A DNA stretch of 64,000 bases from a candidate division LCP-89 bacterium. GTDB lineage: Bacteria > Electryoneota > B3-LCP. Within the stretch, counting starts at the first letter, position 1, and the number at the start of each line of letters is the position of its first letter. This document shows, in pieces, positions 1 through 64,000 of the stretch. The stretch covers positions 1 to 64,000 of the forward strand of contig JALGVT010000020.1 in NCBI GenBank assembly GCA_025774555.1. The letters are read 5' to 3'. The translations under genes and the position numbers were made by a program. The notes below the pieces were generated by a model. It did not search any database, was not told where the DNA came from, and saw only the letters and a list, made by a program, of their open reading frames with translations.

Positions 1-129
1 AACGGCTGGCGGGATGCAGGTGTGCATGAGGTGACTTTCGATGCGACAGACCTATCATCCGGTATATACTTCTATCGAGTTGAAGCAGGAAAATTCCAGG
101 CGGTCAGGAAGATGGTGCTGGTCAAGTAA
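1..129 (+). CDS. 3' end of a secreted protein with C-terminal sorting/FlgD-like domain (partial)
   Basis: Frame 1 reads NGWRDAGVHEVTFDATDLSSGIYFYRVEAGKFQAVRKMVLVK*, a typical T9SS type-A-like CTD ending; stop at 127-129. Confidence 0.8.
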   Translation, partial: NGWRDAGVHEVTFDATDLSSGIYFYRVEAGKFQAVRKMVLVK

Positions 130-163
130 AAAGGTAAAAGGCAAAAGGTAAAAGTAATAAGGG
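129..163. repeat. Heptanucleotide tandem repeat (AAAAGGY)n, intergenic
   Basis: aaaaggt/aaaaggc/aaaaggt/aaaagta/ataaggg read as consecutive 7-mers directly after the stop codon. Confidence 0.75.
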
Positions 164-212
164 GCGGTCTTCGGGGCTGCCTCTTTGTTTCTGGTTAAGC
201 ATCGATAATAGT

Positions 213-1751
213 ATGGCACGGTATCGTAAATATCTGTTCACGGTTCTCTGTTCACGGTTCACCGTCTTCTGTCTTCTGTTTACCGTTTACTGTTTACCAT
301 CCTTTGCACAACAGGAATACGAGATCACCATAGAGACAACTCTGGGAGATACGACGGAGACCTTCTGGCTGCAGATTCCCGCTATGTATCAACCAACAGA
401 ATCCTGTCCGCTGCTGATAGGTTGGCATCAGTGGGGCGGCAATCACCTGGAAATCAAATATCAAACCGACTTCGATTCCATCGGTAATGCCAGGGAATGG
501 ATTGTGGCATGCCACCATGGAGCATGTGGCACGCACTGGAACAACCAGCCCACGCAATCGCACGTTGTCGATATGATCGCCTGGATCGAGGACTACTATG
601 CCGTCGATACTGAACGGATCTATATGGTCGGATCATCCATGGGCGGCGCGGCGGCTATGATCTTTGCGAACAATCATCTTGATCCTGATAGACCAATGGT
701 GGCTGCCGCCGCATCGATGTCAGGCATACAGGATTGCGAAAGACGTTTTTACGAACAGGGCATCAACAACAGCATGATTGCCAGCTTCGGCGGCACGCCT
801 GCGGAAGTTCCCTTTGAATATCACCGGAATTCCGCCATCTACTTTGATGACTACTCCGAAAGCATGCACTATAACGCATCTCACCTGCCGCTCTATTTGA
901 CCTTCGGGCGCGCCTGGACAGATTCCATCTGGCGCAGGCATGCCGAAGATCTTTACGATGTGATGGTGGATATTTCGGATACGGTGGTGATTTACGAATC
1001 AGGTCTTGCCGGGCACGGCTGGACAGGCTGTGAAGAAGAGCTTATCTGCGATTTTTTCGAAAATTTCACGGCGAACAGGTATCCTCAGGAGATTGAAATA
1101 AACGCTGACCAAGAAGGAGACTGGTATTGGGCGGATATAACCATGCGCGATCCAGTGGGATCGTTTGCCATGTTCAGCGGGACTGTAAATACAGCCTCGT
1201 CGCAGTGCGAATTCACCATGACCTGTAATGTGGCGTCTGCTTCGCTTAACCTGCAATCTGTCGGCTTCACATACCCGGCAGACGCTTTTTACTGCCAATG
1301 GAATATCCTGGATGGAGAACCCGCTCAGTTGCTTTTCGAAGACCTTCCCGGCGAACCATTTGAAATCAGAAAAAACAATCTGATATACCACGATTGGTCT
1401 TACAATCCGACAGATTCGACTCTGACTCTGGATGGAGAAAGCAGTGGTTTCTATTCTGTTTATCTCGACTATTGGGCGGCGCCGCGCTATCCAATAAAAT
1501 TGGAAGCTCCGCCTTTTACAATCAACGGAACCACAGAGACCGGTATAAACTATCAGCTTGCAGCATCTGGGATTTTCAGTTGGAAACTATATAACGCATT
1601 AGGTCGAAAAGTTTGCTCGAATACACCTGCATTATCACACAAAGGGTACGATAGTATCATTCTGCCGCCCGGTTTATCAAGCGGGATTTATATTATCATT
1701 TACCAGTTGAATGAATCACAAGGTGCATACAGAGTAGCTTTTATGAAATAA
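213..1751 (+). CDS. Secreted alpha/beta-hydrolase (esterase/PHB-depolymerase-like) with C-terminal sorting domain
   Basis: 512 aa; hydrophobic N-terminus, MVGSSMGGAAAM nucleophile elbow (GxSxG), C-terminal LSSGIYIIIYQLNESQGAYRVAFMK. Confidence 0.75.
   Translation: MARYRKYLFTVLCSRFTVFCLLFTVYCLPSFAQQEYEITIETTLGDTTETFWLQIPAMYQPTESCPLLIGWHQWGGNHLEIKYQTDFDSIGNAREWIVACHHGACGTHWNNQPTQSHVVDMIAWIEDYYAVDTERIYMVGSSMGGAAAMIFANNHLDPDRPMVAAAASMSGIQDCERRFYEQGINNSMIASFGGTPAEVPFEYHRNSAIYFDDYSESMHYNASHLPLYLTFGRAWTDSIWRRHAEDLYDVMVDISDTVVIYESGLAGHGWTGCEEELICDFFENFTANRYPQEIEINADQEGDWYWADITMRDPVGSFAMFSGTVNTASSQCEFTMTCNVASASLNLQSVGFTYPADAFYCQWNILDGEPAQLLFEDLPGEPFEIRKNNLIYHDWSYNPTDSTLTLDGESSGFYSVYLDYWAAPRYPIKLEAPPFTINGTTETGINYQLAASGIFSWKLYNALGRKVCSNTPALSHKGYDSIILPPGLSSGIYIIIYQLNESQGAYRVAFMK
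234..296 (+). repeat. Heptanucleotide tandem repeat (CYGTTYA-like, 9 units) inside the signal peptide coding region
   Basis: ctgttca cggttct ctgttca cggttca ccgtctt ctgtctt ctgttta ccgttta ctgttta; encodes 7-aa periodic LFTVLCS/RFTVFCL/LFTVYCL. Confidence 0.9.
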
Positions 1752-1911
1752 TCGAATTTTAATATGATTTATTGCGAATAGCGGTGGTGGGACTGTGACA
1801 GCAATGCCGTCAGCCATCAATCCAGGTCTGAATATGTTTGCAGATTTGTTTCAGATTTAGTAATTTTAAGTCGATATAAAGATGGACAGGTATTTCTGAT
1901 CTGAAGGAAAA

Positions 1912-2994
1912 ATGCCGCTATATAGACAGTTCACAGAAGCTTTCAACCGTCATCGGGTGTCAGACCTTGAGATATGGATAACTCTCATCGGGCTCCTGGC
2001 ATTGGGACTCGCGCTTATCGCCCGAAGCATGTGGAAGCAGAGGGAAATAAAGAATCGGCGGAAAGGCGATACCCTGCGGCGTTTTATTGTTCAGTGTGAA
2101 GAGATAGGGCTGTTTCCGGATGAAATTGCCTTTATTAAAGCCAAAGCCAAGAAAATCAATTTCGAACTAAACAGCGGTCTGATGGGATCAAACGCAGTCT
2201 TTGACAGATTTGCGGTGAGTGTTATCAATAGCGCTGATAAAAAGCACTTGCAGGAGTGCAATACTGAATTGCATTCTATCAGAAACAAATTCGGATTTAA
2301 ACCACCTCCTCGAGGTTTCCCTTTAAGCTCGACCCGAGAGCTGACAGCAGGACAGGCGATATTCATGATTCTCCCCACGGATGTTTTTCTTGAAGCGCGC
2401 GTAACTGAAGTTGATGAGTTGTCTCTAAACCTGAAGCTCCAAGCAGGGTATCCGCGAGCGAGCCTTACGCCCGGTATGCAGGTTTATCTGCATTTCAACC
2501 GTATCGCTGACGCAAGGTATTCTGGTCCCTCAGAAATTATAAAAACAAATTCTGATGAAAGAGGGATATTCGTTACCCTTCAACACTGCAGCTCTTTGCA
2601 CCGGGATCAGCGGCGTCAGGACTTCAGAATTGATGAGGATCGTTCAGTCAGCATCTGGGTTTTAGACGAGGAGACGAAGGATCTAGACGATCCCATCCGT
2701 GCGATATCCAAGCGTATTCCGGTCAGAGCAATCCTGGAAGACATTTCCGGCGGTGGCGCTTCGATAATATTTGAACGCAGCCTGCCCGCAAATGAAAGCA
2801 TCGTTGTCAATCTTGATCCATCCGGTAATTACGGATTGCCTCTTATTCGAGGAACCGTTCTTCGTTCTAATCGCAGAGGACGCACTGATAAATGGGCGCT
2901 ATCTGTAAGGTTTGAGGACTTGAAACCATCGGAACATCAGAAGATAGTCAATCACGTTTTTCTAAAAGAACGAGACTTATTAAACATTGCCTGA
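1912..2994 (+). CDS. Membrane-anchored PilZ-domain protein (predicted c-di-GMP effector)
   Basis: 360 aa; one N-terminal TM, RRQDFRIDEDRSV and DISGGGASIIF resemble the PilZ RxxxR and D/NxSxxG motifs. Confidence 0.75.
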   Translation: MPLYRQFTEAFNRHRVSDLEIWITLIGLLALGLALIARSMWKQREIKNRRKGDTLRRFIVQCEEIGLFPDEIAFIKAKAKKINFELNSGLMGSNAVFDRFAVSVINSADKKHLQECNTELHSIRNKFGFKPPPRGFPLSSTRELTAGQAIFMILPTDVFLEARVTEVDELSLNLKLQAGYPRASLTPGMQVYLHFNRIADARYSGPSEIIKTNSDERGIFVTLQHCSSLHRDQRRQDFRIDEDRSVSIWVLDEETKDLDDPIRAISKRIPVRAILEDISGGGASIIFERSLPANESIVVNLDPSGNYGLPLIRGTVLRSNRRGRTDKWALSVRFEDLKPSEHQKIVNHVFLKERDLLNIA

Positions 2995-3114
2995 TCATCC
3001 CTATTGCCCTCTAAAACCTGCCCCGGTCATTCCTGAAATACTAAATTTAGCAGGGAAAATCGTTACCATTTCAAGAGTATAATACCTTTTCCTCATTAAA
3101 AGACTGAAAAAACA

Positions 3115-3143
3115 TTGACACTTGAGTTAAGATTAACTATATT
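3115..3143 (+). promoter_or_regulatory. Sigma70-like promoter upstream of the histidine kinase
   Basis: TTGACA (3115-3120) - 17 nt - TATATT (3138-3143), about 130 bp upstream of the start codon. Confidence 0.6.
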
Positions 3144-3273
3144 TCACTGACTCATTGTAAAGATAAGTGAGACACGGCTTTTCATACCGTTTTTAGCGTT
3201 ACTTCCTTGATGTTCACATCAGAGAAATAGGATTGTTAAGACAGGATGTGAATCAACACAAAGGGACGACTTA

Positions 3274-4515
3274 ATGCCGGATTCACTGGTGAATGAAGCA
3301 CAATCTAAAACTTTCCAATCAAAAGCTTTTACAGATTCTGAACAACGAACTGTAAAAGCCCTGAGCAAAATGGATCTATTCCAGGCTGTGATGAAATGTA
3401 TGCGGCAGGGGATTGTCTGCATTGATCCATCAGGGTTTGTGATTGAAGTAAATGAGTTCGCCGAAAAGCTTCTCCAGAAGAGCAACGGCGACATCATCGG
3501 GCGGCCCATCTTCGAACTTCATCCGGAACATATTAACGAGCAGTTGCAGCCCCTCTGGGATGAACTCGTTGCCAATCCATCCAGAGATCTGAAACTGAAT
3601 GATGAATGGTATGATGACCGTTGGATAGAAATACGCTTTTCGGCGCTGACAGACCAGCAGGGAAACTCTCTGGGCGTGATCGCCAATTACATTGAGCAGA
3701 CCGAAAAGAGGCAGCTTGAACAAAAGCAGCGCTCATTAGAACTCAAACTCATCCAGGAACACAAGCTCTCCGCAATCGGCATCCTTGCGTCGGGTATTGC
3801 ACACAATCTTAACGGTCCACTTTCTATTATTATCGGCTATATGGATCTACTCGCCGCCCGCAACTCCGAATTTGAGGAACTGTCAATTATTCTGGCTCAA
3901 GGTGAAAGAATGAAAGATATCATCAGCAATATGATGATAAAGAGCCGCCATGAACAAGATACTCGCAAAAAATCTATTAATCTGAATACACTCCTGCAGA
4001 ACGAACTGAAATTCCTCGAAGCTAACCTCGAATTTAAGCATCACATCGATAAACAGTACGAGTTTTCGCACAATCTGCCATGCATCTACGGTATATACAG
4101 CGATTTTTCGCAATGCTTTCTGAATATCATAAATAATGCCATCGATGCGATGTATAATTCGCCGGTGAAAACACTTCGGGTTATAACCGACTTCGACAGC
4201 GAAAATATTTATATCACAATCAAGGATACTGGATACGGACTGGATCCACAGGATGCTCACAAGCTGTTTAACCCATTTTTTACAACCAAACCTCCGGTCA
4301 GCGAAAGCGAATCCGAACAGCCGACAGGCACCGGTTTGGGGCTGTCGAGCGCTTATCAATTAATTAGAACATATAATGGCGCCATCTATGTCGATGGTGC
4401 GCCTGAGAAAGGCGCAGAATTCGAAGTCGTTATTCCGATTGAAGAAAACCGCCTACCACAGGTGAATGAAGTTTCGCTTGCAGACCTCGACGCAGACCCA
4501 ATGGACGAAATATAA
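3274..4515 (+). CDS. PAS-domain sensor histidine kinase (soluble)
   Basis: 413 aa; PAS-like N-terminus, H-box GILASGIAHNLNGPLSII, N-box NIINNAIDAM, G-boxes DTGYGLDP and GTGLGLSSAYQL. Confidence 0.9.
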   Translation: MPDSLVNEAQSKTFQSKAFTDSEQRTVKALSKMDLFQAVMKCMRQGIVCIDPSGFVIEVNEFAEKLLQKSNGDIIGRPIFELHPEHINEQLQPLWDELVANPSRDLKLNDEWYDDRWIEIRFSALTDQQGNSLGVIANYIEQTEKRQLEQKQRSLELKLIQEHKLSAIGILASGIAHNLNGPLSIIIGYMDLLAARNSEFEELSIILAQGERMKDIISNMMIKSRHEQDTRKKSINLNTLLQNELKFLEANLEFKHHIDKQYEFSHNLPCIYGIYSDFSQCFLNIINNAIDAMYNSPVKTLRVITDFDSENIYITIKDTGYGLDPQDAHKLFNPFFTTKPPVSESESEQPTGTGLGLSSAYQLIRTYNGAIYVDGAPEKGAEFEVVIPIEENRLPQVNEVSLADLDADPMDEI

Positions 4516-4538
4516 TCTCAGAATGGAACATTGATAAA

Positions 4539-4765
4539 GGGGCTGTCTAAAGAGTAACTTTTGTAGTCATTGCTATAGCTGTTAACTAATTCGTGGACAA
4601 GAATCGTTAACTTCTATAATTGCGAGGAATCCGTCAGCCAACGGATGACGAAACAATCTCTTGTATTGTATAGCTTTGGAGATTGCTTTGACCCAATAAA
4701 TTGGGTCTCGTGACGAAGGCATTCCTTCGGGGCAATGACCGTCAATAGACTTTTTGGACAGTCCC
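4539..4765. mobile_element. MITE-like/palindromic repeat element, copy A (imperfect terminal inverted repeats)
   Basis: GGGGCTGTCTAAAGAGT at 4539-4555 and ACTTTTTGGACAGTCCC at 4749-4765 (14/17 complementary); internal palindrome GACCCAATAAATTGGGTC; shares core with 47010-47181. Confidence 0.75.
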
Positions 4766-4817
4766 TATACTCTCAGTATTGCCTACGCTTTCGTCTGGCT
4801 GTATTATATAGTCTGGA

Positions 4818-5243
4818 TTACTTCTTGACTGCTTCAATCATTTCCACCGGCAGCCAATTATCCATATTGCCGTAGTTGCTCTTGTCGATAGGGAAGGGAT
4901 TTATCTCTTCGACGTCGGCTATTTCCACGAGAACCAGGTAACGTTTGCCGCTCCAGCGGTCAATCTGTGCTTTGGTCAACTGCAGCTTATCCTGCTGGCT
5001 CTCTACTAACAGCGCCGATTCGTCGCGCATAAGCATCGGTGAATTATAGATGTAGATGACTTTCGCCTTCGCTCTAACCAGTCCCTTGCCATCGTTTTTG
5101 ATAAAGTAGAGAAAGTCACCGGCAGTGACTCTGCCATAGGGCATTTTTCTGCCCGCCGCCCCACGTATGATCATTGTTTTTGTGCCACTCAGAAGCTTAT
5201 CGAGTTCCTTCGCCTTCGTGTCCAAATACACAACGTGATCCAT
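4818..5243 (-). CDS. ASCH/PUA-like domain protein
   Basis: 141 aa; KAKELDKLLSGTKTMIIRG...GRVTAGDFLYFIKNDGKGLVRAKAKV pattern; AGGGGG ribosome-binding site upstream. Confidence 0.6.
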   Translation of the reverse strand: MDHVVYLDTKAKELDKLLSGTKTMIIRGAAGRKMPYGRVTAGDFLYFIKNDGKGLVRAKAKVIYIYNSPMLMRDESALLVESQQDKLQLTKAQIDRWSGKRYLVLVEIADVEEINPFPIDKSNYGNMDNWLPVEMIEAVKK

Positions 5244-5269
5244 AATACCCCCTATACATCTGTGTGAGG

Positions 5270-5737
5270 TTATAGCCGATCTGCCCCGTCCGGTTTTGAT
5301 TGATTGGGATGATCGATTTTCATCAAGTTGAATAAAGTCTCCCCAAGATCGGACAACGAAATCGGTTTTCGCAAGATCGCATCCGGCTGGACAGAAATGT
5401 CGCTTTTAATGTTTTCAGATGACAAACCTGTCATCAAAACGACAGGAATGTCAGTATATTTCAGCCGTATCTGTGCCAACAATTCATAGCCATCCATGCC
5501 AGGCAGATTGATATCCGTCAGAATCAGATCGGGGATATCATCTGGATTGTTTAGCCGATTCAGCGCGCTTCGTCCCTCCGCTTCAGTTATGACGCTGCAA
5601 CCGCATAGGGATAGATACTGTCCGAGCATTTTTCTCAGTCCGGGTTCGTCTTCAACGATCAGGACGGTCTTATTCACTACGCTATTTGAACTCGCCTGAT
5701 TCACGTTCAGTTTCTTCGGATTTGAGACGGGATGCAA
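5270..5737 (-). CDS. Response regulator receiver protein
   Basis: 155 aa; VLIVEDEPGLRKML, DLILTDINLPGMDGYELL, PVVLMTG, ILRKPIS. Start uncertain (TTG at 5737 or downstream GTG). Confidence 0.88.
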   Translation of the reverse strand: MHPVSNPKKLNVNQASSNSVVNKTVLIVEDEPGLRKMLGQYLSLCGCSVITEAEGRSALNRLNNPDDIPDLILTDINLPGMDGYELLAQIRLKYTDIPVVLMTGLSSENIKSDISVQPDAILRKPISLSDLGETLFNLMKIDHPNQSKPDGADRL

Positions 5738-7008
5738 TAATCAACAGGGATACGCTGCGTCTGACCTGAGAACGGTTCAACTGTCGGTTTGAGCCATTGC
5801 CCACCGCCAGCAGTTGACCCGCTCGTTGTTTCGATGGGCATTGCGTGAACTTCGATGCACCATTCCCATATCGCAATCTGTTCTATGGTCAAGTACGTCG
5901 GTTCAATCTCCCAGGCGAGGAATGAATATCCGCCGAGGTTGCTGCTGTCGAAATAGGGCATTGGGAAGATGATCGGAATCCAGTTGATCTGGTAGTAACC
6001 CGCAAAGAATATGGGAAGATCGAGCTGCCAATCGACAGACCAGATGCTCCAGCCGGAAATAGGATTGAGGGCTGGCGTCCAGTACCGCAGGTCATCCAGA
6101 TCGGGCCAATAGCTGCCGTAAGGATCAAGTTGGGAATCCCAACAGAAGAAAGAGATGTCATCGAAGGCGTCCGGCAGGGAATAGAGTTGCACCGCAACGC
6201 TGTCTATCTTATATTCGATCCAATCGTCGGGACGATCAAAGCGAACGATGTAGAAATAATCCACAGGTCGTGGTGAGTAATAGCCTGATGTCTGTGTAGT
6301 ATGCGAGAACCAGCCGCCACCAACGTCTCCATTATCCGCTGCCAGTACTACTTGCTTGCTTTCGCTACCGGTCGTAATCGTCAACGTCGCGTAGATCAGT
6401 TGTAAAGGCGCATTGTCCCGGTCGAAACTAACTACAACTTGAGTTTCTTCTACGGTTTCTCCAGAATCGGGAATAATTGAGAAGAGCGAATTATCTACCG
6501 ATGCCGACCATTTGAGTGTGTCCTGTCCCGCATTGAAGATGTTCATCTGCAGGTCGTTTTCGCTGAAGCCGAAATCCAGCGCGTCCGGCAGTTCACCGAT
6601 CACGGGATTCGATGAATAGGTCGCATAGAGCGGAATGGTAAGATCACCGGCATTAGATTCGACTTCGATTGCTCCCATGTTAAAGCCGGGGTCTAACTGG
6701 CTGCGGTTCAACTCGACTAACACGGTGAAGGAGTTCAGCGACGTTGTCGTGCCGGAATCGAGGGAGACTTCGATCCAATCGGGTATCCCCGTAAGATACC
6801 ATGCCAGAGTATCCCCGCCTTCATTGGATATTATAAGTTCCCTGATAATTCCATCAAGTCCGAAGTCCAGAGTATCCGGGGAGACGTCCAGTACGGGATA
6901 GGATGGAGTTGACGGGACATAGCCGCTGGGATTGTTTGTCCCGCATCCTGCCAGCATAAAAGCAAGAGCGACGCAACTAATCAGAAACGATTTGGTTTGA
7001 CATTTCAT
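5707..7008 (-). CDS. Secreted lipoprotein with BACON/ASH-like Ig domains
   Basis: 433 aa; lipobox FMLAGCGTNN; repeated LDVSPDTLDFG...LIISNEGGDTLAW / LDFGFSENDLQMNIFNAGQDTLKW. Confidence 0.7.
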   Translation of the reverse strand: MKCQTKSFLISCVALAFMLAGCGTNNPSGYVPSTPSYPVLDVSPDTLDFGLDGIIRELIISNEGGDTLAWYLTGIPDWIEVSLDSGTTTSLNSFTVLVELNRSQLDPGFNMGAIEVESNAGDLTIPLYATYSSNPVIGELPDALDFGFSENDLQMNIFNAGQDTLKWSASVDNSLFSIIPDSGETVEETQVVVSFDRDNAPLQLIYATLTITTGSESKQVVLAADNGDVGGGWFSHTTQTSGYYSPRPVDYFYIVRFDRPDDWIEYKIDSVAVQLYSLPDAFDDISFFCWDSQLDPYGSYWPDLDDLRYWTPALNPISGWSIWSVDWQLDLPIFFAGYYQINWIPIIFPMPYFDSSNLGGYSFLAWEIEPTYLTIEQIAIWEWCIEVHAMPIETTSGSTAGGGQWLKPTVEPFSGQTQRIPVDYCIPSQIRRN

Positions 7009-7071
7009 AAGTCTAAATATAGTTAAGGAGCCGTATTATTGCAAGCGAATTATTTCAGCTTTGGGAAATAA

Positions 7072-8163
7072 TCATCTTGTTTGAATGATGGCGATATGCG
7101 AACCATGCACCAGATTTCGATGACCGTGGACGATTAAGCGGTCGCCGCGATGCAAGCCCTGTTCGACGATAATTCTATTGCCGATTTCAGGACCCAGTTG
7201 AACGTGCCTGCGGATTGCAAATCTGCCCTGGTCATCTGTCAAGAAAACGGCTCCGTCCGGTCCCCGGCGCTCGATCAGTACGTCGCTGGGTATCAGGACG
7301 GTTTTTTGTCTGTATTCACCCTCAATATTCACCATTACTTCAGTTCCCATAGTAATTGCTCCGCCGGGATTTTCGAAGAGAACGTCAGCAGTGAAGGGAA
7401 GTTCTACATTGCCCCCGGAGACGCTTTTGGATATAACTTCACCCTCAAAAGGCAGCGCCAGTTCATCCATGGGGGTGACGACAGCTGCATCTCCAATAGC
7501 AATATGAAAATATTCTGTCTCATGCATGTTCACACTGGCAATTGCATTGGGACTGATATTTATAATTTCACCGATTGACTGCCCACCTGAGACAGAATCG
7601 CCATGGCTGATTGACCATTCCCGCACCTTGCCGTCGCAGGGCGCGATTAGAAAAGGATTTTTCAGCGATTTTTTGGCGTAGAAATAAAAATTCCTCAGAA
7701 GGTTGGTCTTTTCCTCCTCCGCCTTGAACTCCTCTTCGGAAATACTGCCTTCATCGAGGAGTTCCTGCAAACGCTCCAGATTGGATCTAGCTTTCATCAG
7801 AGCGAGACCATTTTCCACCCACTCCTTTGTCAACCAGGTAACAGCCAGTAAAGCAAGAGTGTCACCTTTTTGCACCCTGCTTCCAGCGGGACTGTAAATC
7901 GCTCCTACTTCTCCGGCAGTTAAAAAGGATAGTTTTTCCTGATTGAGAGGATAAACAACTCCGCGGCAGAGGATAGGACGATCTACCATCTCCTCGATAA
8001 TCATCGTTGTCATAACGGGATGATGGACGTTGATCCGTTCATCTGTCGTATCGTTTCCGTCGTTGCCGCAGCCGCACAGGATGATGGTCAGCAAGCCCGG
8101 AATGAGACGGAAACGTATGCGATGTTTCCAGTATCTTTTCATAACGAGTATCAGTGATAGCAA
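7072..8163 (-). CDS. RND/HlyD-type membrane fusion (periplasmic adaptor) lipoprotein
   Basis: 363 aa; lipobox ILCGCGND; YPLNQEKLSFLTAGEVGAIYSPAGSRVQKGDTLALL and IAPCDGKVREWSISHGDSVSGGQSIGEI biotinyl-lipoyl-like halves. Confidence 0.85.
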   Translation of the reverse strand: MLSLILVMKRYWKHRIRFRLIPGLLTIILCGCGNDGNDTTDERINVHHPVMTTMIIEEMVDRPILCRGVVYPLNQEKLSFLTAGEVGAIYSPAGSRVQKGDTLALLAVTWLTKEWVENGLALMKARSNLERLQELLDEGSISEEEFKAEEEKTNLLRNFYFYAKKSLKNPFLIAPCDGKVREWSISHGDSVSGGQSIGEIINISPNAIASVNMHETEYFHIAIGDAAVVTPMDELALPFEGEVISKSVSGGNVELPFTADVLFENPGGAITMGTEVMVNIEGEYRQKTVLIPSDVLIERRGPDGAVFLTDDQGRFAIRRHVQLGPEIGNRIIVEQGLHRGDRLIVHGHRNLVHGSHIAIIQTR

Positions 8164-8373
8164 ATATATGATTAAATTTGTTTAAATGTACAGCATTACA
8201 GTGGAAAAGTCAAGAGAGTTACGCATGACTGCAGTGAACTGAAATCCCCTTAATTTGCCCTTGGGGTTGTTAACATTGGGGTCGGGGATGATCCACGACT
8301 ACGGTATTCAGAAGAAGAACGTAACAAATGGTTGTAGCCCTTGAGCTGGTGATGTGCGAGGCGTCCCATTGTT

Positions 8374-8503
8374 CAAGGGGTAACCACCCCTTGTTGAAGC
8401 ATGTTGCCAGGCAGGGAGATTCTTCGATTCACTTCGTTCCGCTCAGAATGATATTATCCCTCTTGGAACAGTCTGCTTTCTGTGGACGTGACAAAGCACG
8501 TCC
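8374..8503. repeat. Mosaic of short palindromic repeat modules
   Basis: CAAGGGG-TAACCA-CCCCTTG (8374-8393) and GGACGTG-ACAAAG-CACGTCC (8484-8503), with gagattcttcgattcacttcgttccgctcagaatgat between. Confidence 0.65.
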
Positions 8504-8595
8504 CTGCGTTTCAAGCGACGGTAATATGAACCGGGGAACAACAGCCTCTCATCATGAGTTAGGCGAGTGAACCGATAGCAGCCCGAGGGATTTTT

Positions 8596-9945
8596 TTGGG
8601 AAAGCTCTTATTGCGTTTGAAGGGTTTCGGTGGTGAAACCTGGTCATGGATGACCTATGATTTCGCCAATTCCGCCTTTGCCACTTCAATAATCGCGGTT
8701 ATCTTCAATAAATATTACGCCGGTGTGATCGCCGGCGGTCCTGCCGGCACCGATTTCGAGTTTTTCGGTTACCATTTCAACTTGCCCGGAGCCTCGCTGT
8801 TCCAACTCTCCGTCCTTTTCGGCACTCTGCTCACAGTTCTGATCAGTCCCTTTCTCGGTATCTTCGCGGATTTATCCGGCAAAAAGAAAAAGCTTCTCGT
8901 CCTGATAGTAATGATAGGAGGCGTTGCAACTGCGGGCTTGGCTTTTATCAATCCGGGCGACGCCATAGAAGGCGGTCTGCTCTACGGTATAGCACTCTGC
9001 ATGTTTCTTCTCTCTCTGAACCTGTATAATGCATTTCTTCCCCAGATATGCTCACCTAAAAATATCGGTCTCGTCTCGGGATTTTCCTGGGCAATCGGTT
9101 ATATCGGTGGAGGAAGCTGTCTTCTCCTGAATCTGATCATGCTGGAAAATCCGGAGTTACTCGGATTTGAGTCGGGGACTTTCGGTGTGGGACATGTCAT
9201 AATCTCTGTGGTGCTTTGGTGGTGGCTGTTTTCTCTTCCCACTTTCATTGGCGTGCGCGATAGACCGCCGCGGGTAGTTTCCGGCAATCAATCTGCCAGC
9301 CCGAAGCAGGTGATTGCCAACTTGAAAGAGACTTTCAAGGAGATGAAGCGTTTTCGTCAACTGTGGATTTTCCTCGTGGCATACCTGTTTTTCACAAACG
9401 GGATCGAAACGTCGATCAGCTCCGCTTCTATCTTCGGCGACGAAGAGCTGCACATGGATACGGGAGCGTTAATCGTTCTTTTTCTGATGGTTCAATTCGC
9501 CGCTTTTCCCGGCGCTCTGATCTTCGGTTTCTTAGTTGATAAGATAGGTAACAAGAAAGCGCTGACTATTGCTCTTATCGGCTGGATTATAGCGCTGACA
9601 TGGGTATTCAAGTTAGGCATCTTTTTTGATCCAGTTACCGAGTTTCACCTTGCGGCGGCGCTGGTAGGATTGGTGATGGGGGGGAGCCAGGCATCGGCGC
9701 GGTCGCTTTTTGCTTCGTTCACGCCGCCGAAACGTTCGGCAGAATTTTTCAGCTTTTACGGGGTAGCGGGCAGATTGGCATCCATGATGGGACCACTGAC
9801 GTTCGCAACGGTGAATACTGCAACACGCAGTCTGCGCATGGCGATTATTGCCATGGTCATCTTCTTTGCAATCGGTCTGATAGCGCTGACACGCGTCAAT
9901 GAAGCGGAGGGGATTAAAACTGCGCGTGAAGCTGACGCTGAATGA
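8596..9945 (+). CDS. MFS transporter, UMF1/Atg22-like family
   Basis: 449 aa, about 12 TM; signature ETWSWMTYDFANSAFATSIIAVIFNKYY; TTG start preceded by GAGGGA. Confidence 0.88.
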   Translation: MGKLLLRLKGFGGETWSWMTYDFANSAFATSIIAVIFNKYYAGVIAGGPAGTDFEFFGYHFNLPGASLFQLSVLFGTLLTVLISPFLGIFADLSGKKKKLLVLIVMIGGVATAGLAFINPGDAIEGGLLYGIALCMFLLSLNLYNAFLPQICSPKNIGLVSGFSWAIGYIGGGSCLLLNLIMLENPELLGFESGTFGVGHVIISVVLWWWLFSLPTFIGVRDRPPRVVSGNQSASPKQVIANLKETFKEMKRFRQLWIFLVAYLFFTNGIETSISSASIFGDEELHMDTGALIVLFLMVQFAAFPGALIFGFLVDKIGNKKALTIALIGWIIALTWVFKLGIFFDPVTEFHLAAALVGLVMGGSQASARSLFASFTPPKRSAEFFSFYGVAGRLASMMGPLTFATVNTATRSLRMAIIAMVIFFAIGLIALTRVNEAEGIKTAREADAE

Positions 9946-10035
9946 CCGATACCCTTTATTTCTGCAAGCTGCTATTGACATTTTGATAAAAGATAATTAT
10001 ATTGAAATTGATCTTCAGCATAACGTGGGAACGAG

Positions 10036-10410
10036 ATGATCCCGAGCCGAATCCTCATCGTAGATGATGAGGAAGACATCTGCGATCTGTTGTCGGATTT
10101 CCTGGAAGACAACGGGTACGAAACCTTCAAGACAAACACCGGTAAAGAAGCGCTCTCTATCCTGAAAGCTGCGCGTCCGCATTTAATGCTGCTGGATATT
10201 CGGCTGCCGGAGATGAGCGGAATAGACATTCTACGCAGCGTGCGGGAAATTGACCAGGAAGTCGGCGTTATCATTATGACCGGATATGACGACATCGGGA
10301 TTGCTCAGGAGGCATTGAAGATCGGCGCTTCTGATTTTGTAACTAAGCCGATCGATTTTAAATATCTGGAAACATCAGTGCATGTCAAGATCAAGGCGAT
10401 GCTCGCATAG
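10036..10410 (+). CDS. Response regulator receiver (CheY-like)
   Basis: 124 aa; RILIVDDEEDICDLL, LMLLDIRLPEMSGID, IIMTGYDD, FVTKPIDF. Confidence 0.9.
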   Translation: MIPSRILIVDDEEDICDLLSDFLEDNGYETFKTNTGKEALSILKAARPHLMLLDIRLPEMSGIDILRSVREIDQEVGVIIMTGYDDIGIAQEALKIGASDFVTKPIDFKYLETSVHVKIKAMLA

Positions 10411-10658
10411 GACCTGAATGTATTGCTTTAAAATGACCATTTAATGTGCTACAATTCACTTTCCCTCTCCATAGATATAGTAGGCTCGCCCCGACAATCC
10501 AATTTCCGCTGTATCTTTTATTGTACCTTTCTCACAGCAGGACACGAATTATACTTCCCCTCTCATCTGGAAACTCCTCACGCGCTTATATTTCCGATGA
10601 TAATTGACTAAAATCAGAAAAATCCAATTGAATTATCACAGTGAGTTGAATCAGAAAG

Positions 10659-12161
10659 ATGCTAAACAAAATCATTTGGGCTGGTTTATTTATTTTAGTA
10701 ATCCATAATCCGGGATTCTCGCAGGCGCCTGACTCGGTCTGGATCATGACTTTAGGCGGAGATGGTGCGGATTACGGATACAGTATCGAGCCGACTGCAG
10801 ACGGCGGTTTCATCGTAGCGGGGATCACCGCGTCCAGTGGGGCAGGACAGGGGGACGTTTGGTTGATCAAACTTGATACGCAGGGCGTCATCACGTGGGA
10901 TGTTACCTTCGGCAGAGAAGGAACTGAAGAGGGTCGCTATGCTTCGCAAACGTCGGATCTGGGATTTATAATCACAGGCGCTTCGCGTTCAAGCACTATG
11001 GAAGAGTATGATCTTTACGTTATAAAAACAGATCAGAACGGTGAAGAGATCTGGAGCAGTCTTTACGGCGGCGAGGGAGAGGAGCTGGGATGCTTTATAA
11101 GTGAAACTGCAGATAGAGGATTTATTGCTGTGGGGAGAACCGCCTCGTTTGGAAGCGGTGGGTATGATATATGGCTGGTCAGGTTAAGCTCTGGCGGAGA
11201 AATGGAATGGCAGAGAACTTATGGCGGCTGTGAAGACGATTTTGGATATTCCGTGCGGCAAACACAGGATGGCGGATACATTATAGCTGGATATACTGAA
11301 TCTTTTGGAAGCGGCAATGCGGATGTCTGCTTGATTAAAACAGATTCATTCGGTCAACAGTTATGGCTGCGCACTTATGGAGGGTATCTTAACGATTTCG
11401 GCGGGACTGTGCAGATAACCAGCGATGGAGGGTATTTAATCGCGGGGGAGACCTATTCGTTCGGATGCGGAGGCGGAGACATGTGGCTGGTGAAAACCGA
11501 TGGTGACGGCAGTGAAATTTGGAGCCGCACTTTTGGAGGGTTCGGTTGCGACGGCGGTTTTCCAGTTATTGAAACCTGTCAGGGAGAATATGTTGTCGGA
11601 GGGTGGTCTTCTGCCAGTGAAGCAGGACAGACGGATATAATGCTGGCGAAGGTGGATCAGAATGGTCATGACGCCTGGGCAAGAACTTATTCTGATAATG
11701 CTGCTGGAAAAGTCCTCGGGATTGTAGAAGAGGGCGACGGGTCCTATTTTTTAACGGGATATTCAGATCTTGATATTGAGCGTGGGTATGATTTGTTGCT
11801 CTGTCATCTGGTAGAAGATGACGGGGTAGGGATTAATACGCCATCGGAAATTGTCAATTGCGAGATGACTTTATATGCACCCTATCCCAATCCTTTTAAC
11901 CATACCACAGTCATCAGTTTCCAGTTACAAGTTGCAAGTTTAGTCAAGTTGGAGGTATTTGATATTAACGGGCGGAATGTAGGAACGTATGGCGGTGCGC
12001 CTTTACAAGGCGTCGGATTCGGGGAATCCAACCTACAATATTACTCCCCGGGCACACACCAGATCATCTTCGACGGATCTGATCTGTCATCGGGAGTATA
12101 TTTCATCAGAATAGAGCAAGGAGCTTCGCAGAAAACACAAAAGTGCATCATGCTGAAATAA
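10659..12161 (+). CDS. Secreted propeller-like repeat protein with C-terminal sorting domain
   Basis: 500 aa; signal peptide; repeated W.RTYGG..DFG.SV..T.DGGYIIAGYT.SFGSG..D..L.KTD..G; ends YPNPFN...SSGVYFIRIEQG. Confidence 0.85.
   Translation: MLNKIIWAGLFILVIHNPGFSQAPDSVWIMTLGGDGADYGYSIEPTADGGFIVAGITASSGAGQGDVWLIKLDTQGVITWDVTFGREGTEEGRYASQTSDLGFIITGASRSSTMEEYDLYVIKTDQNGEEIWSSLYGGEGEELGCFISETADRGFIAVGRTASFGSGGYDIWLVRLSSGGEMEWQRTYGGCEDDFGYSVRQTQDGGYIIAGYTESFGSGNADVCLIKTDSFGQQLWLRTYGGYLNDFGGTVQITSDGGYLIAGETYSFGCGGGDMWLVKTDGDGSEIWSRTFGGFGCDGGFPVIETCQGEYVVGGWSSASEAGQTDIMLAKVDQNGHDAWARTYSDNAAGKVLGIVEEGDGSYFLTGYSDLDIERGYDLLLCHLVEDDGVGINTPSEIVNCEMTLYAPYPNPFNHTTVISFQLQVASLVKLEVFDINGRNVGTYGGAPLQGVGFGESNLQYYSPGTHQIIFDGSDLSSGVYFIRIEQGASQKTQKCIMLK
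11915..11942 (+). repeat. Heptanucleotide repeat (cagtttc cagttac aagttgc aagttta) inside a coding region
   Basis: Four consecutive related 7-mers coding for the SFQLQVASL segment of the sorting domain. Confidence 0.6.
11998..12029. repeat. Tandem double palindrome in frame inside the sorting domain
   Basis: CGCCTT-TAC-AAGGCG (11998-12012) then GGATTC-GGG-GAATCC (12015-12029), both perfect 6-bp stems with 3-nt loops. Confidence 0.8.
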
Positions 12162-12295
12162 TCGTTTCAGATTTTAGCAAATATCTGCTGCAGGAGATCT
12201 ATTCAGGGGGAGACACTCCAATAAGGACCGGCATCTTTCTGACGTCGGTTTATGTTGGTTGGGTAAAAGAGTCTGTGATTGAACCGCCGATTTAT

Positions 12296-12448
12296 TTAGC
12301 GGGGTTCAATAGGAATCTCTTTCAGGAAATCAGCGATCGATTCATCCATGATCGCTTCATTATAAGAGAAATCACTCTCCTTATTTTCAGCGCTGGCAAA
12401 ACGAAACTCGAGAATTTCTTCGCTTTCACTGTTCTTTTCATTGTTCAT
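12296..12448 (-). CDS. Putative 50-aa acidic small protein (not in supplied ORF track)
   Basis: ATG at 12448 with GGAG 8 nt upstream; reads MNNEKNSESEEILEFRFASAENKESDFSYNEAIMDESIADFLKEIPIEPR*. Confidence 0.5.
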   Translation of the reverse strand: MNNEKNSESEEILEFRFASAENKESDFSYNEAIMDESIADFLKEIPIEPR

Positions 12449-12654
12449 GCAATAGTCTCCGGTTAGTCTGGTTCGTCAAGTTTTATTATCGGCAAAAGCA
12501 ATGCCAATATGGTGTTGAACTTGGAAACCAGGGCGGCGACCTTAATACCGACCCCGTATTGATACATTACCGGCGTATATCAGCCGGCAGAATTATTTAT
12601 CGTGTCACTTTCCTTTTGGTAACCCTCCTTTTCTCCAAATGCAAAAAAAAGCAC

Positions 12655-12683
12655 TTGACTATTAATTTAAAATGTTTTAAATT
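12655..12683 (+). promoter_or_regulatory. Sigma70-like promoter upstream of the TonB-dependent receptor operon
   Basis: TTGACT (12655-12660) - 17 nt - TAAATT (12678-12683); implies a leader of about 210 nt. Confidence 0.5.
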
Positions 12684-12901
12684 TCCCCCTGTTGCTGAAT
12701 TGTTCCCAATTTCCTCCGTTTTGTGCTTGTGATTTTAGCAGCGCACTTTTAGATAGGAATAAGTTCCTTTTATTTATTAGCAGGGAATCGCCAAAAAGTT
12801 CCCGGTTTTTTCATTTGATTTTACTTTTTAGCTCTTTCGTCCAGAAATACAAAGCCGATCTTTAGCGGTTTTTACGTTCGCTGAGATCTGGAGGTTACGT
12901 T

Positions 12902-15900
12902 ATGGCGCTCAAGCTCTGTAAACTTTCGTCTCTTTCAATCATAATCTGCGTTACGCTGCTTTTTAACGCATCTACTGCGCTGGCGGGCGGCGGTAAGATA
13001 TCCGGCACCGTGGTCGACGTCGATACCGGTGATCCGATCATCGGGGCAAACATCGAACTCGAAGGGACTACCCAGGGAGCTGCTACGGACATCGACGGTT
13101 ATTTTATGATCGTTAACGTTCAGCCGGGTCGTTACGACGTTTCGGTCAGTAGCATCGGCTACGTTCCTATGATTCAGCAGAGTGTGCTGGTTCAGAGCGA
13201 TCTGAATACCAAGCTGGAATTCAATATCGAAGCAACTGTTCTGGAAGCCGCCGAAGCCGTGACTGTGGTCTATATAAAGCCGAAAGTAGTGCTTGATGAG
13301 ACCGGTATGACACGGACTATGAATAGTGAAGATCTCTCCAGAATGGTGGTCAATAATCTCACGGACGTTATCAGCAGGCAGACTGGTTTCACCATCGATG
13401 CAGAAGGGAATATCCATGCTCGCGGTGGCAGGTCGGAAGAGACCATGTTCATGGTCGATGGTATGGACATTCGCGATCCTCTGGTGGGCACTCAGATCGA
13501 CTTCGACTTGAATGCCATGAATATCGAAGAGCTTCAGGTTTTAACCGGTGGTTTCAATGCGGAGTACGGGCGCGCCCAATCTGCAATCATCAACATCACC
13601 ACACGTGAAGGCAGGGATGACCAATACAACGGACAGGTCAAGTATGTCACAGACAACCTCATAGATGAAGCTTCCTATAACACGGATCGAGCTGAAATGT
13701 CGATTGGTGGTCCTATTCCAGGATCTAAGAGTCTGTTTGGGAAACCGATAACTTTCTTCTTTTCCGGGACTGCTGAGCTGACCGACACATACGTCCCCTT
13801 AGATATGAGCCGACCGGATAACGATTATCTGGGTATCGGCTTGGATTTGCCCGAGCGGACGGAGAACGAGTTTTATGGTTCCGTCAAATTAGCCTACCAA
13901 TTAGCCTCCAATAAAAAGTTAACGCTTACCGCCAACGAATTCTACAAGAAATGGGACATTTATCCTGCTGGTGAAGGATCAGTCGGCGGCAACTATGGAT
14001 GGCAGTATAAATACAACACCGTCAATCGTCCCTGGGCTGAAAGCTCGCGCGGGCAGGTCAATCTTAATTTCACTCACCAGATCAACGATCGGAGCTTTTA
14101 CGAGGTGCAGATCGGGCGTTTCCAAACGCACAGCAAGGTCTATCCGGGCGGTGAAGACGGCACTACCCTACCGGGTGATTTTACACTCGAAGATAACGCC
14201 GAGGACGTCTATAACTTCTATATAGACACCAACGGCGACGGCATCATTGACGTCGCGGACACAGAGAAACATATTCCCTTCCAGGGATTCGTAGATGCCA
14301 ACCTAAACGGTAAATACGATGGCTGGGGTGAAGGCTACGAAGATCTGAACGGTAACGGCATATGGGACAGCGGCGAGGACTGGGTTGACCTGAACAACAA
14401 CGGCATCTACGATTTCGCTGAACCGTGGATTGACCGGATCAATCCCGACACCGGTGAAAACAACGTGGGACAATTTGACCCGTGGGATGACTTCACCGAC
14501 ATGAATAGCAACGGTATCTGGGACGGCGACGAACCACAGCTTCAGGAACAGGACTGGAATAACAACGGCGTTTGGGATGGTGAGCGTTTCTGGGATGCTA
14601 ACGGCAACCAAACCTATGACGGTGAAGGCGAAGGGTACTTCGATGAGGGTTATTTCGAAGGCGCCAATAACGGCGTCAACGATCGCAAGATGAATTATGC
14701 TGATGATGAAGACGGAGGCGAGCCGTTCCATGACGGAGATTTTTACTACGACACCGGCGAACCGTTTATTGATGCTCCCGACCAGTTCGGATTTTACAAC
14801 GGAGTGTATGACTTAGGCGAAATTTTCTTCGATTTACCGAGTTCTTATACCAATCCATTCGCACTCGATTTCAGCTATGAATCGCCTACGTTGAATGGTC
14901 AATACGACGGACCTAACAGCTACTTTGACGAGTATGAGCTTTTCACCTATCATTCGGAAATGGGATTCGGCTACGATCCTTCATGGTCTGTGGGATATAC
15001 TTACGATCCAACTCAGCACGGGGCTGATTGGCCTGCGAATTTCTGGTTATACGAAGAGGGACGTTCGACCTGGTACAACATAAAGAACGTCATGGACGGA
15101 AACGACGACTATAAATACCGTTCCTTCAATCCACCCAACTTTCAATATGACGAGGGTGAGCCGTTCGAGGATTACAACGGCAATGGGGTGCGCGATGGGC
15201 TCGACTACTTCCTCAATCCGGGACAGTGGGATGAAACGGCATACTTCTATGATCGTTCCACGCTGGAATATTCTCTGAAGTTCGATTTTACCAGCCAGAT
15301 GACCAAATCCCACGAACTCAAGTCGGGCGCGGAGATAAAATATCGTGATTTACGCATGCAGTCCATACAGGGACCGGATCAACCGTACACCAACGTTGAC
15401 GTTCCTCTGCCTCCGGGCAGCCCTTATCCCGATCGCGGCGATACGCGTGACTTTTATGAATACCAGCCCTGGGAAGGTTCTTTCTACTTCCAGGACAAGA
15501 TGGAATTTGAGGGTTTAATCGTGAACGCCGGCATGAGACTGGACTATATCATTCACGATCCGGATCTGGTTAATGAGGCTGAGCAGATGGTTGAGGACAA
15601 CGAACCGGGCGCGCTTTTAGCTGACCGCGGCACCTACAGGCTCTCGCCCCGGCTGGGTATTTCGCACCCGATCACCGACCGCTCAAAACTCTACTTCAAT
15701 TACGGTCATTTCTATCAGGCTCCGCAGTTCCAGTATTTCTTCAAATCCAATTCGGGCAACATAATTCCGGGCGCATCCGTTGGCAATCCGAACTTGGAGC
15801 ATGAGAAAACAGTGCAGTACGCGCTCGGTGTGCAGACTCAGATTACGGATGATCTGGTTTTCACCGTCGAGGGTTACTATAAAGACATCTATGGGTTGAT

Positions 15901-16624
15901 TTCGACCGTGGCGGAGGAGATTGTTGCCGGATATACTCTTGACCGGTACGTCAACCTCGATTACGGGCGAGTGCGCGGTTTCGAAATATCAATCGACAAT
16001 AATTTCTCCCGCAATTTCAACGTGCAGGTGAAATGGGATTTCTCTTATGCCTACGGTAAAGCCTCATCCGCTCTGGCAGCGCAGGAACAGCGCCTCAGCA
16101 ACGTGCCGGTCAATAGAGACGAGCATCCACTGTCGTGGGATGAGACGCATAAGATCAATATCTTTACGTCGATAATCTATCAGAAAGGCGAACATCCTTA
16201 TCTGTTCGGATTTAAACTGCCGGACAATTGGCTGGTGACACTGGAATGGCGGTACGGTTCGGGTGAGCCTTATACTCCAAGCCGCTGGACTACCGGGCTG
16301 CCAACTAATCAGATTCGTGAAAACAGTGCTCGTTACCCCTGGCACGAAGTCACAAACTTGAAATTTGAGAAGTACTTTACATTAAAAGGCAATACACACC
16401 TGGTGGCAGGTGTTGACGTCAAAAACCTGTTCGATAGCGAAAACGTGCGTGAATTGTACACTGAAACAGGGAACGCTTACGACAGCACTCACCCGGACAA
16501 CTACGGCGATGCGTACAGCGAAATGTGGCCGGGTCCTTATAACGTCGGAACTGACTACGATCATAATTATCGTAATTACGACCCGCCGCGACAGGTATTG
16601 ATCAGCTTAGGAATCACTTTCTAA
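12902..16624 (+). CDS. TonB-dependent receptor with N-terminal carboxypeptidase-regulatory-like domain and Asp/Asn/Gly-rich insertion
   Basis: 1240 aa; GKISGTVVDVDTGDPIIGANIELEGT; plug MFMVDGMDIRDPL..GGFNAEYGRAQSAIINI; beta-barrel C-terminus ending ISLGITF; GGAGG RBS. Confidence 0.93.
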   Translation: MALKLCKLSSLSIIICVTLLFNASTALAGGGKISGTVVDVDTGDPIIGANIELEGTTQGAATDIDGYFMIVNVQPGRYDVSVSSIGYVPMIQQSVLVQSDLNTKLEFNIEATVLEAAEAVTVVYIKPKVVLDETGMTRTMNSEDLSRMVVNNLTDVISRQTGFTIDAEGNIHARGGRSEETMFMVDGMDIRDPLVGTQIDFDLNAMNIEELQVLTGGFNAEYGRAQSAIINITTREGRDDQYNGQVKYVTDNLIDEASYNTDRAEMSIGGPIPGSKSLFGKPITFFFSGTAELTDTYVPLDMSRPDNDYLGIGLDLPERTENEFYGSVKLAYQLASNKKLTLTANEFYKKWDIYPAGEGSVGGNYGWQYKYNTVNRPWAESSRGQVNLNFTHQINDRSFYEVQIGRFQTHSKVYPGGEDGTTLPGDFTLEDNAEDVYNFYIDTNGDGIIDVADTEKHIPFQGFVDANLNGKYDGWGEGYEDLNGNGIWDSGEDWVDLNNNGIYDFAEPWIDRINPDTGENNVGQFDPWDDFTDMNSNGIWDGDEPQLQEQDWNNNGVWDGERFWDANGNQTYDGEGEGYFDEGYFEGANNGVNDRKMNYADDEDGGEPFHDGDFYYDTGEPFIDAPDQFGFYNGVYDLGEIFFDLPSSYTNPFALDFSYESPTLNGQYDGPNSYFDEYELFTYHSEMGFGYDPSWSVGYTYDPTQHGADWPANFWLYEEGRSTWYNIKNVMDGNDDYKYRSFNPPNFQYDEGEPFEDYNGNGVRDGLDYFLNPGQWDETAYFYDRSTLEYSLKFDFTSQMTKSHELKSGAEIKYRDLRMQSIQGPDQPYTNVDVPLPPGSPYPDRGDTRDFYEYQPWEGSFYFQDKMEFEGLIVNAGMRLDYIIHDPDLVNEAEQMVEDNEPGALLADRGTYRLSPRLGISHPITDRSKLYFNYGHFYQAPQFQYFFKSNSGNIIPGASVGNPNLEHEKTVQYALGVQTQITDDLVFTVEGYYKDIYGLISTVAEEIVAGYTLDRYVNLDYGRVRGFEISIDNNFSRNFNVQVKWDFSYAYGKASSALAAQEQRLSNVPVNRDEHPLSWDETHKINIFTSIIYQKGEHPYLFGFKLPDNWLVTLEWRYGSGEPYTPSRWTTGLPTNQIRENSARYPWHEVTNLKFEKYFTLKGNTHLVAGVDVKNLFDSENVRELYTETGNAYDSTHPDNYGDAYSEMWPGPYNVGTDYDHNYRNYDPPRQVLISLGITF

Positions 16625-16687
16625 ACCAATGCTCGCCGGATACTCCTCAAATCATTGAGGGGGATTTGAAGCAGCAGGAGTTCACTT

Positions 16688-19171
16688 ATGAAAACGAGGT
16701 TTATCTTAGGTCTCACCTTGTGTGCAGCATTGATCTGGATCGGCTGTGCAACAGATGAAGATACAGTTACCAGCACTCAGGGCTATTCAGGGACACAGAT
16801 TTCTGGTGAACTGACCGGATCGCTTTCCGCCGGTAATAGTCCTTACTGGGTTACCGACGACATCACGGTTCCCGCCGGTGAAAGCCTGACAATCGATCCG
16901 GGTGTGGAGCTGCGTTTCGATGGCCTTTATAAATTTGTCGTGCAGGGACATCTTGAGGCAATCGGAACAGCGGAGGAGAACATCGTTTTCACTTCTATGG
17001 AAGGCGCACTGGGGAATGGCGACTACGGTCAATGGCGATCCATAGTCTTCGATACCGAGAACGACGTTTCTGAGATGGCTTTCTGTCTGGTGCAGTTTGC
17101 AGCTGTTTGGGATTCCTCAGAACGCTACCCTATATACGAGGATCCTGAAGAACTCGGCAGGTGGATAAACAGCGCGGTTTTCATTTGGGAGTGCAGCCCC
17201 TTTATTCGCAACTGCACTATTCTGTATAACGGTTACCATGGCATATTCTGTCTGGGAGGTAATACCAATCCTTATCTCCTGAACAACAACCTGTACGACA
17301 ATGACGGTGACGGCATCCGCTGCGAAACCGGCGCCACCGCCGATATATGGTACAACAACAGCAAGGAAAACAATTCCCGCCAGTTCGCCGAATGTCCTGT
17401 TGGTATCGGCGAAATGACCACGCTGAACGCTAACCGAGACCCTTGCGACTTCCAGTTTAATATAGGACTTGAACCCGATTTTGAGAACAGACTGATGCAG
17501 GATTACGATCTGCTCTCAACTTCGGCGTTGATTGGAGCCGGCTTAGATACTTTAAACGGAACGGGACACATCGGATCGATACCTTATTATGTAGGGGCGA
17601 CCGAGTTGCGAGGTCCCATCGGGGGTACGGTCATCACCGCGGCAGACAGTCCCTGGTATGTGACCAACAACTGTTTTATCGACCTTGGAGAAACTCTCGA
17701 ATCCCAATCCGGTGCAATGGTAATTTTTCAGGGGATCTATAATTGGCGGCTCGCTGGACTTTTTGAGATTGATGGAACGACCTTCGTGCATGAAGATTCT
17801 TCTAACTCTTCCGTCTTCTGGAGTGGAATAAAGATAACAGAAGAGGCGGATAACAGCTCATTCATTAACGACTGCCAGTTCATCCACGCTTCAACCACTG
17901 ATATTTACCCGCCATACGGCGGCGCGTTAACGATTACAGGCTCTTCACCAACCATTAGCAACAATACTTTCACAGGCAGTGAATTCGTGGCGATTAGCTG
18001 CCAGTACGGCGCCGCTCCGGAGATATCCGGAAATACCATAGACGGTTTTGGACCGATGGGTGTTTTCTGCTACAATAATTCACACCCCTACATTCATCAC
18101 AATGTGATTGCCAACGGCGCTGGTTATACGATTCTCTGCGAGTCGAACTCGTCTCCGCATATAGAAACCAACCTGATCTACTCAACCTCCTTTATCGGCA
18201 TCAAGTGCGAGTCCAATTCGTCGCCTTTTATCGAATACAATACCATTGTCAATCACGATTACAGCGGTATTCAGATCAATAATCAGTCCAATCCAACGAT
18301 AGAGAATAACATCATCGCTTTTAACGGGAAATATGAAACCTGGAGTACCGGCACAATCACCGGGGAGCTTTTAGCTGAATTACCGATTGATACATACAGT
18401 GAATTCACTCTCGAGTTCGATATGTATCATCGTCTGCCCAGCATTATCCAGCAGACTTCCTGTGTCGGGATCGGTAATTCAAGCGAATTCAGCAGTTCCG
18501 GCGTCTATCTCGAAATAGAGAACGGAACCGACGTCAGGTTGTATGCTGGCGGAACGGTCATAGATCAGACTGTAATCCCGTCATTCGATTCCCGCTGGCA
18601 GCACGTGAAGATGGATAGAAGTTCAGACGGCAGTTGGGCTGTAACCTGGGATGAAGGCGGAGCCAACGAGATTACTTTGACTGGCAGCGACGGCGGCGGC
18701 GATATTTCTGATATGCACCTCTGGGTTACGGGATCACCTTCAGGGAACTCGATACATACGGATGATTTCACTTTAACGGTTGCCTCGGCAATTGTCTGGC
18801 AGGATGACTTTGAAGACGGCAATTTCACCCTGGATCCAGTGTGGATGCTCGATGCAGGAATTGGAGAAGTAGCGACAATTAACACTAACCTGTGCCTGCT
18901 GATCAAGGGTGAGGAAATTTACGGCAATGCTATCCAGGTTGATGATGAATACACATCTCTTCCTGACGTTATCTACAATGACGCCTATCAGCCGGAAGGA
19001 GAGGGTTATCCCTTCGGCGGTGTTTCACCTGATGCTACCAACATCATGGTCGATCCGCTCTTTGTGGATCTGGAAAACGCCGATTTTCACCTGCAGTCGA
19101 ATTCACCCTGCAAGACTGCCGCATCTGATGGCGGTGAGATCGGGGCTTACGGAAAAGACAGCAACTGGTAA
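16688..19171 (+). CDS. Lipoprotein with right-handed parallel beta-helix (NosD-like) repeats
   Basis: 827 aa; lipobox LIWIGCATDED; repeated N.SSPxIExN..xxx.x.GI.C motifs. Confidence 0.82.
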   Translation: MKTRFILGLTLCAALIWIGCATDEDTVTSTQGYSGTQISGELTGSLSAGNSPYWVTDDITVPAGESLTIDPGVELRFDGLYKFVVQGHLEAIGTAEENIVFTSMEGALGNGDYGQWRSIVFDTENDVSEMAFCLVQFAAVWDSSERYPIYEDPEELGRWINSAVFIWECSPFIRNCTILYNGYHGIFCLGGNTNPYLLNNNLYDNDGDGIRCETGATADIWYNNSKENNSRQFAECPVGIGEMTTLNANRDPCDFQFNIGLEPDFENRLMQDYDLLSTSALIGAGLDTLNGTGHIGSIPYYVGATELRGPIGGTVITAADSPWYVTNNCFIDLGETLESQSGAMVIFQGIYNWRLAGLFEIDGTTFVHEDSSNSSVFWSGIKITEEADNSSFINDCQFIHASTTDIYPPYGGALTITGSSPTISNNTFTGSEFVAISCQYGAAPEISGNTIDGFGPMGVFCYNNSHPYIHHNVIANGAGYTILCESNSSPHIETNLIYSTSFIGIKCESNSSPFIEYNTIVNHDYSGIQINNQSNPTIENNIIAFNGKYETWSTGTITGELLAELPIDTYSEFTLEFDMYHRLPSIIQQTSCVGIGNSSEFSSSGVYLEIENGTDVRLYAGGTVIDQTVIPSFDSRWQHVKMDRSSDGSWAVTWDEGGANEITLTGSDGGGDISDMHLWVTGSPSGNSIHTDDFTLTVASAIVWQDDFEDGNFTLDPVWMLDAGIGEVATINTNLCLLIKGEEIYGNAIQVDDEYTSLPDVIYNDAYQPEGEGYPFGGVSPDATNIMVDPLFVDLENADFHLQSNSPCKTAASDGGEIGAYGKDSNW

Positions 19172-19275
19172 TACCAGTCTATAAACTACGATATAGAGAC
19201 AAGGGCATTAAATAAGCATAGAAAAGGGACCGTCCCAGCGGGAGGATTGAAACTCCCTATCGGAGGTTGACTAAT

Positions 19276-22050
19276 ATGATGCAAAAGCGGATCTCCTTAA
19301 GCTTGATAATCGGATTGTTGGTTTTAGCAGCAACTGCCGGAGCGCGTGATGACCGCCCTATTATCGAGAAATATGAGCCCCCCTCGACCGACGTTGCCAA
19401 TATCAACCGGTACAATCGAGTTCACAACAAGGGCAACATCTGGATGAATTTCACCAACTGGGGTTTCTTCGGGAACAATGGACCGAACGATAATTCTGCT
19501 ATGGAGTGGCAGATATTCCCCGGCATTTGGGCTCCTCAGTGTGAATACCCGGGCAATTCAGATATCCAGTACCTTTTTATGGGCGCTATCTGGGTTGGCG
19601 CTTTGGTGCAGGAAGGCGGTTTCGAGTTTCCTCGGGTGACCTGCGGTTCGGAAGGGTGGACAGGTCCCGGAAGAAACAGTTACGAATTCGAGCCGGGCGA
19701 AATCGGTTCCGGCAATCTGGAAGATTACAGCATGAGGGAACGCAGCACTATCCCCAATTCTTACAATCGGCTGGGTGACTATATCTATGATTCTCTGGCA
19801 ATTTCCGAGCAGGATTTCGTAGCTATCTACTCAGATACGCTGAGCGAACAGTTCTGGACCGGGTCTGATATAGTGGATGGACCGCATTTTCCGCTGGGTA
19901 TTCGCGCTTCTCAGAAAACCTATTCATGGTCCTATAATTATGCTCAGGAGTTCATTCTGATCGATTACGAGTTCGAGAATATCGCATCGAACTTCCTGAA
20001 AAATCTGTACGTCGGCATCTATATTGACGCCGACGTCGGCTGGCTGGGCGAGGGGATCTGGCACGAAGACGATATCTGCGGGTTCCAACAGTATTATTAT
20101 TTTGAGCGACGTCTGCCGGATGGATCGACAGTAGATGATTCGTTAGTGATCAATACCGCTTATATAGCCGATAACGACGGGCGCCCCGACGGCAACAATA
20201 GCGGTAGCGAATTCACATGTCCCAGCGTTACCGGCGTGCGCGTCGTTCGAGCTCCCAATCCTCGTCTGCGCACTTCGTTCAACTGGTGGATTTCCAACGG
20301 TAATGCTGACTTCGATTTCGGTCCTGCCTGGCAGGATGATGGTTCAGAGGGTGACTGGACGCAGATCTTCGGCACAGCAAACGGCGACGCCCGCAAGTAT
20401 TTCGTGCTCTCCAACGGTGAATTCGACTATGATCAGATCAGAGTTGCCGATCAGGACTGGATTGCTGCCAACCCCCAGGGTGTCTGGGATCATACGATCA
20501 ACGATACCGTCTATCATGATTGGCGTTTGGAAACCAGTCTCACCAATGCGGGTAACATAGCCAACGGTTTTGACACACGCTATCTCATTTCATGGGGACC
20601 TCTGGGAATATATGATCACACCGACGTTGCAGGAAATGACATCTACCGTTTGAATCCGGGTGAAAAATTCAATATGACATTGGGTTACGTTGCCGGCGCT
20701 AACTTCCATACACCCCAGGATCCGCAGGGTGACGTCGGGGGGAACAATCCGATCGATTATGATAAATTCAATTTCGCAAACCTGCAGTATAACGCCGCCT
20801 GGTGCGCTCGTGTTTATGATAATGAGATGGTGGATACCAACGGCGACGGCTGGTTCGGCGAAGACGTGGGTAACGACGGACTTTATGCCAATAACGTTGG
20901 TGATTCTGTCGTATATTTCGGCGTATATCAGGGAATATACCCTGGTCCTGATGAAGATGGCTCGGAACGGAACAGCCGATTGGATGACGGTGAAAGGGCG
21001 CTGCTTGAGAGCATGACATATTTTCCTGAGTATGCAGTCGATGTACGTTATGGCGAATTGAACATCGGCTTCATGAAGGACAATGATATACTCGATCCCG
21101 GCGACGGCATCCCTGATTTTAAAGGTCCGCCGCCGCCGCCGATCCCTGAGCTGACCTACGAGCCTTATGAAGATTTTATCCGGCTGCGCTGGAACAACAA
21201 TGCCGAAGATCCGGGATACTTCGATCCCTTCTCGCAGGTTCAGGACTTTGAAGGATATCGGATTTACGTATCGAATACAGGGCTGGAGTACGATTACGAG
21301 CTGTTAGCCGAGTTCGACCGTGTCGATTTCGCCTATTACAGCGTTAACGACTCGCTGTCAACCTACCCGGACGTTCAGACCAATCTTCCGGCGGATTCGA
21401 CGTTCCTGGACGGAATAACCTATTACCGCAAGCCGGTCGGATCCAACTCGGGTCTGGAAGCTATCGTCGAAACGGAAAGCACTTACTATTTCGACATTTT
21501 GAACGCCCGTTCCGGGTTCCCGAGGTATTATGCCGTGACCTCCTTCGATTTCGGCGATCCGAAATCCGGCACCGAGCCCCTTGAAACCGCCCGAAATGCC
21601 AATCGAATGCTGATTGCGCCTTCCGGTTCCCCGAGCGAGAAAGTTGTAGTGGTGCCCAATCCTTATCGCGCTTATGAAGATTATACACAGGCATTCATTG
21701 AAACCAGCCCGGGATCCGGATTGTCATGGGAGAATCACAATGACGGCACACCCGAATTCTTCCCGCAGCAGGACAGGCGGATCGAGTTTTTCAATCTTCC
21801 CTCAAATTGTCTGATTCGGATTTATACAGTAGCTGGCGACCTGGTTGCCGTAGTCCCGCACTCGAGAGAAATTTTCAACGACGTGGGCGATGACAACAGC
21901 GGCTGGGTCAGCGACTATTCAGAGAGTTGGGATCTCAATAGCAGAAATGGTCAGCAAGTGGTATCGGGTCTCTATCTCTTCAGCGTTGAAGACCTGACCC
22001 CTGACAATAAAGGCAATATCGAAGTCGGCAAATTTGTCATCATTCGGTGA
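19276..22050 (+). CDS. Large secreted protein with C-terminal sorting-type domain
   Basis: ATG at 19276 with GGAGG 9 nt upstream; signal peptide; VVVVPNPYRAYEDYTQ...SGLYLFSVEDLTPDNKGNIEVGKFVIIR C-terminus. Confidence 0.8.
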   Translation: MMQKRISLSLIIGLLVLAATAGARDDRPIIEKYEPPSTDVANINRYNRVHNKGNIWMNFTNWGFFGNNGPNDNSAMEWQIFPGIWAPQCEYPGNSDIQYLFMGAIWVGALVQEGGFEFPRVTCGSEGWTGPGRNSYEFEPGEIGSGNLEDYSMRERSTIPNSYNRLGDYIYDSLAISEQDFVAIYSDTLSEQFWTGSDIVDGPHFPLGIRASQKTYSWSYNYAQEFILIDYEFENIASNFLKNLYVGIYIDADVGWLGEGIWHEDDICGFQQYYYFERRLPDGSTVDDSLVINTAYIADNDGRPDGNNSGSEFTCPSVTGVRVVRAPNPRLRTSFNWWISNGNADFDFGPAWQDDGSEGDWTQIFGTANGDARKYFVLSNGEFDYDQIRVADQDWIAANPQGVWDHTINDTVYHDWRLETSLTNAGNIANGFDTRYLISWGPLGIYDHTDVAGNDIYRLNPGEKFNMTLGYVAGANFHTPQDPQGDVGGNNPIDYDKFNFANLQYNAAWCARVYDNEMVDTNGDGWFGEDVGNDGLYANNVGDSVVYFGVYQGIYPGPDEDGSERNSRLDDGERALLESMTYFPEYAVDVRYGELNIGFMKDNDILDPGDGIPDFKGPPPPPIPELTYEPYEDFIRLRWNNNAEDPGYFDPFSQVQDFEGYRIYVSNTGLEYDYELLAEFDRVDFAYYSVNDSLSTYPDVQTNLPADSTFLDGITYYRKPVGSNSGLEAIVETESTYYFDILNARSGFPRYYAVTSFDFGDPKSGTEPLETARNANRMLIAPSGSPSEKVVVVPNPYRAYEDYTQAFIETSPGSGLSWENHNDGTPEFFPQQDRRIEFFNLPSNCLIRIYTVAGDLVAVVPHSREIFNDVGDDNSGWVSDYSESWDLNSRNGQQVVSGLYLFSVEDLTPDNKGNIEVGKFVIIR

Positions 22051-22088
22051 GGCTTAATACAAACTTAACAGAATTGTCGGAGCAACTC

Positions 22089-25000
22089 ATGATCAAGCCA
22101 TTCCGCTTCATCATTGTAAGTAATGCGTTGATAAGCGCCATACTGGCATTTACATTACTATTCACAATAGCTGCGAGCGCATCATCGATTCGCGTGACCA
22201 ACGGAAAGAGTCCTCTATCAGGTCGTGAGGCGCCCAATCTCAGCACAGTTCGCACTGCGCTGCCCGTTGCCGACGGTGTCGATGAAACTATCATCGAAGA
22301 GGGCGATGTGACAGGAACCTGGACGGCGGATGGATCACCCTACCGCGTTCAAGGGAACATCACCGTTCCTGAAGGCGGGTCGCTGACGATTGAATCCGGA
22401 GTTGAAGTGATCTTCGATGCTCATTATCAGTTCACTGTCGAAGGAATGATAACAGCCATCGGCACAGAATCGGATATAATCGTGTTCACCGCCGGTGATG
22501 AGTTGATTGGATGGGGAGGTATGCGTCTCGTGCAGGCAAATACCGCATCCCGCCTGGAGTATTGTCTGTTCACATTCGGAAACGCAACGGGTGATTGGCC
22601 CGATAACTGCGGAGGCGCGATTTACCTTTCAGGCGCCATCGCTGCTATCAAGCATTGCCAGTTTATCAATAACCGAGCCGACAAATGGGGCGGCGCGATT
22701 TATCTTTGGAGCGCGGCTCCTGAGTTTTCCTACAACCTCTTCAGTCAAAACCGAGCATTGGATCCTGCTGATGCGCCTTATGGACATGCCATGTATATCG
22801 GCGCCAGCGAGGGTTTGCTGCTCAATCATCTGACGATAACTGGCAACGAAGTCGATGAAGGATTTGCGCTGTACACCGCGATGGGTGTAACCTTAAATAT
22901 GTCGAATTCGATCCTGTGGGATACTTATGAAATGACTTATCTCGCAGGCGGCATCAACTACAGTGATATTGCCGAGACTGACAATACTATGCGCGACGGG
23001 ATGGGTGTAGGCAACATCAATCAGGACCCGAGATTCAATGATCCAGAGAACCTGGATTTCGTTCTGCGACCTAACAGTCCCTGTATCGACGCTGCCGCTC
23101 CTAATTCGCCTTTCCAGAATGAGCCCCAACCGAACGGCAACCGAGCCAATATCGGAGCAGATGGAAACTCCAGTTTAGCTACAGAATCTTTACCTCTGTT
23201 TTCTTTTGATTCGGACGTGCAGGTTCTCGAAATCGATGCAGTCGATTTCGATCGCCAGAAAATTGATCTGCCCGATACGCTTACACAGACTATCTATAAT
23301 GTGGGACGGCAGGCGCTTGAAATATCATCATTCAATTTTACAAATGAGGTATTCAGCAGCAACTTCGATGAAATAGCAGATACTGTAACTCATCTCGTCC
23401 ATATCGGTCCTGATTCTTCAGCGACGATGCAGATGATCTTCACGCCGGACGCAGTTGAAGATGAAACCGGAGCGCTTACATTCACAGATAATGACACTAC
23501 CAACGAGACTGTTGAGATAGATCTGCTTGGAACGGGAATAGATCCGGTTATCGAGCTTGATCCTGACAACTTTGTGTTTGGCAGCTATGCCGTCGGTGAT
23601 ACCGTATGGGAATCAATCACTATTACCAACAACGGCAGTAATCAGGGCGGTATCTTCTCCGATCTTATCATTGTGTCAGTTGTCCCTATCGCCAACTTCA
23701 CGATCTGGGATGAGGATAGCCTCCGTCCGAACCGTGATACTCTAGCGGTTGGCGAGTCAATAGAATACATCGTTTTCTTCTCTCCTGAAGAGGAGGGCGT
23801 CTTCAGCGACAGCATGGAGATACAGAACAACGCCGGATATGTCTATGTGCAGTTCAGCGGCACCGGTCTGGAACCGATCTTCTATCATGATCCCGATTCG
23901 CTGGAATACGGCGTGGCAGCCATCGGCGAAGAGAGGACGCTCGAATTTGAGATTTGGAATTCCGGTTCCGTCCCGCTGGAATTGACCGATTTTATCGTCT
24001 CCAATCCCGATTTCATCGTTGATGCTCCGCAGACTACAGTTGGAAACCATGATACTGTTTCGGTGTCCGTAACCTTCCAGCCATCTGCGCCGGGAATTTA
24101 CACCGAGACACTCGAAATAGAAACCAACGAGAACGATCCACCCATTCACAGAGTTTATCTCTTTGGCACCGGGACAAGTCAGACCAATTATTGGATCGGC
24201 GAGGTTGGCGACACTACCTGGACGGCGGACGAGTCTCCCTACTATATAGTAGGTGGCGTTACTATCCCGAATGAAGAAACGTTGACCATCGAACCCGGCG
24301 TTGAAGTTCGTTTTGAAGGTGATTTCAGCTTCGAGGTGCGCGGCACGCTTGATGCTCAGGGAACGTCAACGGATCCGATTGAATTCTCTACAATCAACGA
24401 GACTGATTCGACCTGGTCAGGGATATATTTCACAATGGGGTCATCCGAATCTGTAGTGCGGCACTGTATCATGCATCGAGGCGCCACAACCGAAGATGGC
24501 GTTTATGGCGGTGTGGTCCGCGTTGAAAATTCTGCTCCGGTAATCGACCAGTGCGAATTTTATGATAACAGTTCGTCACGAGGAGGCGCTTTAGCGCTTC
24601 TTAGCTGGTCGCAGGCTGAAGTCAGTGATTGTTATTTCCACGATAATACTGCTGATCTGGGCGGAGCTGTTTATGCGGGTTGGTTTGCCATGTCCACAAT
24701 ATCAGATTGTGAGATCGAGGATAATAGCGCCGTGGACGGCGGCGGTGTCTATCTATCGGGCGCTGCCGGGTCAATACAGGGCTGCGTGGTTCATGACAAC
24801 ACAGCTTCCGGGATAGGCGGCGGCGTGTTCTTCGGCGATGGCGCCACGACGGAATTGAGCTTTAACGAGATCGGAGATAATTCTGCCGCAGATGGAGGCG
24901 GTGTAGCAATTCGCTGGTTCAGCAAGCCATACATCCACGACGAGGTTATATACAACAATACAGCTTCGGGTAACGGAGGTGGCATCTTCATACTGGATGG

Positions 25001-26411
25001 ATGCACTCCTTTGATAACGGAGATACTTATCGCCGAGAACAACGCAACCTTAGGGCAGGCGATTTATTCCTCTGCATCTGGATCTGTAATCAGTTACTGC
25101 ACACTGGTCGGGAATAGCGATACCGATGACGGCTGGGTATTGACCGCAATTAACGGCGATCAAACCATGATCAGCAATTCCATCATCGGAGCGGCGACCT
25201 GGCCCAATACTTCAAATCACCCGATTTGTGCGACAGGTTCTGAAATCACGGTCACTTATAGCGACGTTCTCGACACGAATTCAACGCTGACTTACGAAGG
25301 ACTTGAGAACGTCAATATCGATCCTGAATTTGTCGGATTGGGATCAACTGTTTCTGAACAGTATCAACTGGATACTAATTCACCAGTGCTCGATCACGCG
25401 GAAGGTGGTGGAGAAATCGGTTTTACCGGCGGCAACGGAGCGCTTGTCTGGGATATTGCGTTGACGGTGGTTCAGAATCCTGTGATCAATGCCAGCATGA
25501 ACTTTATGTTGACGTCCACTGTGCCGCTGTTGACGGCTCCCTATATGCACGTCGAACAGGATTTGGTTGATACCTTGGAATATGTTCCGGTGGATAGCGC
25601 CTATATGATTGAAATTGCACCGTTGATATATACCGTTCCGCTGTACCAGAGTGAAGAAGGGAGACCCACCAGAGCTATATTTTCTTATAGCAATATCTTA
25701 GGTGAGCACGACAGTGATACGCTTGATTTTGTGGCGACGCAGCTTTCTACCGAAGGTTCCGCCATCGGTTTATCAGGTGACGTTACCATTACTGCCCGCG
25801 CTGTTTTCGGAACCGGTATGTGGGGCATAATTTCATCCTCAGGTTTGCAAGTGCTGCCAGAGACCGGTCTGATTGCAATCGGTTCAGCCTATGAGGTTTT
25901 TGCCGCAGGAGTGGAACTCCAAAATGGTCGTATTGAATTTGTCCTTCACGATGACGTTCTGAACGGTCTGCCAGCAGAGAACTGTGCGGTTGCCTTCTGG
26001 AACGGCGATGAATGGGAAACGCTGCCATCTTATCTGTCCGACGATATGAACATAATTTGGGCATCTCTGGAGGAATCCGGCAGTTATAGAGTCGTCTGGG
26101 GCGAAAACCTGTGCAGCTCTATCATTCTCCCCAGTGATATAACTTTGTCTCAGAACTACCCCAATCCGTTCAATCCCGAAACGGTCATCGAGTTTGCCCT
26201 GCCTGAAACTGAATCAGTAAAGTTGGAAATATTCAATCTGATGGGACGGACGATTGCCACTTTGGTCGATGGCAGAGAAAATGCCGGCTATCACAAGGTA
26301 CGCTGGAATGGGTTAAACCAGAACGGCATGTCTGCTTCAAGCGGAATCTATTTTTACCGCTTGCGCGCGGGCGATCAGATAATATCAAAGAAAATGATTT
26401 TGCTGCGATAA
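22089..26411 (+). CDS. Large secreted beta-helix protein with ASH/choice-of-anchor-D-like domains and C-terminal sorting domain
   Basis: ATG at 22089 (track ORF begins 22047); beta-helix repeats, three DPDxLxFGxxxVGDTxxxxxTIxNNG-like modules; LSQNYPNPFNPETVIEFALPETESVKLEIFNLMG...SSGIYFYRLRAGD. Confidence 0.87.
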   Translation: MIKPFRFIIVSNALISAILAFTLLFTIAASASSIRVTNGKSPLSGREAPNLSTVRTALPVADGVDETIIEEGDVTGTWTADGSPYRVQGNITVPEGGSLTIESGVEVIFDAHYQFTVEGMITAIGTESDIIVFTAGDELIGWGGMRLVQANTASRLEYCLFTFGNATGDWPDNCGGAIYLSGAIAAIKHCQFINNRADKWGGAIYLWSAAPEFSYNLFSQNRALDPADAPYGHAMYIGASEGLLLNHLTITGNEVDEGFALYTAMGVTLNMSNSILWDTYEMTYLAGGINYSDIAETDNTMRDGMGVGNINQDPRFNDPENLDFVLRPNSPCIDAAAPNSPFQNEPQPNGNRANIGADGNSSLATESLPLFSFDSDVQVLEIDAVDFDRQKIDLPDTLTQTIYNVGRQALEISSFNFTNEVFSSNFDEIADTVTHLVHIGPDSSATMQMIFTPDAVEDETGALTFTDNDTTNETVEIDLLGTGIDPVIELDPDNFVFGSYAVGDTVWESITITNNGSNQGGIFSDLIIVSVVPIANFTIWDEDSLRPNRDTLAVGESIEYIVFFSPEEEGVFSDSMEIQNNAGYVYVQFSGTGLEPIFYHDPDSLEYGVAAIGEERTLEFEIWNSGSVPLELTDFIVSNPDFIVDAPQTTVGNHDTVSVSVTFQPSAPGIYTETLEIETNENDPPIHRVYLFGTGTSQTNYWIGEVGDTTWTADESPYYIVGGVTIPNEETLTIEPGVEVRFEGDFSFEVRGTLDAQGTSTDPIEFSTINETDSTWSGIYFTMGSSESVVRHCIMHRGATTEDGVYGGVVRVENSAPVIDQCEFYDNSSSRGGALALLSWSQAEVSDCYFHDNTADLGGAVYAGWFAMSTISDCEIEDNSAVDGGGVYLSGAAGSIQGCVVHDNTASGIGGGVFFGDGATTELSFNEIGDNSAADGGGVAIRWFSKPYIHDEVIYNNTASGNGGGIFILDGCTPLITEILIAENNATLGQAIYSSASGSVISYCTLVGNSDTDDGWVLTAINGDQTMISNSIIGAATWPNTSNHPICATGSEITVTYSDVLDTNSTLTYEGLENVNIDPEFVGLGSTVSEQYQLDTNSPVLDHAEGGGEIGFTGGNGALVWDIALTVVQNPVINASMNFMLTSTVPLLTAPYMHVEQDLVDTLEYVPVDSAYMIEIAPLIYTVPLYQSEEGRPTRAIFSYSNILGEHDSDTLDFVATQLSTEGSAIGLSGDVTITARAVFGTGMWGIISSSGLQVLPETGLIAIGSAYEVFAAGVELQNGRIEFVLHDDVLNGLPAENCAVAFWNGDEWETLPSYLSDDMNIIWASLEESGSYRVVWGENLCSSIILPSDITLSQNYPNPFNPETVIEFALPETESVKLEIFNLMGRTIATLVDGRENAGYHKVRWNGLNQNGMSASSGIYFYRLRAGDQIISKKMILLR

Positions 26412-26439
26412 CCTGAAAATAGTGTCAGGAGCTAAATAA

Positions 26440-27171
26440 ATGAAGCGCTGTAAATTACTATTACCCATCATTCTCATCCTTGCTTTCGGTCTATTGATCG
26501 GCTGTGAAGATGACGCAACGACTGGACCTGTTGATCCTACCACTATCTCCGGCTGGTTGAGTCTGGGCTGGTCAGAATACGAATCCGGTGATTATCAGGA
26601 TGCCGCGGATGCATTTAACGACGGCTTGAACCTGGCTGATAGTCAGTACTGGGATGCCTACGGCGATTGGCTATATGGCACTCAGACGGGCGACCAGCAG
26701 TTGATCGATGAGGCGGTTGCCAGGATGGATGAGGCAGTCGATTATATCGTTAAAACCGCTACGGGATTAGGCTGGGCAGCGATTGAATTGGACGATTTGA
26801 ACGGTGGCAATAACGTGTTCGATATTGTATATGGCATCAACAGCGAATATGGCGATGCCCTCGCGGGACAATCCATCGTGCTGCAGATATTGGAAGAGTA
26901 CACTCAATCCAATAAGAAAGCAGGTGAATTGCTGGCGGTAGATGATGATTGGGTATTCAGTCACAAAGACGTAGATTACCTTGACATCAGATTAGTGCGC
27001 GCTGAAAACTACTTCTTGCTGGCTGATTTTGAAGCCAGTCTGCAGGAAGCGCTCTCGTTAAATGAAATAGTTGGAAACACCGTGCTATCTGAAGCGGATT
27101 TTAACCTGGCAACAATCGAAGGCAGGACGGCGTTGATGAATCTCATCGACGCGTTGGACGATATTATCTAA
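26440..27171 (+). CDS. TPR-like lipoprotein
   Basis: 243 aa; lipobox LLIGCEDD; ISGWLSLGWSEYESGDYQDAADAFNDGLNL TPR-like helix pair. Confidence 0.75.
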   Translation: MKRCKLLLPIILILAFGLLIGCEDDATTGPVDPTTISGWLSLGWSEYESGDYQDAADAFNDGLNLADSQYWDAYGDWLYGTQTGDQQLIDEAVARMDEAVDYIVKTATGLGWAAIELDDLNGGNNVFDIVYGINSEYGDALAGQSIVLQILEEYTQSNKKAGELLAVDDDWVFSHKDVDYLDIRLVRAENYFLLADFEASLQEALSLNEIVGNTVLSEADFNLATIEGRTALMNLIDALDDII

Positions 27172-27204
27172 AAAATTAGTCTCCGGATCACAGGAGCGGA
27201 AATT

Positions 27205-28224
27205 ATGCGAAAAATTAGCATTATAGCCCTGGTTATCTTCATGCTGATCCCCGGTTTATGCTGGGGACAGGCAAAAGTCGGCACTGCTGGCGTTACTTTT
27301 CTTAAAGTTGGTCTCAGCGCCAGGGCGATGGGTATGGGTGAAGCTTTCATCGGCGTGGCAGACGACGCTTCAGCGTTGTACTACAACCCCGGCGGATTAT
27401 TGCAACTCGAAAAGCCAGACCACATTTTGACTCACATTTCAATGCCGGCGGGAGTGTCGTTCGAGTATATCGGAACAGCCTGGCCCATTCCAAAAATGAA
27501 TGCGGTGGTTGGCGCGCAGGTAACTTTCTTGCATACCGATGAGATGATCGAAACGACCATTATAAGCGGTCCGAGCGGCACAGGCAGAACCTTCACAGCC
27601 TCTGATCTGGCTGCAGGAGTCACCTATTCTCAACGGTTAACCAGCAAATTCTCCGTGGGCGGCTCGGTGAAATATATTGAGGAACGGTTGGCGGATGAGA
27701 AAGCGATTGGCGTTGCCTTCGACGTCGGAACGTTCTATGATACTGGTTGGAAGAGCGTCATCATTGCCATGGCGATAACCAATTTCGGACCGGACCTTGA
27801 TTTCGTTGATTCGCCGTTCCCCATGCCGATGAATTTCAAATTCGGCGGTTCAGTCCGAGCTTATGATACTCAGCCGCACCGTGTGATAGTTGCCTTTGAA
27901 GGATCACATCCCAATGATAATCTCGAACAGTACAATCTCGGGATAGAATACGGTTATATGGAAACCGGCTTCCTGCGGATCGGTAAAAAGATTAACGGTG
28001 GCAAGCGCTATAAGTGGGATGAATACCTGGAAGATAACGATCAAGATCCCTACATTGAATATCCCGTTATAGATGAAAACGGGATGATATCTACCGATGG
28101 ACTCTGTCTCGGCGCAGGTTTGTATTTTAACCTGCCCACGATTCAATTACGCATTGATTACGCATACACGAAGATCGAGCATCTGGGTTCGATGTCGTTC
28201 TTCTCGCTTGGTATATCAAGATAA
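27205..28224 (+). CDS. PorV/PorQ-family outer membrane beta-barrel protein
   Basis: 339 aa; signal peptide; AGVTFLKVGLSARAMGMGEAFIGVADDASALYYNPGGL family signature; ends FFSLGISR. Confidence 0.88.
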   Translation: MRKISIIALVIFMLIPGLCWGQAKVGTAGVTFLKVGLSARAMGMGEAFIGVADDASALYYNPGGLLQLEKPDHILTHISMPAGVSFEYIGTAWPIPKMNAVVGAQVTFLHTDEMIETTIISGPSGTGRTFTASDLAAGVTYSQRLTSKFSVGGSVKYIEERLADEKAIGVAFDVGTFYDTGWKSVIIAMAITNFGPDLDFVDSPFPMPMNFKFGGSVRAYDTQPHRVIVAFEGSHPNDNLEQYNLGIEYGYMETGFLRIGKKINGGKRYKWDEYLEDNDQDPYIEYPVIDENGMISTDGLCLGAGLYFNLPTIQLRIDYAYTKIEHLGSMSFFSLGISR

Positions 28225-28304
28225 TATCTATAAAAACCGTTCCTGATGCCACAATAAACGTTTAACATAACCCCAGGATAATCACCACTTTGTGGGAGTT
28301 AAAG

Positions 28305-30560
28305 ATGTCATCTAAGCAGATACAGATAACAGTCGGTTTCGGGCTGGTTCTTTTAATAGCGCTGGCTGTCATTCAAGGGTGCGGTGAAATCACCGGCGAT
28401 TTTAACCTCAATAAGCCGCCGATAGTAGATTTCGTCAATGTCCCCGAGGACGCTCACGGTATTGACACGACGGATCATTATGGTATGCCCTTCGACGTAG
28501 TGAGTTACGGCATAGACGTCAAGATTCTGGATATGCAGGGCGCTTTGATGATCCCAAATTCAGAAAGAGTTTATGCTCTGGATGAGACGGTAATGCCACC
28601 TGATAGCACCTTCTTCGTTCGCAACGTCGATTATACAATCGACACGGTTGCCGTACTGCTGCAGGCGATAGACGGCGGCGCGCTGGAATTAGGTCAGACT
28701 TATTACATAGATTTCCAGTTTACCATCGAGAATTACTATGTCCTGTCATTTGCACCGATGATATACTGGCAAGGCAGCGATCCTGACGGATTTGTCGATC
28801 ACTACCTCTGGGCTGACGTTTCTGACGTTGATTTTATCTCTGCCTTTAGAACAGATCCTTCCGGTTACTACCAACAGCATCAGCATGAGTTGGACTGGAT
28901 CGACACAACGGCAATGAGCGCCCGCATCTACCTGTTGACTGAAGCAGGCGACACCACCGAACATGTTATCTTCATCAAAGCGGTTGATAATCTGGGCTGG
29001 GAGAGTGAGGGAATGAAGCATAAGACTTTCTTCCGCTCCAACAATCCTCCCAATAATCCTACCATTAAACCTATGGAGGTGGCGGACACGGAATTTGATC
29101 AGCACTATGTTGTGTCTGACACGCTTTTTGCGCTCGACGAGATCACGCCGCTCTGGACCGGGATAGCGTTCAACTGGCGCAGCGATGATCCTGATGATAT
29201 GGAACTCTACCAGATTCCACTGGAATTCACCTATTACCTGATAAAAACACCCGGTGACACACTCTGGGATCATAGCAATGCGGAATGGTCTGAGACCACA
29301 CAGATAGAGCTTTTCGGATTAGAGACCGGTTCTTACATCTTCTCTGTCTGGGTGCGGGATGACGGTTTGACGTTGAGTTCTGAGCCTGCAATAATTGAAT
29401 TCGATGTCATAAAACCAACCCTTGACAAACATATCCTGCTGATAGATGAGACCAAGGATTCCGGTCCTTTCGAAGCGCCCGGCGCTGATATAACGACCTT
29501 TTACCTCGATCTTTTAGCTTCACTTGAAGGGACGCTTGATTACGACAACTACGTCATGGATGGAGTTGACGTTAGATTGTATGATAATTCCGGCTCGCTA
29601 ACTTCTGATGATATTCCCATGGCGCTGATTGGTCAATATAAGTTGGTAGTTATCTTTGCAGATGATCATGCTAATGCGAATTCTGATTATATCATCAATA
29701 GAAACGACATTCTCGCCGACTACCTCGACATAGGAGGCAGATTGTGGTTCATTGGCAGGCACAATTTAGCCGGAGAATTAGGAACGAACAGTGGTCCGGT
29801 ACCTACTGGAGCGAATCCGCTGCCCTCTTTCATCGCTAATTATTTGCAGGTTGAAACAGGATATGCCGCCGACCGGCTTGCTCCCGGACAGACCATTGAG
29901 TTCACCGGCGCTATTCCAGTTCTGCAAGATGAATTCGACGAAATCAACGTAGATCCTTCAAAAGTGGCGTTGATTCCCGATCCTCAGAATGCCGACAGCA
30001 CGATTTTGATGGATATCGACTGGTACACTCGTTCTGACGAGGCGACCACGCTTTACACCTTTAATTCAAATACCGCGGATACTGCTGTAACCAATCCTTA
30101 CATCTACAACGAAGATTCACAGGTGTTAGCCGGCGCGACACAGGAGCGCTGCAACATTATGCCGCTTCATCCCGGAATCCTCGATGTGTATCGCATTGAG
30201 AACGCTACAAAAAGCGTGCTTGGAACAATTGAGAGTTGGACGTCTGATACAATCCGCGTCAGCTACCAGAGCGAACCGTGGGATGACAGCGATGTGCTTC
30301 TCGTTGATTACAAGTACGATCCCATTTCTGAAAAACACTTGAAGCCGGTTGCTATCCGTTACGAATCACGCCCGAGAGTGCTGACGACAACTGAGATAAA
30401 CGGCGTTGAGTTCACCTACTATACTTATACTTTAGGATACCGCACTTCGCTCTTTGGTTTTCCACTTTACTTCATGGATAATTCCAATGGCGAAGTTGAA
30501 TCCGTAGCGCGGGCAATGTTGAACTGGTTCTTCTACCCGACGCTGCACTGGCAGCTCTAA
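28305..30560 (+). CDS. Large secreted lipoprotein, function unknown
   Basis: ATG at 28305 (track ORF begins 28290); lipobox AVIQGCGE; long beta-rich protein in the same transcription unit. Confidence 0.75.
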   Translation: MSSKQIQITVGFGLVLLIALAVIQGCGEITGDFNLNKPPIVDFVNVPEDAHGIDTTDHYGMPFDVVSYGIDVKILDMQGALMIPNSERVYALDETVMPPDSTFFVRNVDYTIDTVAVLLQAIDGGALELGQTYYIDFQFTIENYYVLSFAPMIYWQGSDPDGFVDHYLWADVSDVDFISAFRTDPSGYYQQHQHELDWIDTTAMSARIYLLTEAGDTTEHVIFIKAVDNLGWESEGMKHKTFFRSNNPPNNPTIKPMEVADTEFDQHYVVSDTLFALDEITPLWTGIAFNWRSDDPDDMELYQIPLEFTYYLIKTPGDTLWDHSNAEWSETTQIELFGLETGSYIFSVWVRDDGLTLSSEPAIIEFDVIKPTLDKHILLIDETKDSGPFEAPGADITTFYLDLLASLEGTLDYDNYVMDGVDVRLYDNSGSLTSDDIPMALIGQYKLVVIFADDHANANSDYIINRNDILADYLDIGGRLWFIGRHNLAGELGTNSGPVPTGANPLPSFIANYLQVETGYAADRLAPGQTIEFTGAIPVLQDEFDEINVDPSKVALIPDPQNADSTILMDIDWYTRSDEATTLYTFNSNTADTAVTNPYIYNEDSQVLAGATQERCNIMPLHPGILDVYRIENATKSVLGTIESWTSDTIRVSYQSEPWDDSDVLLVDYKYDPISEKHLKPVAIRYESRPRVLTTTEINGVEFTYYTYTLGYRTSLFGFPLYFMDNSNGEVESVARAMLNWFFYPTLHWQL

Positions 30561-30565
30561 GAGAG

Positions 30566-32464
30566 ATGATAGATAAGCTGCGAAGAGACCGGCGTTATGT
30601 CCGGTCTCTTCTGTTTTTAGTATTCACTGCTTCAATACTTGCCTGGGCGGCGAACTTCCTTTCCGCTGGATTTCCCTGGGGTGTCGATGACGGCGTTAAG
30701 CGTGTGACGGCGCGACAATTTACCTCGACAGGATTTAAATCCTGCTTGATTATACCTTCTGATAATTCCTTCAGTGAAGATTTTTTCCCCATAGCTGAAC
30801 CGTATGTCGAGCCGACCACAGGCGGATTTCGCTCTATCTTTCCATCATTCTTTCCGGCTCTCGGCGGGATTTTCTTCGCGCTGTTCGGTTATTTCGGTTT
30901 CTACCTGTTACCAGCGTTCAGCTTGATGGCGTTGTTGGCGCTTTTCAGTGGAAGATTTCTTAAGGCTGAGCCGATAAGCATTAAAACCTGGAGCATCCTG
31001 ATACTCGCCGGTCCGCTTCTCTTTTACGGCATGACCTTCTGGGAGCATGCGTTTGCTCTGCTTATGACTATACCGGTCGTCTATGCCTTATCGAAAAAAG
31101 AGGTGCCTCTTTCCAGATGGCTTATTGCAGGTATATCCTTCGGTCTGGCGGTGTATTTAAGACCTGAGACAGCATTAATGTTTCCGATTGCTGCAGCTAT
31201 TATAGTCCTGAGAATCCCCAGAGAAATCAAGGCGGCTGGAGTATTGACGGCAGGTGTTATAGCATCGTTATCATTTGCTGGACTGTTCGAGTATTACGCT
31301 ACGGGGACTTTCCTTCCAGAGCAGATTTTTTTTAACCTTGGACTTTCGCTGGAATCATTTAATTTATCAGGCAGAGTACGGAGTCTGTTCCTGTTTATTT
31401 TTAACTTTCCCGGTTATCCGAAGCTGGCTTTGATGGTGTTAATCAGCCTTGTGGTTCTTGCGCTTATCACCAGAAAATGGCTAATTGCTGCATTGGGTAT
31501 TCCTATCCTGAGCATAGTGGCGCTCGTGCAGGCATATACAGGCGAATCCGCCTTCGCGATTACAGCATCCAGTCAGGGTCTGTTTTTCGCTTTCCCCTGG
31601 ATAATTATCAGTTTGATTCCCGTAAAAGGCGTTAAAAAACTTGATAACCCCTATTTTATACTGGGGTGGTGCTTCATTATTTTCGCTTATCTGTTCGGAC
31701 CTGATAGCGCCGGTATGCATTGGGGACCACGCTTTATTTTTCCCGCGCTGATACCGCTGGTGTGCTATTCTGTTTCAGTCCTGAAGTCGCTGCCACCTGC
31801 ACAAGTGAAATGGTTCATGATCGTATCTGGCACGGCGGTTCTTTTAAATGCTGCTGTTTCGGTACAGGCTTTGTCAGAAAGAGGAAGAGTCTTACATGAA
31901 GTGGACAACCTCATTCGAGATTCAGGAAGCGAAATCCTGATCCTCGACCGGTGGCATCAGGGCGCAGATATGGAGCCGTTATGGGGGAAAATGGATATCG
32001 GCTGGGCACAGGTTGATGGAGACCGTGAAGAGCTGTTAGTCGCGCTTGAAGAGCGCGCATATAGTGGTGGGATATGCTGGATTCAGTCCGGTGATGAATA
32101 CGATCTGGAGAAGTATCCGGTGATTGTTGAATCATCTGACGAGCTGCCTTCGTATGCAGGTTGGGGAGGAAATCTGCATCTGGTTTATCTGGCTGGATTG
32201 GACGACTTGCGCTGGGGGAATCTGTACTGGCATACTGGGCTCAGGCGCGCTGAGACTGGACAGCTCAGCGAAGCATTGGAATATCTGCAGAAAGCGGCGG
32301 CTATTTTCCCTGCGAGCGCGGACATTTATTATAATTTAGCGGTCTGTTATGGACAGATGGGACATACCCGGAAAGCTATCTCGCAACTCAAGGAAGCCTT
32401 AAAGTTGAATCCAGCGCACACTGCAGCGAGAGTATTAGCGAGAAGGCTGGGTATCATCCCATGA
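30566..32464 (+). CDS. GT-C-type polytopic membrane glycosyltransferase-like protein with C-terminal TPR
   Basis: 632 aa; multiple TMs; C-terminal LYWHTGLRRAETGQLSEALEYLQKAAAIFPASADIYYNLAVCYGQMGHTRKAISQLKEALKLNP. Confidence 0.7.
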   Translation: MIDKLRRDRRYVRSLLFLVFTASILAWAANFLSAGFPWGVDDGVKRVTARQFTSTGFKSCLIIPSDNSFSEDFFPIAEPYVEPTTGGFRSIFPSFFPALGGIFFALFGYFGFYLLPAFSLMALLALFSGRFLKAEPISIKTWSILILAGPLLFYGMTFWEHAFALLMTIPVVYALSKKEVPLSRWLIAGISFGLAVYLRPETALMFPIAAAIIVLRIPREIKAAGVLTAGVIASLSFAGLFEYYATGTFLPEQIFFNLGLSLESFNLSGRVRSLFLFIFNFPGYPKLALMVLISLVVLALITRKWLIAALGIPILSIVALVQAYTGESAFAITASSQGLFFAFPWIIISLIPVKGVKKLDNPYFILGWCFIIFAYLFGPDSAGMHWGPRFIFPALIPLVCYSVSVLKSLPPAQVKWFMIVSGTAVLLNAAVSVQALSERGRVLHEVDNLIRDSGSEILILDRWHQGADMEPLWGKMDIGWAQVDGDREELLVALEERAYSGGICWIQSGDEYDLEKYPVIVESSDELPSYAGWGGNLHLVYLAGLDDLRWGNLYWHTGLRRAETGQLSEALEYLQKAAAIFPASADIYYNLAVCYGQMGHTRKAISQLKEALKLNPAHTAARVLARRLGIIP

Positions 32465-34390
32465 ACTGCTCTTGAGCTGCATCAGTAATTGCTGTGCTTC
32501 AGAGAAGTCAGGTGATATTTCTATGGCTCTCTCTAAAAATTCAAGCGCTCGGTCCAGATAACCCAGTCGTCCCATGGCTAAGGCATAGTTATAGTGATAC
32601 AAGGCATTATCCCCGTTATGCTGAATCGCTCTGAAGAAAATCACCGCCGCTTCTGAAATTCGGTTCTCTGCCGCTTTTGTCAATCCCTGCTTGAATAGGC
32701 TCTCTGCCAGATTGATCCTGGCGTCCGAAAAATAAGGTTGCAGATTTAGCGCTTCTTCGTAATATTTCTGTGCCAACTCATATTGTCCTGCCTCGAATTT
32801 GAGCACACCCAGGTTATTTAAAGCCATAGCATTTTCTGGATTGATAGCCAGCTCTAGTAAGTACTCACTCTCTGCCTTTTTAAGATCACCTTCACGATAG
32901 GCGGCAACTCCCAGATTGAGATGAACGAGAGGATAATCGGGGTCGTATTTCAGCGCCCAATTATACGCCTTTTCAGCTCCGGCGAGATCGCCTTTTTTCA
33001 TGAAGGCATTGCCCAGGCTGAAGTGTGCATGCGGGGCGTTGCTCTCTGCGAAATTATAGGGGCTGACGTTGACGAAAGCGAAAAGCACGGCCAAGACCGC
33101 GAGATCTATCAGATTTGTGCGCTTGAATAAGTTTTTTTTATTATCCAACAGATAGGTTATTGAAATTCCAGTCATGATTAGCAGGAAGGGGACGACTGGA
33201 ATGCGGAATCTTGCGGTGACAAAAAAGGCAATAACGCCCAGCATATACATTGGCACAATCCAGATGAACCAACCCGGGAGCAGCTTTTTTCTGCTACTCA
33301 ACCAGAAACCGAACAGACCCAATGGAGCGACCAGCCAGAATCCGAAAAAGCGCAGGTAAGGCATGATCAGTGTTTCGCTCTCGAAGAAGTATAAGTCGCG
33401 GTTATTACTTATTTCCAGGCGGTTCCAGAAAGCGGTGAACTTGCGGAGGGTCAATTTAAGAGCTTCCCAAGGGTGACCAGAAATGAACTGACAACCCTTA
33501 CGATAGAAATAACTGCTGACTTCAGATGGTTTTAATACTCTGCCTTCTGCCTGATAGGCGAGCATGGACGCCGCGGGCACTTCCCAGTTAGATCCCATCC
33601 CCGGAAGATGCGAGTGCAGTCCATCGGATTCGGTGTTGTTGCCAATATAGAAATTCACTCCGCCGGAAGTAGCCACCAGAACAAAATCACCTCCCTGAAA
33701 GGCGTTATGCCAGGTGACCGGCAGGATCGGGATTAAAAGACCGCAGAACAGCGCGAAACTGCGGATCAGCTTCCCGACAGTCGTTTCCTGAGCGCCGATT
33801 TCATGCTTCATTAAGAGAATATCAATAAGGAATATCGGCGTCAAAATGAGGGCGCTCGGACGAGTAATAACAGCCAGCCCCAGAAGGAATCCGGGTAAAA
33901 GGAGATATGTGAGCTTCTTTTTTGCGCGGGTTTTCGCGTATGCCAGGCAGGTGGACAACAGCAGTGGAACGAATAGAGTTTCAACCAGCAGTTCCCCGTC
34001 GAAATATATCAGCATGCCGTATAAAGCAGAACCAACGCCTGCCATCAGGGCGACACTGCGCCGTTTGGTCAATTCTAAGCCGAGGAGGAAAGTCAGGATG
34101 GCAGTAGCTGTTCCCAGGAGGGTTTGCGCCAGCCTCGCGGCGAAGTAGCTTTCGTTGGTCAGGTGATATATAAAAGCGAGAAAATAGGAGTAGAGGGGCG
34201 CTCTGAAAAAGGGTCCTTCGTGACCGATGCCTTTTTCAATAATATTGCGCGCCCAGGCGTCATGAAATTCAGCATCCACGATGGGCGATTCAAAAAAGGG
34301 CGTGCCTGCTAACTGGCTGACATAGATCAGCCTGACCAGAAAAGCTAATCCTCCTACGAGCGCGACGTCAACAATACTAACCCTTTTCAT
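32435..34390 (-). CDS. GT39-like (PMT/ArnT-type) membrane glycosyltransferase fused to C-terminal TPRs
   Basis: 651 aa; FFESPIVDAEFHDAWARNI first-loop acidic motif, about 10 TM, then HFSLGNAFMKKGDLAGAEKAYNWALKYDPDYP... TPRs. Confidence 0.83.
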   Translation of the reverse strand: MKRVSIVDVALVGGLAFLVRLIYVSQLAGTPFFESPIVDAEFHDAWARNIIEKGIGHEGPFFRAPLYSYFLAFIYHLTNESYFAARLAQTLLGTATAILTFLLGLELTKRRSVALMAGVGSALYGMLIYFDGELLVETLFVPLLLSTCLAYAKTRAKKKLTYLLLPGFLLGLAVITRPSALILTPIFLIDILLMKHEIGAQETTVGKLIRSFALFCGLLIPILPVTWHNAFQGGDFVLVATSGGVNFYIGNNTESDGLHSHLPGMGSNWEVPAASMLAYQAEGRVLKPSEVSSYFYRKGCQFISGHPWEALKLTLRKFTAFWNRLEISNNRDLYFFESETLIMPYLRFFGFWLVAPLGLFGFWLSSRKKLLPGWFIWIVPMYMLGVIAFFVTARFRIPVVPFLLIMTGISITYLLDNKKNLFKRTNLIDLAVLAVLFAFVNVSPYNFAESNAPHAHFSLGNAFMKKGDLAGAEKAYNWALKYDPDYPLVHLNLGVAAYREGDLKKAESEYLLELAINPENAMALNNLGVLKFEAGQYELAQKYYEEALNLQPYFSDARINLAESLFKQGLTKAAENRISEAAVIFFRAIQHNGDNALYHYNYALAMGRLGYLDRALEFLERAIEISPDFSEAQQLLMQLKSSSWDDTQPSR

Positions 34391-34463
34391 AGGAATTGAA
34401 AACCTCTATAATCAATATTCACTTTGCGATTCAGTATATTGTTTATTTTCGGTTCTGGGCAGA

Positions 34464-36494
34464 TCAGGGATTTGCGTTTGTGCCGTCAGATGAAGCCTGT
34501 CCGGTGATCATCTGATAGAGATTCTTTGCCGGTTCATAGTTGGGGTCGATTTGCAGCGATTTCTGCAGTTGTGCCATCGCCGCGTCTTGATAACCCAGAC
34601 GTCCCAGAGTCAGCGCGAAATTGAAGAAATAGTGGGCTTTGCTATCGTCTAACTCACAGGCGCGCTGGAAATAGCCGGCAGCCTGTTCGGTTTCTCCAGC
34701 ATTAGCTTTCTCCAGTCCCATATTAAAAATGCTCTCTGCGAGATTTACCGCTGCTCCTGCGAAATTGGGCTGCAGATTATAAGCTTTATCATAGTACTGC
34801 ATCGCTTCTTCCAGCTTGCCCTCTTCAAATCTCAGCGCGCCGAGGTTGTTCAATGCCATGGCATCGTTAGGATTTACTTCAAGCTCTTTTAAGTATTCCT
34901 CTTCTGCCTTCCTGGGATCACCCTGTTTATAGGCGATCATTCCGAGGTTTAAATGAGCTAATCCGTAGTTGGGATTCTCTTCAAGAGTCTTGATGTATTC
35001 ACCTTTGGCGGCTTTTAAATCTCCTGAAGTCATGTGGACGCCGGCGAGGCTGAAATGCGAATGCGCCGCATCGACCTGGAACTCGATCAAGTTGCTATTA
35101 ACGAAGATCCCCAACCCGATAAGAATGGCGATCAGGACGAGCTTATCTCTGCGGGTTGCGCCAGGTTCGCGGCTCAGGAGTTGCATGATTGCAACTCCTG
35201 ACATTATCAGCAGTAGCGGAATAAGAGGCGTGCGGAAACGCGCCGTGACGAAGAAGGCGATGACGCTTAAGGTGTACACCGGGATAGACCAGATGAACCA
35301 GCCAGGCAGCAGTTTTTTCCTCCAGCTCAGCCACCAGCCGAGAAGTCCTAAAGGAGCGAGCAGCCAGAAGCCCAAAACTCTCAACAGGGGCATTATCCAA
35401 GTTTCTCCTTTGAAGAAGTATAAATCGCGGTTATTGGCGATTTCGCGATGATTCCAGAATGCGTAGAACTTTTTCACCATCAGCTTAGCCCAGTCCAGGG
35501 GCATGTTGACGATATACTGTCTGCCTAACTTATAGTAATAGCTGCTGACTTCGGATGGTTTCAGTAATCTGCCTTCCGCCTGGTACGCCAGTTGTGATGC
35601 GGAAGGGACATCCCAATTGGGACCCAAGCCGGGAATATACGAATGAAGTCCATCAGATTTGGAGTTGTTGCCGATGTAGAAGTTGAATCCTCCCTGACTG
35701 GAGATCAGCACCATATCGTTTCCCCGGATGACGTTATGCAGCGTAACCGGCAGGATAGGGAGGAGGCAGCCTATGAGCAGCAACAATCCGGCGATGGATC
35801 TTTTAAGCAGGGGGAGTTCAGATCCGGATTCTCCTTTCAGCGTGAACAGATCTATGAGGAATATGGGCAGGATAACCAGGGCGTTGGGGCGGGTGATAAC
35901 TGCCAATCCAAGCAGGAGTCCCGGTATTAAAAGATGCCAGTCTTTACCGCTATTGCGAGTTCGGTGATACGCCAGCAAGGCGGCTAATAGAAGAGGTATA
36001 AAGAGTGTTTCCAGAAGCAATTCTCCATCGAAATAGACCAGCATGCCGTACAGAGCCGAGCCGACACCCGCAATCAAAGCGATAGCTCTTTTCCTGGTCA
36101 AAGAGAGAGCCAGAAGATATGCTAAGACGGCGGTTATCATTCCGAGGAACGCTTGCGGCAGCCTGGAAGGGTAGCTTTCGCCTCCGGTTAGCATATAGAC
36201 CGCGCCGAGAAAATATGGATATAGGGGCGCCCGGAAGTAGACACCGTCAAATCCGGTGTTCATTCGCAACAGCTCCAGTACCCGGTTGTCATGGTACCGT
36301 TCTATGGATTTTTCGCCCTGTTTGCTGATTTCCATGTCATTGAGAGATCTCGCCCAGGTATCGTGGTATGATGTGTCGAACCAGATGGGAGTATCGAAGA
36401 AAGGCGTGTGTGCCAGTTGACCGATGTAAACTACTCTCACAGCAAGGGCTAAGACGGCTACTATCAGCAGGTCGATGAGAATATTTCTTTTCAT
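34464..36494 (-). CDS. GT39-like membrane glycosyltransferase fused to C-terminal TPRs (tandem paralog)
   Basis: 676 aa; closely resembles the adjacent 651-aa protein along its length (e.g. LPVTWHNAFQGGDFVLVATSGGVNFYIGNN vs LPVTLHNVIRGNDMVLISSQGGFNFYIGNN). Confidence 0.85.
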   Translation of the reverse strand: MKRNILIDLLIVAVLALAVRVVYIGQLAHTPFFDTPIWFDTSYHDTWARSLNDMEISKQGEKSIERYHDNRVLELLRMNTGFDGVYFRAPLYPYFLGAVYMLTGGESYPSRLPQAFLGMITAVLAYLLALSLTRKRAIALIAGVGSALYGMLVYFDGELLLETLFIPLLLAALLAYHRTRNSGKDWHLLIPGLLLGLAVITRPNALVILPIFLIDLFTLKGESGSELPLLKRSIAGLLLLIGCLLPILPVTLHNVIRGNDMVLISSQGGFNFYIGNNSKSDGLHSYIPGLGPNWDVPSASQLAYQAEGRLLKPSEVSSYYYKLGRQYIVNMPLDWAKLMVKKFYAFWNHREIANNRDLYFFKGETWIMPLLRVLGFWLLAPLGLLGWWLSWRKKLLPGWFIWSIPVYTLSVIAFFVTARFRTPLIPLLLIMSGVAIMQLLSREPGATRRDKLVLIAILIGLGIFVNSNLIEFQVDAAHSHFSLAGVHMTSGDLKAAKGEYIKTLEENPNYGLAHLNLGMIAYKQGDPRKAEEEYLKELEVNPNDAMALNNLGALRFEEGKLEEAMQYYDKAYNLQPNFAGAAVNLAESIFNMGLEKANAGETEQAAGYFQRACELDDSKAHYFFNFALTLGRLGYQDAAMAQLQKSLQIDPNYEPAKNLYQMITGQASSDGTNANP

Positions 36495-36506
36495 TATTTC
36501 TCCTAC

Positions 36507-37385
36507 TTATGGAGGACTTAACTGTCTCACTATCCAGGGTGTAATTTCAGTGATTGCACCGGGAAGAGGTTCCTCTATGGGCTCTGAATTGCCAGTCCAT
36601 ATCAGCGGCACTGGATTTGTGGTATGTGTTCTCACGGTATTGTCTTCTATGTTACCATGATCCGATGTAATGATAACGTTCATCTCTTCCGAAGCGGCGA
36701 AATCCAACACAGTTCTGATGAAATTGCTGAGTTTTTCAATATGCAGCGATATTGCTTCTCTGTTACCTCTGTGGGCTATAACGTCCGTCAGGAAGTGTTC
36801 ATAAAGGGTAAAGTCGTGCTTCAATGCCAGTTTTACCAGCAGTTCACCAGCCTGTTGAGGTGTTAATAATGGAGCTTCATAGCCGTTTTTACGCAGTTCT
36901 TCGTTGGTGAAGTCATGGTAAAGCGCGTCTCCTGCCTCGATGTCGCTTATCGAACGAAACGGTTTGCCTGCTGCCTTGAAGGCGTGGCTGGTTACCGACA
37001 AACGGCTATGCGGTTCGATATCTTCCGGGTGACGGTAAGCGTTAGCAAATGCGGCGTTCAACCCTGCTGTTTGGAGCTGTACAAATATGCTCCTCTCCTG
37101 CAGAATTTCGATCAATGCTTTTGACGGGAATCCCTGCTTGTGTCTGCCGATGACCTGCGGCGCGTTTACGCCGGTCAAAAGAGCAGTCTGTCCGGTGGCG
37201 CTCTGCGGCAGACCGTCCACGCCGAGGCAGGCGTCACATGAAGTCCACTGTAAGCCGGGACGCTTTGACCCATCATTCCCACAGGGCCAGAGATCGGGGT
37301 GTGCGGTTAAGGGATTGGTGTTCGGATCGGGTTCTCCGATTCCCAGACCATCTATGAATATCAGTAGTATTTTTCGCAAGTTCAC
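36507..37385 (-). CDS. Alkaline phosphatase/iPGM-superfamily metalloenzyme
   Basis: 292 aa; KILLIFIDGLGIGEPDPNTNPL, GVDGLPQSATGQTALLTGVNA, VIITSDHGNIEDNTVRTHTTNPVPLIW. Confidence 0.8.
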   Translation of the reverse strand: MNLRKILLIFIDGLGIGEPDPNTNPLTAHPDLWPCGNDGSKRPGLQWTSCDACLGVDGLPQSATGQTALLTGVNAPQVIGRHKQGFPSKALIEILQERSIFVQLQTAGLNAAFANAYRHPEDIEPHSRLSVTSHAFKAAGKPFRSISDIEAGDALYHDFTNEELRKNGYEAPLLTPQQAGELLVKLALKHDFTLYEHFLTDVIAHRGNREAISLHIEKLSNFIRTVLDFAASEEMNVIITSDHGNIEDNTVRTHTTNPVPLIWTGNSEPIEEPLPGAITEITPWIVRQLSPP

Positions 37386-37502
37386 AGGGTTGATTCTACG
37401 CCTCGAGTTGATAATCAGTCATTTCTTGAATCGCAGCGAATTATTAAAGATACAAAATTTATTCGCCTGAAGCAACCTCTGATGTGATGCAAAAAAATGA
37501 AC

Positions 37503-37531
37503 TTGCATCTTCGCGTTATATTGCCTATATT
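37503..37531 (+). promoter_or_regulatory. Sigma70-like promoter for the glycan cluster
   Basis: TTGCAT (37503-37508) - 17 nt - TATATT (37526-37531), 23 bp before the ATG at 37555. Confidence 0.5.
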
Positions 37532-37554
37532 ATGCTATATCCCTTACTTATCAG

Positions 37555-38679
37555 ATGATTGTGGACAACCTGATTCTCTATTTACAGTTTATCTGCCTGG
37601 GAACCGCCTGTTTGTTTTCAGGTTTCCTATATATTGGTTTAGGGCGCAGGGAGAAGTGCGGATCAGGAGAATTTGTTCCGGTTTCCGTGCTGGTTGCGGC
37701 GCGCAATGAGGAAGATGTAATCTTAAGGCTGCTGGAGAGCCTTAAAGCGCAGGATTACCCGCATGATCTAAGCCAATTCGTGATCATTGACGACGGATCT
37801 GCAGACCGAACCGCCAGTATAGTTACAGAGTTTTGCGAGTCAGATGGGCGTTTCAAACTGATCCAATTGGAAGATTCCCCCGAGAGGTCGATGGGTCCTA
37901 AGAAGCGCGCTCTGACAGAAGGATTGAAGACTGCAAAAGGCGATATCATAATCACGACCGATGCGGATTGCGTGGTAAAAGCGGGCTGGATCAGCGGCAT
38001 CGTTTCATGCTATGATGGTGATACAGCGGTCGTATGCGGTGTAGTTAAATACGAAAAGCAGAAGGGATTCTGGGCACGATTAGCCGCCTTTGAAGGGATT
38101 ATAGGCGCTATTTTAAATTGCGCGGTTATTAACATGGGCGGCGCGCTGAGCAGTTCGGGGGGAAATTTCTCTTATCGCAGAAGTGCATTTGATGATGCGG
38201 GGGGATTCGATACCGGCGGAAGTTCGCTGTCTGGAGATGACGACCTTTTACTGCAGAGAATTCATCGCAGCGGTGGAAAGCTACGATTCAACCTCAGCAG
38301 GGAGACAACCGTATTAACAGCAGGACCGACTGATTCCGCGAGTTACTGGAAGCGGAAACGGAGGCATCTCTCAGCGGGAAAACGGTATTCAGCGAAGTGG
38401 ATCGCCCTGGCTGCAATCATCTATCTGGGCTGTCTTTTGACCGTTTTTCAGGGTGGTATGTATCTGGCTTTCAGCGCTGCAGACCATCGTTTCCTATTTG
38501 GCTGGGGATTATTCAGCCTGCTGCTATTTGTCGCTTTCTTCCGAGGGACGCGGCGCTTAGGTGAAAACGGCTACTTGCTGTTCGGAGTCATTGGGGCGAT
38601 TATATTTCCTGTCGTTTTTATTTTGATACATATATTAACCTTGTTTCCATCGCCTGCCTGGAAGGGGCGGAGAACTTAA
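37555..38679 (+). CDS. Family 2 glycosyltransferase (membrane)
   Basis: 374 aa; VSVLVAARNEEDVILRLLESL, FVIIDDGSADRT, GDIIITTDADC, YWKRKRRHLSAGKRY. Confidence 0.9.
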   Translation: MIVDNLILYLQFICLGTACLFSGFLYIGLGRREKCGSGEFVPVSVLVAARNEEDVILRLLESLKAQDYPHDLSQFVIIDDGSADRTASIVTEFCESDGRFKLIQLEDSPERSMGPKKRALTEGLKTAKGDIIITTDADCVVKAGWISGIVSCYDGDTAVVCGVVKYEKQKGFWARLAAFEGIIGAILNCAVINMGGALSSSGGNFSYRRSAFDDAGGFDTGGSSLSGDDDLLLQRIHRSGGKLRFNLSRETTVLTAGPTDSASYWKRKRRHLSAGKRYSAKWIALAAIIYLGCLLTVFQGGMYLAFSAADHRFLFGWGLFSLLLFVAFFRGTRRLGENGYLLFGVIGAIIFPVVFILIHILTLFPSPAWKGRRT

Positions 38680-38698
38680 TAATTGACCAGTCCTGCAA

Positions 38699-39733
38699 AT
38701 GGATCCATTAGAAAAAACAGAGCCGGTCTCAATACTTGCAGACGCAGAGCGGAAAGAGAGGCGGGATCAGTCCGTTTCTAGCAGCATGCGTGCGCGTCTG
38801 TTCTTCTGGGGTAAGATTGTTCTTACTGTCGGTGTGCTTCTACTCCTTGTCGCCACGATTCATCCGCGTGAAATAGCTGGAGCATTTAGCGGAGCGCGTT
38901 TCTGGCTCGTGATAGTCAGCTTGATTCTGGTTATCCCCAATCTCGGTCTGCGAGCGATGAAGTGGGGCTATCTGCTGAGACAGGTCAAGCCCGAGGCGAC
39001 CGCCCGCGAGATCTGGGACAATCTCATGGTCGGTTTCACTTTTGCAGTGGTTACTCCAGGACAACTGGGAGAATTCGGGCGCGCTTTTTTTATCACCGGC
39101 AGACCTCGACTCGAATTGATCGGGCTGACATTTATTGATAAACTGTATAACCTGCTTCCGATTATCTTAGGCGGAGCGCTCGGACTGCTCTTTATACCAG
39201 GGCTGGTCTATGGCGGCAACAGTTATGTCTTTGTCTCCAGTTGTATTTTAGTGGGACTGCTGTGGGCAGTGATGGGTTTAATACTGGTTTCGCCGCGCTG
39301 GATCAGGGATCTGTTTTATGCCATCAATGTAATGCTACCTTACCGGGATAAGGTCAAGGTGTTTTTAAGTGGTCTTGATCCGATTCACCTCAGGCAATCG
39401 CTGGTATTGACTGCACTCGGTCTGGGACACTACTTCGTTTCCATCGTTCAATACTATCTGCTGGTACTCTCCTTTCAACGGATCGGGTTTTTCGAGGCTT
39501 ATTCCGCCGCATCATCGACGCTTTTCACTAAAGCAGCGCTGCCTATATCAATCGGCGGGCTGGGAGTGGGAGAAACCGCTTCAATCGGCTTTTTCAGGTT
39601 GTTCGGCGTCGGTAAGGCTGCCGCCTTCAACAGTTCGGTCATGCTCTTTTCCATGAACGTTTTAATGCCTGCGGTGCTCGGGTTCTTCATTCTCCTGAAG
39701 CTGCGTATTGTCCGGGAGAACGGCGATGCCTGA
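38699..39733 (+). CDS. Lysylphosphatidylglycerol synthase TM-region/UPF0104 family membrane protein (flippase-like)
   Basis: 344 aa polytopic; TFAVVTPGQLGEFGRAFFI, FTKAALPISIGGLGVGETASIGFF. Confidence 0.8.
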   Translation: MDPLEKTEPVSILADAERKERRDQSVSSSMRARLFFWGKIVLTVGVLLLLVATIHPREIAGAFSGARFWLVIVSLILVIPNLGLRAMKWGYLLRQVKPEATAREIWDNLMVGFTFAVVTPGQLGEFGRAFFITGRPRLELIGLTFIDKLYNLLPIILGGALGLLFIPGLVYGGNSYVFVSSCILVGLLWAVMGLILVSPRWIRDLFYAINVMLPYRDKVKVFLSGLDPIHLRQSLVLTALGLGHYFVSIVQYYLLVLSFQRIGFFEAYSAASSTLFTKAALPISIGGLGVGETASIGFFRLFGVGKAAAFNSSVMLFSMNVLMPAVLGFFILLKLRIVRENGDA

Positions 39734-40922
39734 TTTTCCCTGGGAGCCTTTCTGGACCTTACTGCTACTGTTTTCCGGGTCGGCGTACCTGTTTACGTTA
39801 AACAGGATCGTCAGGGGACTTGTAAATCTTCCGCTGGCAAATGCTCAACGACAAGCCCAGGAATGGCAGCCGAAAGTCAGCGTAATTATCCCCTGCCGCG
39901 ATGAAGCGGAGCATATCGGGCTGGCGCTGGACGATCTGGGCAAACAGGATTATCCAGCAGAGTTAATCCAGATCATCGTTGTAGATGACCGCTCAGCGGA
40001 CGGCACCGGCGATGAAGCTCGAAGCAGGAAGGAAAAACTCCCTAATCTCACGGTGGTCACAGTTGACTTCTGTCCGGAGGATGTTTCGCCAAAGAAACAC
40101 GCTATTCTGCAGGGACTGGCGAAAGCTGACGGAGAGATCATCATCACCACTGACGGCGACTGCCGCTTCAAACCGGGATGGATCAAGGAGATGATCGCCT
40201 GCTTTGCGCCGGACGTTGGAGTAGTCGCCGGATTGACGGTCTTCGACCGGAACATAGAAGAGCCGCACTGGCAGAAAATACAGCAGACCGATTATCTATC
40301 GCATTCCTTCTTCGCCGCCGGAGCTATCGGTTCGGGGATGGCGTTCAACTGCAACGGCAGCAATCTGGCTCTGCGCAGAGAAACCTTCGAAGAGAGCGGC
40401 GGGTACGACCAGTTCAGCCAGGTGGTTACCGGTGATGACACTCTGTTGATACAGCGGATCAAACAGAACGGGAAATGGCGGATACATTTCTGTACGTATC
40501 CTGAAACCATCGTTCGTTCCCGCCCCGAGGAAACTCCTGCTCAGGTTTTCAATCAGCGGCTTCGATGGGGATCGGGCGGGCTTTCTTACAGTCCGACTGC
40601 ATTAGCGCTTGGATTGACGACTTTTGTTTTTTTCTTGAGTCTGTTTCTTTCGCCTCTCTTCTGGCTGGGAGGTTTAGTATCAGCCAACTGGATGCTCTTC
40701 TTTGTTTTAAAAGCGGCGCAAGAAGTGAGGGTAATGAAACGGGGCTGGCAAATCTTCGGTATAACAGAGAACTGGCAAATTTTCTCTATCCTGGAACTGC
40801 TTCACATACCTGCGACCTTGATTTTTGCCATCGGCGGACATCTATGGGGATTCCGATGGAAGGGGCAGAAATTCAATCGAACCCGGAAACATATAAACCT
40901 ATCTGAAACAATCACTAAATGA
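39726..40922 (+). CDS. Family 2 glycosyltransferase
   Basis: ATG at 39726 overlaps the previous gene; KVSVIIPCRDEAEHIGLALDDL, IIVVDDRSADGT, EIIITTDGDC, VFNQRLRWGSGG. Confidence 0.9.
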   Translation: MPDFPWEPFWTLLLLFSGSAYLFTLNRIVRGLVNLPLANAQRQAQEWQPKVSVIIPCRDEAEHIGLALDDLGKQDYPAELIQIIVVDDRSADGTGDEARSRKEKLPNLTVVTVDFCPEDVSPKKHAILQGLAKADGEIIITTDGDCRFKPGWIKEMIACFAPDVGVVAGLTVFDRNIEEPHWQKIQQTDYLSHSFFAAGAIGSGMAFNCNGSNLALRRETFEESGGYDQFSQVVTGDDTLLIQRIKQNGKWRIHFCTYPETIVRSRPEETPAQVFNQRLRWGSGGLSYSPTALALGLTTFVFFLSLFLSPLFWLGGLVSANWMLFFVLKAAQEVRVMKRGWQIFGITENWQIFSILELLHIPATLIFAIGGHLWGFRWKGQKFNRTRKHINLSETITK

Positions 40923-41962
40923 TCAGATTACTGCCACCGTCTAAGATGTGGCGGGTTGCCCGCTACCTTTACCAGAATCGCCGCATGGGAGCTGGAGTTT
41001 ATCCTTTTTACGCTTCTCTGAAAGTAACCGATCTGTGTGGTTTCCGCTGTTCATTCTGCAACGTCTGGAAGAATCCGGCAAAGGATATGGACACGGAAGA
41101 CGTTAAGAAGGCGCTGCGCAATCTGGGGCAGTCATCGGTCGTACTGACTTCGATAGAGGGCGGTGAGCCGCTCCTGCGCAAGGATATAGAGGAGATATTA
41201 AGAGCCGCTCATGAACAGCCGTTCTACCTGCTCTTCACCACCAGCGTCAAGAATATTCTGGATTTTCCACTGGATAAATACAGCCAGTGGATCGATCTGT
41301 TTCACATCTCAATCGACGAAGGGCATGATAATCTTGAACTTTTCGACGCGCTTCCTGAACTGATAAATTACCCCTGGATTCTCTGCGTGCAAACCGTGGT
41401 CAGGGACTGCGATCTGGAAGCTCTGCCCGAAAAAGTGCGTCGCTGTGCAACGTGTGGCGCGAAAATCCTGATCATGCCCGCTGTGGAATTAGACGATGCT
41501 GAACATAGTTATCCCGATCCCGCGCAGTTCAGGTCAGAAGTCATGGAACTGAAGCGCACCTACCCCAATACTGTCCTGACGCCGCGCCGCTATCTCGATG
41601 CCATCAACGGTGAATCGGGTTGTTCTGCCGCTTCGATCATCATCGACAGCGACGGCGGACTCTTCTATCCCTGCCGCACGTTGATCGATAAACCGGTCAA
41701 CCTGACAGAAACGTCGCTGATCGAATACCTCGAAAGTGATGACGCTAAGGAACGCCGTAAAGCGATGAAAAACTGCGACCGGAATTGCGGCTGGTACCAG
41801 TATTTCGCCATTGATTTCTTCACCGCCCCGGGTGAAGTTTTAGATTCCCTGCGACCCTACTGGGCTGACCTGTTAGGGCTAAGATCAAAAAATCCACCGG
41901 ACAAGAACCGATATGCTCCCCTGGAAATATCCCGGATTTCTGACCAGGATTCTGCTGCCTGA
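40919..41962 (+). CDS. Radical SAM protein with C-terminal Cys-rich (SPASM-like) region
   Basis: 347 aa; CGFRCSFCNVWKNP (CX3CX2C); C-terminal CSAASIIIDSDGGLFYPCRTL...NCDRNCGWYQ. Confidence 0.88.
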   Translation: MIRLLPPSKMWRVARYLYQNRRMGAGVYPFYASLKVTDLCGFRCSFCNVWKNPAKDMDTEDVKKALRNLGQSSVVLTSIEGGEPLLRKDIEEILRAAHEQPFYLLFTTSVKNILDFPLDKYSQWIDLFHISIDEGHDNLELFDALPELINYPWILCVQTVVRDCDLEALPEKVRRCATCGAKILIMPAVELDDAEHSYPDPAQFRSEVMELKRTYPNTVLTPRRYLDAINGESGCSAASIIIDSDGGLFYPCRTLIDKPVNLTETSLIEYLESDDAKERRKAMKNCDRNCGWYQYFAIDFFTAPGEVLDSLRPYWADLLGLRSKNPPDKNRYAPLEISRISDQDSAA

Positions 41963-42578
41963 AGCTGTTTTTCGGGCTGATCCTGAGGATAATCGCATTT
42001 ATCTGACCTACGATGATGGTCCCGATCCTGAAGTGACGCCGGAACTGCTGGATATTCTGGCGCAGCGGGATGCGAGGGCTGTTTTTTTTGTGGTGGCAGA
42101 TAATGGTGATTGGTGGAGGGATATGATCGCTGAGATTGCCAGTAAAGGTCATCGTATAGCTCTGCACGGGCTGCAGCATAAATCGAAATACCTGAAATCC
42201 AACGCGGCGCTTTATAAGGAACTCCTCGAACTTGCGTCGAAGATCACAGGTTCCGGTGGAGTTCCCGCTTCTGCCTATCGCCCACCTTTTGGACATATCC
42301 GCCCGGACACCGTTTATTTTTTGAAGCGGAAAGGAATTCAGACTGTTCTCTGGTCTATCATTCCCGGCGATTTTCGCCGCATGAAAACGGGCGAACTCTA
42401 CCGGCGCGCCATGCGCAGTCTCCGCCCCGGAGATATCCTCGCGCTGCACGACGGGACGCGCCTTCGACCCGCGCCGACCTTGGAATTGACTAAAAGACTG
42501 CTGGATGAATTCCAACGCCTCAACTGGCGCTGCGAATGCCTGGATCTGCCGGAATTAAACCTGGTGGATCATGGATAA
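41913..42578 (+). CDS. Polysaccharide deacetylase (NodB homology)
   Basis: 221 aa; IYLTYDDGPDPEVTPELLDIL, GHRIALHGLQH, YRPPFGHIRPD, DILALHDG. Confidence 0.9.
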   Translation: MLPWKYPGFLTRILLPEAVFRADPEDNRIYLTYDDGPDPEVTPELLDILAQRDARAVFFVVADNGDWWRDMIAEIASKGHRIALHGLQHKSKYLKSNAALYKELLELASKITGSGGVPASAYRPPFGHIRPDTVYFLKRKGIQTVLWSIIPGDFRRMKTGELYRRAMRSLRPGDILALHDGTRLRPAPTLELTKRLLDEFQRLNWRCECLDLPELNLVDHG

Positions 42579-43659
42579 TCTTATCTTTATAATCGGCGCG
42601 CTTTACACAGGTGTCGCGCTTTTCCTCTGGATTGGTTTAAACCGGAAGTATTCAGGAGAGCAGAAACAACCGGTCGAAAACGCTTCGTTGATCATCTGCG
42701 CGCGCGATGAAGAGAAGAATCTTCCTGATTGTCTGGCATACATCGAAGAGCAGACCATAGATCCCGAACGATTTGAGATTATTCTGGTGGATGACGCATC
42801 GCAGGATAGCACCGCAGAATTGATGGAAAAATTCGCCGAAGAGAGCCGCTATCCGGTGCAGGTTTTACGGCTGCCACCCGCAGAACCGGGGGAACCGTCA
42901 GGTAAATGGCGTCCCCTTAAAGAGGGGATTAAACTTGCGAAAAATGACGCTTTCCTGATGACGGACGCGGATGCTCTGCTGTCGCCTTCGTGGGCAGAAG
43001 TGCATCTGCAAGCGCTGGCAGACAGTGACACTGCCGCTGGTTTCGTCCTGATTACGGGAAACGCTTTGTGGAGTCAGGTGCAGCGTTTGGATTGGCTGTT
43101 CATACTGGGATCGGGCAGCGCTATGGCGAAATGGGGCAGACCGCAGTCCGCGTTGGGAAAGAACATGTCCATCCGCCGTTCAACGTATGAAGAAATCGGC
43201 GGATACGACGCGATTGGATTTTCACTGACTGAAGACCTGGCGCTGGTGCAGGCTGTCGCCAAGCAGGGAGGACGGCAATCTTATCCTTGTTCACCTGAGA
43301 TGACGGCAGCGACCACAGCAACGCCAAGCTGGGGTGAATTTATACAACAGCGAAAGCGGTGGGCAAGCGGATTGCTACATCTCGGCTTTATAGGCAAGGC
43401 GCTTATAGCGCTGATGGCGCTCAGAAACTTAGCGATTATTTACTGCTTTTTTGCGAGCTTATCAAGCTTTTTTTGGATCTGGGTAATTACCGCCGCCGCC
43501 AATCATCTGATTCTTCAAAGAATCGCTTCAAAGCTCGATAGTCCCTTCAGCCTTAAATCTTTTATCCTCTGGGAATGTTTCCAAACGTGGACGTCTCCGG
43601 TGCAGGTATTGCAGATGCTTGCCAGCAGGGGAGTGGAATGGAAGGGGAGGAAACACTAA
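42571..43659 (+). CDS. Family 2 glycosyltransferase
   Basis: 362 aa; ASLIICARDEEKNLPDCLAYI, FEIILVDDASQDSTAEL, DAFLMTDADALL, FIQQRKRWASGLLHLG. Confidence 0.9.
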   Translation: MDNLIFIIGALYTGVALFLWIGLNRKYSGEQKQPVENASLIICARDEEKNLPDCLAYIEEQTIDPERFEIILVDDASQDSTAELMEKFAEESRYPVQVLRLPPAEPGEPSGKWRPLKEGIKLAKNDAFLMTDADALLSPSWAEVHLQALADSDTAAGFVLITGNALWSQVQRLDWLFILGSGSAMAKWGRPQSALGKNMSIRRSTYEEIGGYDAIGFSLTEDLALVQAVAKQGGRQSYPCSPEMTAATTATPSWGEFIQQRKRWASGLLHLGFIGKALIALMALRNLAIIYCFFASLSSFFWIWVITAAANHLILQRIASKLDSPFSLKSFILWECFQTWTSPVQVLQMLASRGVEWKGRKH

Positions 43660-43705
43660 GAAGGGAAAGTAATTATCACTGTGAAGTATAATAACAAAAC
43701 CTGAC

Positions 43706-43920
43706 AAAACGCTTCACCTGACCGCTATTCCGCTGCGCCTCAAAGCGGCAGGTGAGCTTGATCGTCAGGCAAAGGATAAAATATGAGTAAAATTATTGTA
43801 CTTCTTCTTGTACTTTCAGATTTACTTTTTACAGAAGTCATTTATGTCCCGCAAATATCAGACACTTACTAAAAGTAAAATAAAATAGTAACCCAGAATA
43901 TTTATCCTTTATCCTTTTAT
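43706..43920. repeat. Palindromic/heptamer repeat region between coupled genes
   Basis: CACCTGaCCGCT ... AGCGGCAGGTG hairpin at about 43718-43755; GGCAAAGGATAAAATAT and ATATTTATCCTTTATCC inverted; tttatcc-tttatcc heptamers at 43901-43914. Confidence 0.55.
43783..43872 (+). CDS. Possible 29-aa hydrophobic microprotein
   Basis: ATG at 43783 preceded by AAAGGA; MSKIIVLLLVLSDLLFTEVIYVPQISDTY*. May simply be repeat-derived. Confidence 0.2.
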   Translation: MSKIIVLLLVLSDLLFTEVIYVPQISDTY

Positions 43921-43926
43921 TGAATT

Positions 43927-44895
43927 ATGCTTCTCGTCTGTAATTACTACTTAACTCTGCGGTGCAACGCACGCTGTACCTTCTGTGATCTGTGGGAGAA
44001 GGCTGACGCGCCGTTAGCGGATACCGAGACCGTTCTGCAGAACATTCGGCAGATCCGCGCGGCGGGAGTGCGCATCATTGATTTCACCGGCGGTGAACCG
44101 TTGCTGCATCCGGATCTGCCGCTATTCCTGGCAGAAGCGAAGCGCCGTCGGTTGAAAACAACCGTGACGACAAACGGAATGCTCTACCCGAAACGCGCCG
44201 AGAAACTGCGCGGATTGATTGATCTGTTTCACATATCCATAGATGGAGCTTCGTCGGAGACTCACAACCGTCTGCGAGGCATTGATTGCTACGATAAAGC
44301 GATAGAATCCATTGAATTAGCGGTTTCGCTGGGCGAACAACCCGATCTGCTCTTTACGGCGAATGCCGATAATTACCTTGACGTGACGCCGCTTGCTGAA
44401 TATGCTCGGAAGTCAGGATTGGTACTGATTGTCAATCCGGTTTTTGAAGCATGCGGCGGCAAGGGACTTCTGAATCGAGAGCAGTTATTGGAATTGGAGG
44501 GTCTCTGCCGCAAACCGAATGTTTATCTGAACGGCGGAGTATTCAGCATTATGAAAGACGGCGGCGTTGACACCGATAATCCCCGCTGCCGCGCAGTTTC
44601 TTCGACAGTTGTTATTTCGCCGGAAAACGAACTGTTGCTGCCCTGTTTTCACCAGATGAATTCGTCCGTTCCCATCAATGGGGATCTCAAGAGAACGTTG
44701 AACAGCGCTGAGCGTCGTGAAGCGCTCGCTAAACAGGGACGGTATCCTTTCTGTCAGGGCTGCACCATCAACTGCTACTTAGCTCCTTCATTGCCGTATC
44801 GCATGGATCGCTATTTTGCCGCTTTTCTTCCCTGGGCGGCGAAATACCTGTATTACCGGTATCTTTTCAAGATAAAGCATTCAAGGACTACCTGA
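43927..44895 (+). CDS. Radical SAM protein with SPASM-like C-terminus
   Basis: 322 aa; CNARCTFCDLWEKAD; DFTGGEPLLHPDLPLFL; C-terminal CRAVSSTVVISPENELLLPCF...CQGCTINCYL. Confidence 0.9.
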   Translation: MLLVCNYYLTLRCNARCTFCDLWEKADAPLADTETVLQNIRQIRAAGVRIIDFTGGEPLLHPDLPLFLAEAKRRRLKTTVTTNGMLYPKRAEKLRGLIDLFHISIDGASSETHNRLRGIDCYDKAIESIELAVSLGEQPDLLFTANADNYLDVTPLAEYARKSGLVLIVNPVFEACGGKGLLNREQLLELEGLCRKPNVYLNGGVFSIMKDGGVDTDNPRCRAVSSTVVISPENELLLPCFHQMNSSVPINGDLKRTLNSAERREALAKQGRYPFCQGCTINCYLAPSLPYRMDRYFAAFLPWAAKYLYYRYLFKIKHSRTT

Positions 44896-46466
44896 TGTTA
44901 CCCGATTTCCCCACCGGCTTTTTACCCTTAGCGGCTCTCTACCCGGAGATTCACTACCGTTTCCGGGCGTTGCCTCTGAGCCGTTATTTCCGCCGCCAGC
45001 CTGAGATTGTGGCAGACGTCCCGCGACGCCTCGATCCGGGTGAAGCTCTGCCTGTTCTCTTGATCGTCAAAGACGCTGACCGTTTTCCAGTTACGTTAGT
45101 CAATGCACAGGTCGAAGCTGTGGCAAATGACCGGCATATCAGTCGGACGATCCAGTTTGACCGGGAGTTGGTGAAGCAACGCTGGTGGCATTGGATTCTG
45201 TGGATTAACCTGCCGGATGAAGCGCCGTGCAGGTGGGAAGTCAATGTTATCTGGACAGTTGAGATCAAGGGTAAGATTGCCACAATCACGAATGATAACT
45301 ACGCCGTCACCTCAAGACTTCTGACCGTCAATCAGCCGGGTGAAAGAATTCCCCGAGAGGACGGCTGGATCTTAGGCGATCTGCATGTTCACACTGCTTT
45401 TACTGAAGATCAAGTGGAATTCGGCGCGCCTTTATCCGCCTATCCAGCGTTGGGCAAAGTTGCAGGCTTCAGCTTTGCCATGGCTGCGGATCATTCCTAC
45501 GATCTGGACGATTTTCCCGGATCATTCATCGAGTCCGATCCGCAGTTGACGCGCTTCAAAGCGCGGGCGGTTCAAATTGCTCGATTGAATGCCGAACATG
45601 AGACGGATTTCTGCATATTGCCGGGATATGAACTGAGCGTTGGCAATAGTAAGAGGCGAAACGTTCATCTGCTCCTTCTGAACCAGAGCAATTTTCTTCC
45701 GGGATCGGGAGATGCGGCTGAACGGTGGTTGGAAACCAAGCCGGAGCTATCCATTGGTGAAGCGATCCATCAGATGGACGGCGACGCTATTGCTATTGCT
45801 GCTCACCCGATGGCTAAGACGCCGTTGCTGCAGAAACTCCTGCTCCACCGGGGAGACTGGGAAGAGCAGGATTTTCAGCACGAAGAGCTTACCGGTCTGC
45901 AGATATGGAATGGGATCAATAACGGCGAGCTGCAACGCGGCGTAAAGAGATGGGTTGGCGGTTTGCTTGAAGGCAGAAGATGGAAAATCTATGCGGGAAG
46001 CGACGCGCATGGCAACTTCAACCGTCATATCAAGGTGGCAAAGCCGATGCTGACTCTGGCGGAATGTCCGAATCAGAGATTCGGCGAGGTCTGGACGGGT
46101 GTTCAGATGCCCGGAGCTTGTAACGCCAATGATTTGATAAATGCGTTAGCATCGAAACCAAGTGTAATCAGTAACGGACCGTTTGCCGCTGTCGAAAAAA
46201 CGCGGTCTAACAAAGAATCGCACGAAGTTCAGGTCCGAGTGTCAAGCAGCGCAGAATTCGGAGCGCTTTCGAAGGTTGTGGCTTACGCGGGGAAAACTGG
46301 CTGGGAATCCGAGAACATTTTCCTTAAAGAGCGGTTGACGGGTGGTTATCAGCAGGAGTACAACTTAGCGATGCCAGAAGCTGCTGATTACGTGCGGGTG
46401 GAAGTTGCGACTGATACCGGCAGGCGGGCTTATACCAATCCGTTGTATCTCAACGGCTCAGCGTAA
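44895..46466 (+). CDS. PHP-domain/CehA-McbA family metallohydrolase
   Basis: 523 aa; GWILGDLHVHTAFTEDQVEFGAPLSAYPALGKVAGFSFAMAADHSYDLDDF; IAIAAHPMA; YAGSDAHGNFN. Confidence 0.85.
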   Translation: MLPDFPTGFLPLAALYPEIHYRFRALPLSRYFRRQPEIVADVPRRLDPGEALPVLLIVKDADRFPVTLVNAQVEAVANDRHISRTIQFDRELVKQRWWHWILWINLPDEAPCRWEVNVIWTVEIKGKIATITNDNYAVTSRLLTVNQPGERIPREDGWILGDLHVHTAFTEDQVEFGAPLSAYPALGKVAGFSFAMAADHSYDLDDFPGSFIESDPQLTRFKARAVQIARLNAEHETDFCILPGYELSVGNSKRRNVHLLLLNQSNFLPGSGDAAERWLETKPELSIGEAIHQMDGDAIAIAAHPMAKTPLLQKLLLHRGDWEEQDFQHEELTGLQIWNGINNGELQRGVKRWVGGLLEGRRWKIYAGSDAHGNFNRHIKVAKPMLTLAECPNQRFGEVWTGVQMPGACNANDLINALASKPSVISNGPFAAVEKTRSNKESHEVQVRVSSSAEFGALSKVVAYAGKTGWESENIFLKERLTGGYQQEYNLAMPEAADYVRVEVATDTGRRAYTNPLYLNGSA

Positions 46467-46968
46467 ATATCTTACATTGTACCACCCAGGGGTCCCGGTA
46501 ACCGAGCTTGGCTGCCTTCTGGCGAAGTTCGGTTGCTTCTGCGCGGGTTTTACAATCACCCACCCTGATCTTGTAATTGGGAGAGTCAAAGGTCAGATAG
46601 ACGCTTTCATCGAACTGCAGCAAAGCCTCTTCTTCCGCCATCCTGGCGTCAAACTCTTCATTGGTCACGAATAACTGCACTCGAAATCCCGGAATTTCAA
46701 CCAGTCCTGTTTCGACCTGCTCCGATGTGCCGGATGACCCCAAAGTCGTCGTCGATTCGGGAGATTTAAGGTCTAAAGGCGGCATCGGAAGAGAATCTTC
46801 GTCAATCAGTTCAGTGGCATTCAGCGATTCATCCTGAGGGACCATGCTTATTCCTTCCGCCTGCGATGATTCATCTTGAACAGGCGGCGTGGTTGAGGTG
46901 CAGCCGTAAAAAGACGATAAGATAAAGGTCAACAGGATCAGGGTGCGCACACCATTAATGCGTTTCAT
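46450..46968 (-). CDS. Lipoprotein with C-terminal SPOR-like domain
   Basis: Likely start ATG 46968 (MKRINGVRTLILLTFILSSFYGCTSTTPP); FRVQLFVTNEEFDARMAEEEA...YKIRVGDCKTRAEATELRQKAAKLGYRDPWVV. Confidence 0.8.
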   Translation of the reverse strand: MKRINGVRTLILLTFILSSFYGCTSTTPPVQDESSQAEGISMVPQDESLNATELIDEDSLPMPPLDLKSPESTTTLGSSGTSEQVETGLVEIPGFRVQLFVTNEEFDARMAEEEALLQFDESVYLTFDSPNYKIRVGDCKTRAEATELRQKAAKLGYRDPWVVQCKIFTLSR

Positions 46969-47009
46969 GTATCTGCCCGGTTTTAGTTTACATTCTTGAT
47001 TCTTTATCG

Positions 47010-47181
47010 GGAGGAGCTGTCCCAAAAGTCAATAAACTGTCATTATCCCATAGGGATCCCTACGGGACGAACGAAGTGTGGTAATCTCTTAGTGCTTGTA
47101 AAATAGGAGATTGCCACGTCATCAGCCGGACGGCTGATTCCTCGCAATGACTCAATATTCCTCTTTTGGGACAGCTCCTCC
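47010..47181. mobile_element. MITE-like/palindromic repeat element, copy B (perfect 19-bp terminal inverted repeats)
   Basis: GGAGGAGCTGTCCCAAAAG (47010-47028) and CTTTTGGGACAGCTCCTCC (47163-47181); internal AATCTC...GAGATT and CATCAGCCGGACGGCTGATTCCTCGCAATGA. Confidence 0.85.
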
Positions 47182-47217
47182 TGTGGAGATTACTTTAGCA
47201 AATTGCTTTAGATAACT

Positions 47218-49719
47218 TCAAATGTTCCCACAGGCAGCCATCCGGAATAATCCTCCCGAGGCGATTCCGATTGATAAAAATATGATAAAACACCAGACCA
47301 GCGGTCTGCGCAAGCGAGGATTCCTTAGAAAGTACAGCCCTGAAAAAGCCAGTAACAGCAGCCACTCGGATATTATAAATAAACGCGCCCAACTGCGGAC
47401 GGTCAGCGAATCTGCCACCGAGTTGAATATCCTGATGACAAAAAACCGGGGCAGAGGTTCAATGCGGTCATAAATGCGCAGGTTAGCCAGTTTAAGGTTA
47501 ATCAAAAGATCATCATTTCTACCCAGCAGCCGTTTTGCTCTCTCATAGTAGAGGATCGAACGTCCGTACTGACCCATTTTATAGTAGCAGTTTCCGAGGT
47601 TGTAGTAGATCTTACCATTCATCCAGCCGGATTCGATAATCTGTTCGTAAATAGATATAGCCGCCGTATAATCCCCACTCCGGTAGAGGTTTTCTGCTAA
47701 TACTGGATCGAAATCATCCGCCTTCTGAGCCTGCCCGATGCTGTTGAATGTGATTAGCACAACCGTCAGCAGCAATATTGTAAGCGTGCCGCTTTTCTTC
47801 GACCGAGGCGCATGCCACCTTTCTTCCATCTTATCCAGTATCCGACCGGCTCGTTTGATAATTCGGCTCAATTCCCACTGATCCGCCTGCTGTGGGGCGA
47901 AACGAGCGAGATTACATTCTTGAAAAATCTCCTCGAGCGCGCTCACCGTTTCCTGTTGGACGTTAAGGTCTTTGAGGCGTTTAAGAACCTCTTCCTCTTT
48001 AAGACCGGAAGCAGGTATTTTGAGTCTTTTACCGAGATAAGCAAGCAAAATTCCGTGAACTGCGCCATGCACGTTTGACACGTCAGCAGCCCTGCCTCCG
48101 GAACCCGATGCACTTTTCGCCAGCGCCTGAAGATCTCGCTTCGCCTTGGCGTATATCTTTCGATCCTTACGACGCGCTCGCAGCGTGGATGCTCCCATCA
48201 GTCTCGCCGTCCAGAAGAGGATGACAGCCAGCAGCGGAGGAAGCGACATTGCGATCCAGTAACGCAGTGGAATCAAATTAGCCGATCCTACCTGTAATAA
48301 ACGTCCCGGAGTCATCAGGTAATGAATGTCTTCGGCGAGAAGTTTGACGTCTTTTTTGGATATACCTGGAAGGGCGGCGATAGCATCTCCGTCTCCCTTT
48401 TCCACTTCGACTGCGAAGCCGCCTTTGACAATCGTCTTATATGATTTGGACGCAGGATCGAAATAGGTGAATTCAATGGGCGGAATCTGGCTTGTGCCGG
48501 GCACTCGTGGGATCAAGACATACTCGAAAGTCTTTGAACCGGTTACTCGTTTCCCCGATTTGTTCACCTTGACCGATTCCTTCGGATCATAGCTTTCGAA
48601 ATCGGGCGGGGCAGTGAAATCCGGTTCCTGCAGTAACTTAATATTCCCCGTGCCGCTGAAGCGAACGGTCATGGATAGAGCGTCGTTTGTTGTTACTTTT
48701 GTTCGATCCAGGCTAACTTCCATATTGAAATCACCCACTGCGCCGCTGAAACTATCAGGTTTTCCGGCAGAGGGCAGCGGCAGGACGTTCAGTTTTAAAG
48801 GTTCGGTTTCTGTGAAACGTTCTTCGGTTCGGTAGCGTGAAAAGGGGCTGTCAAACAGCAAATCAAAGGGGTCTCTGCGCCTCTTGCGGCTCTCCTGCAC
48901 CTGTACCTGGCAGGTGATTTCTAAAGGATCGACGGTCAATTCACCGGTGCGAGTGGGGAAAAGCGCCACTTTTCGAATCAGGGCTTTTCGGTAATGCCGT
49001 CCAGCGATCACCTGATCCTGCACCGTCGGCTGCTGGGAAAGCTTGAACTCTTCCGACCAGAACCCCGGAGCGCCGGGCAACTTGCTGATTTCGTACGAGT
49101 TGACGTTGACTCTGGTGTAGATGGTGTAAGTAAGAATGACCTGTTCATTCTGATAAAGCGTGGACTTATCCGCAGTTACTTTAACGAATAGCTCATCAGG
49201 TTCGATATTGGATTTCCCTGCCTCTGTCTGTCCCTGCTGAACAGCCTGAGGAGCCGTTCTCGTTCCAGAAACGACTACCGTTATCGGTTCGGTTTTATAC
49301 ATCTGCTTTTTATGCGTTATTTCGGCAGAACCGATAATAAGACTCCCCGTTTTCCTGGGGCGGAGCACAAAGCTCCAGGCTTTGATTAACGAATATTTCC
49401 CGTTGATGATCTGAAAAGTGCTCGATTCGTTCGGTCCGGAAAGAATGCTGAAATCGGACAGGTCTGGCAGCGTTGGATCAGCGAGTTTGGAGACAGATCC
49501 TTCCGCCTGTAGTGTCAGAGTCAGGGTCTGTGACTTGCTGAGGGTTGTCCGGTCAACCGTGGCGATAAATTCAACGTCGGCAGCTTCAGCCAGCGAGCAA
49601 AAACCGAGGCAGATACCCATTATCACCATAAAAGTGAGGGCGAGATGCCTGCTGTATGGAGACGTAAGATATTTTTTATCGCTGAGATATAACATGAGAT
49701 TCATCGACCGGTTTACCAA
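47218..49719 (-). CDS. batD: BatD fused to BatE-like TPR/TM region
   Basis: 833 aa; N-terminal BatD-like VEFIATVDRTTLSKSQTLTLTLQAEG..., SDFSILSGPNESSTFQIINGK; C-terminal YRSGDYTAAISIYEQIIESGWMNGKIYYNLGNCYYKMGQYGRSILYYERAKRLLGRNDDLLINLKLA plus 2 TM. Confidence 0.87.
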   Translation of the reverse strand: MVNRSMNLMLYLSDKKYLTSPYSRHLALTFMVIMGICLGFCSLAEAADVEFIATVDRTTLSKSQTLTLTLQAEGSVSKLADPTLPDLSDFSILSGPNESSTFQIINGKYSLIKAWSFVLRPRKTGSLIIGSAEITHKKQMYKTEPITVVVSGTRTAPQAVQQGQTEAGKSNIEPDELFVKVTADKSTLYQNEQVILTYTIYTRVNVNSYEISKLPGAPGFWSEEFKLSQQPTVQDQVIAGRHYRKALIRKVALFPTRTGELTVDPLEITCQVQVQESRKRRRDPFDLLFDSPFSRYRTEERFTETEPLKLNVLPLPSAGKPDSFSGAVGDFNMEVSLDRTKVTTNDALSMTVRFSGTGNIKLLQEPDFTAPPDFESYDPKESVKVNKSGKRVTGSKTFEYVLIPRVPGTSQIPPIEFTYFDPASKSYKTIVKGGFAVEVEKGDGDAIAALPGISKKDVKLLAEDIHYLMTPGRLLQVGSANLIPLRYWIAMSLPPLLAVILFWTARLMGASTLRARRKDRKIYAKAKRDLQALAKSASGSGGRAADVSNVHGAVHGILLAYLGKRLKIPASGLKEEEVLKRLKDLNVQQETVSALEEIFQECNLARFAPQQADQWELSRIIKRAGRILDKMEERWHAPRSKKSGTLTILLLTVVLITFNSIGQAQKADDFDPVLAENLYRSGDYTAAISIYEQIIESGWMNGKIYYNLGNCYYKMGQYGRSILYYERAKRLLGRNDDLLINLKLANLRIYDRIEPLPRFFVIRIFNSVADSLTVRSWARLFIISEWLLLLAFSGLYFLRNPRLRRPLVWCFIIFLSIGIASGGLFRMAACGNI

Positions 49720-50453
49720 TCCTTACCCCTGGGCGCTTCGCCGGTCTGCTGTTTCTTGAGATTTTCCTGAACCTGTTTTTCGTCGATCTGAAGCGCGTTC
49801 AGGAGGCGTTCAGCGTCTTCGACTGACATGGAATCGGATTGAGCCTGTTGTTGTTCCTGCTGTTGTTCCTGTTCCTGATCTTCCTGCTGCTCTTTTTGTT
49901 GTTTCTGCTGTTCTTGCTCTTGCTGGTCTTGCTGCTGCTGATCCTGTTGTTCCTGTTCCTGCTCCTGCTCGTTCTGTTCCTGATCTTCATCGGATTTATC
50001 GCCTTGCTGCTGTTGCTGCTCTGGAGGATTCTCTACCAGATGCTGAGCGATTTCGAGATTATGCAGATAATCGGCTTGACCTGGATTGATCCGCAGAGCA
50101 GCTTTATAAGCCTCAAGCGCTTCTTTGTATTTCTGCCCTCCAACCAGCGCATTTCCGATATTGTACAGAGCATCCGCGCTGAGGAGACTGTCTGAACTAC
50201 CTAAGGTGGTCTGGTAAAACCCTCCCGCTTCATCGAATTTCTCCAGAGCCTGAAAGATGTTGCCCAATCCGAATGCGATCAAGGTCGAATCACCTTCATC
50301 TTCCAGCGCTTCGAGGTAATTGATAAGCGCTTCTTCATACTGACCTTCTGCAAAGAGTTTCTCCCCTGCGCGAGCTTTTGCCCTCCAGTTTGCCTGCGCG
50401 GATACTGCCGTTAGGCAGAATAGCAAGATAATTGTGATATACCTGCTGATCAT
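49713..50453 (-). CDS. batC: BatC-like TPR protein with poly-Gln/Glu linker
   Basis: 246 aa; TPRs (LYNIGNALVGGQKYKEALEAYKAALRINP) followed by EQEQEQQDQQQQDQQEQEQQKQQ tract; operon context. Confidence 0.83.
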   Translation of the reverse strand: MISRYITIILLFCLTAVSAQANWRAKARAGEKLFAEGQYEEALINYLEALEDEGDSTLIAFGLGNIFQALEKFDEAGGFYQTTLGSSDSLLSADALYNIGNALVGGQKYKEALEAYKAALRINPGQADYLHNLEIAQHLVENPPEQQQQQGDKSDEDQEQNEQEQEQEQQDQQQQDQQEQEQQKQQKEQQEDQEQEQQQEQQQAQSDSMSVEDAERLLNALQIDEKQVQENLKKQQTGEAPRGKDW

Positions 50454-51490
50454 GATCTGTTCTCACTCGATAGTATGCGCAGGTAGCGCGGCAGCCGCAT
50501 TTTCCGGTCGGACAGCAGAAACTCGAGGAAGAGCGCCAGCACCGCCAGCGCCACAAGAGGCTGGTAGCGGTGCTCGTACTGTGTGAATTCCTTCGATCCC
50601 AGTTCTCCTTTTTCAAGACCGGCAACGGCGCGGATGATGGCGTCCATTTCGTCGCCGCCTGAAGAACATCGCTGGTACACGCCCCCCGTTTCTGCAGCGA
50701 TCTCCCGTAAAAGCGCTTCATCCAATCTTGTAACGATGACGCTTCCCTGCCTGTCTTTTTTAAACTCACCGCCTTGCTCACCGGTCGGGATAGGTACTCC
50801 CTGAGGAGAACCAATGCCGACTGCGTGAATGGTAACGCCCATCTCCTTAGCTTCCCTGGCGGCTTCCATCACCTCTTCCTGATGATCTTCACCATCCGTG
50901 ATCAGGACGATGGCTTTACCCGCCTGGCTGCCTTCCTGAAATGCCTTCAGCGAAGTACGAATAGCCGCTGCAATAGACGTGCCGGGCATGGATACCATAC
51001 CCGGTTCCAACACTGCGAGGAAAATCTCCGCGGCTCCGTAATCCATCGTCAGGGGACATTCGATAACCGCCCTCCCTGAAAACGCCACCAGCGCGACGCG
51101 GTCGCCTTCCAGACGGTCAAGGAGATTGCTCATTTCATGTTTCGCTTTTTCCAGCCTTGAAGGAGCAATATCCTGCGCCAGCATAGAGGTCGAAACGTCC
51201 AGCGCCACCACTAGATCAATTCCTTCACGCTTGACTTCTTCGATCCGCGTCCCGACCTGCGGGTCCGCCAGAGCGATAATAAGGAGCGTAATGGCTGTCA
51301 AGATCAGAAAATCCTTAAAGCGTTTCCTTCCGAAAGAGAGATTGGGTGCTAATAGCGTCATCAAAGCGGGTGATGCGAAAATCTCGAGTTTCTGTCGCCC
51401 TCTCTTCTCCTTGACGTAAAATAACAGGATGCCCAGCAGAGGAATAAGAAGAAGGAAATATAAAAAGAGACTGTTTCCCCAGCGGATCAC
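50450..51490 (-). CDS. batB: BatB-like VWA-domain membrane protein
   Basis: 346 aa; DLVVALDVSTSMLAQDI MIDAS (DxSxS); LITDGEDHQEEV; C-terminal TM. Confidence 0.88.
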   Translation of the reverse strand: MIRWGNSLFLYFLLLIPLLGILLFYVKEKRGRQKLEIFASPALMTLLAPNLSFGRKRFKDFLILTAITLLIIALADPQVGTRIEEVKREGIDLVVALDVSTSMLAQDIAPSRLEKAKHEMSNLLDRLEGDRVALVAFSGRAVIECPLTMDYGAAEIFLAVLEPGMVSMPGTSIAAAIRTSLKAFQEGSQAGKAIVLITDGEDHQEEVMEAAREAKEMGVTIHAVGIGSPQGVPIPTGEQGGEFKKDRQGSVIVTRLDEALLREIAAETGGVYQRCSSGGDEMDAIIRAVAGLEKGELGSKEFTQYEHRYQPLVALAVLALFLEFLLSDRKMRLPRYLRILSSENRS

Positions 51491-52494
51491 GGCATCCTCC
51501 TCAGGCGCGTAGCGGCAAGGACAACCTCAACCAGCAGCAGTATCAATGCGATACTGAGAAAAGGCATGAATAACTCTGCTTTCTGGCGGTATTGATGCAC
51601 GCGGATCTTGCTCTTCTCGAGCTTGTCGATTTCCGTATAGACACGGCGCAAAGCTTCTGCGTCAGTCGCTCGAAAATATTTGCCTCCAGTCTGATCGGCA
51701 ATCTGGCGGAGCAGCTCTTCATCAATTTCAACCTGCACCTGTTGGTAGGTCGTTCTGCCCCACTGATCTCGCACGGGGTAGGGAGCGAATCCTTCCGTGC
51801 CGACGCCGATAGTGTAGATACGTATCCCCAGGGCTTGAGCGGCAGAAGCTGCGGTCTGCGGATCCACTTCACCGCGGTTATTCTGCCCGTCGGTCAGCAG
51901 GATTAATATACGGGACTTTGCCTCTGAACTGCGCAATCGGTTCACACCGTTGGCGATTGCCATGCCGATTGCCGTGCCGTCCTCGATGGTTCCTTCCGTA
52001 ACGAGCTGGATGTTGATTCGCGTCAGCAGTTCTTTTAAAAGATTGTAATCCAGAGTCAGCGGACACTGAGTGAAGCTCTGCCCTGCAAACACCACCAGAC
52101 CGATCTGATCCGACGTCCGCCCGCTGATGAATTCCGAAGCGACGGTTTTCGCGGCTTCGAGGCGGTTCTTCGGCCTGAAATCTTCGGCGAGCATGCTGGT
52201 GGAAATGTCCAGCGTCAGCATGATGTCGATGCCTTCGGTTTCCATTTGACGTTCCTGAAAGAGCTTCTGAGGTCTCGCTAACGCGATGATCAGGATGATT
52301 AAGACCAGCCAGCGAAGCATGGGCAGGATATGTCGGATTCTCGCGCCAATTCCACCGCCTGTGGCGCGGATTATCTCCAGCGTTGAATATTTAACCGGCA
52401 GCTTTCTGCCCTTTCCGAGGAGCAAGGCAGCGAGGTTTAGCAGTATTATCACCAGTAGAAGGATCAGCCAGAGCGGATCTCTAAATTCCATCAC
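51487..52494 (-). CDS. batA: BatA-like VWA-domain membrane protein
   Basis: 335 aa; DIMLTLDISTSMLAEDF MIDAS; LLTDGQNNRGEV; TMs at both ends. Confidence 0.9.
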   Translation of the reverse strand: MMEFRDPLWLILLLVIILLNLAALLLGKGRKLPVKYSTLEIIRATGGGIGARIRHILPMLRWLVLIILIIALARPQKLFQERQMETEGIDIMLTLDISTSMLAEDFRPKNRLEAAKTVASEFISGRTSDQIGLVVFAGQSFTQCPLTLDYNLLKELLTRINIQLVTEGTIEDGTAIGMAIANGVNRLRSSEAKSRILILLTDGQNNRGEVDPQTAASAAQALGIRIYTIGVGTEGFAPYPVRDQWGRTTYQQVQVEIDEELLRQIADQTGGKYFRATDAEALRRVYTEIDKLEKSKIRVHQYRQKAELFMPFLSIALILLLVEVVLAATRLRRMP

Positions 52495-53468
52495 GCCGCC
52501 TCTTCGCTGAGAATCGGTTTCGGTTCAGGTTTAGTCCTGTTCACCAGAATATAGGAGTTTTCCAAATCTTTCCGGCAGGTGTCCTCATCAGGGCGATGCT
52601 TGGCGAATTTAGCCAGATCAGCGTCCGCAAGCAGAGATTCCAGAATCGATTCCAGGTTCCGGTTACTCAGGTGAATTTCGATATCCCGCATGAGCTGGAA
52701 GCTGGTCGATTCCATCGCCGGAACGCCGAACCGTCCCTCGATATACCTGCGGATGATCTCAGATAGTTCGCTATAATAGAGCTTGATTTCGCCCGACTGG
52801 TACAACTTCCGATCGCGGAGTTTGTCCAGTTCTTCCATTGCGATTTCGTAAGGCGGTCTGGATGGAGGACCCTGAATAACCTCTTCATCGTCCCGCTTTC
52901 GGCGGCGGATCAGCCAGCGGATTAAGAAAAAAACAGATATCGCTGCTAATATAATCAACGCCCAGGGAATAAATTCGGCGACGCTGTAGGCGATCTTTCT
53001 GGCTCGGTTTTGTTGGAGCAGGTGATACGGCTGCTGCGTCGAATCGGCGATAGCTAAGATTTCTTGCGGGACCACACCTTGAATGTGAATAATATGCGGT
53101 TCTGTCGCAACAGAATCGGTTTGTTCCCCGTCTTCAGAAATCCATTTGGCCGGAATCGGTGGAAATACCTGATCACCGGTTTCATAACAGGTAGCGCCGA
53201 ATGATATTTCCAGCAGCCTCGATTCATCCGGTGCGGAAAGCGCAGAGGTCTGCGGCTGCGTCAATAATTCAAAGGGAGCCATCACGGCGGGCAGATCCGG
53301 GATCAGCAGCTGCCCTTCCATCGGCGCCTCTATGGTGAGACGCAATTCCAGCGGATCACCGATTCTGATGGAATCGGTCAATCCTTCGAGGTTTATCTGC
53401 AGCTCCGCACAGGCAGATCCAGCAAAAAATAGGATGATTATCGCCAGCGTTTTCAGCGTAATTCTCAT
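52491..53468 (-). CDS. BatD-like beta domain/TM protein of Bat operon (DUF4381-like)
   Basis: 325 aa; signal peptide, beta-rich region, TM, then YYSELSEIIRRYIEGRFGVPAMESTSFQLMRDI. Confidence 0.7.
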   Translation of the reverse strand: MRITLKTLAIIILFFAGSACAELQINLEGLTDSIRIGDPLELRLTIEAPMEGQLLIPDLPAVMAPFELLTQPQTSALSAPDESRLLEISFGATCYETGDQVFPPIPAKWISEDGEQTDSVATEPHIIHIQGVVPQEILAIADSTQQPYHLLQQNRARKIAYSVAEFIPWALIILAAISVFFLIRWLIRRRKRDDEEVIQGPPSRPPYEIAMEELDKLRDRKLYQSGEIKLYYSELSEIIRRYIEGRFGVPAMESTSFQLMRDIEIHLSNRNLESILESLLADADLAKFAKHRPDEDTCRKDLENSYILVNRTKPEPKPILSEEAA

Positions 53469-54340
53469 CGCCGTCTTGCCCTCATCTTGAAAAACTTCGA
53501 CAGCGGCTTGATATAGTCCTCGTCCACGCGAATGTCCACCTTGTCCACATTGCTGGAGAGTAATAGCGAGTTCAACTTCTCGCGCTTCTGTGCGACCGTC
53601 TGCTTGATGTGCTGGCGCACGCTTTTATCGTAAGTATCAAGCCAGAACTCTTCGCCGGTCTCAGCGTCCTGCAATTTTATCAGACCGATGGGTGGAATTT
53701 CCTCCTCTCGCGGATCCTGCAGGTTAAGCGCTACTAGATCGTGCTTTTTGGAAACGAGGCGCAGATCGTCTTCAAATCCGCTGTCCCAGAAGTCGCTGAT
53801 CAGAAAGGCTATGGCGCGGCGAGACGAGATGCGGCTGAAGTATCCCAGGGCTTCACTGATGTTGGTTCCGGCGCGTTCCGGTTGGAAAGAGATAAGCTCT
53901 CGCAAAATGCGGAGGACGTGCGTTTTCCCCTTTTTAGGCGGGACGTACTTTTCGATGGAATCCGTAAAGAGCAGCAGACCGACCTTATCGTTGTTTTTAA
54001 TAGCTGAGAACGCCAGCAGCGCCGCCAGTTCGATGGCGACTTCAATTTTCATCTGTGCTTTCGATCCAAAATAACCGGAGGATGAGAAATCGCACAGCAG
54101 CATCAGCGTCAGTTCGCGTTCTTCCTCGAAGAGCTTGACGTAAGGGAAACCCATGCGCGCCGTGACGTTCCAGTCAACTGAACGTATGTCATCACCGGGA
54201 ATGTACTCGCGCACTTCAGCGAATTCGATGCCCCGACCCTTGAAAACGGAGTGGTATTCGCCGGAGAATATCTCCTGCACGATCCCGCGCGTTTTTATTT
54301 CAACCTGTCTTACTTTTTTTAATATTTCCGAGGTTTCCAT
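53465..54340 (-). CDS. DUF58-domain protein
   Basis: 291 aa; GRGIEFAEVREYIPGDDIRSVDWNVTARMGFPYVKLFEEERELTLMLLCDFSSSGYFG. Confidence 0.93.
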   Translation of the reverse strand: METSEILKKVRQVEIKTRGIVQEIFSGEYHSVFKGRGIEFAEVREYIPGDDIRSVDWNVTARMGFPYVKLFEEERELTLMLLCDFSSSGYFGSKAQMKIEVAIELAALLAFSAIKNNDKVGLLLFTDSIEKYVPPKKGKTHVLRILRELISFQPERAGTNISEALGYFSRISSRRAIAFLISDFWDSGFEDDLRLVSKKHDLVALNLQDPREEEIPPIGLIKLQDAETGEEFWLDTYDKSVRQHIKQTVAQKREKLNSLLLSSNVDKVDIRVDEDYIKPLSKFFKMRARRR

Positions 54341-54366
54341 GAAAGTTCTGGACTAATAGCTAAAGA

Positions 54367-55371
54367 TTATGGCACTTCTATGTGATTGAATATCTCCTGA
54401 ATGACGTTTTCGGAAGTGATTTCATCTGCTTCAGCCTCGTAAGTTATGGTTACCCGGTGACGCAGCACGTCCGGACCGATCTCTTTGACGTCGTCGGGAA
54501 TGACGAATCCGCGATGTCTTAGGAAAGCGTGACACCGCGCCGCCTGCATAAGATATAGCGTTGCTCTCGGCGATGCGCCGTAAGCGATGTAGTCCTTCAG
54601 TTTGCCTAAGCCGAAGTTATTCGGTTCTCTGGTGGAAAAGACGATGTCCAGGATGTAGTTTTCGATCTTCTCATCCGCGTAAATTTGAGACACCGCTTCA
54701 CGTGCTTCTAATATCTGGTGCGGTTTGATAACCGGTTTGATATCCGGCGCATGATAAACAGCGTGACGTGTGAGAATTTCACGCTCCTCTTCGCGTTGCG
54801 GATAGTCGATTAGAACCTTCAGCATGAAACGGTCAACCTGAGCTTCTGGCAGCGGGTAGGTGCCTTCTTGTTCGATGGGGTTTTGCGTTGCCAGCACCAG
54901 GAACGGTTCATCGATCTTGTAGGTCTCCTCACCGATGGTCACCTGCCTCTCCTGCATGGCTTCGAGCAGCGCTGACTGCACTTTAGCAGGAGCGCGATTG
55001 ATTTCATCGGCTAAGATGAAGTTCGCAAAGATCGGACCTTTTTTGACTATAAATTCGCCACTCTTCTGGCTATAGATTAAAGTGCCTATCAGGTCTGCGG
55101 GGAGCAGGTCGGGTGTGAACTGAATCCGCTGGAAGCGCGCCTCAATTGCCATAGCAAGAGACTTTGCCGCCAGCGTTTTAGCCAGACCGGGCACGCCTTC
55201 GAGCAGGATATGTCCGTTTGCCAGCAAACCGATCAGCAGTCTTTCGACCATCTTCTTTTGTCCGACGATTTCAGTCTGCATCTGCGTCAGCAGGTCATCG
55301 ATAAAAGCGGATCGTTCTTCGACCAACCTGGTGGTCGCTTCGATGTCGTTTGAGTTGGGTGTCGTTGTCAA
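54367..55371 (-). CDS. moxR: MoxR-family AAA+ ATPase
   Basis: 334 aa; Walker A-like LLEGVPGLAKTLAAKSLA; FILADEINRAPAKVQSALLEAMQERQVTIG; LVLATQNPIEQEGTYPLPEAQVDRFMLKV. Confidence 0.95.
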   Translation of the reverse strand: MTTTPNSNDIEATTRLVEERSAFIDDLLTQMQTEIVGQKKMVERLLIGLLANGHILLEGVPGLAKTLAAKSLAMAIEARFQRIQFTPDLLPADLIGTLIYSQKSGEFIVKKGPIFANFILADEINRAPAKVQSALLEAMQERQVTIGEETYKIDEPFLVLATQNPIEQEGTYPLPEAQVDRFMLKVLIDYPQREEEREILTRHAVYHAPDIKPVIKPHQILEAREAVSQIYADEKIENYILDIVFSTREPNNFGLGKLKDYIAYGASPRATLYLMQAARCHAFLRHRGFVIPDDVKEIGPDVLRHRVTITYEAEADEITSENVIQEIFNHIEVP

Positions 55372-55576
55372 GGCGCTTCCTCACACTCTATGGTTTCGAT
55401 TTTGTCCGGAAATTTATGAATTTAACAAACAGAATCTCTTACTTTAAGAGACTCAAGAATCATAACCGCAAAAAAGTGGAAAAAGTTCCTTTTTATTCGC
55501 ACCATCCCCTCTTATTTTGTTATCGTAAGTAATAGGGGAATAATAGTTAATGTACCGGTCTAATTAGTGATATTTT

Positions 55577-55608
55577 AACTTGCAAGTTATACCCCGTTTG
55601 TTTATCTT
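55577..55608 (+). promoter_or_regulatory. Putative promoter/operator upstream of the C25 protease
   Basis: 14-bp perfect palindrome TAACTTGCAAGTTA (55576-55589) overlaps -35-like TTGCAA (55580-55585), 17-nt spacer, TATCTT (55603-55608). Confidence 0.4.
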
Positions 55609-55652
55609 ATTTCCCGATTCGGCAGAATTTTCCCCCTGATAGGTAATTATCT

Positions 55653-58600
55653 GTGAAATATACAACTTTCTTACAAAAGATTTTGACCATAGGAACAGCT
55701 TTGCTGTTCATGTCAACTGCTCTGGCAATAAAACACAGCGAAGGTATTCAAGCAAATTTCCCTTTCGCAGAACCTGAATTAACCATTCTTGAAAAGCATG
55801 CTGACAAGCTGATCGTCCGCATTGACTATCCACCGCTTCGCGCCGAAGAAACTCCCGAGGGAGCTGTACTCAAAATGGGGAACATGCCCAGACTGCCTTC
55901 TGTAGATGGAGTTCTTTTACCCGTACAAGCCTTGGTGATTCCCGGAAATAGTCAAACTCTCCAGTTGCGCCTTCTTGAGAAAGAGACGGGTATTCTGCGG
56001 CTGCTTCAGCAGCCTGTCGTGTACAGTGGCGATCAGACTGTCGATCAGCAGAATCCGCTTAAATCCGACGTTAATCGGGCTGCGAACTCGCGTCAGTTCA
56101 AATGGGTGGGATTAGAGGATCTGGGCAAGTATCGCGGCATTCCTTATAGCCGGCTTCGCATTAATGCGGTTATGCCAGGAAGCAGGACGGGGGACGTTTC
56201 CTACCTTAAATCTATCACTCTAAGCCTTCAGTTTGAAGTTAGACCTGGCGCTGGACAGCGAAATATTTCCGCGCCGCTGCTGATGCAGGGTTTGTCCGGT
56301 ATGCTTCCGCTGCCCGCTTTGGCAGAGGCAAACTCACAGCAGCCTCCGCAATCTAATTCAGCCGATCAGGAAAGACTTAAAATTTTCGTCTCCCAAGAGG
56401 GGCTTTATCACCTTTCATACTGGGATCTCAGGTCATGGGGCGCCGACGTCTATGGCGATCCAAGGACTTTCCTCTTGGAAAACCGAGGCGAAGAGATACC
56501 GATCTATGTAGACGGTGAAGCGGACGGAAGGTTTGACGAGGACGATTACATCGAATTCTGGGGTGAAGAACTCCACGACACCTATAGCGATATCAACCCT
56601 GAAATCTACAGCGATTTATACACTGACGTCAACGTGTACTGGCTCTCCTGGGGAGGAGAACTGGGCGCTCGCCTCGTCGAAGAGTCAGGAGAGATCGTCG
56701 AAGTCGATCCACAGCAGATGATCAGACCCACTTCTTATCATTTTACCATCCATGCTGAACAGAACGAATACTACAACCGTTTGTCGCAAGTCGGACCGGA
56801 TTCGCTGAAAGAGCACTGGTATTACGACAGCGGCATCGTAGCTCCCCAACAGAATAATTACGCGATTCACCTGCCGCATCCCGATCGCGACGCGATTATA
56901 AATGCCAACGTTAAGGTTAGCCTGATGGGGTTGACCTATTCAACCGACCCGGGGAATAATGCGGGATACCATCATGCCTACGTTTATCTGAACGATATGA
57001 CTTCCCCATCAGGCGCGCTGCAGGCAGGTACCGGCGATATATCCCCATGGCGCAGTCAAACAAGCGTTTTTCTGGAAGCAACGGGAAATGAGGGCATCCG
57101 CTCGAGCAGCCTTTCAAATGGTGAAAATATCCTTTCTATCCTCTGTCCAGGCGATACTCGTTCCGGATCAAACGATAAAATATTACTGAACTGGTTCGAA
57201 ATCACTTATCCAAAACTGTATAAAGCTTCGTCAGATTATATCCGCTTCGCACCCCCTGAAAACGCAGGCAGCAACCTCGTAGATTTCCGTTTAGAGGAGT
57301 TCACAACTTCACAGGTCGATATTTACAAAATCGGTCAGTCGAAAATCATCAATGCTGAGATATTACCTTATATAGAGTATGGCAGTACCTATTTCGAGGT
57401 TCATTTTCAAGATCATTCCTACGGAGACGCCGAATATATCGCTCTCTCATCCAGCGCCAAATTGCAGCCGGATTCCACAGAACTGGATCCGGGATCGGAT
57501 ATAATCAGCGAATTGAGTTCAGGTGAACCGACAAAACTCTTAGTGGTGGCGCACCGGATTTTCGAGAACAGCCCGGAATTGGCTTCTTACTTAGAAAGAC
57601 GCAGCGCTGGTCTGGGACGCACCGAGCTGGTATTCATCGACGACGTATTCGATGAGATGTCTTACGGCATTTACACTCCGCAGGCGATCAAGGATCTGGT
57701 AGTGGCGCTTCCAACTACTCCCGAATTCCTCTTTCTGGTCGGAGACGCATCTTATGATACGCGCAATACGCTGTTCGAGTCGGGCGGCAATCTGGTCCCT
57801 GCCATGTATATCCAGACACAGGCTTACGGCGCAGTTGCCAGCGATTTCTGGTACGGCTTACTTGATGACGATATGATACCGGATATAGCTGTGGGCAGAG
57901 TTTCAGCCCGGGACCAAACGGAACTTGCTTATTATCTCGACAAGCTCGAAGAATACGAAACAGACACAGAACCGGGGCAATGGCAGAATACGCACCTCTT
58001 CGTAACCGGTGAAGGAGACGTGGCGGGCACTACGTTCATCACCCTCAGTCAGAACGCTATAGAACAACTTGAAGAAAATATTTTCGTCGATAGGCTCGCA
58101 GTTGAACCGGTTACCAACCCGTTTTACGGTGGCACCAGCGATCTTATCGACCTATTTGAAGAAGGAACACTGGTCATTGATTACAACGGACATGGCGCGG
58201 GAGCGGTCTGGTCAAGCTATTCACTCTTCCGGCTTGAAAACATACCGCAGCTTGCCAACAGAGGTCGGTATCCTTTCATTACTAATTTCACCTGTTATAT
58301 ATGCGCATTCGATAACCCGGAACCATCCTCCATTCTGGGAGAGGAATTCATCTTCGCAGAAGACAAAGGCGCTATTGCCGTCCTCGGGTCTTCTGGATTG
58401 GGCTGGTTCTTCAATGGCAGTTGGCTGCAGGAAATGCTCGCCGGGCTCTTCTACGATAACCCTGAACTTCGTCTGGGCGAAATCGTCCATGCGGCAAAGA
58501 TCGTATATTTTGCCTATTTCGGGATGGGCGGGTCTGTGGAATCGTTCGACACCGTTCACCTGATGAACCTGTTGGGGGATCCTTCGTTAAAAGTTGCTTT

Positions 58601-60773
58601 CCCGGCGGTTGAAGCAGCGCCGGTGCAAGTTTCGCCGGAATTTTCGTCTTATAACGATCAGATCGATCTCACCCTTGAAGGAGATTACGAGAATTATGAG
58701 GGAGCGCTTCGTATCTATGATGAATTCGATTATCCCGCTTTGCAGCTCGGTGAACCGCTGGAAATACCGTTGATACCTTCGGCAAACGGCATCGGCGCAA
58801 GTTTTTCGCTGCCGGAAATGAGCGATTCAACTAATATATCGGGAGGCAGTTACCGTTTAAGTTTCTGGGATCCATCAAGCAACGAATCCTTTACTACTGC
58901 AGCGCCGCTTTACTTATACGATGCATACGCATCTGGCAGCACTATAGATTCGCTTGCATCTGCACCTGAACCGGTGGATATTTGGGATAGTTTTTATCTG
59001 GTGGCAAAGATACTTGATCCGCAGGGTATTCAATCCGCCTGGGCGCATTTCCGCATTGAGACGAACACCGGGAGTCCGATAGTCGAACACGATTCGCTCG
59101 AGATGACACCGACGGAATCCGCCAACTGGTACGAGACAACCACTCTGATCGACAGCACCGTATATCCCTACCATGCCAGCGACAGGTTCATATACTGGGT
59201 TGAAGCGACCGATACTCAGGACAGCCTCTCCGTTAGTAGTGAATATATCTTTTATGTCTTAAACCGGATACCGAACCCTGAGTGGGTTCCAGCCACTCTG
59301 CGCATGGATATCCACGAAGGCAGCGCATCATTTGCCATTGACGTGATAAACAGCCAGCCTGAGGATCCGACCACAACAGGGACCGACATCGACTCGGTTG
59401 ACGTGGAATTTCACTGGTTAGTTACGGATTCCACTACACAGTTAATCGGCAGCACGGTTATCAGGGATCTTCTTCTGGATTCGACAGCGACTGCTTTCAC
59501 TGCGTCTCCGTTCGATCAACCTGGAATACTACCTATTGAAGTCAGGTTGAACGAGCAGGGCTGGTTAGTGGAAGATTTCATCACCGATCCTTACGCAGAT
59601 ACTATAGCTGTGGATCATTTTAATATTTCTTCGCAAAGCGGCAGCGGCGATACCCTGACACTGCGTTCTGTGCTGGATATCGTGGAAGTTGTGCTGCAGG
59701 GAGATTCAACCATATTCGACACAACCTTTATGACCGCCAGCATTTATCTGCCACCGGATACAACAAGCAGCCACGAAGGCGTGATTATATTTGATAAAAA
59801 AGATGAGTTATCTCTGCCGATGATGCAATCGGACATCTCTTTCGCTATGCACAACGCCGACGCGGTAATGCTGCCGGGGCACGGCATCGAAATAGACTTT
59901 CTGGGCGATATCGCATCTGCGGATAATAGTTACTGGTTCGCGATGGATATGACGCATTACGACACTTCCGTGACCATCGAAGACGTTGCCCTGCACTATC
60001 AATCCCCTGAGCAGGTAATGTGGCAGTTGACGCAGGAAGGATCGCTGGAACTGCCGGAGCAGCCCGGAATGAATTACCCCGCCTACCGGTTCTATACAGA
60101 AGAGAGCCGCAGCGGGTACTACACCATGTTGCAGAATGGCGATAAGATAGGTCCCGCGGTCGAAATCAGCGTCGATGGGCAGATTTATACTGAAGGCGGG
60201 TATGTCCCCAGCTGTCCGAAAATCTCCACCATCATACAGGATCCGGGAGGCGTTAATACTGATCCGTCCACTTACCGGGTCATAGTTGACGGTGATTCAA
60301 CCAACCCGGGTGAAGTCACGGTAACAACCGGCGGCGGCGATGGACAGGTGATGACGTTGTCTTACAATCCCAACAGCGCTTTCATGATCGGATCGCACAC
60401 GTTTTTCGTCAAAGCCGAGGATCTCTTCGGCAACGCCGATTCCTTAGCCATCGAGTTCCAGGTCATGGGGGATTTCAGACTGGATTTCATCGGCAATTAC
60501 CCCAACCCATTTAAGAACAAGACCTACTTCACATATCGATTAACTGAACAGACGACAGAGCCGGTTGAAGTGAGAATATACACTGTTTCCGGCAGGTTGA
60601 TACGCACGCTTTACAGCGATTCCGCTGAAGAGATCAACTACGGTGAAATCTACTGGGATGGCAGGGATGAAGACGGGAAAAACATCGCCAACGGCGTCTA
60701 TTTCTACAAGCTGCGAGCCCGCAGGGGTGATCAGGAAATAGAGCGCACTATGAAGCTTGCCAAACTTCGCTAA
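55653..60773 (+). CDS. Gingipain-like C25 cysteine peptidase / PorU-like protein with C-terminal sorting domain
   Basis: 1706 aa; KIFVSQEGLYHLSYWDLRSWGADVYGDPRTFLLENRGEEIPIYVDGE; LFLVGDASYDTRN; catalytic-like DYNGHGAGAVWSS (His codon 58191-58193) and NFTCYICAFDNPE (Cys codon 58293-58295); YPNPFKNKTYFTYRL...NGVYFYKLRARRGDQEIERTMKLAKLR. Confidence 0.88.
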   Translation: MKYTTFLQKILTIGTALLFMSTALAIKHSEGIQANFPFAEPELTILEKHADKLIVRIDYPPLRAEETPEGAVLKMGNMPRLPSVDGVLLPVQALVIPGNSQTLQLRLLEKETGILRLLQQPVVYSGDQTVDQQNPLKSDVNRAANSRQFKWVGLEDLGKYRGIPYSRLRINAVMPGSRTGDVSYLKSITLSLQFEVRPGAGQRNISAPLLMQGLSGMLPLPALAEANSQQPPQSNSADQERLKIFVSQEGLYHLSYWDLRSWGADVYGDPRTFLLENRGEEIPIYVDGEADGRFDEDDYIEFWGEELHDTYSDINPEIYSDLYTDVNVYWLSWGGELGARLVEESGEIVEVDPQQMIRPTSYHFTIHAEQNEYYNRLSQVGPDSLKEHWYYDSGIVAPQQNNYAIHLPHPDRDAIINANVKVSLMGLTYSTDPGNNAGYHHAYVYLNDMTSPSGALQAGTGDISPWRSQTSVFLEATGNEGIRSSSLSNGENILSILCPGDTRSGSNDKILLNWFEITYPKLYKASSDYIRFAPPENAGSNLVDFRLEEFTTSQVDIYKIGQSKIINAEILPYIEYGSTYFEVHFQDHSYGDAEYIALSSSAKLQPDSTELDPGSDIISELSSGEPTKLLVVAHRIFENSPELASYLERRSAGLGRTELVFIDDVFDEMSYGIYTPQAIKDLVVALPTTPEFLFLVGDASYDTRNTLFESGGNLVPAMYIQTQAYGAVASDFWYGLLDDDMIPDIAVGRVSARDQTELAYYLDKLEEYETDTEPGQWQNTHLFVTGEGDVAGTTFITLSQNAIEQLEENIFVDRLAVEPVTNPFYGGTSDLIDLFEEGTLVIDYNGHGAGAVWSSYSLFRLENIPQLANRGRYPFITNFTCYICAFDNPEPSSILGEEFIFAEDKGAIAVLGSSGLGWFFNGSWLQEMLAGLFYDNPELRLGEIVHAAKIVYFAYFGMGGSVESFDTVHLMNLLGDPSLKVAFPAVEAAPVQVSPEFSSYNDQIDLTLEGDYENYEGALRIYDEFDYPALQLGEPLEIPLIPSANGIGASFSLPEMSDSTNISGGSYRLSFWDPSSNESFTTAAPLYLYDAYASGSTIDSLASAPEPVDIWDSFYLVAKILDPQGIQSAWAHFRIETNTGSPIVEHDSLEMTPTESANWYETTTLIDSTVYPYHASDRFIYWVEATDTQDSLSVSSEYIFYVLNRIPNPEWVPATLRMDIHEGSASFAIDVINSQPEDPTTTGTDIDSVDVEFHWLVTDSTTQLIGSTVIRDLLLDSTATAFTASPFDQPGILPIEVRLNEQGWLVEDFITDPYADTIAVDHFNISSQSGSGDTLTLRSVLDIVEVVLQGDSTIFDTTFMTASIYLPPDTTSSHEGVIIFDKKDELSLPMMQSDISFAMHNADAVMLPGHGIEIDFLGDIASADNSYWFAMDMTHYDTSVTIEDVALHYQSPEQVMWQLTQEGSLELPEQPGMNYPAYRFYTEESRSGYYTMLQNGDKIGPAVEISVDGQIYTEGGYVPSCPKISTIIQDPGGVNTDPSTYRVIVDGDSTNPGEVTVTTGGGDGQVMTLSYNPNSAFMIGSHTFFVKAEDLFGNADSLAIEFQVMGDFRLDFIGNYPNPFKNKTYFTYRLTEQTTEPVEVRIYTVSGRLIRTLYSDSAEEINYGEIYWDGRDEDGKNIANGVYFYKLRARRGDQEIERTMKLAKLR

Positions 60774-60783
60774 GGGTGGAATC

Positions 60784-61857
60784 TTGAAATTTAAACAGAA
60801 AATATCGAAGATATTACTTGCGTTATTGATGATAACCGCTTATGCTGTTCCTGATGCTCTGGGGACCAGGTATGCTGGTGAGTTTCTCGAAATCGGCGTA
60901 GGCGGAAGAGCGCTTGGACTCGGAGGCGCATACTGTGCCGTTGCAGAGGATCCATCTTCATTTTACTGGAATCCTGCTGGATTAGCGCGGGTTCCCAGTA
61001 TCTCTATATGGGCAATGTACAACAATCAGTTTGGAGACGTAGGCGATGCGCTGGCGCAGCACTCGGTGCTGGGTGCGGTCTTTCCGATTACCGGAGCGGC
61101 TCTCGGCGTTCACTGGGTCAGGCTGGCTGTCGATCAAATCCCGATTTTCCCGGACTACTCTGAAGACGCTGGTTACTCGCTGGAGGATAGGAAGAACCTC
61201 ATTAACGGCATTCCAGAAGGTTATTTCGACGATTCGGAAGATGCCCTGTTCATTACCTTCGCCAAGATGAACAAGTTTAACCTCGATCTGGGCTGGTCAT
61301 TGTTCGAGATTCCTTTAGAAATCCCGATCGGTTTAAATCTGAAGATGATCCGCCATAAGCTGTATGATAAGGAAGCCTTCGGTATTGGAGCGGATGCGGG
61401 TATGCAGCTTCGCTTTCCCTTTTCTGAAATGTTTGGAGTACCGTCGCTGGGCGATTTTGCCCTCGGTTTATGTTACCAGGACTTCACCAAGACCGGTATC
61501 GATTGGGGTGAGGGTAATACCGACGTAATAACGCAGAACTTTCGCGTCGGTATTGCGTATCATCATAAAGTCCCCAAGTGGAAGAGTGAGCTGATCTTTG
61601 AACGCGTGTCGAATACGCGCTATAATGACGATGGACGCATGGGCATTGAATACATCTGGGACCGGACGCTATTTTTCCGTTTTGGTTTCTCCAGGCTGGA
61701 CTGGGGCAAGTTCGTCGATGGGATATGGAACGACGTCGATCTTGCCACCTGGAACGTCGGCTTTGGCTTGCAATACTGGCATCTAAACTGCGATTACGCC
61801 TTCATGAAAGCTGAGTTAGGGAACGCGCACAGGTTATCCATCGGGTACAGTTTCTAA
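60784..61857 (+). CDS. PorV/PorQ-family outer membrane protein
   Basis: TTG start at 60784 (track ORF begins 60757); GTRYAGEFLEIGVGGRALGLGGAYCAVAEDPSSFYWNPAGLARVP; ends LSIGYSF. Confidence 0.88.
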   Translation: MKFKQKISKILLALLMITAYAVPDALGTRYAGEFLEIGVGGRALGLGGAYCAVAEDPSSFYWNPAGLARVPSISIWAMYNNQFGDVGDALAQHSVLGAVFPITGAALGVHWVRLAVDQIPIFPDYSEDAGYSLEDRKNLINGIPEGYFDDSEDALFITFAKMNKFNLDLGWSLFEIPLEIPIGLNLKMIRHKLYDKEAFGIGADAGMQLRFPFSEMFGVPSLGDFALGLCYQDFTKTGIDWGEGNTDVITQNFRVGIAYHHKVPKWKSELIFERVSNTRYNDDGRMGIEYIWDRTLFFRFGFSRLDWGKFVDGIWNDVDLATWNVGFGLQYWHLNCDYAFMKAELGNAHRLSIGYSF

Positions 61858-61910
61858 ACTCAAGAAGTAGGAGCTTTGCAAAAAAGCCTTATAAGAGGTT
61901 TAGTTTAGTT

Positions 61911-62654
61911 ATGTATAGATTATTCAGAAATATCCTGTTGCTCTCTGCTGGATTGCTGCTGTTATCCCTTTTTTGGGGATGCGCCAGCGAAGAGATTGCC
62001 GTGGATATGGATCCACCGGCGGTGGTGCAGATTACACCTCGCAGTGATGATGACGTCTTTATCGAAACAGGTATTGACGCAGTCCCTGATGGTGATTATA
62101 TCTATCTGAGCTGGACACAATCGGGCGCGCATGATCTTGAGGGATACCGCATTTACCGTATGATGGATGAAGACGACGCCGAGCGAATACTCATTGACGA
62201 AATCGATCCCGAGTACACAGAATATGAGGATCGAGACTCTGTGCTTGCGCCAGATCAGGCATCCGGTCTTTCCACAGGTTTTTCATACTGGGTAACCGCT
62301 TACGATGAGAGTGGAAACGAGAGCGGTTTATCAGAAGAAACATATTATAAATTGATGATGAAACCCGATCTGACAGAACCGCAGGTACAGAACGACAGTC
62401 TCTATCTTTCCTGGAGCTACGATTTCGTGATTTTAGAGCCTGTAGAATACTTTGTAGTGCGCTTGTACCGTTCGGTTGATACGGATTGGATTCCGTTCTG
62501 GCTGACGGTTTATAATCTCCCGTCTCCGCTCCAGGTTGTCTATCCGGAACCGCTGGAAGCCGGAACCTATAAATATCAGGTGGACGTCATCGGAGCGACG
62601 TCTGCAGAGCAGCCTTCGGGCAGCGAGCGCGCTTATCAATTTTACATCCCTTAA
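61911..62654 (+). CDS. Lipoprotein with fibronectin type III-like domains
   Basis: 247 aa; lipobox LFWGCASEE; DGDYIYLSWTQSGAHDLEGYRIYRM...GFSYWVTAYDESGNESGLS. Confidence 0.8.
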   Translation: MYRLFRNILLLSAGLLLLSLFWGCASEEIAVDMDPPAVVQITPRSDDDVFIETGIDAVPDGDYIYLSWTQSGAHDLEGYRIYRMMDEDDAERILIDEIDPEYTEYEDRDSVLAPDQASGLSTGFSYWVTAYDESGNESGLSEETYYKLMMKPDLTEPQVQNDSLYLSWSYDFVILEPVEYFVVRLYRSVDTDWIPFWLTVYNLPSPLQVVYPEPLEAGTYKYQVDVIGATSAEQPSGSERAYQFYIP

Positions 62655-62699
62655 TAGAGCAATAAATTCAGCATTGTAGTTTGTAAATCAGGATACCTT

Positions 62700-63191
62700 A
62701 TGAAACGAGTGGCATTACTTCTGACCGCGGCGCTATTAAGCTTCACAAGCATCGTCTGGAGTGCTGATACGCCGGTCACTATTCCGAAATACATCGAACC
62801 AGGAGCGCAGTACTTCATCGGCGATGAAAACCAGTTGATGATGATGGTCAATGTCTGGGGGCGCGTGGAGAAACCGGGACAGTATTTCGTTCCCTCTAAC
62901 ACTGACTTGATAACGCTGATATCGGTGGCGGGTGGTCCCGCGGATAAGAGCCGGCTCGATAACGTGCAGCTGATTCGCTCCAGCAGACTGGGTTCGGAAG
63001 TGATAAAGGTGAACATTAAAAAGTTCTTAAAAACCGGCGACCGCACTCTCATCCCTGAATTGCTTCCGGAGGATACTATCGTAGTATCCGGATCGATGTG
63101 GTTCGTGTTCAGCAGTGTAATTCTGGTTGTCTCGCAGCTTGCTATAGTCGCGAACGTTTATTACCTTGCTTCTATCGCTGCGAGCAAATAA
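62700..63191 (+). CDS. SLBB-domain protein (polysaccharide export-like)
   Basis: 163 aa; signal peptide; VNVWGRVEKPGQYFVPSNTDLITLISVAGGPADKSRLDNVQLIRSS; C-terminal TM. Confidence 0.8.
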   Translation: MKRVALLLTAALLSFTSIVWSADTPVTIPKYIEPGAQYFIGDENQLMMMVNVWGRVEKPGQYFVPSNTDLITLISVAGGPADKSRLDNVQLIRSSRLGSEVIKVNIKKFLKTGDRTLIPELLPEDTIVVSGSMWFVFSSVILVVSQLAIVANVYYLASIAASK

Positions 63192-63264
63192 TTTTTCATG
63201 ATCGTTCCGTTGTGTTATATTTCGCATATTACTACGAATTGAAAGGTGATATGGTAGAAAAACA

Positions 63265-63347
63265 GGGGAACGATTTAATGGGGATTTGAGTATAACGTGG
63301 CAAAACGGGGGATCGTTTTGCCCTTACTCATTTTAGAATCATTCCCC
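63265..63347. other. Three-tier inverted repeat (large structured hairpin)
   Basis: GGCAAAACG-GGGGAT-CGTTTTGCC (63299-63322), GAGTA/TACTC (63288-63292/63325-63329), GGGGAACGATT/AATCATTCCCC (63265-63275/63337-63347). Confidence 0.8.
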
Positions 63348-63391
63348 TTTAGCCAACCTGCAACAATTTCAAAGTCATAAACGAGGCAATT

Positions 63392-64000
63392 ATGAGGACA
63401 TCCACAATTCCTCTCCTTCTTCTCCTGATGGTTTCATTTACATTAGCTCAGGAAGGTCCTGTAGTGAGCGTAACCGTGTGCGGAGAAGCGACCATTTTCA
63501 GCGGGGACGTTCCTGCTGCCCGTGAGGAGGCATTAGTCGATGCGCAGCGTAACGCCGTCGAACAGGTGCTGGGCGTGGAGATCAAATCACAGACGGCAAT
63601 TCAAGATTTCATGCTGGCTGATGACACCATTTTGTCCATGATTTCCGGGCACGTCAAGGATAGCAAAATTATCTCTGAGAAACAGGAGCATGAATTCCTG
63701 GTGCTGGAAGTGGAGTGCAGCGTGGTTAAAGAGCTTTCAGATGAGGAAGCACAGAAATTGATGCGCAATTTCTCCTGTGTTGTCGGTTTCACGACTGAAA
63801 TTGACGGCAAAATAGTGGATCGGGATGAGCGGATAGCGAATAAGCTGATTTCTGATCTGGTCAAAGCTGACTTTGACGTACGCGACATCTCCCAGCTTAT
63901 GTCCAACGAGGGATTTAAGGCGCAGTTTCTCAAGGCTACTAAAGGGCAGAACGTCGGCGCTGCGAGGTGGATCGGCAGAAAGATGCTCTCCAACATAGTC
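63392..64000 (+). CDS. Secreted FlgT/LPP20-like protein (partial, runs off window)
   Basis: ATG at 63392; MRTSTIPLLLLLMVSFTLAQEGP...AREEALVDAQRNAVEQVLGVEIKSQTAIQDFMLADDTILSMISGHVKDSKIISEKQEHEFLVLEVECSV. Confidence 0.75.
   Translation, partial: MRTSTIPLLLLLMVSFTLAQEGPVVSVTVCGEATIFSGDVPAAREEALVDAQRNAVEQVLGVEIKSQTAIQDFMLADDTILSMISGHVKDSKIISEKQEHEFLVLEVECSVVKELSDEEAQKLMRNFSCVVGFTTEIDGKIVDRDERIANKLISDLVKADFDVRDISQLMSNEGFKAQFLKATKGQNVGAARWIGRKMLSNIV

Follow-up and report, generated by a model that had tools for sequence, protein, structure and literature searches.

Dispersed heptanucleotide arrays as a candidate source of signal-peptide cores: an array-encoded leader in an esterase-like gene of a candidate division LCP-89 bacterium

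The window analyzed here comprises 64,000 nucleotides of contig JALGVT010000020.1 (C84 of genome G000; NCBI GenBank assembly GCA_025774555.1) from a candidate division LCP-89 bacterium. The contig starts within a gene on the forward strand, whose 3′ end (positions 1-129) encodes a T9SS-CTD-like tail ending in KMVLVK-TAA and is syntenic with locus L090 of the related genome G001. An array of AAAAGGT heptamers (126-153; TTTTRCC on the reverse strand, 126-154) adjoins the stop codon of this gene, and its heptamer differs from that of the array at 234-296 described below. Between the upstream gene and the following esterase-like gene lies a forward-strand GC-rich hairpin followed by a T-rich stretch (161-190), which appeared terminator-like by eye and by alignment; such hairpins are also located 3′ of other CTD genes. 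The AAAAGGT array was considered as an inverted partner of the 234-296 array and rejected, because AAAAGGT arrays recur 3′ of other T9SS-CTD stop codons. A 3′ pattern is common to these secreted-protein genes (window 126-154; L097, L100, L101, L102, L104 and L106): CAGCTAT heptamers about 200 nt upstream of the stop, inside the gene, encode AISYQLS (L102 excepted), AAAAGGT heptamers follow straight after the stop, and in several cases a terminator-like hairpin comes next. This arrangement may represent a shuffled C-terminal sorting cassette. Elsewhere in the window, a low-complexity CTG/TTC-rich repeat (49844-49988; Tandem Repeats Finder periods 6-48) probably encodes a repetitive protein segment.

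The gene under study (213-1751, forward strand) encodes a 512-aa esterase-like protein, predicted to be exported, with a signal peptide and an α/β-hydrolase-like domain containing GSSMGG. The product passed the Pfam Esterase model (PF00756) marginally (E=1.4e-4; 22.2 bits against a cut-off of 22), and its relatives in the PDB were 3wyd (LC-Est1C, 9e-12), 4q82 and 9j07. Its C-terminal region resembles T9SS/por sorting tails, which suggests a role in sorting. The leader reads MARYRKY-LFTVLCSRFTVFCLLFTVYCL-PSFA|QQ, and all parts of a Sec (type I) signal peptide were present by inspection. The n-region, MARYRKY (213-233), contains R3, R5 and K6 and is similar to the MRFRN of the G001 orthologue; to judge from this similarity, it was possibly kept from the ancestor. 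The hydrophobic region (residues 8-28) is encoded by the heptamer array (234-296), and R15, translated from CGGTTCA, interrupts it, leaving a 13-residue hydrophobic run, FTVFCLLFTVYCL, between R15 and PSFA|QQ. The c-region and predicted cleavage site, PSFA|Q (297-311), lie outside the array, with Ser at -3 and Ala at -1, and the -AQ ending is common to the orthologues (PAVAQQ in G001, ASAQ in G002). A Sec signal peptide is thus a plausible prediction from the sequence, and export of the esterase would depend on the array-encoded peptide. No ATG, GTG or TTG was found in the open frame upstream of the codon at 213, and no Shine-Dalgarno sequence was visible by inspection before this ATG.

The array consists of nine degenerate 7-mers of the CYGTTYA/CTGTCTT class: CTGTTCA, CGGTTCT, CTGTTCA, CGGTTCA, CCGTCTT, CTGTCTT, CTGTTTA, CCGTTTA and CTGTTTA. 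Identity at a lag of 7 was 42/56 (0.75), compared with 0.17-0.30 at lags 1-6 and 8-13, a value not reached in any of 20,000 shufflings of the array's own codons. This bears out the original prediction that nine 7-mers encode the signal-peptide core, with the translation LFTVLCS/RFTVFCL/LFTVYCL. The units are imperfect: the lag-7 mismatch is 25%, the best perfect stretch is two 14-mers, and Tandem Repeats Finder splits the array into short fragments (233-260, 2.0 copies of a perfect 14-mer; 236-262; 264-279; 278-298).

Orthologues in sister genera are 55% identical to the esterase-like protein. The leader of the G001 orthologue is MRFRNLLLSLLLLPLPAVAQQ, with no heptamer; gene order is kept in this genome, where the upstream gene also ends in KMVLVK and its TAA directly abuts the esterase ATG. 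The array is likewise absent from the G002 orthologue, whose leader is MRTSLLLLFLLPSLASAQ, and farther homologues have ordinary leaders too. Because the sister-genus orthologues carry ordinary short signal peptides devoid of the array, the array is peculiar to the lineage of the window; by parsimony, it arose there and supplied the core.

Arrays of the same class are scattered elsewhere in the window's genome. CYGTTYA arrays were found on contigs C66 (two), C57 and C78, related arrays on C3 and C86, and TTTTRCC arrays in about 15 places. A sample of 464 kb (400 kb in stretches plus the 64-kb window) contained 18 arrays spanning 30 nt or more, compared with none in dinucleotide shuffles; 10 of them were intergenic, although only 11% of the sequence is intergenic, seven were inside genes, and one, that of the window gene, was N-terminal. 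When GTDB genomes were searched for three CYGTTYA units, at least 117 stretches matched, and those listed came from many phyla, including cyanobacteria, Bacteroidota, Chloroflexi, Gemmatimonadota and Acidobacteria. One relative, G015, was unusually rich in CTGTTCA/CTGTCAA-type arrays, with 50 heptad-peptide matches in a single genome (C61, C32, C176, C177, C146 and others). Dispersed, intergenic heptamer repeats have been described in Xanthomonas (GGGAATC) and Nostoc (GGGGA(C/T)T) (PMC4692102, which also cites heptamers of Calothrix), in Beggiatoaceae (TAACTGA; PMC4679880) and in Chloroflexus (GATAGRA; PMC6749651). The window class resembles those of Xanthomonas, Nostoc, Beggiatoaceae and Chloroflexus in being a degenerate seven-base tandem unit, genome-scattered and mostly intergenic, but differs in its heptamer and in that one array of the window's genome codes for the core of a signal peptide. 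Searches of the open-access literature yielded no account of heptamers used in this way, an absence that is weak evidence. A further parallel lies in dispersed repeats located in coding sequence. Rickettsia palindromic elements are dispersed repeats that insert in frame into ORFs and are tolerated there, but they are longer palindromes rather than heptamer arrays, and to our knowledge they do not build signal peptides.

Since 7 is not divisible by 3, a heptamer array encodes one heptapeptide whichever of the three frames is read. This peptide is LFTVHCS for CTGTTCA, LFTVYCL for CTGTTTA, VFCLLSS for GTCTTCT and FCLLPFA for TTTTGCC (in rotation), so that an array of this kind near a start codon provides a hydrophobic core in any frame. 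The reverse strand of a CTGTTCA array contains stops.

Heptamer-encoded leaders, with signal peptides here and in the window gene judged by eye, were found in unrelated genes of other genomes. In Nitrospirota genome G042 (L120), the leader of CbiM (PF01891, 1.9e-53) begins MKIKNSKLKVFILSLFAVHCSLFTETAYA and that of a neighboring gene MKVQSLKLKVKSFFKRLFTVHCSLLTLFFLFTIHCSLFTNTATA; LptE (PF04390) of a Thermodesulfovibrionales genome begins MKLKVKISKLKVESFFKRLFTVHCSLFILFLLFTVHYSLFTLSGC. The leader of LptD (PF04453) in G042 is similar, and that of a TPR protein resembles a lipoprotein leader. A period-7 array occupied the leader region in 13 of 14 LptE orthologues, compared with 0.04% of codon shuffles. 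The LptE leader heptamers vary by lineage (CTGTTCA, CTGTCTA/CTGTTTA, TCTCTGC, TTACTTG and CTTTGCG), and in several genomes the lysine-rich n-region, too, is built from an array, of the AAAGTTA type. Between G041 and G042, the LptE core arrays differ by exactly 21 nt (three units), in frame, and the n-regions by a separate 27 nt. Of the 19 arrays located inside genes in 292 kb of G042, 11 started no more than 105 nt from the gene start, compared with an expectation of about 14% (p=1.4e-5), with genes called crudely as the longest ORF from the first start codon. Two pilin-like genes of G042 (L310, 13544-13643 and 14209-14287) also have heptamer-encoded leaders before the N-methylation motif, and one of the two proteins exceeded the N_methyl cut-off. 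In the LptE leader of G049 (L265), apparent period-8 repeats (GAGCARYA and CTRCTGGG) occur alongside heptamers. A heptad-peptide protein search over the window's phylum returned few N-terminal cases. Two candidates (L229 and L255) were rejected because their arrays precede more likely start codons; six other ORFs with arrays near the start (L134, L145, L154, L155, L157 and L178) were left uncounted because they look over-extended; and L143 and L184, which had no Pfam match, were left out of the verified cases.

Heptamer arrays were also linked to genes of the 23S_rRNA_IVP family (PF05635, a four-helix bundle; S23 hereafter), which were present in 32 of the 41 genomes covered in the survey of the window's relatives. 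Arrays lay on both sides in 20 of 30 S23 loci (L060-L089), compared with 0.022 arrays expected per flank on the basis of more distal sequence at these loci, and the flanks were inverted complements (score of at least 30) in 27 of the 30, compared with 2.9% for mismatched loci. Each locus had its own heptamer. Among 19 Nitrospirota loci (L332-L351), a left array was found in eight, a right array in eight and both in five, with inverted flank pairs in 9/19 compared with 0.6% of mismatched pairs. The heptamer is CYGTTYA at the S23 locus on C66 of the window's genome (L041; 1575-1620, 1620-2000 and 2005-2068). The S23 matches listed for this genome fell on C66, C47, C64, C18 and C31, with none on C84, and no inverted CYGTTYA partner lay beside 234-296. 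When the S23 HMM, which detected 30/30 known loci, was applied to the first 80 of the listed CYGTTYA loci from many phyla, a single locus matched, with the gene 1.9 kb away. S23 is accordingly not supported as the source of every CYGTTYA array, given that 79 of the 80 loci had no match; the linkage is strong when seen from S23, but not when seen from the array. S23 genes together with their inverted arrays resemble a mobile element not yet described, or a hairpin unit of the IVS kind. Searches of the open-access literature yielded no general account of S23 genes flanked by inverted heptamers, which is again weak evidence. In the Coxiella burnetii IVS, which has terminal inverted repeats, GACAGAT heptamers lie 5′ of the S23 ORF in strain-variable number, three versus two copies between strains (PMC4990558). 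The S23 loci of the window's phylum resemble this IVS in having heptamers beside an S23 gene and inverted repeats; the window array, lacking both a listed S23 gene on its contig and an inverted partner, does not.

These observations bear on how the array came to the esterase gene. It could have expanded in place, through slippage during replication of a T/C-rich seed within an ancestral leucine-rich core, with its likeness to the dispersed arrays reflecting only a common preference for similar heptamers. The differing LptE leader heptamers would fit such separate local growth, or equally repeated replacement. However, the window heptamer belongs to the same degenerate CYGTTYA class as the intergenic arrays on C66, C57 and C78 and in many phyla, and the array mixes CYGTTYA with GTCTTCT units, the latter also forming arrays on C86. 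We consider local growth unlikely; the array more probably derives from a dispersed source, through copying or recombination.

The array had originally been proposed to be a phase-variable contingency locus, in which slipped-strand mispairing would add or remove one heptamer, shift the frame and switch esterase export off or on. The unit length, not a multiple of 3, and the position of the array in an ORF near its start agree with this proposal, and heptamer number is strain-variable elsewhere, as in the Coxiella IVS (GACAGAT; PMC4990558) and in hmwA of Haemophilus influenzae, whose promoter (ATCTTTC)n varies within patients from about 11 to 24 copies (PMC8262952). Both the hmwA repeat and the window array are tandem heptanucleotides close to the start of genes encoding surface or secreted products, but the former is located in a promoter at some 11-24 copies, whereas the units of the latter are imperfect and inside the ORF. 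At 0.75 lag-7 identity, recovered by Tandem Repeats Finder only as short fragments, the units are far from near-identical, and the class to which they belong is dispersed and mostly intergenic in the window's genome. Dispersal genome-wide and across phyla explains a period-7 array in a gene that has no switching function. In addition, arrays of the same type encode the leaders of CbiM and of LptE and LptD, and the latter two are poor candidates for switching. Most bacteria that make LPS require LptD and LptE for viability, and this speaks against on/off switching as the usual role of the arrays. Phase variation is thus very improbable here; what stands of the original logic is the frame neutrality of a three-unit change, since an in-frame 21-nt change over evolutionary time is a pattern with support, from one comparison (LptE in G041 and G042). 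That the array is merely an upstream or 5′ leader, with translation starting downstream and no export through it, would suit the missing Shine-Dalgarno sequence and the often intergenic location of such arrays, but is likewise very improbable, because the codons after the array (PSFAQQEYEIT...) offer no in-frame start before the conserved domain, PSFA|QQ aligns with the cleavage regions of the orthologues, and the orthologue leaders are signal peptide-like.

We favor, with a probability of roughly 0.74, the interpretation that a dispersed heptamer repeat has been exapted recurrently as a signal peptide, of which 234-296 is one instance. In the window's lineage, a CYGTTYA-class array would have settled at the 5′ end of the esterase coding sequence, flanked by the basic n-region and the cleavage-site region, and taken the place of the ancestral core or lengthened it. 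Such recruitment would be possible since the LFTVHCS-type output is hydrophobic and stop-free, so that any frame-compatible copy could yield a working core. Selection would then remove any unit number that puts the mature protein out of frame, and surviving length changes would be 21-nt (7-aa) steps. Against this interpretation count Arg15 within the core, the lack of a visible Shine-Dalgarno sequence and the crude gene calls behind the G042 enrichment; against its generality in the window's genome counts the window gene being the single N-terminal case in 464 kb.

A broader possibility, which we regard as tentative and rather doubtful, is that bacteria in general have repeatedly drawn on heptamer arrays to build signal peptides, with S23 and its locus-matched inverted arrays as a mobile source that spreads and renews them. 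Given that the reading frame does not alter the heptapeptide encoded by a 7-mer array, certain T/C-rich arrays would be ready-made hydrophobic cores, and A-rich arrays of the AAAGTTA type could serve as ready-made lysine-rich n-regions, as in MKVKSLKLKVKSF...LFTVHCSLF. Signal peptides evolve fast, and where their sequence originates is poorly known. A frame-independent repeat would offer a simple route by which leaders are rewritten repeatedly; heptamer-encoded leaders were seen here in unrelated genes from two phyla or more, those for LptD and LptE among them. The linkage between heptamers and S23 would give the uncharacterized, widespread 23S_rRNA_IVP family a genomic signature.

Follow-up and report, generated by a model that had tools for sequence, protein, structure and literature searches.

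Organization of the LCP-89 cluster

The window, the whole 64,000-nucleotide stretch of LCP-89 DNA that was analysed, carries eight open reading frames at 37555-46466, in the order GT2, flippase-like protein, GT2, radical SAM, NodB deacetylase, GT2, radical SAM and PHP (A to H below). The features of the cluster and its flank are:

32435..36494, reverse strand: two PMT-like (GT-C) membrane proteins with C-terminal TPRs (34464-36494 and 32435-34390; PF13231/PF02366 plus TPRs), possible partners
36507..37385, reverse strand: iPGM-like metalloenzyme of the alkaline-phosphatase superfamily (PF01676, 57 bits), possible partner; adjacent and divergent in relatives at 56-59% identity
37386..37554, no strand: intergenic region between divergent genes, probable promoter region; same arrangement at the related loci L007, L009 and L010
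37555..38679, forward strand: A, membrane GT2 glycosyltransferase, 374 aa (PF00535, 94 bits; TM-like segments); syntenic in L007, L009 and L010
38699..39733, forward strand: B, LPG_synthase_TM/UPF0104 (MprF-AglD-like) flippase-like membrane protein, 344 aa (PF03706, 88 bits)
39726..40922, forward strand: C, membrane GT2 glycosyltransferase, 398 aa (domain match, motifs)
40919..41962, forward strand: D (rSAM1), radical SAM enzyme, 347 aa (PF04055, 46 bits); the most widely conserved member of the cluster
41913..42578, forward strand: E, NodB-family (CE4) deacetylase, 221 aa (PF01522, 87 bits); 50-nt overlap with D
42571..43659, forward strand: F, membrane GT2 glycosyltransferase with QxxRW, 362 aa (domain, motifs); retained in the L011 and L078 cores
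43660..43926, forward strand: 267-nt F/G spacer, A+T-rich (34% GC) with a strong hairpin; absent from relatives
43927..44895, forward strand: G (rSAM2), radical SAM enzyme, 322 aa (PF04055, 88 bits)
44895..46466, forward strand: H, PHP metallohydrolase of CehA/McbA type, 523 aa (NF038032), with an extra N-terminal region

The successive junctions from A to H measure +19, -8, -4, -50, -8, +267 and -1 nt, taking the start of C as the ATG at 39726 (the program-made ORF list gives a TTG at 39708). The first-pass annotation had reported the same eight-gene order and domains, as well as overlaps of 8, 4, 50, 8 and 1 nt; both are borne out, the latter at five of the seven junctions, with the domain of H being borderline in the window copy. 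Its description of the cluster as translationally coupled holds for these five overlapping junctions but not across A/B (+19 nt) and F/G (+267 nt). The F/G gap is about 6-31 nt in relatives, and thus the 267-nt spacer is peculiar to the LCP-89 genome; it also contains the only small ORF noticed, of 29 codons. B, C and E lie on the same strand in one tightly packed run, such that a glycosyltransferase, a deacetylase and a UPF0104/MprF-like flippase are grouped as in one operon, with co-transcription predicted from this layout. Promoter and terminator scans gave little above shuffled sequences.

Motif inspection revealed intact catalytic motifs in both radical SAM enzymes, E and H, and DxD-type motifs in the GT2s; A has the DxD-type motif and lacks the (Q/R)xxRW motif. 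B shows 65-67% identity in relatives and is one of just three flippase genes genome-wide, while NodB genes number four. E retains the CE4 motifs TYDDGP, HGLQH, RPP and LHD, which place it in the NodB/CE4 family, and a motif and segment scan found neither a signal peptide nor a TM segment in it; the segment scan likewise showed no TM-like or signal segment in D, G and H. Against NF038032, H scores 72.7 bits (cutoff 80) and its homologue in L044 scores 92; its metal-ligand motifs HVH, DH, HP and SDAH are invariant across phyla.

The two radical SAM enzymes

The motifs CGFRCSFC and CNARCTFC, of the CxxxCxxC form, place D and G in the radical SAM superfamily, and the top Foldseek matches of their AF2 models (pLDDT 86 and 83, respectively) are radical SAM enzymes. 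Each has an invariant C-terminal set of cysteines, candidate ligands of an auxiliary Fe-S cluster as in SPASM/twitch enzymes (C235, C252, C286 and C290 in D; C221, C240, C276, C279 and C283 in G), and domain searches gave no match to SPASM (PF13186) or to a B12-binding domain in either protein. D further displays a basic N-terminal helix with a mean net charge of +2.8, a region covered by its HpnH match; the amphipathicity of this helix is just 1.6 sd over shuffles.

The best-scoring curated model for both is PTO1314 (TIGR03961), at 52.5 bits for D and 103 for G, with D homologues in relatives reaching up to 78 and a G homologue 106, all far below the cutoff of 306. By these sequence comparisons, D and G belong to no characterised radical SAM family. 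Naming their reactions by fold was rejected, as the matches to SkfB, SuiB, PqqE and BlsE at TM of about 0.6 are too generic. We also rejected a defence role suggested by viperin scores (PADLOC): the scores, of 36-71 bits, come from generic similarity in the N-terminal radical SAM part, and D and G sit among glycan genes.

Conservation and gene order across lineages

The cluster is present in five of the six same-family genomes examined, one without NodB in place (L007). A four-gene core of rSAM1-GT2-rSAM2-PHP is found in another family: L011 has D-F-G-H, and L078 has F-G-H at a contig end. Loci from Ignavibacteriota/Bacteroidota display the same order, GT2-flippase-GT2-rSAM1-NodB-GT2-X-PHP, in which X is an MJ1255-type glycosyltransferase replacing rSAM2; L063 has GT2-flippase-GT2-D-NodB-GT2 followed by the MJ1255 glycosyltransferase and PHP genes, and L068 the same first six genes, with the locus stopping within the last GT2. 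The Zixibacteria loci L025, L050 and L053 show flippase-NodB-GT2-D-G. In the Thermoplasmatota archaea, rSAM1 adjoins a flippase and glycosyltransferases, and about half of the D relatives are archaeal. G was not found in 11 genomes tested from other lineages; among the genomes surveyed outside LCP-89 and Zixibacteria, D is the only one of the two radical SAM enzymes found.

By chance, a flippase or a NodB gene would lie within 5 kb of D in about 1% of cases each per lineage, reflecting the rarity of flippase and NodB genes in the genome. Given this figure and the recurrence of the gene order in other phyla, the cluster is not a chance grouping. NodB is missing from the cluster of L007 and from the archaeal loci examined; not every version therefore requires an amino sugar. 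A link between FCB bacteria and Thermoplasmatota through archaeal ether lipids was considered and is not supported: the GGGP-synthase-like PF01884 does not track D, being over cutoff in 21 of 39 genomes of the phylum and in five of the six of those with D.

A predicted pathway for a membrane-anchored amino sugar

Gene identity, the intact motifs, the lack of export signals in D, E, G and H, and the ordered co-conservation are the observations on which our model is built. Its claim, our favoured reading although we regard it as evenly poised, is that the cluster produces an amino sugar anchored in the membrane and exports it: the sugar would be deacetylated and remodelled by radical chemistry while facing the cytosol, and then flipped. 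In the putative order of steps, the GT2 C (or A) would attach an N-acetylhexosamine, the presumed donor sugar, to an acceptor lipid on the inner side of the membrane, and the cytosolic NodB-type enzyme E would take off the acetyl group. D and G may then modify either the sugar or the lipid before it leaves the cytosolic side, with C-H abstraction potentially leading to epimerisation, dehydration, decarboxylation or a ring change. The remaining GT2s would extend the product, H might hydrolyse an ester, phosphoester or carbamate bond in maturation or recycling, and B is predicted to flip the product to the outer leaflet. As TM-like and signal segments are absent from D, E, G and H, deacetylation and the radical steps should come before export.

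We infer that the product is a glycolipid, in preference to a surface glycan or a polyprenyl-linked donor. The first-pass annotation had likewise proposed an amino-sugar-modified lipid, or a lipid-linked glycan, that is radically remodelled and exported; this gains from the ordered co-conservation and from the parallels to HexSDF/GpgSDF and HpnI-K-J discussed below, whereas the NodB step is not universal. It had named two ways in which it could fail, a lack of co-conservation and the falling of the radical SAM enzymes into a family with a known unrelated substrate: the set is kept across phyla, and no characterised family accommodates D or G. The basic N-terminal helix of D, and the presence of D in flippase neighbourhoods of Thermoplasmatota, speak for the model. 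Counting against it, the amphipathicity of that helix is modest, NodB is missing from some loci, no fold match is specific to a reaction, and D has no tracked partner family inside 6 kb in Delongbacteria and Fibrobacterota.

A broader and more tentative possibility is that D represents an undescribed radical SAM family modifying a lipid-linked sugar in bacteria of several, mostly FCB-type, phyla and in Thermoplasmatota, with the LCP-89 cluster as its most elaborate form, making a membrane glycolipid that two radical SAM enzymes remodel and in which no hopanoid is involved. If true, this would mean that uncultured sediment-type bacteria contain a hitherto unknown type of membrane amino-glycolipid (or lipid-linked sugar) that owes its structure to radical chemistry, and that they have one of the radical enzymes in common with Thermoplasmatota archaea. 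It would also provide a candidate genetic marker for orphan lipids of anoxic settings and give two uncharacterised radical SAM families a testable substrate.

Alternative readings

A serious, albeit unlikely, alternative is that the cluster supplies protein or surface glycosylation with a sugar carried on polyprenyl phosphate. In this reading, the GT2s would charge the carrier, E would deacetylate or deformylate the sugar, the radical SAM enzymes would remodel it, B would flip it and the PMT-like GT-C/TPR proteins would transfer it outside. ArnC/ArnD and FlmF2/NaxD offer a precedent for E-like deacetylation or deformylation on a polyprenyl carrier. The genomic contexts are consistent with this in several respects: two divergent PMT_2/TPR proteins lie beside the cluster, one copy being kept there in L007, L009 and L010; in Thermoplasmatota, D has a flippase and a large multi-TM protein nearby; and a divergent D gene directly follows a polyprenyl synthase in L091 and adjoins a sugar nucleotidyltransferase in L087 and L088. 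Further, UPF0104 and PMT-like genes are predicted to form glycosylation systems in an earlier study (PMC5898192). Yet the PMT-like genes run in the opposite direction to the cluster and had no counterpart beside it in the other phyla surveyed, and no cluster protein matched a polyprenyl-phosphate-specific GT2 family above cutoff among the curated models.

That the cluster assembles and trims an extracellular polysaccharide or capsule, with the GT2s as polymerising synthases, appears distinctly improbable. Wzi-like outer-membrane genes at L025, L053 and L023 and DUF1207 genes at L044, L055, L063 and L077 do point to a surface glycan, and count against our glycolipid model, and the GT2s score 59-68 bits to PgaC/IcaA. 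These PgaC scores are, however, far under the 422-bit cutoff; the copolymerase, Wza, Wzx and Wzy are absent among the eight genes; and E lacks the signal peptide that polysaccharide deacetylases destined for export carry.

The maturation by D and G of a ribosomal peptide or protein, decorated by the glycosyltransferases, was rejected as very unlikely: the top Foldseek matches of D are the RiPP maturases SkfB and SuiB, but the TM-scores near 0.6 and 15-20% identity arise from the common radical SAM fold, and there is no conserved precursor gene, the 29-codon ORF sitting in a spacer missing in relatives.

The first-pass annotation had contrasted the cluster with hopanoid maturation, noting an unrelated deacetylase and no squalene-hopene cyclase, and both points hold. 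The LCP-89 genome has no match to PF13243 (squalene-hopene cyclase), nor have the D-carrying genomes G010, G012, G014 and G037, with a weak partial match in G011. The hopanoid deacetylase HpnK is of the YdjC-type family; E matches the NodB-type PF01522 and no HpnK model. The resemblance it had drawn between the radical SAM enzymes and HpnH/HpnJ does not extend beyond generic radical SAM similarity: against HpnH, D and G score 38.9 and 45.2 bits (cutoff 225), and HpnJ is not among the 25 best-scoring models listed for either. The HpnI equivalog gives 41, 80 and 56 bits for A, C and F (cutoff 310), and C also has a sub-cutoff score of 90 bits to HpnB. With no protein at an Hpn cutoff, no squalene-hopene cyclase and no B12-domain match in D or G, the cluster is, as far as sequence can tell, not a hopanoid cluster. 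A diverged but true bacteriohopanepolyol maturation cluster is hence extremely improbable, for although the enzyme classes of HpnI, HpnK and HpnJ recur with weak HpnB, HpnI and HpnH scores, none of 39 genomes has HpnH over cutoff and about half of the D relatives are archaeal.

Comparison with known systems

Among the best matches of the radical SAM enzymes, the PTO1314 family is of unknown function, and we found no paper on it. The best solved-structure match of G is the cytosylglucuronate decarboxylase BlsE (7vob; sequence 61 bits, fold E 7e-13, TM 0.6), at 20% identity; BlsE acts on a soluble nucleoside sugar, and the match does not imply a shared reaction. In archaea, flippases of the UPF0104 family (arCOG00899) are encoded close to PMT-like and AglD-like enzymes, and a role in glycosylation is predicted for them (PMC5898192); the combination of flippase, glycosyltransferases and PMT-like membrane enzymes recalls the surroundings of the LCP-89 cluster, and no radical SAM partner figures in the passages considered here.

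In hopanoid maturation, GlcNAc is added by HpnI, deacetylated by HpnK and remodelled by the radical SAM enzyme HpnJ, with HpnH being a further radical SAM enzyme (PMC12583986). The LCP-89 cluster shares these enzyme classes and their logic, as the first-pass annotation had rightly seen, and differs in its deacetylase family, its extra GT2s and PHP protein and the lack of a squalene-hopene cyclase. HpnJ is the only documented case of a radical SAM enzyme remodelling a sugar bound to a lipid that we found in the literature on such pathways (PMC12583986). In the literature searched, mostly open-access papers, we found no earlier description of the combination of radical SAM, LPG synthase and polysaccharide deacetylase.

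Two other systems, not named in the first-pass annotation, share the synthase-deacetylase-flippase module represented here by C, E and B. The HexSDF operon of Clostridioides difficile encodes a glycosyltransferase together with a polysaccharide deacetylase and a flippase of MprF-like type, and yields the aminohexosyl glycolipid HNHDRG (PMC10128005), while the glycosyltransferase, deacetylase and UPF0104 flippase of GpgSDF in Pseudomonas aeruginosa yield GlcN-phosphatidylglycerol, its deacetylase being thought cytosolic (PMC12713373). By the papers' descriptions, the glycosyltransferase families differ from those of A, C and F, HexS being annotated as an MGDG synthase rather than a GT2, and GpgS as GT4; GpgD is COG3233. 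Both systems comprise three genes: GpgSDF is without a radical SAM or PHP gene (PMC12713373), and the term 'radical SAM' is absent from the HexSDF paper (PMC10128005). HexSDF and GpgSDF are the closer characterised parallel, with HpnI-K-J matching in logic, and the LCP-89 cluster is probably a new elaboration of an already known type of lipid pathway.

Organization of the cluster and its surroundings

Positions 37555-46466 of the forward strand are filled by eight ORFs, A-H, assigned by domain matches:

A, + strand, GT2 glycosyltransferase
B, + strand, flippase-like LPG_synthase_TM protein
C, + strand, GT2
D, + strand, radical SAM enzyme (rSAM1)
E, + strand, NodB-type deacetylase
F, + strand, GT2
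G, + strand, radical SAM enzyme (rSAM2)
H, + strand, PHP hydrolase of the CehA/McbA type

The successive junctions measure +19, -8, -4, -50, -8, +267 and -1 nt, with ORFs called mechanically and some start positions possibly wrong; the five overlaps reported in the first-pass annotation are thus correct, while A/B and F/G do not overlap. Catalytic motifs are complete in D, E, G, H and the GT2s, whose sugar and acceptor specificity is not readable from sequence. We saw no TM-like or signal segment in the sequences of D, E, G and H, which points to the cytosolic face as the site of both deacetylation and radical chemistry. The 267-nt F/G spacer (43660-43926; 34% GC) holds a hairpin-forming segment (about -31 kcal/mol) and an ORF of 29 codons. 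It is absent from the relatives, whose F/G gap is only ~6-31 nt, and is therefore a local feature; no second copy was found within the window.

Upstream, 30566-36494 codes for three large membrane proteins whose C-terminal parts carry TPRs. The minus-strand pair matches PMT_2 and resembles TMTC-like GT-C enzymes, and one PMT-like/TPR gene keeps its place adjoining the cluster in three relatives. Divergent from A lies a small iPGM-like metalloenzyme gene (36507-37385, minus strand), kept at the same spot in three relatives (56-59% identity), with a PF01676 match confined to its C-terminal third. Downstream, a BatD + TPR protein forms a single 833-aa ORF (47218-49719, minus strand), split into two ORFs in the related loci L007 and L010; it belongs to a Bat/vWA cluster that comes next in the relatives as well.

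The radical SAM enzymes

For both D and G the best curated model is PTO1314, of unknown function (52 and 103 bits, respectively, against a cutoff of 306), and with the HpnH model they reach 39 and 45 bits (cutoff 225). HpnH did not exceed its cutoff in any of the 39 genomes surveyed from the phylum. Good AF2 models (pLDDT 86 and 83) retrieved SkfB, SuiB, PqqE and BlsE for D and BlsE, SuiB, MoaA and anSME for G by Foldseek (TM ~0.5-0.7); these modeled folds match a radical SAM domain with a C-terminal Cys-rich extension and nothing more specific. An auxiliary cluster is likely in both, judging from cysteines invariant in 48 sequences of D (C235, C252, C286, C290) and in ten of G (C221, C240, C276, C279, C283). 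D also has a basic, weakly amphipathic N-terminal helix, which the HpnH match spans.

Phyletic distribution and conserved contexts

The source genome is a draft (3.37 Mb, 86 contigs, 94% complete) from a small phylum, of which 39 genomes were surveyed. "LCP-89" is shorthand here for its family, whose named relatives include "candidate division LCP-89"; further bins of the clade are labeled Calditrichaeota and Zixibacteria. All or nearly all relatives are drafts or metagenome bins, in which mislabeling is possible and contig ends cut clusters. D was seen in six genomes: five of the six from this family, counting that of the window, and one more; G occurs in these six and in one whose contig stops just short of the expected D position. 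The eight-gene order is complete in L010 and extends as far as the contigs do in L008, L009 and L079. L007 has D and F without the intervening NodB, and L011, from a second family, only D-F-G-H.

We scanned 85,462 species genomes with an alignment of D, using the peptide patterns CGWYQYF and [FY][RH]C[SP]FCNV, so that the conservation seen in these motifs partly reflects how the loci were selected. This recovered 65 loci (43-75% identity to D) from Zixibacteria, Delongbacteria, Marinimicrobia, Ignavibacteriota/Bacteroidota, Fibrobacterota and Latescibacterota, about half being from Thermoplasmatota/Euryarchaeota archaea. D has a scattered distribution, being present in 28 of 197 Thermoplasmatota, in 5 of 119 members of the Zixibacteria phylum and in 1 of 197 members of that of L063. 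G was sought in 12 genomes and turned up in one, from Zixibacteria.

Two Ignavibacteriota/Bacteroidota loci (L063, L068) display GT2-flippase-GT2-D-NodB-GT2; L063 continues with an MJ1255-type glycosyltransferase where G would stand, then PHP and DUF1207 genes, and L044, L055 and L077 show D-NodB-GT2-MJ1255-PHP-DUF1207. Zixibacteria (L025, L050, L053) have flippase-NodB-GT2-D-G, preceded in two by a Wzi-like and one further gene, which in L053 (949-3656) encodes a third, SPASM-type radical SAM protein upstream of the flippase; L025 is similarly arranged. Marinimicrobia L023 reads MJ1255-GT2-D-Wzi-flippase-GT2. Most archaeal loci feature a divergent flippase, followed by D, a GT4, a large multi-TM protein and an MJ1255-type glycosyltransferase, and divergent archaeal D homologs adjoin a flippase (L090) or sugar nucleotidyltransferase (L087, L088). 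In a single case (L091:1-2153, Thermoplasmatota), such a homolog comes immediately after a gene for a polyprenyl synthase (PF00348, 271 bits). In Delongbacteria and Fibrobacterota no tracked partner family was found within 6 kb of D. Delongbacteria L018, L020, L021, L024, L026, L027, L043 and L057 carry D at one fixed spot free of glycan genes, between a 2'-5' RNA ligase-like and a large ATPase-like gene.

Since the window genome has only three LPG_synthase_TM and four Polysacc_deac_1 genes, the probability that a member of one such family would fall by chance within 5 kb of D is ~1% for each family in one genome. Such proximity recurs for the flippase in LCP-89, Zixibacteria, Ignavibacteriota/Bacteroidota, Marinimicrobia and archaea, three of which show it for NodB as well; multiplying the chances presupposes independent lineages, which inheritance or joint block transfer would break. 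Under both scenarios the genes have stayed together as a block. Each main group clusters together in the D tree (a quick method with a long-branch warning), which is no proof of how D spread.

Predicted function and relationship to known systems

We give about even chances to the likeliest reading, that the cluster synthesizes a lipid-linked amino sugar, which would be deacetylated, remodeled by the radical SAM enzymes and flipped. This rests on analogy with the amino-sugar lipid operons and hopanoid maturation, and on the archaeal flippase/glycosylation neighborhoods. The main rival, that the cluster supplies a polyprenyl-linked donor to the adjoining PMT-like/TPR proteins, appears rather unlikely. 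Membership in the hopanoid pathway, whose HpnHIJK-like logic the first-pass annotation had invoked for a candidate glycolipid cluster devoid of a hopanoid synthase, failed in every test made.

Archaeal UPF0104 flippases are described near PMT-like and AglD-like enzymes, with a predicted role in glycosylation (PMC5898192) that fits the archaeal neighborhoods of D. The HexSDF (PMC10128005) and GpgSDF (PMC12713373) operons combine a glycosyltransferase, a deacetylase and a UPF0104/MprF-like flippase to make amino-sugar lipids, a layout that, going by the published descriptions, the cluster shares. Hopanoid maturation relies on HpnI to attach GlcNAc, on HpnK for deacetylation and on the radical SAM enzyme HpnJ to form the cyclitol ether (PMC12583986), a logic that the cluster likewise resembles on descriptive grounds. 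The cluster unites the HexSDF/GpgSDF layout with the HpnI-HpnK-HpnJ logic, built from other protein families.
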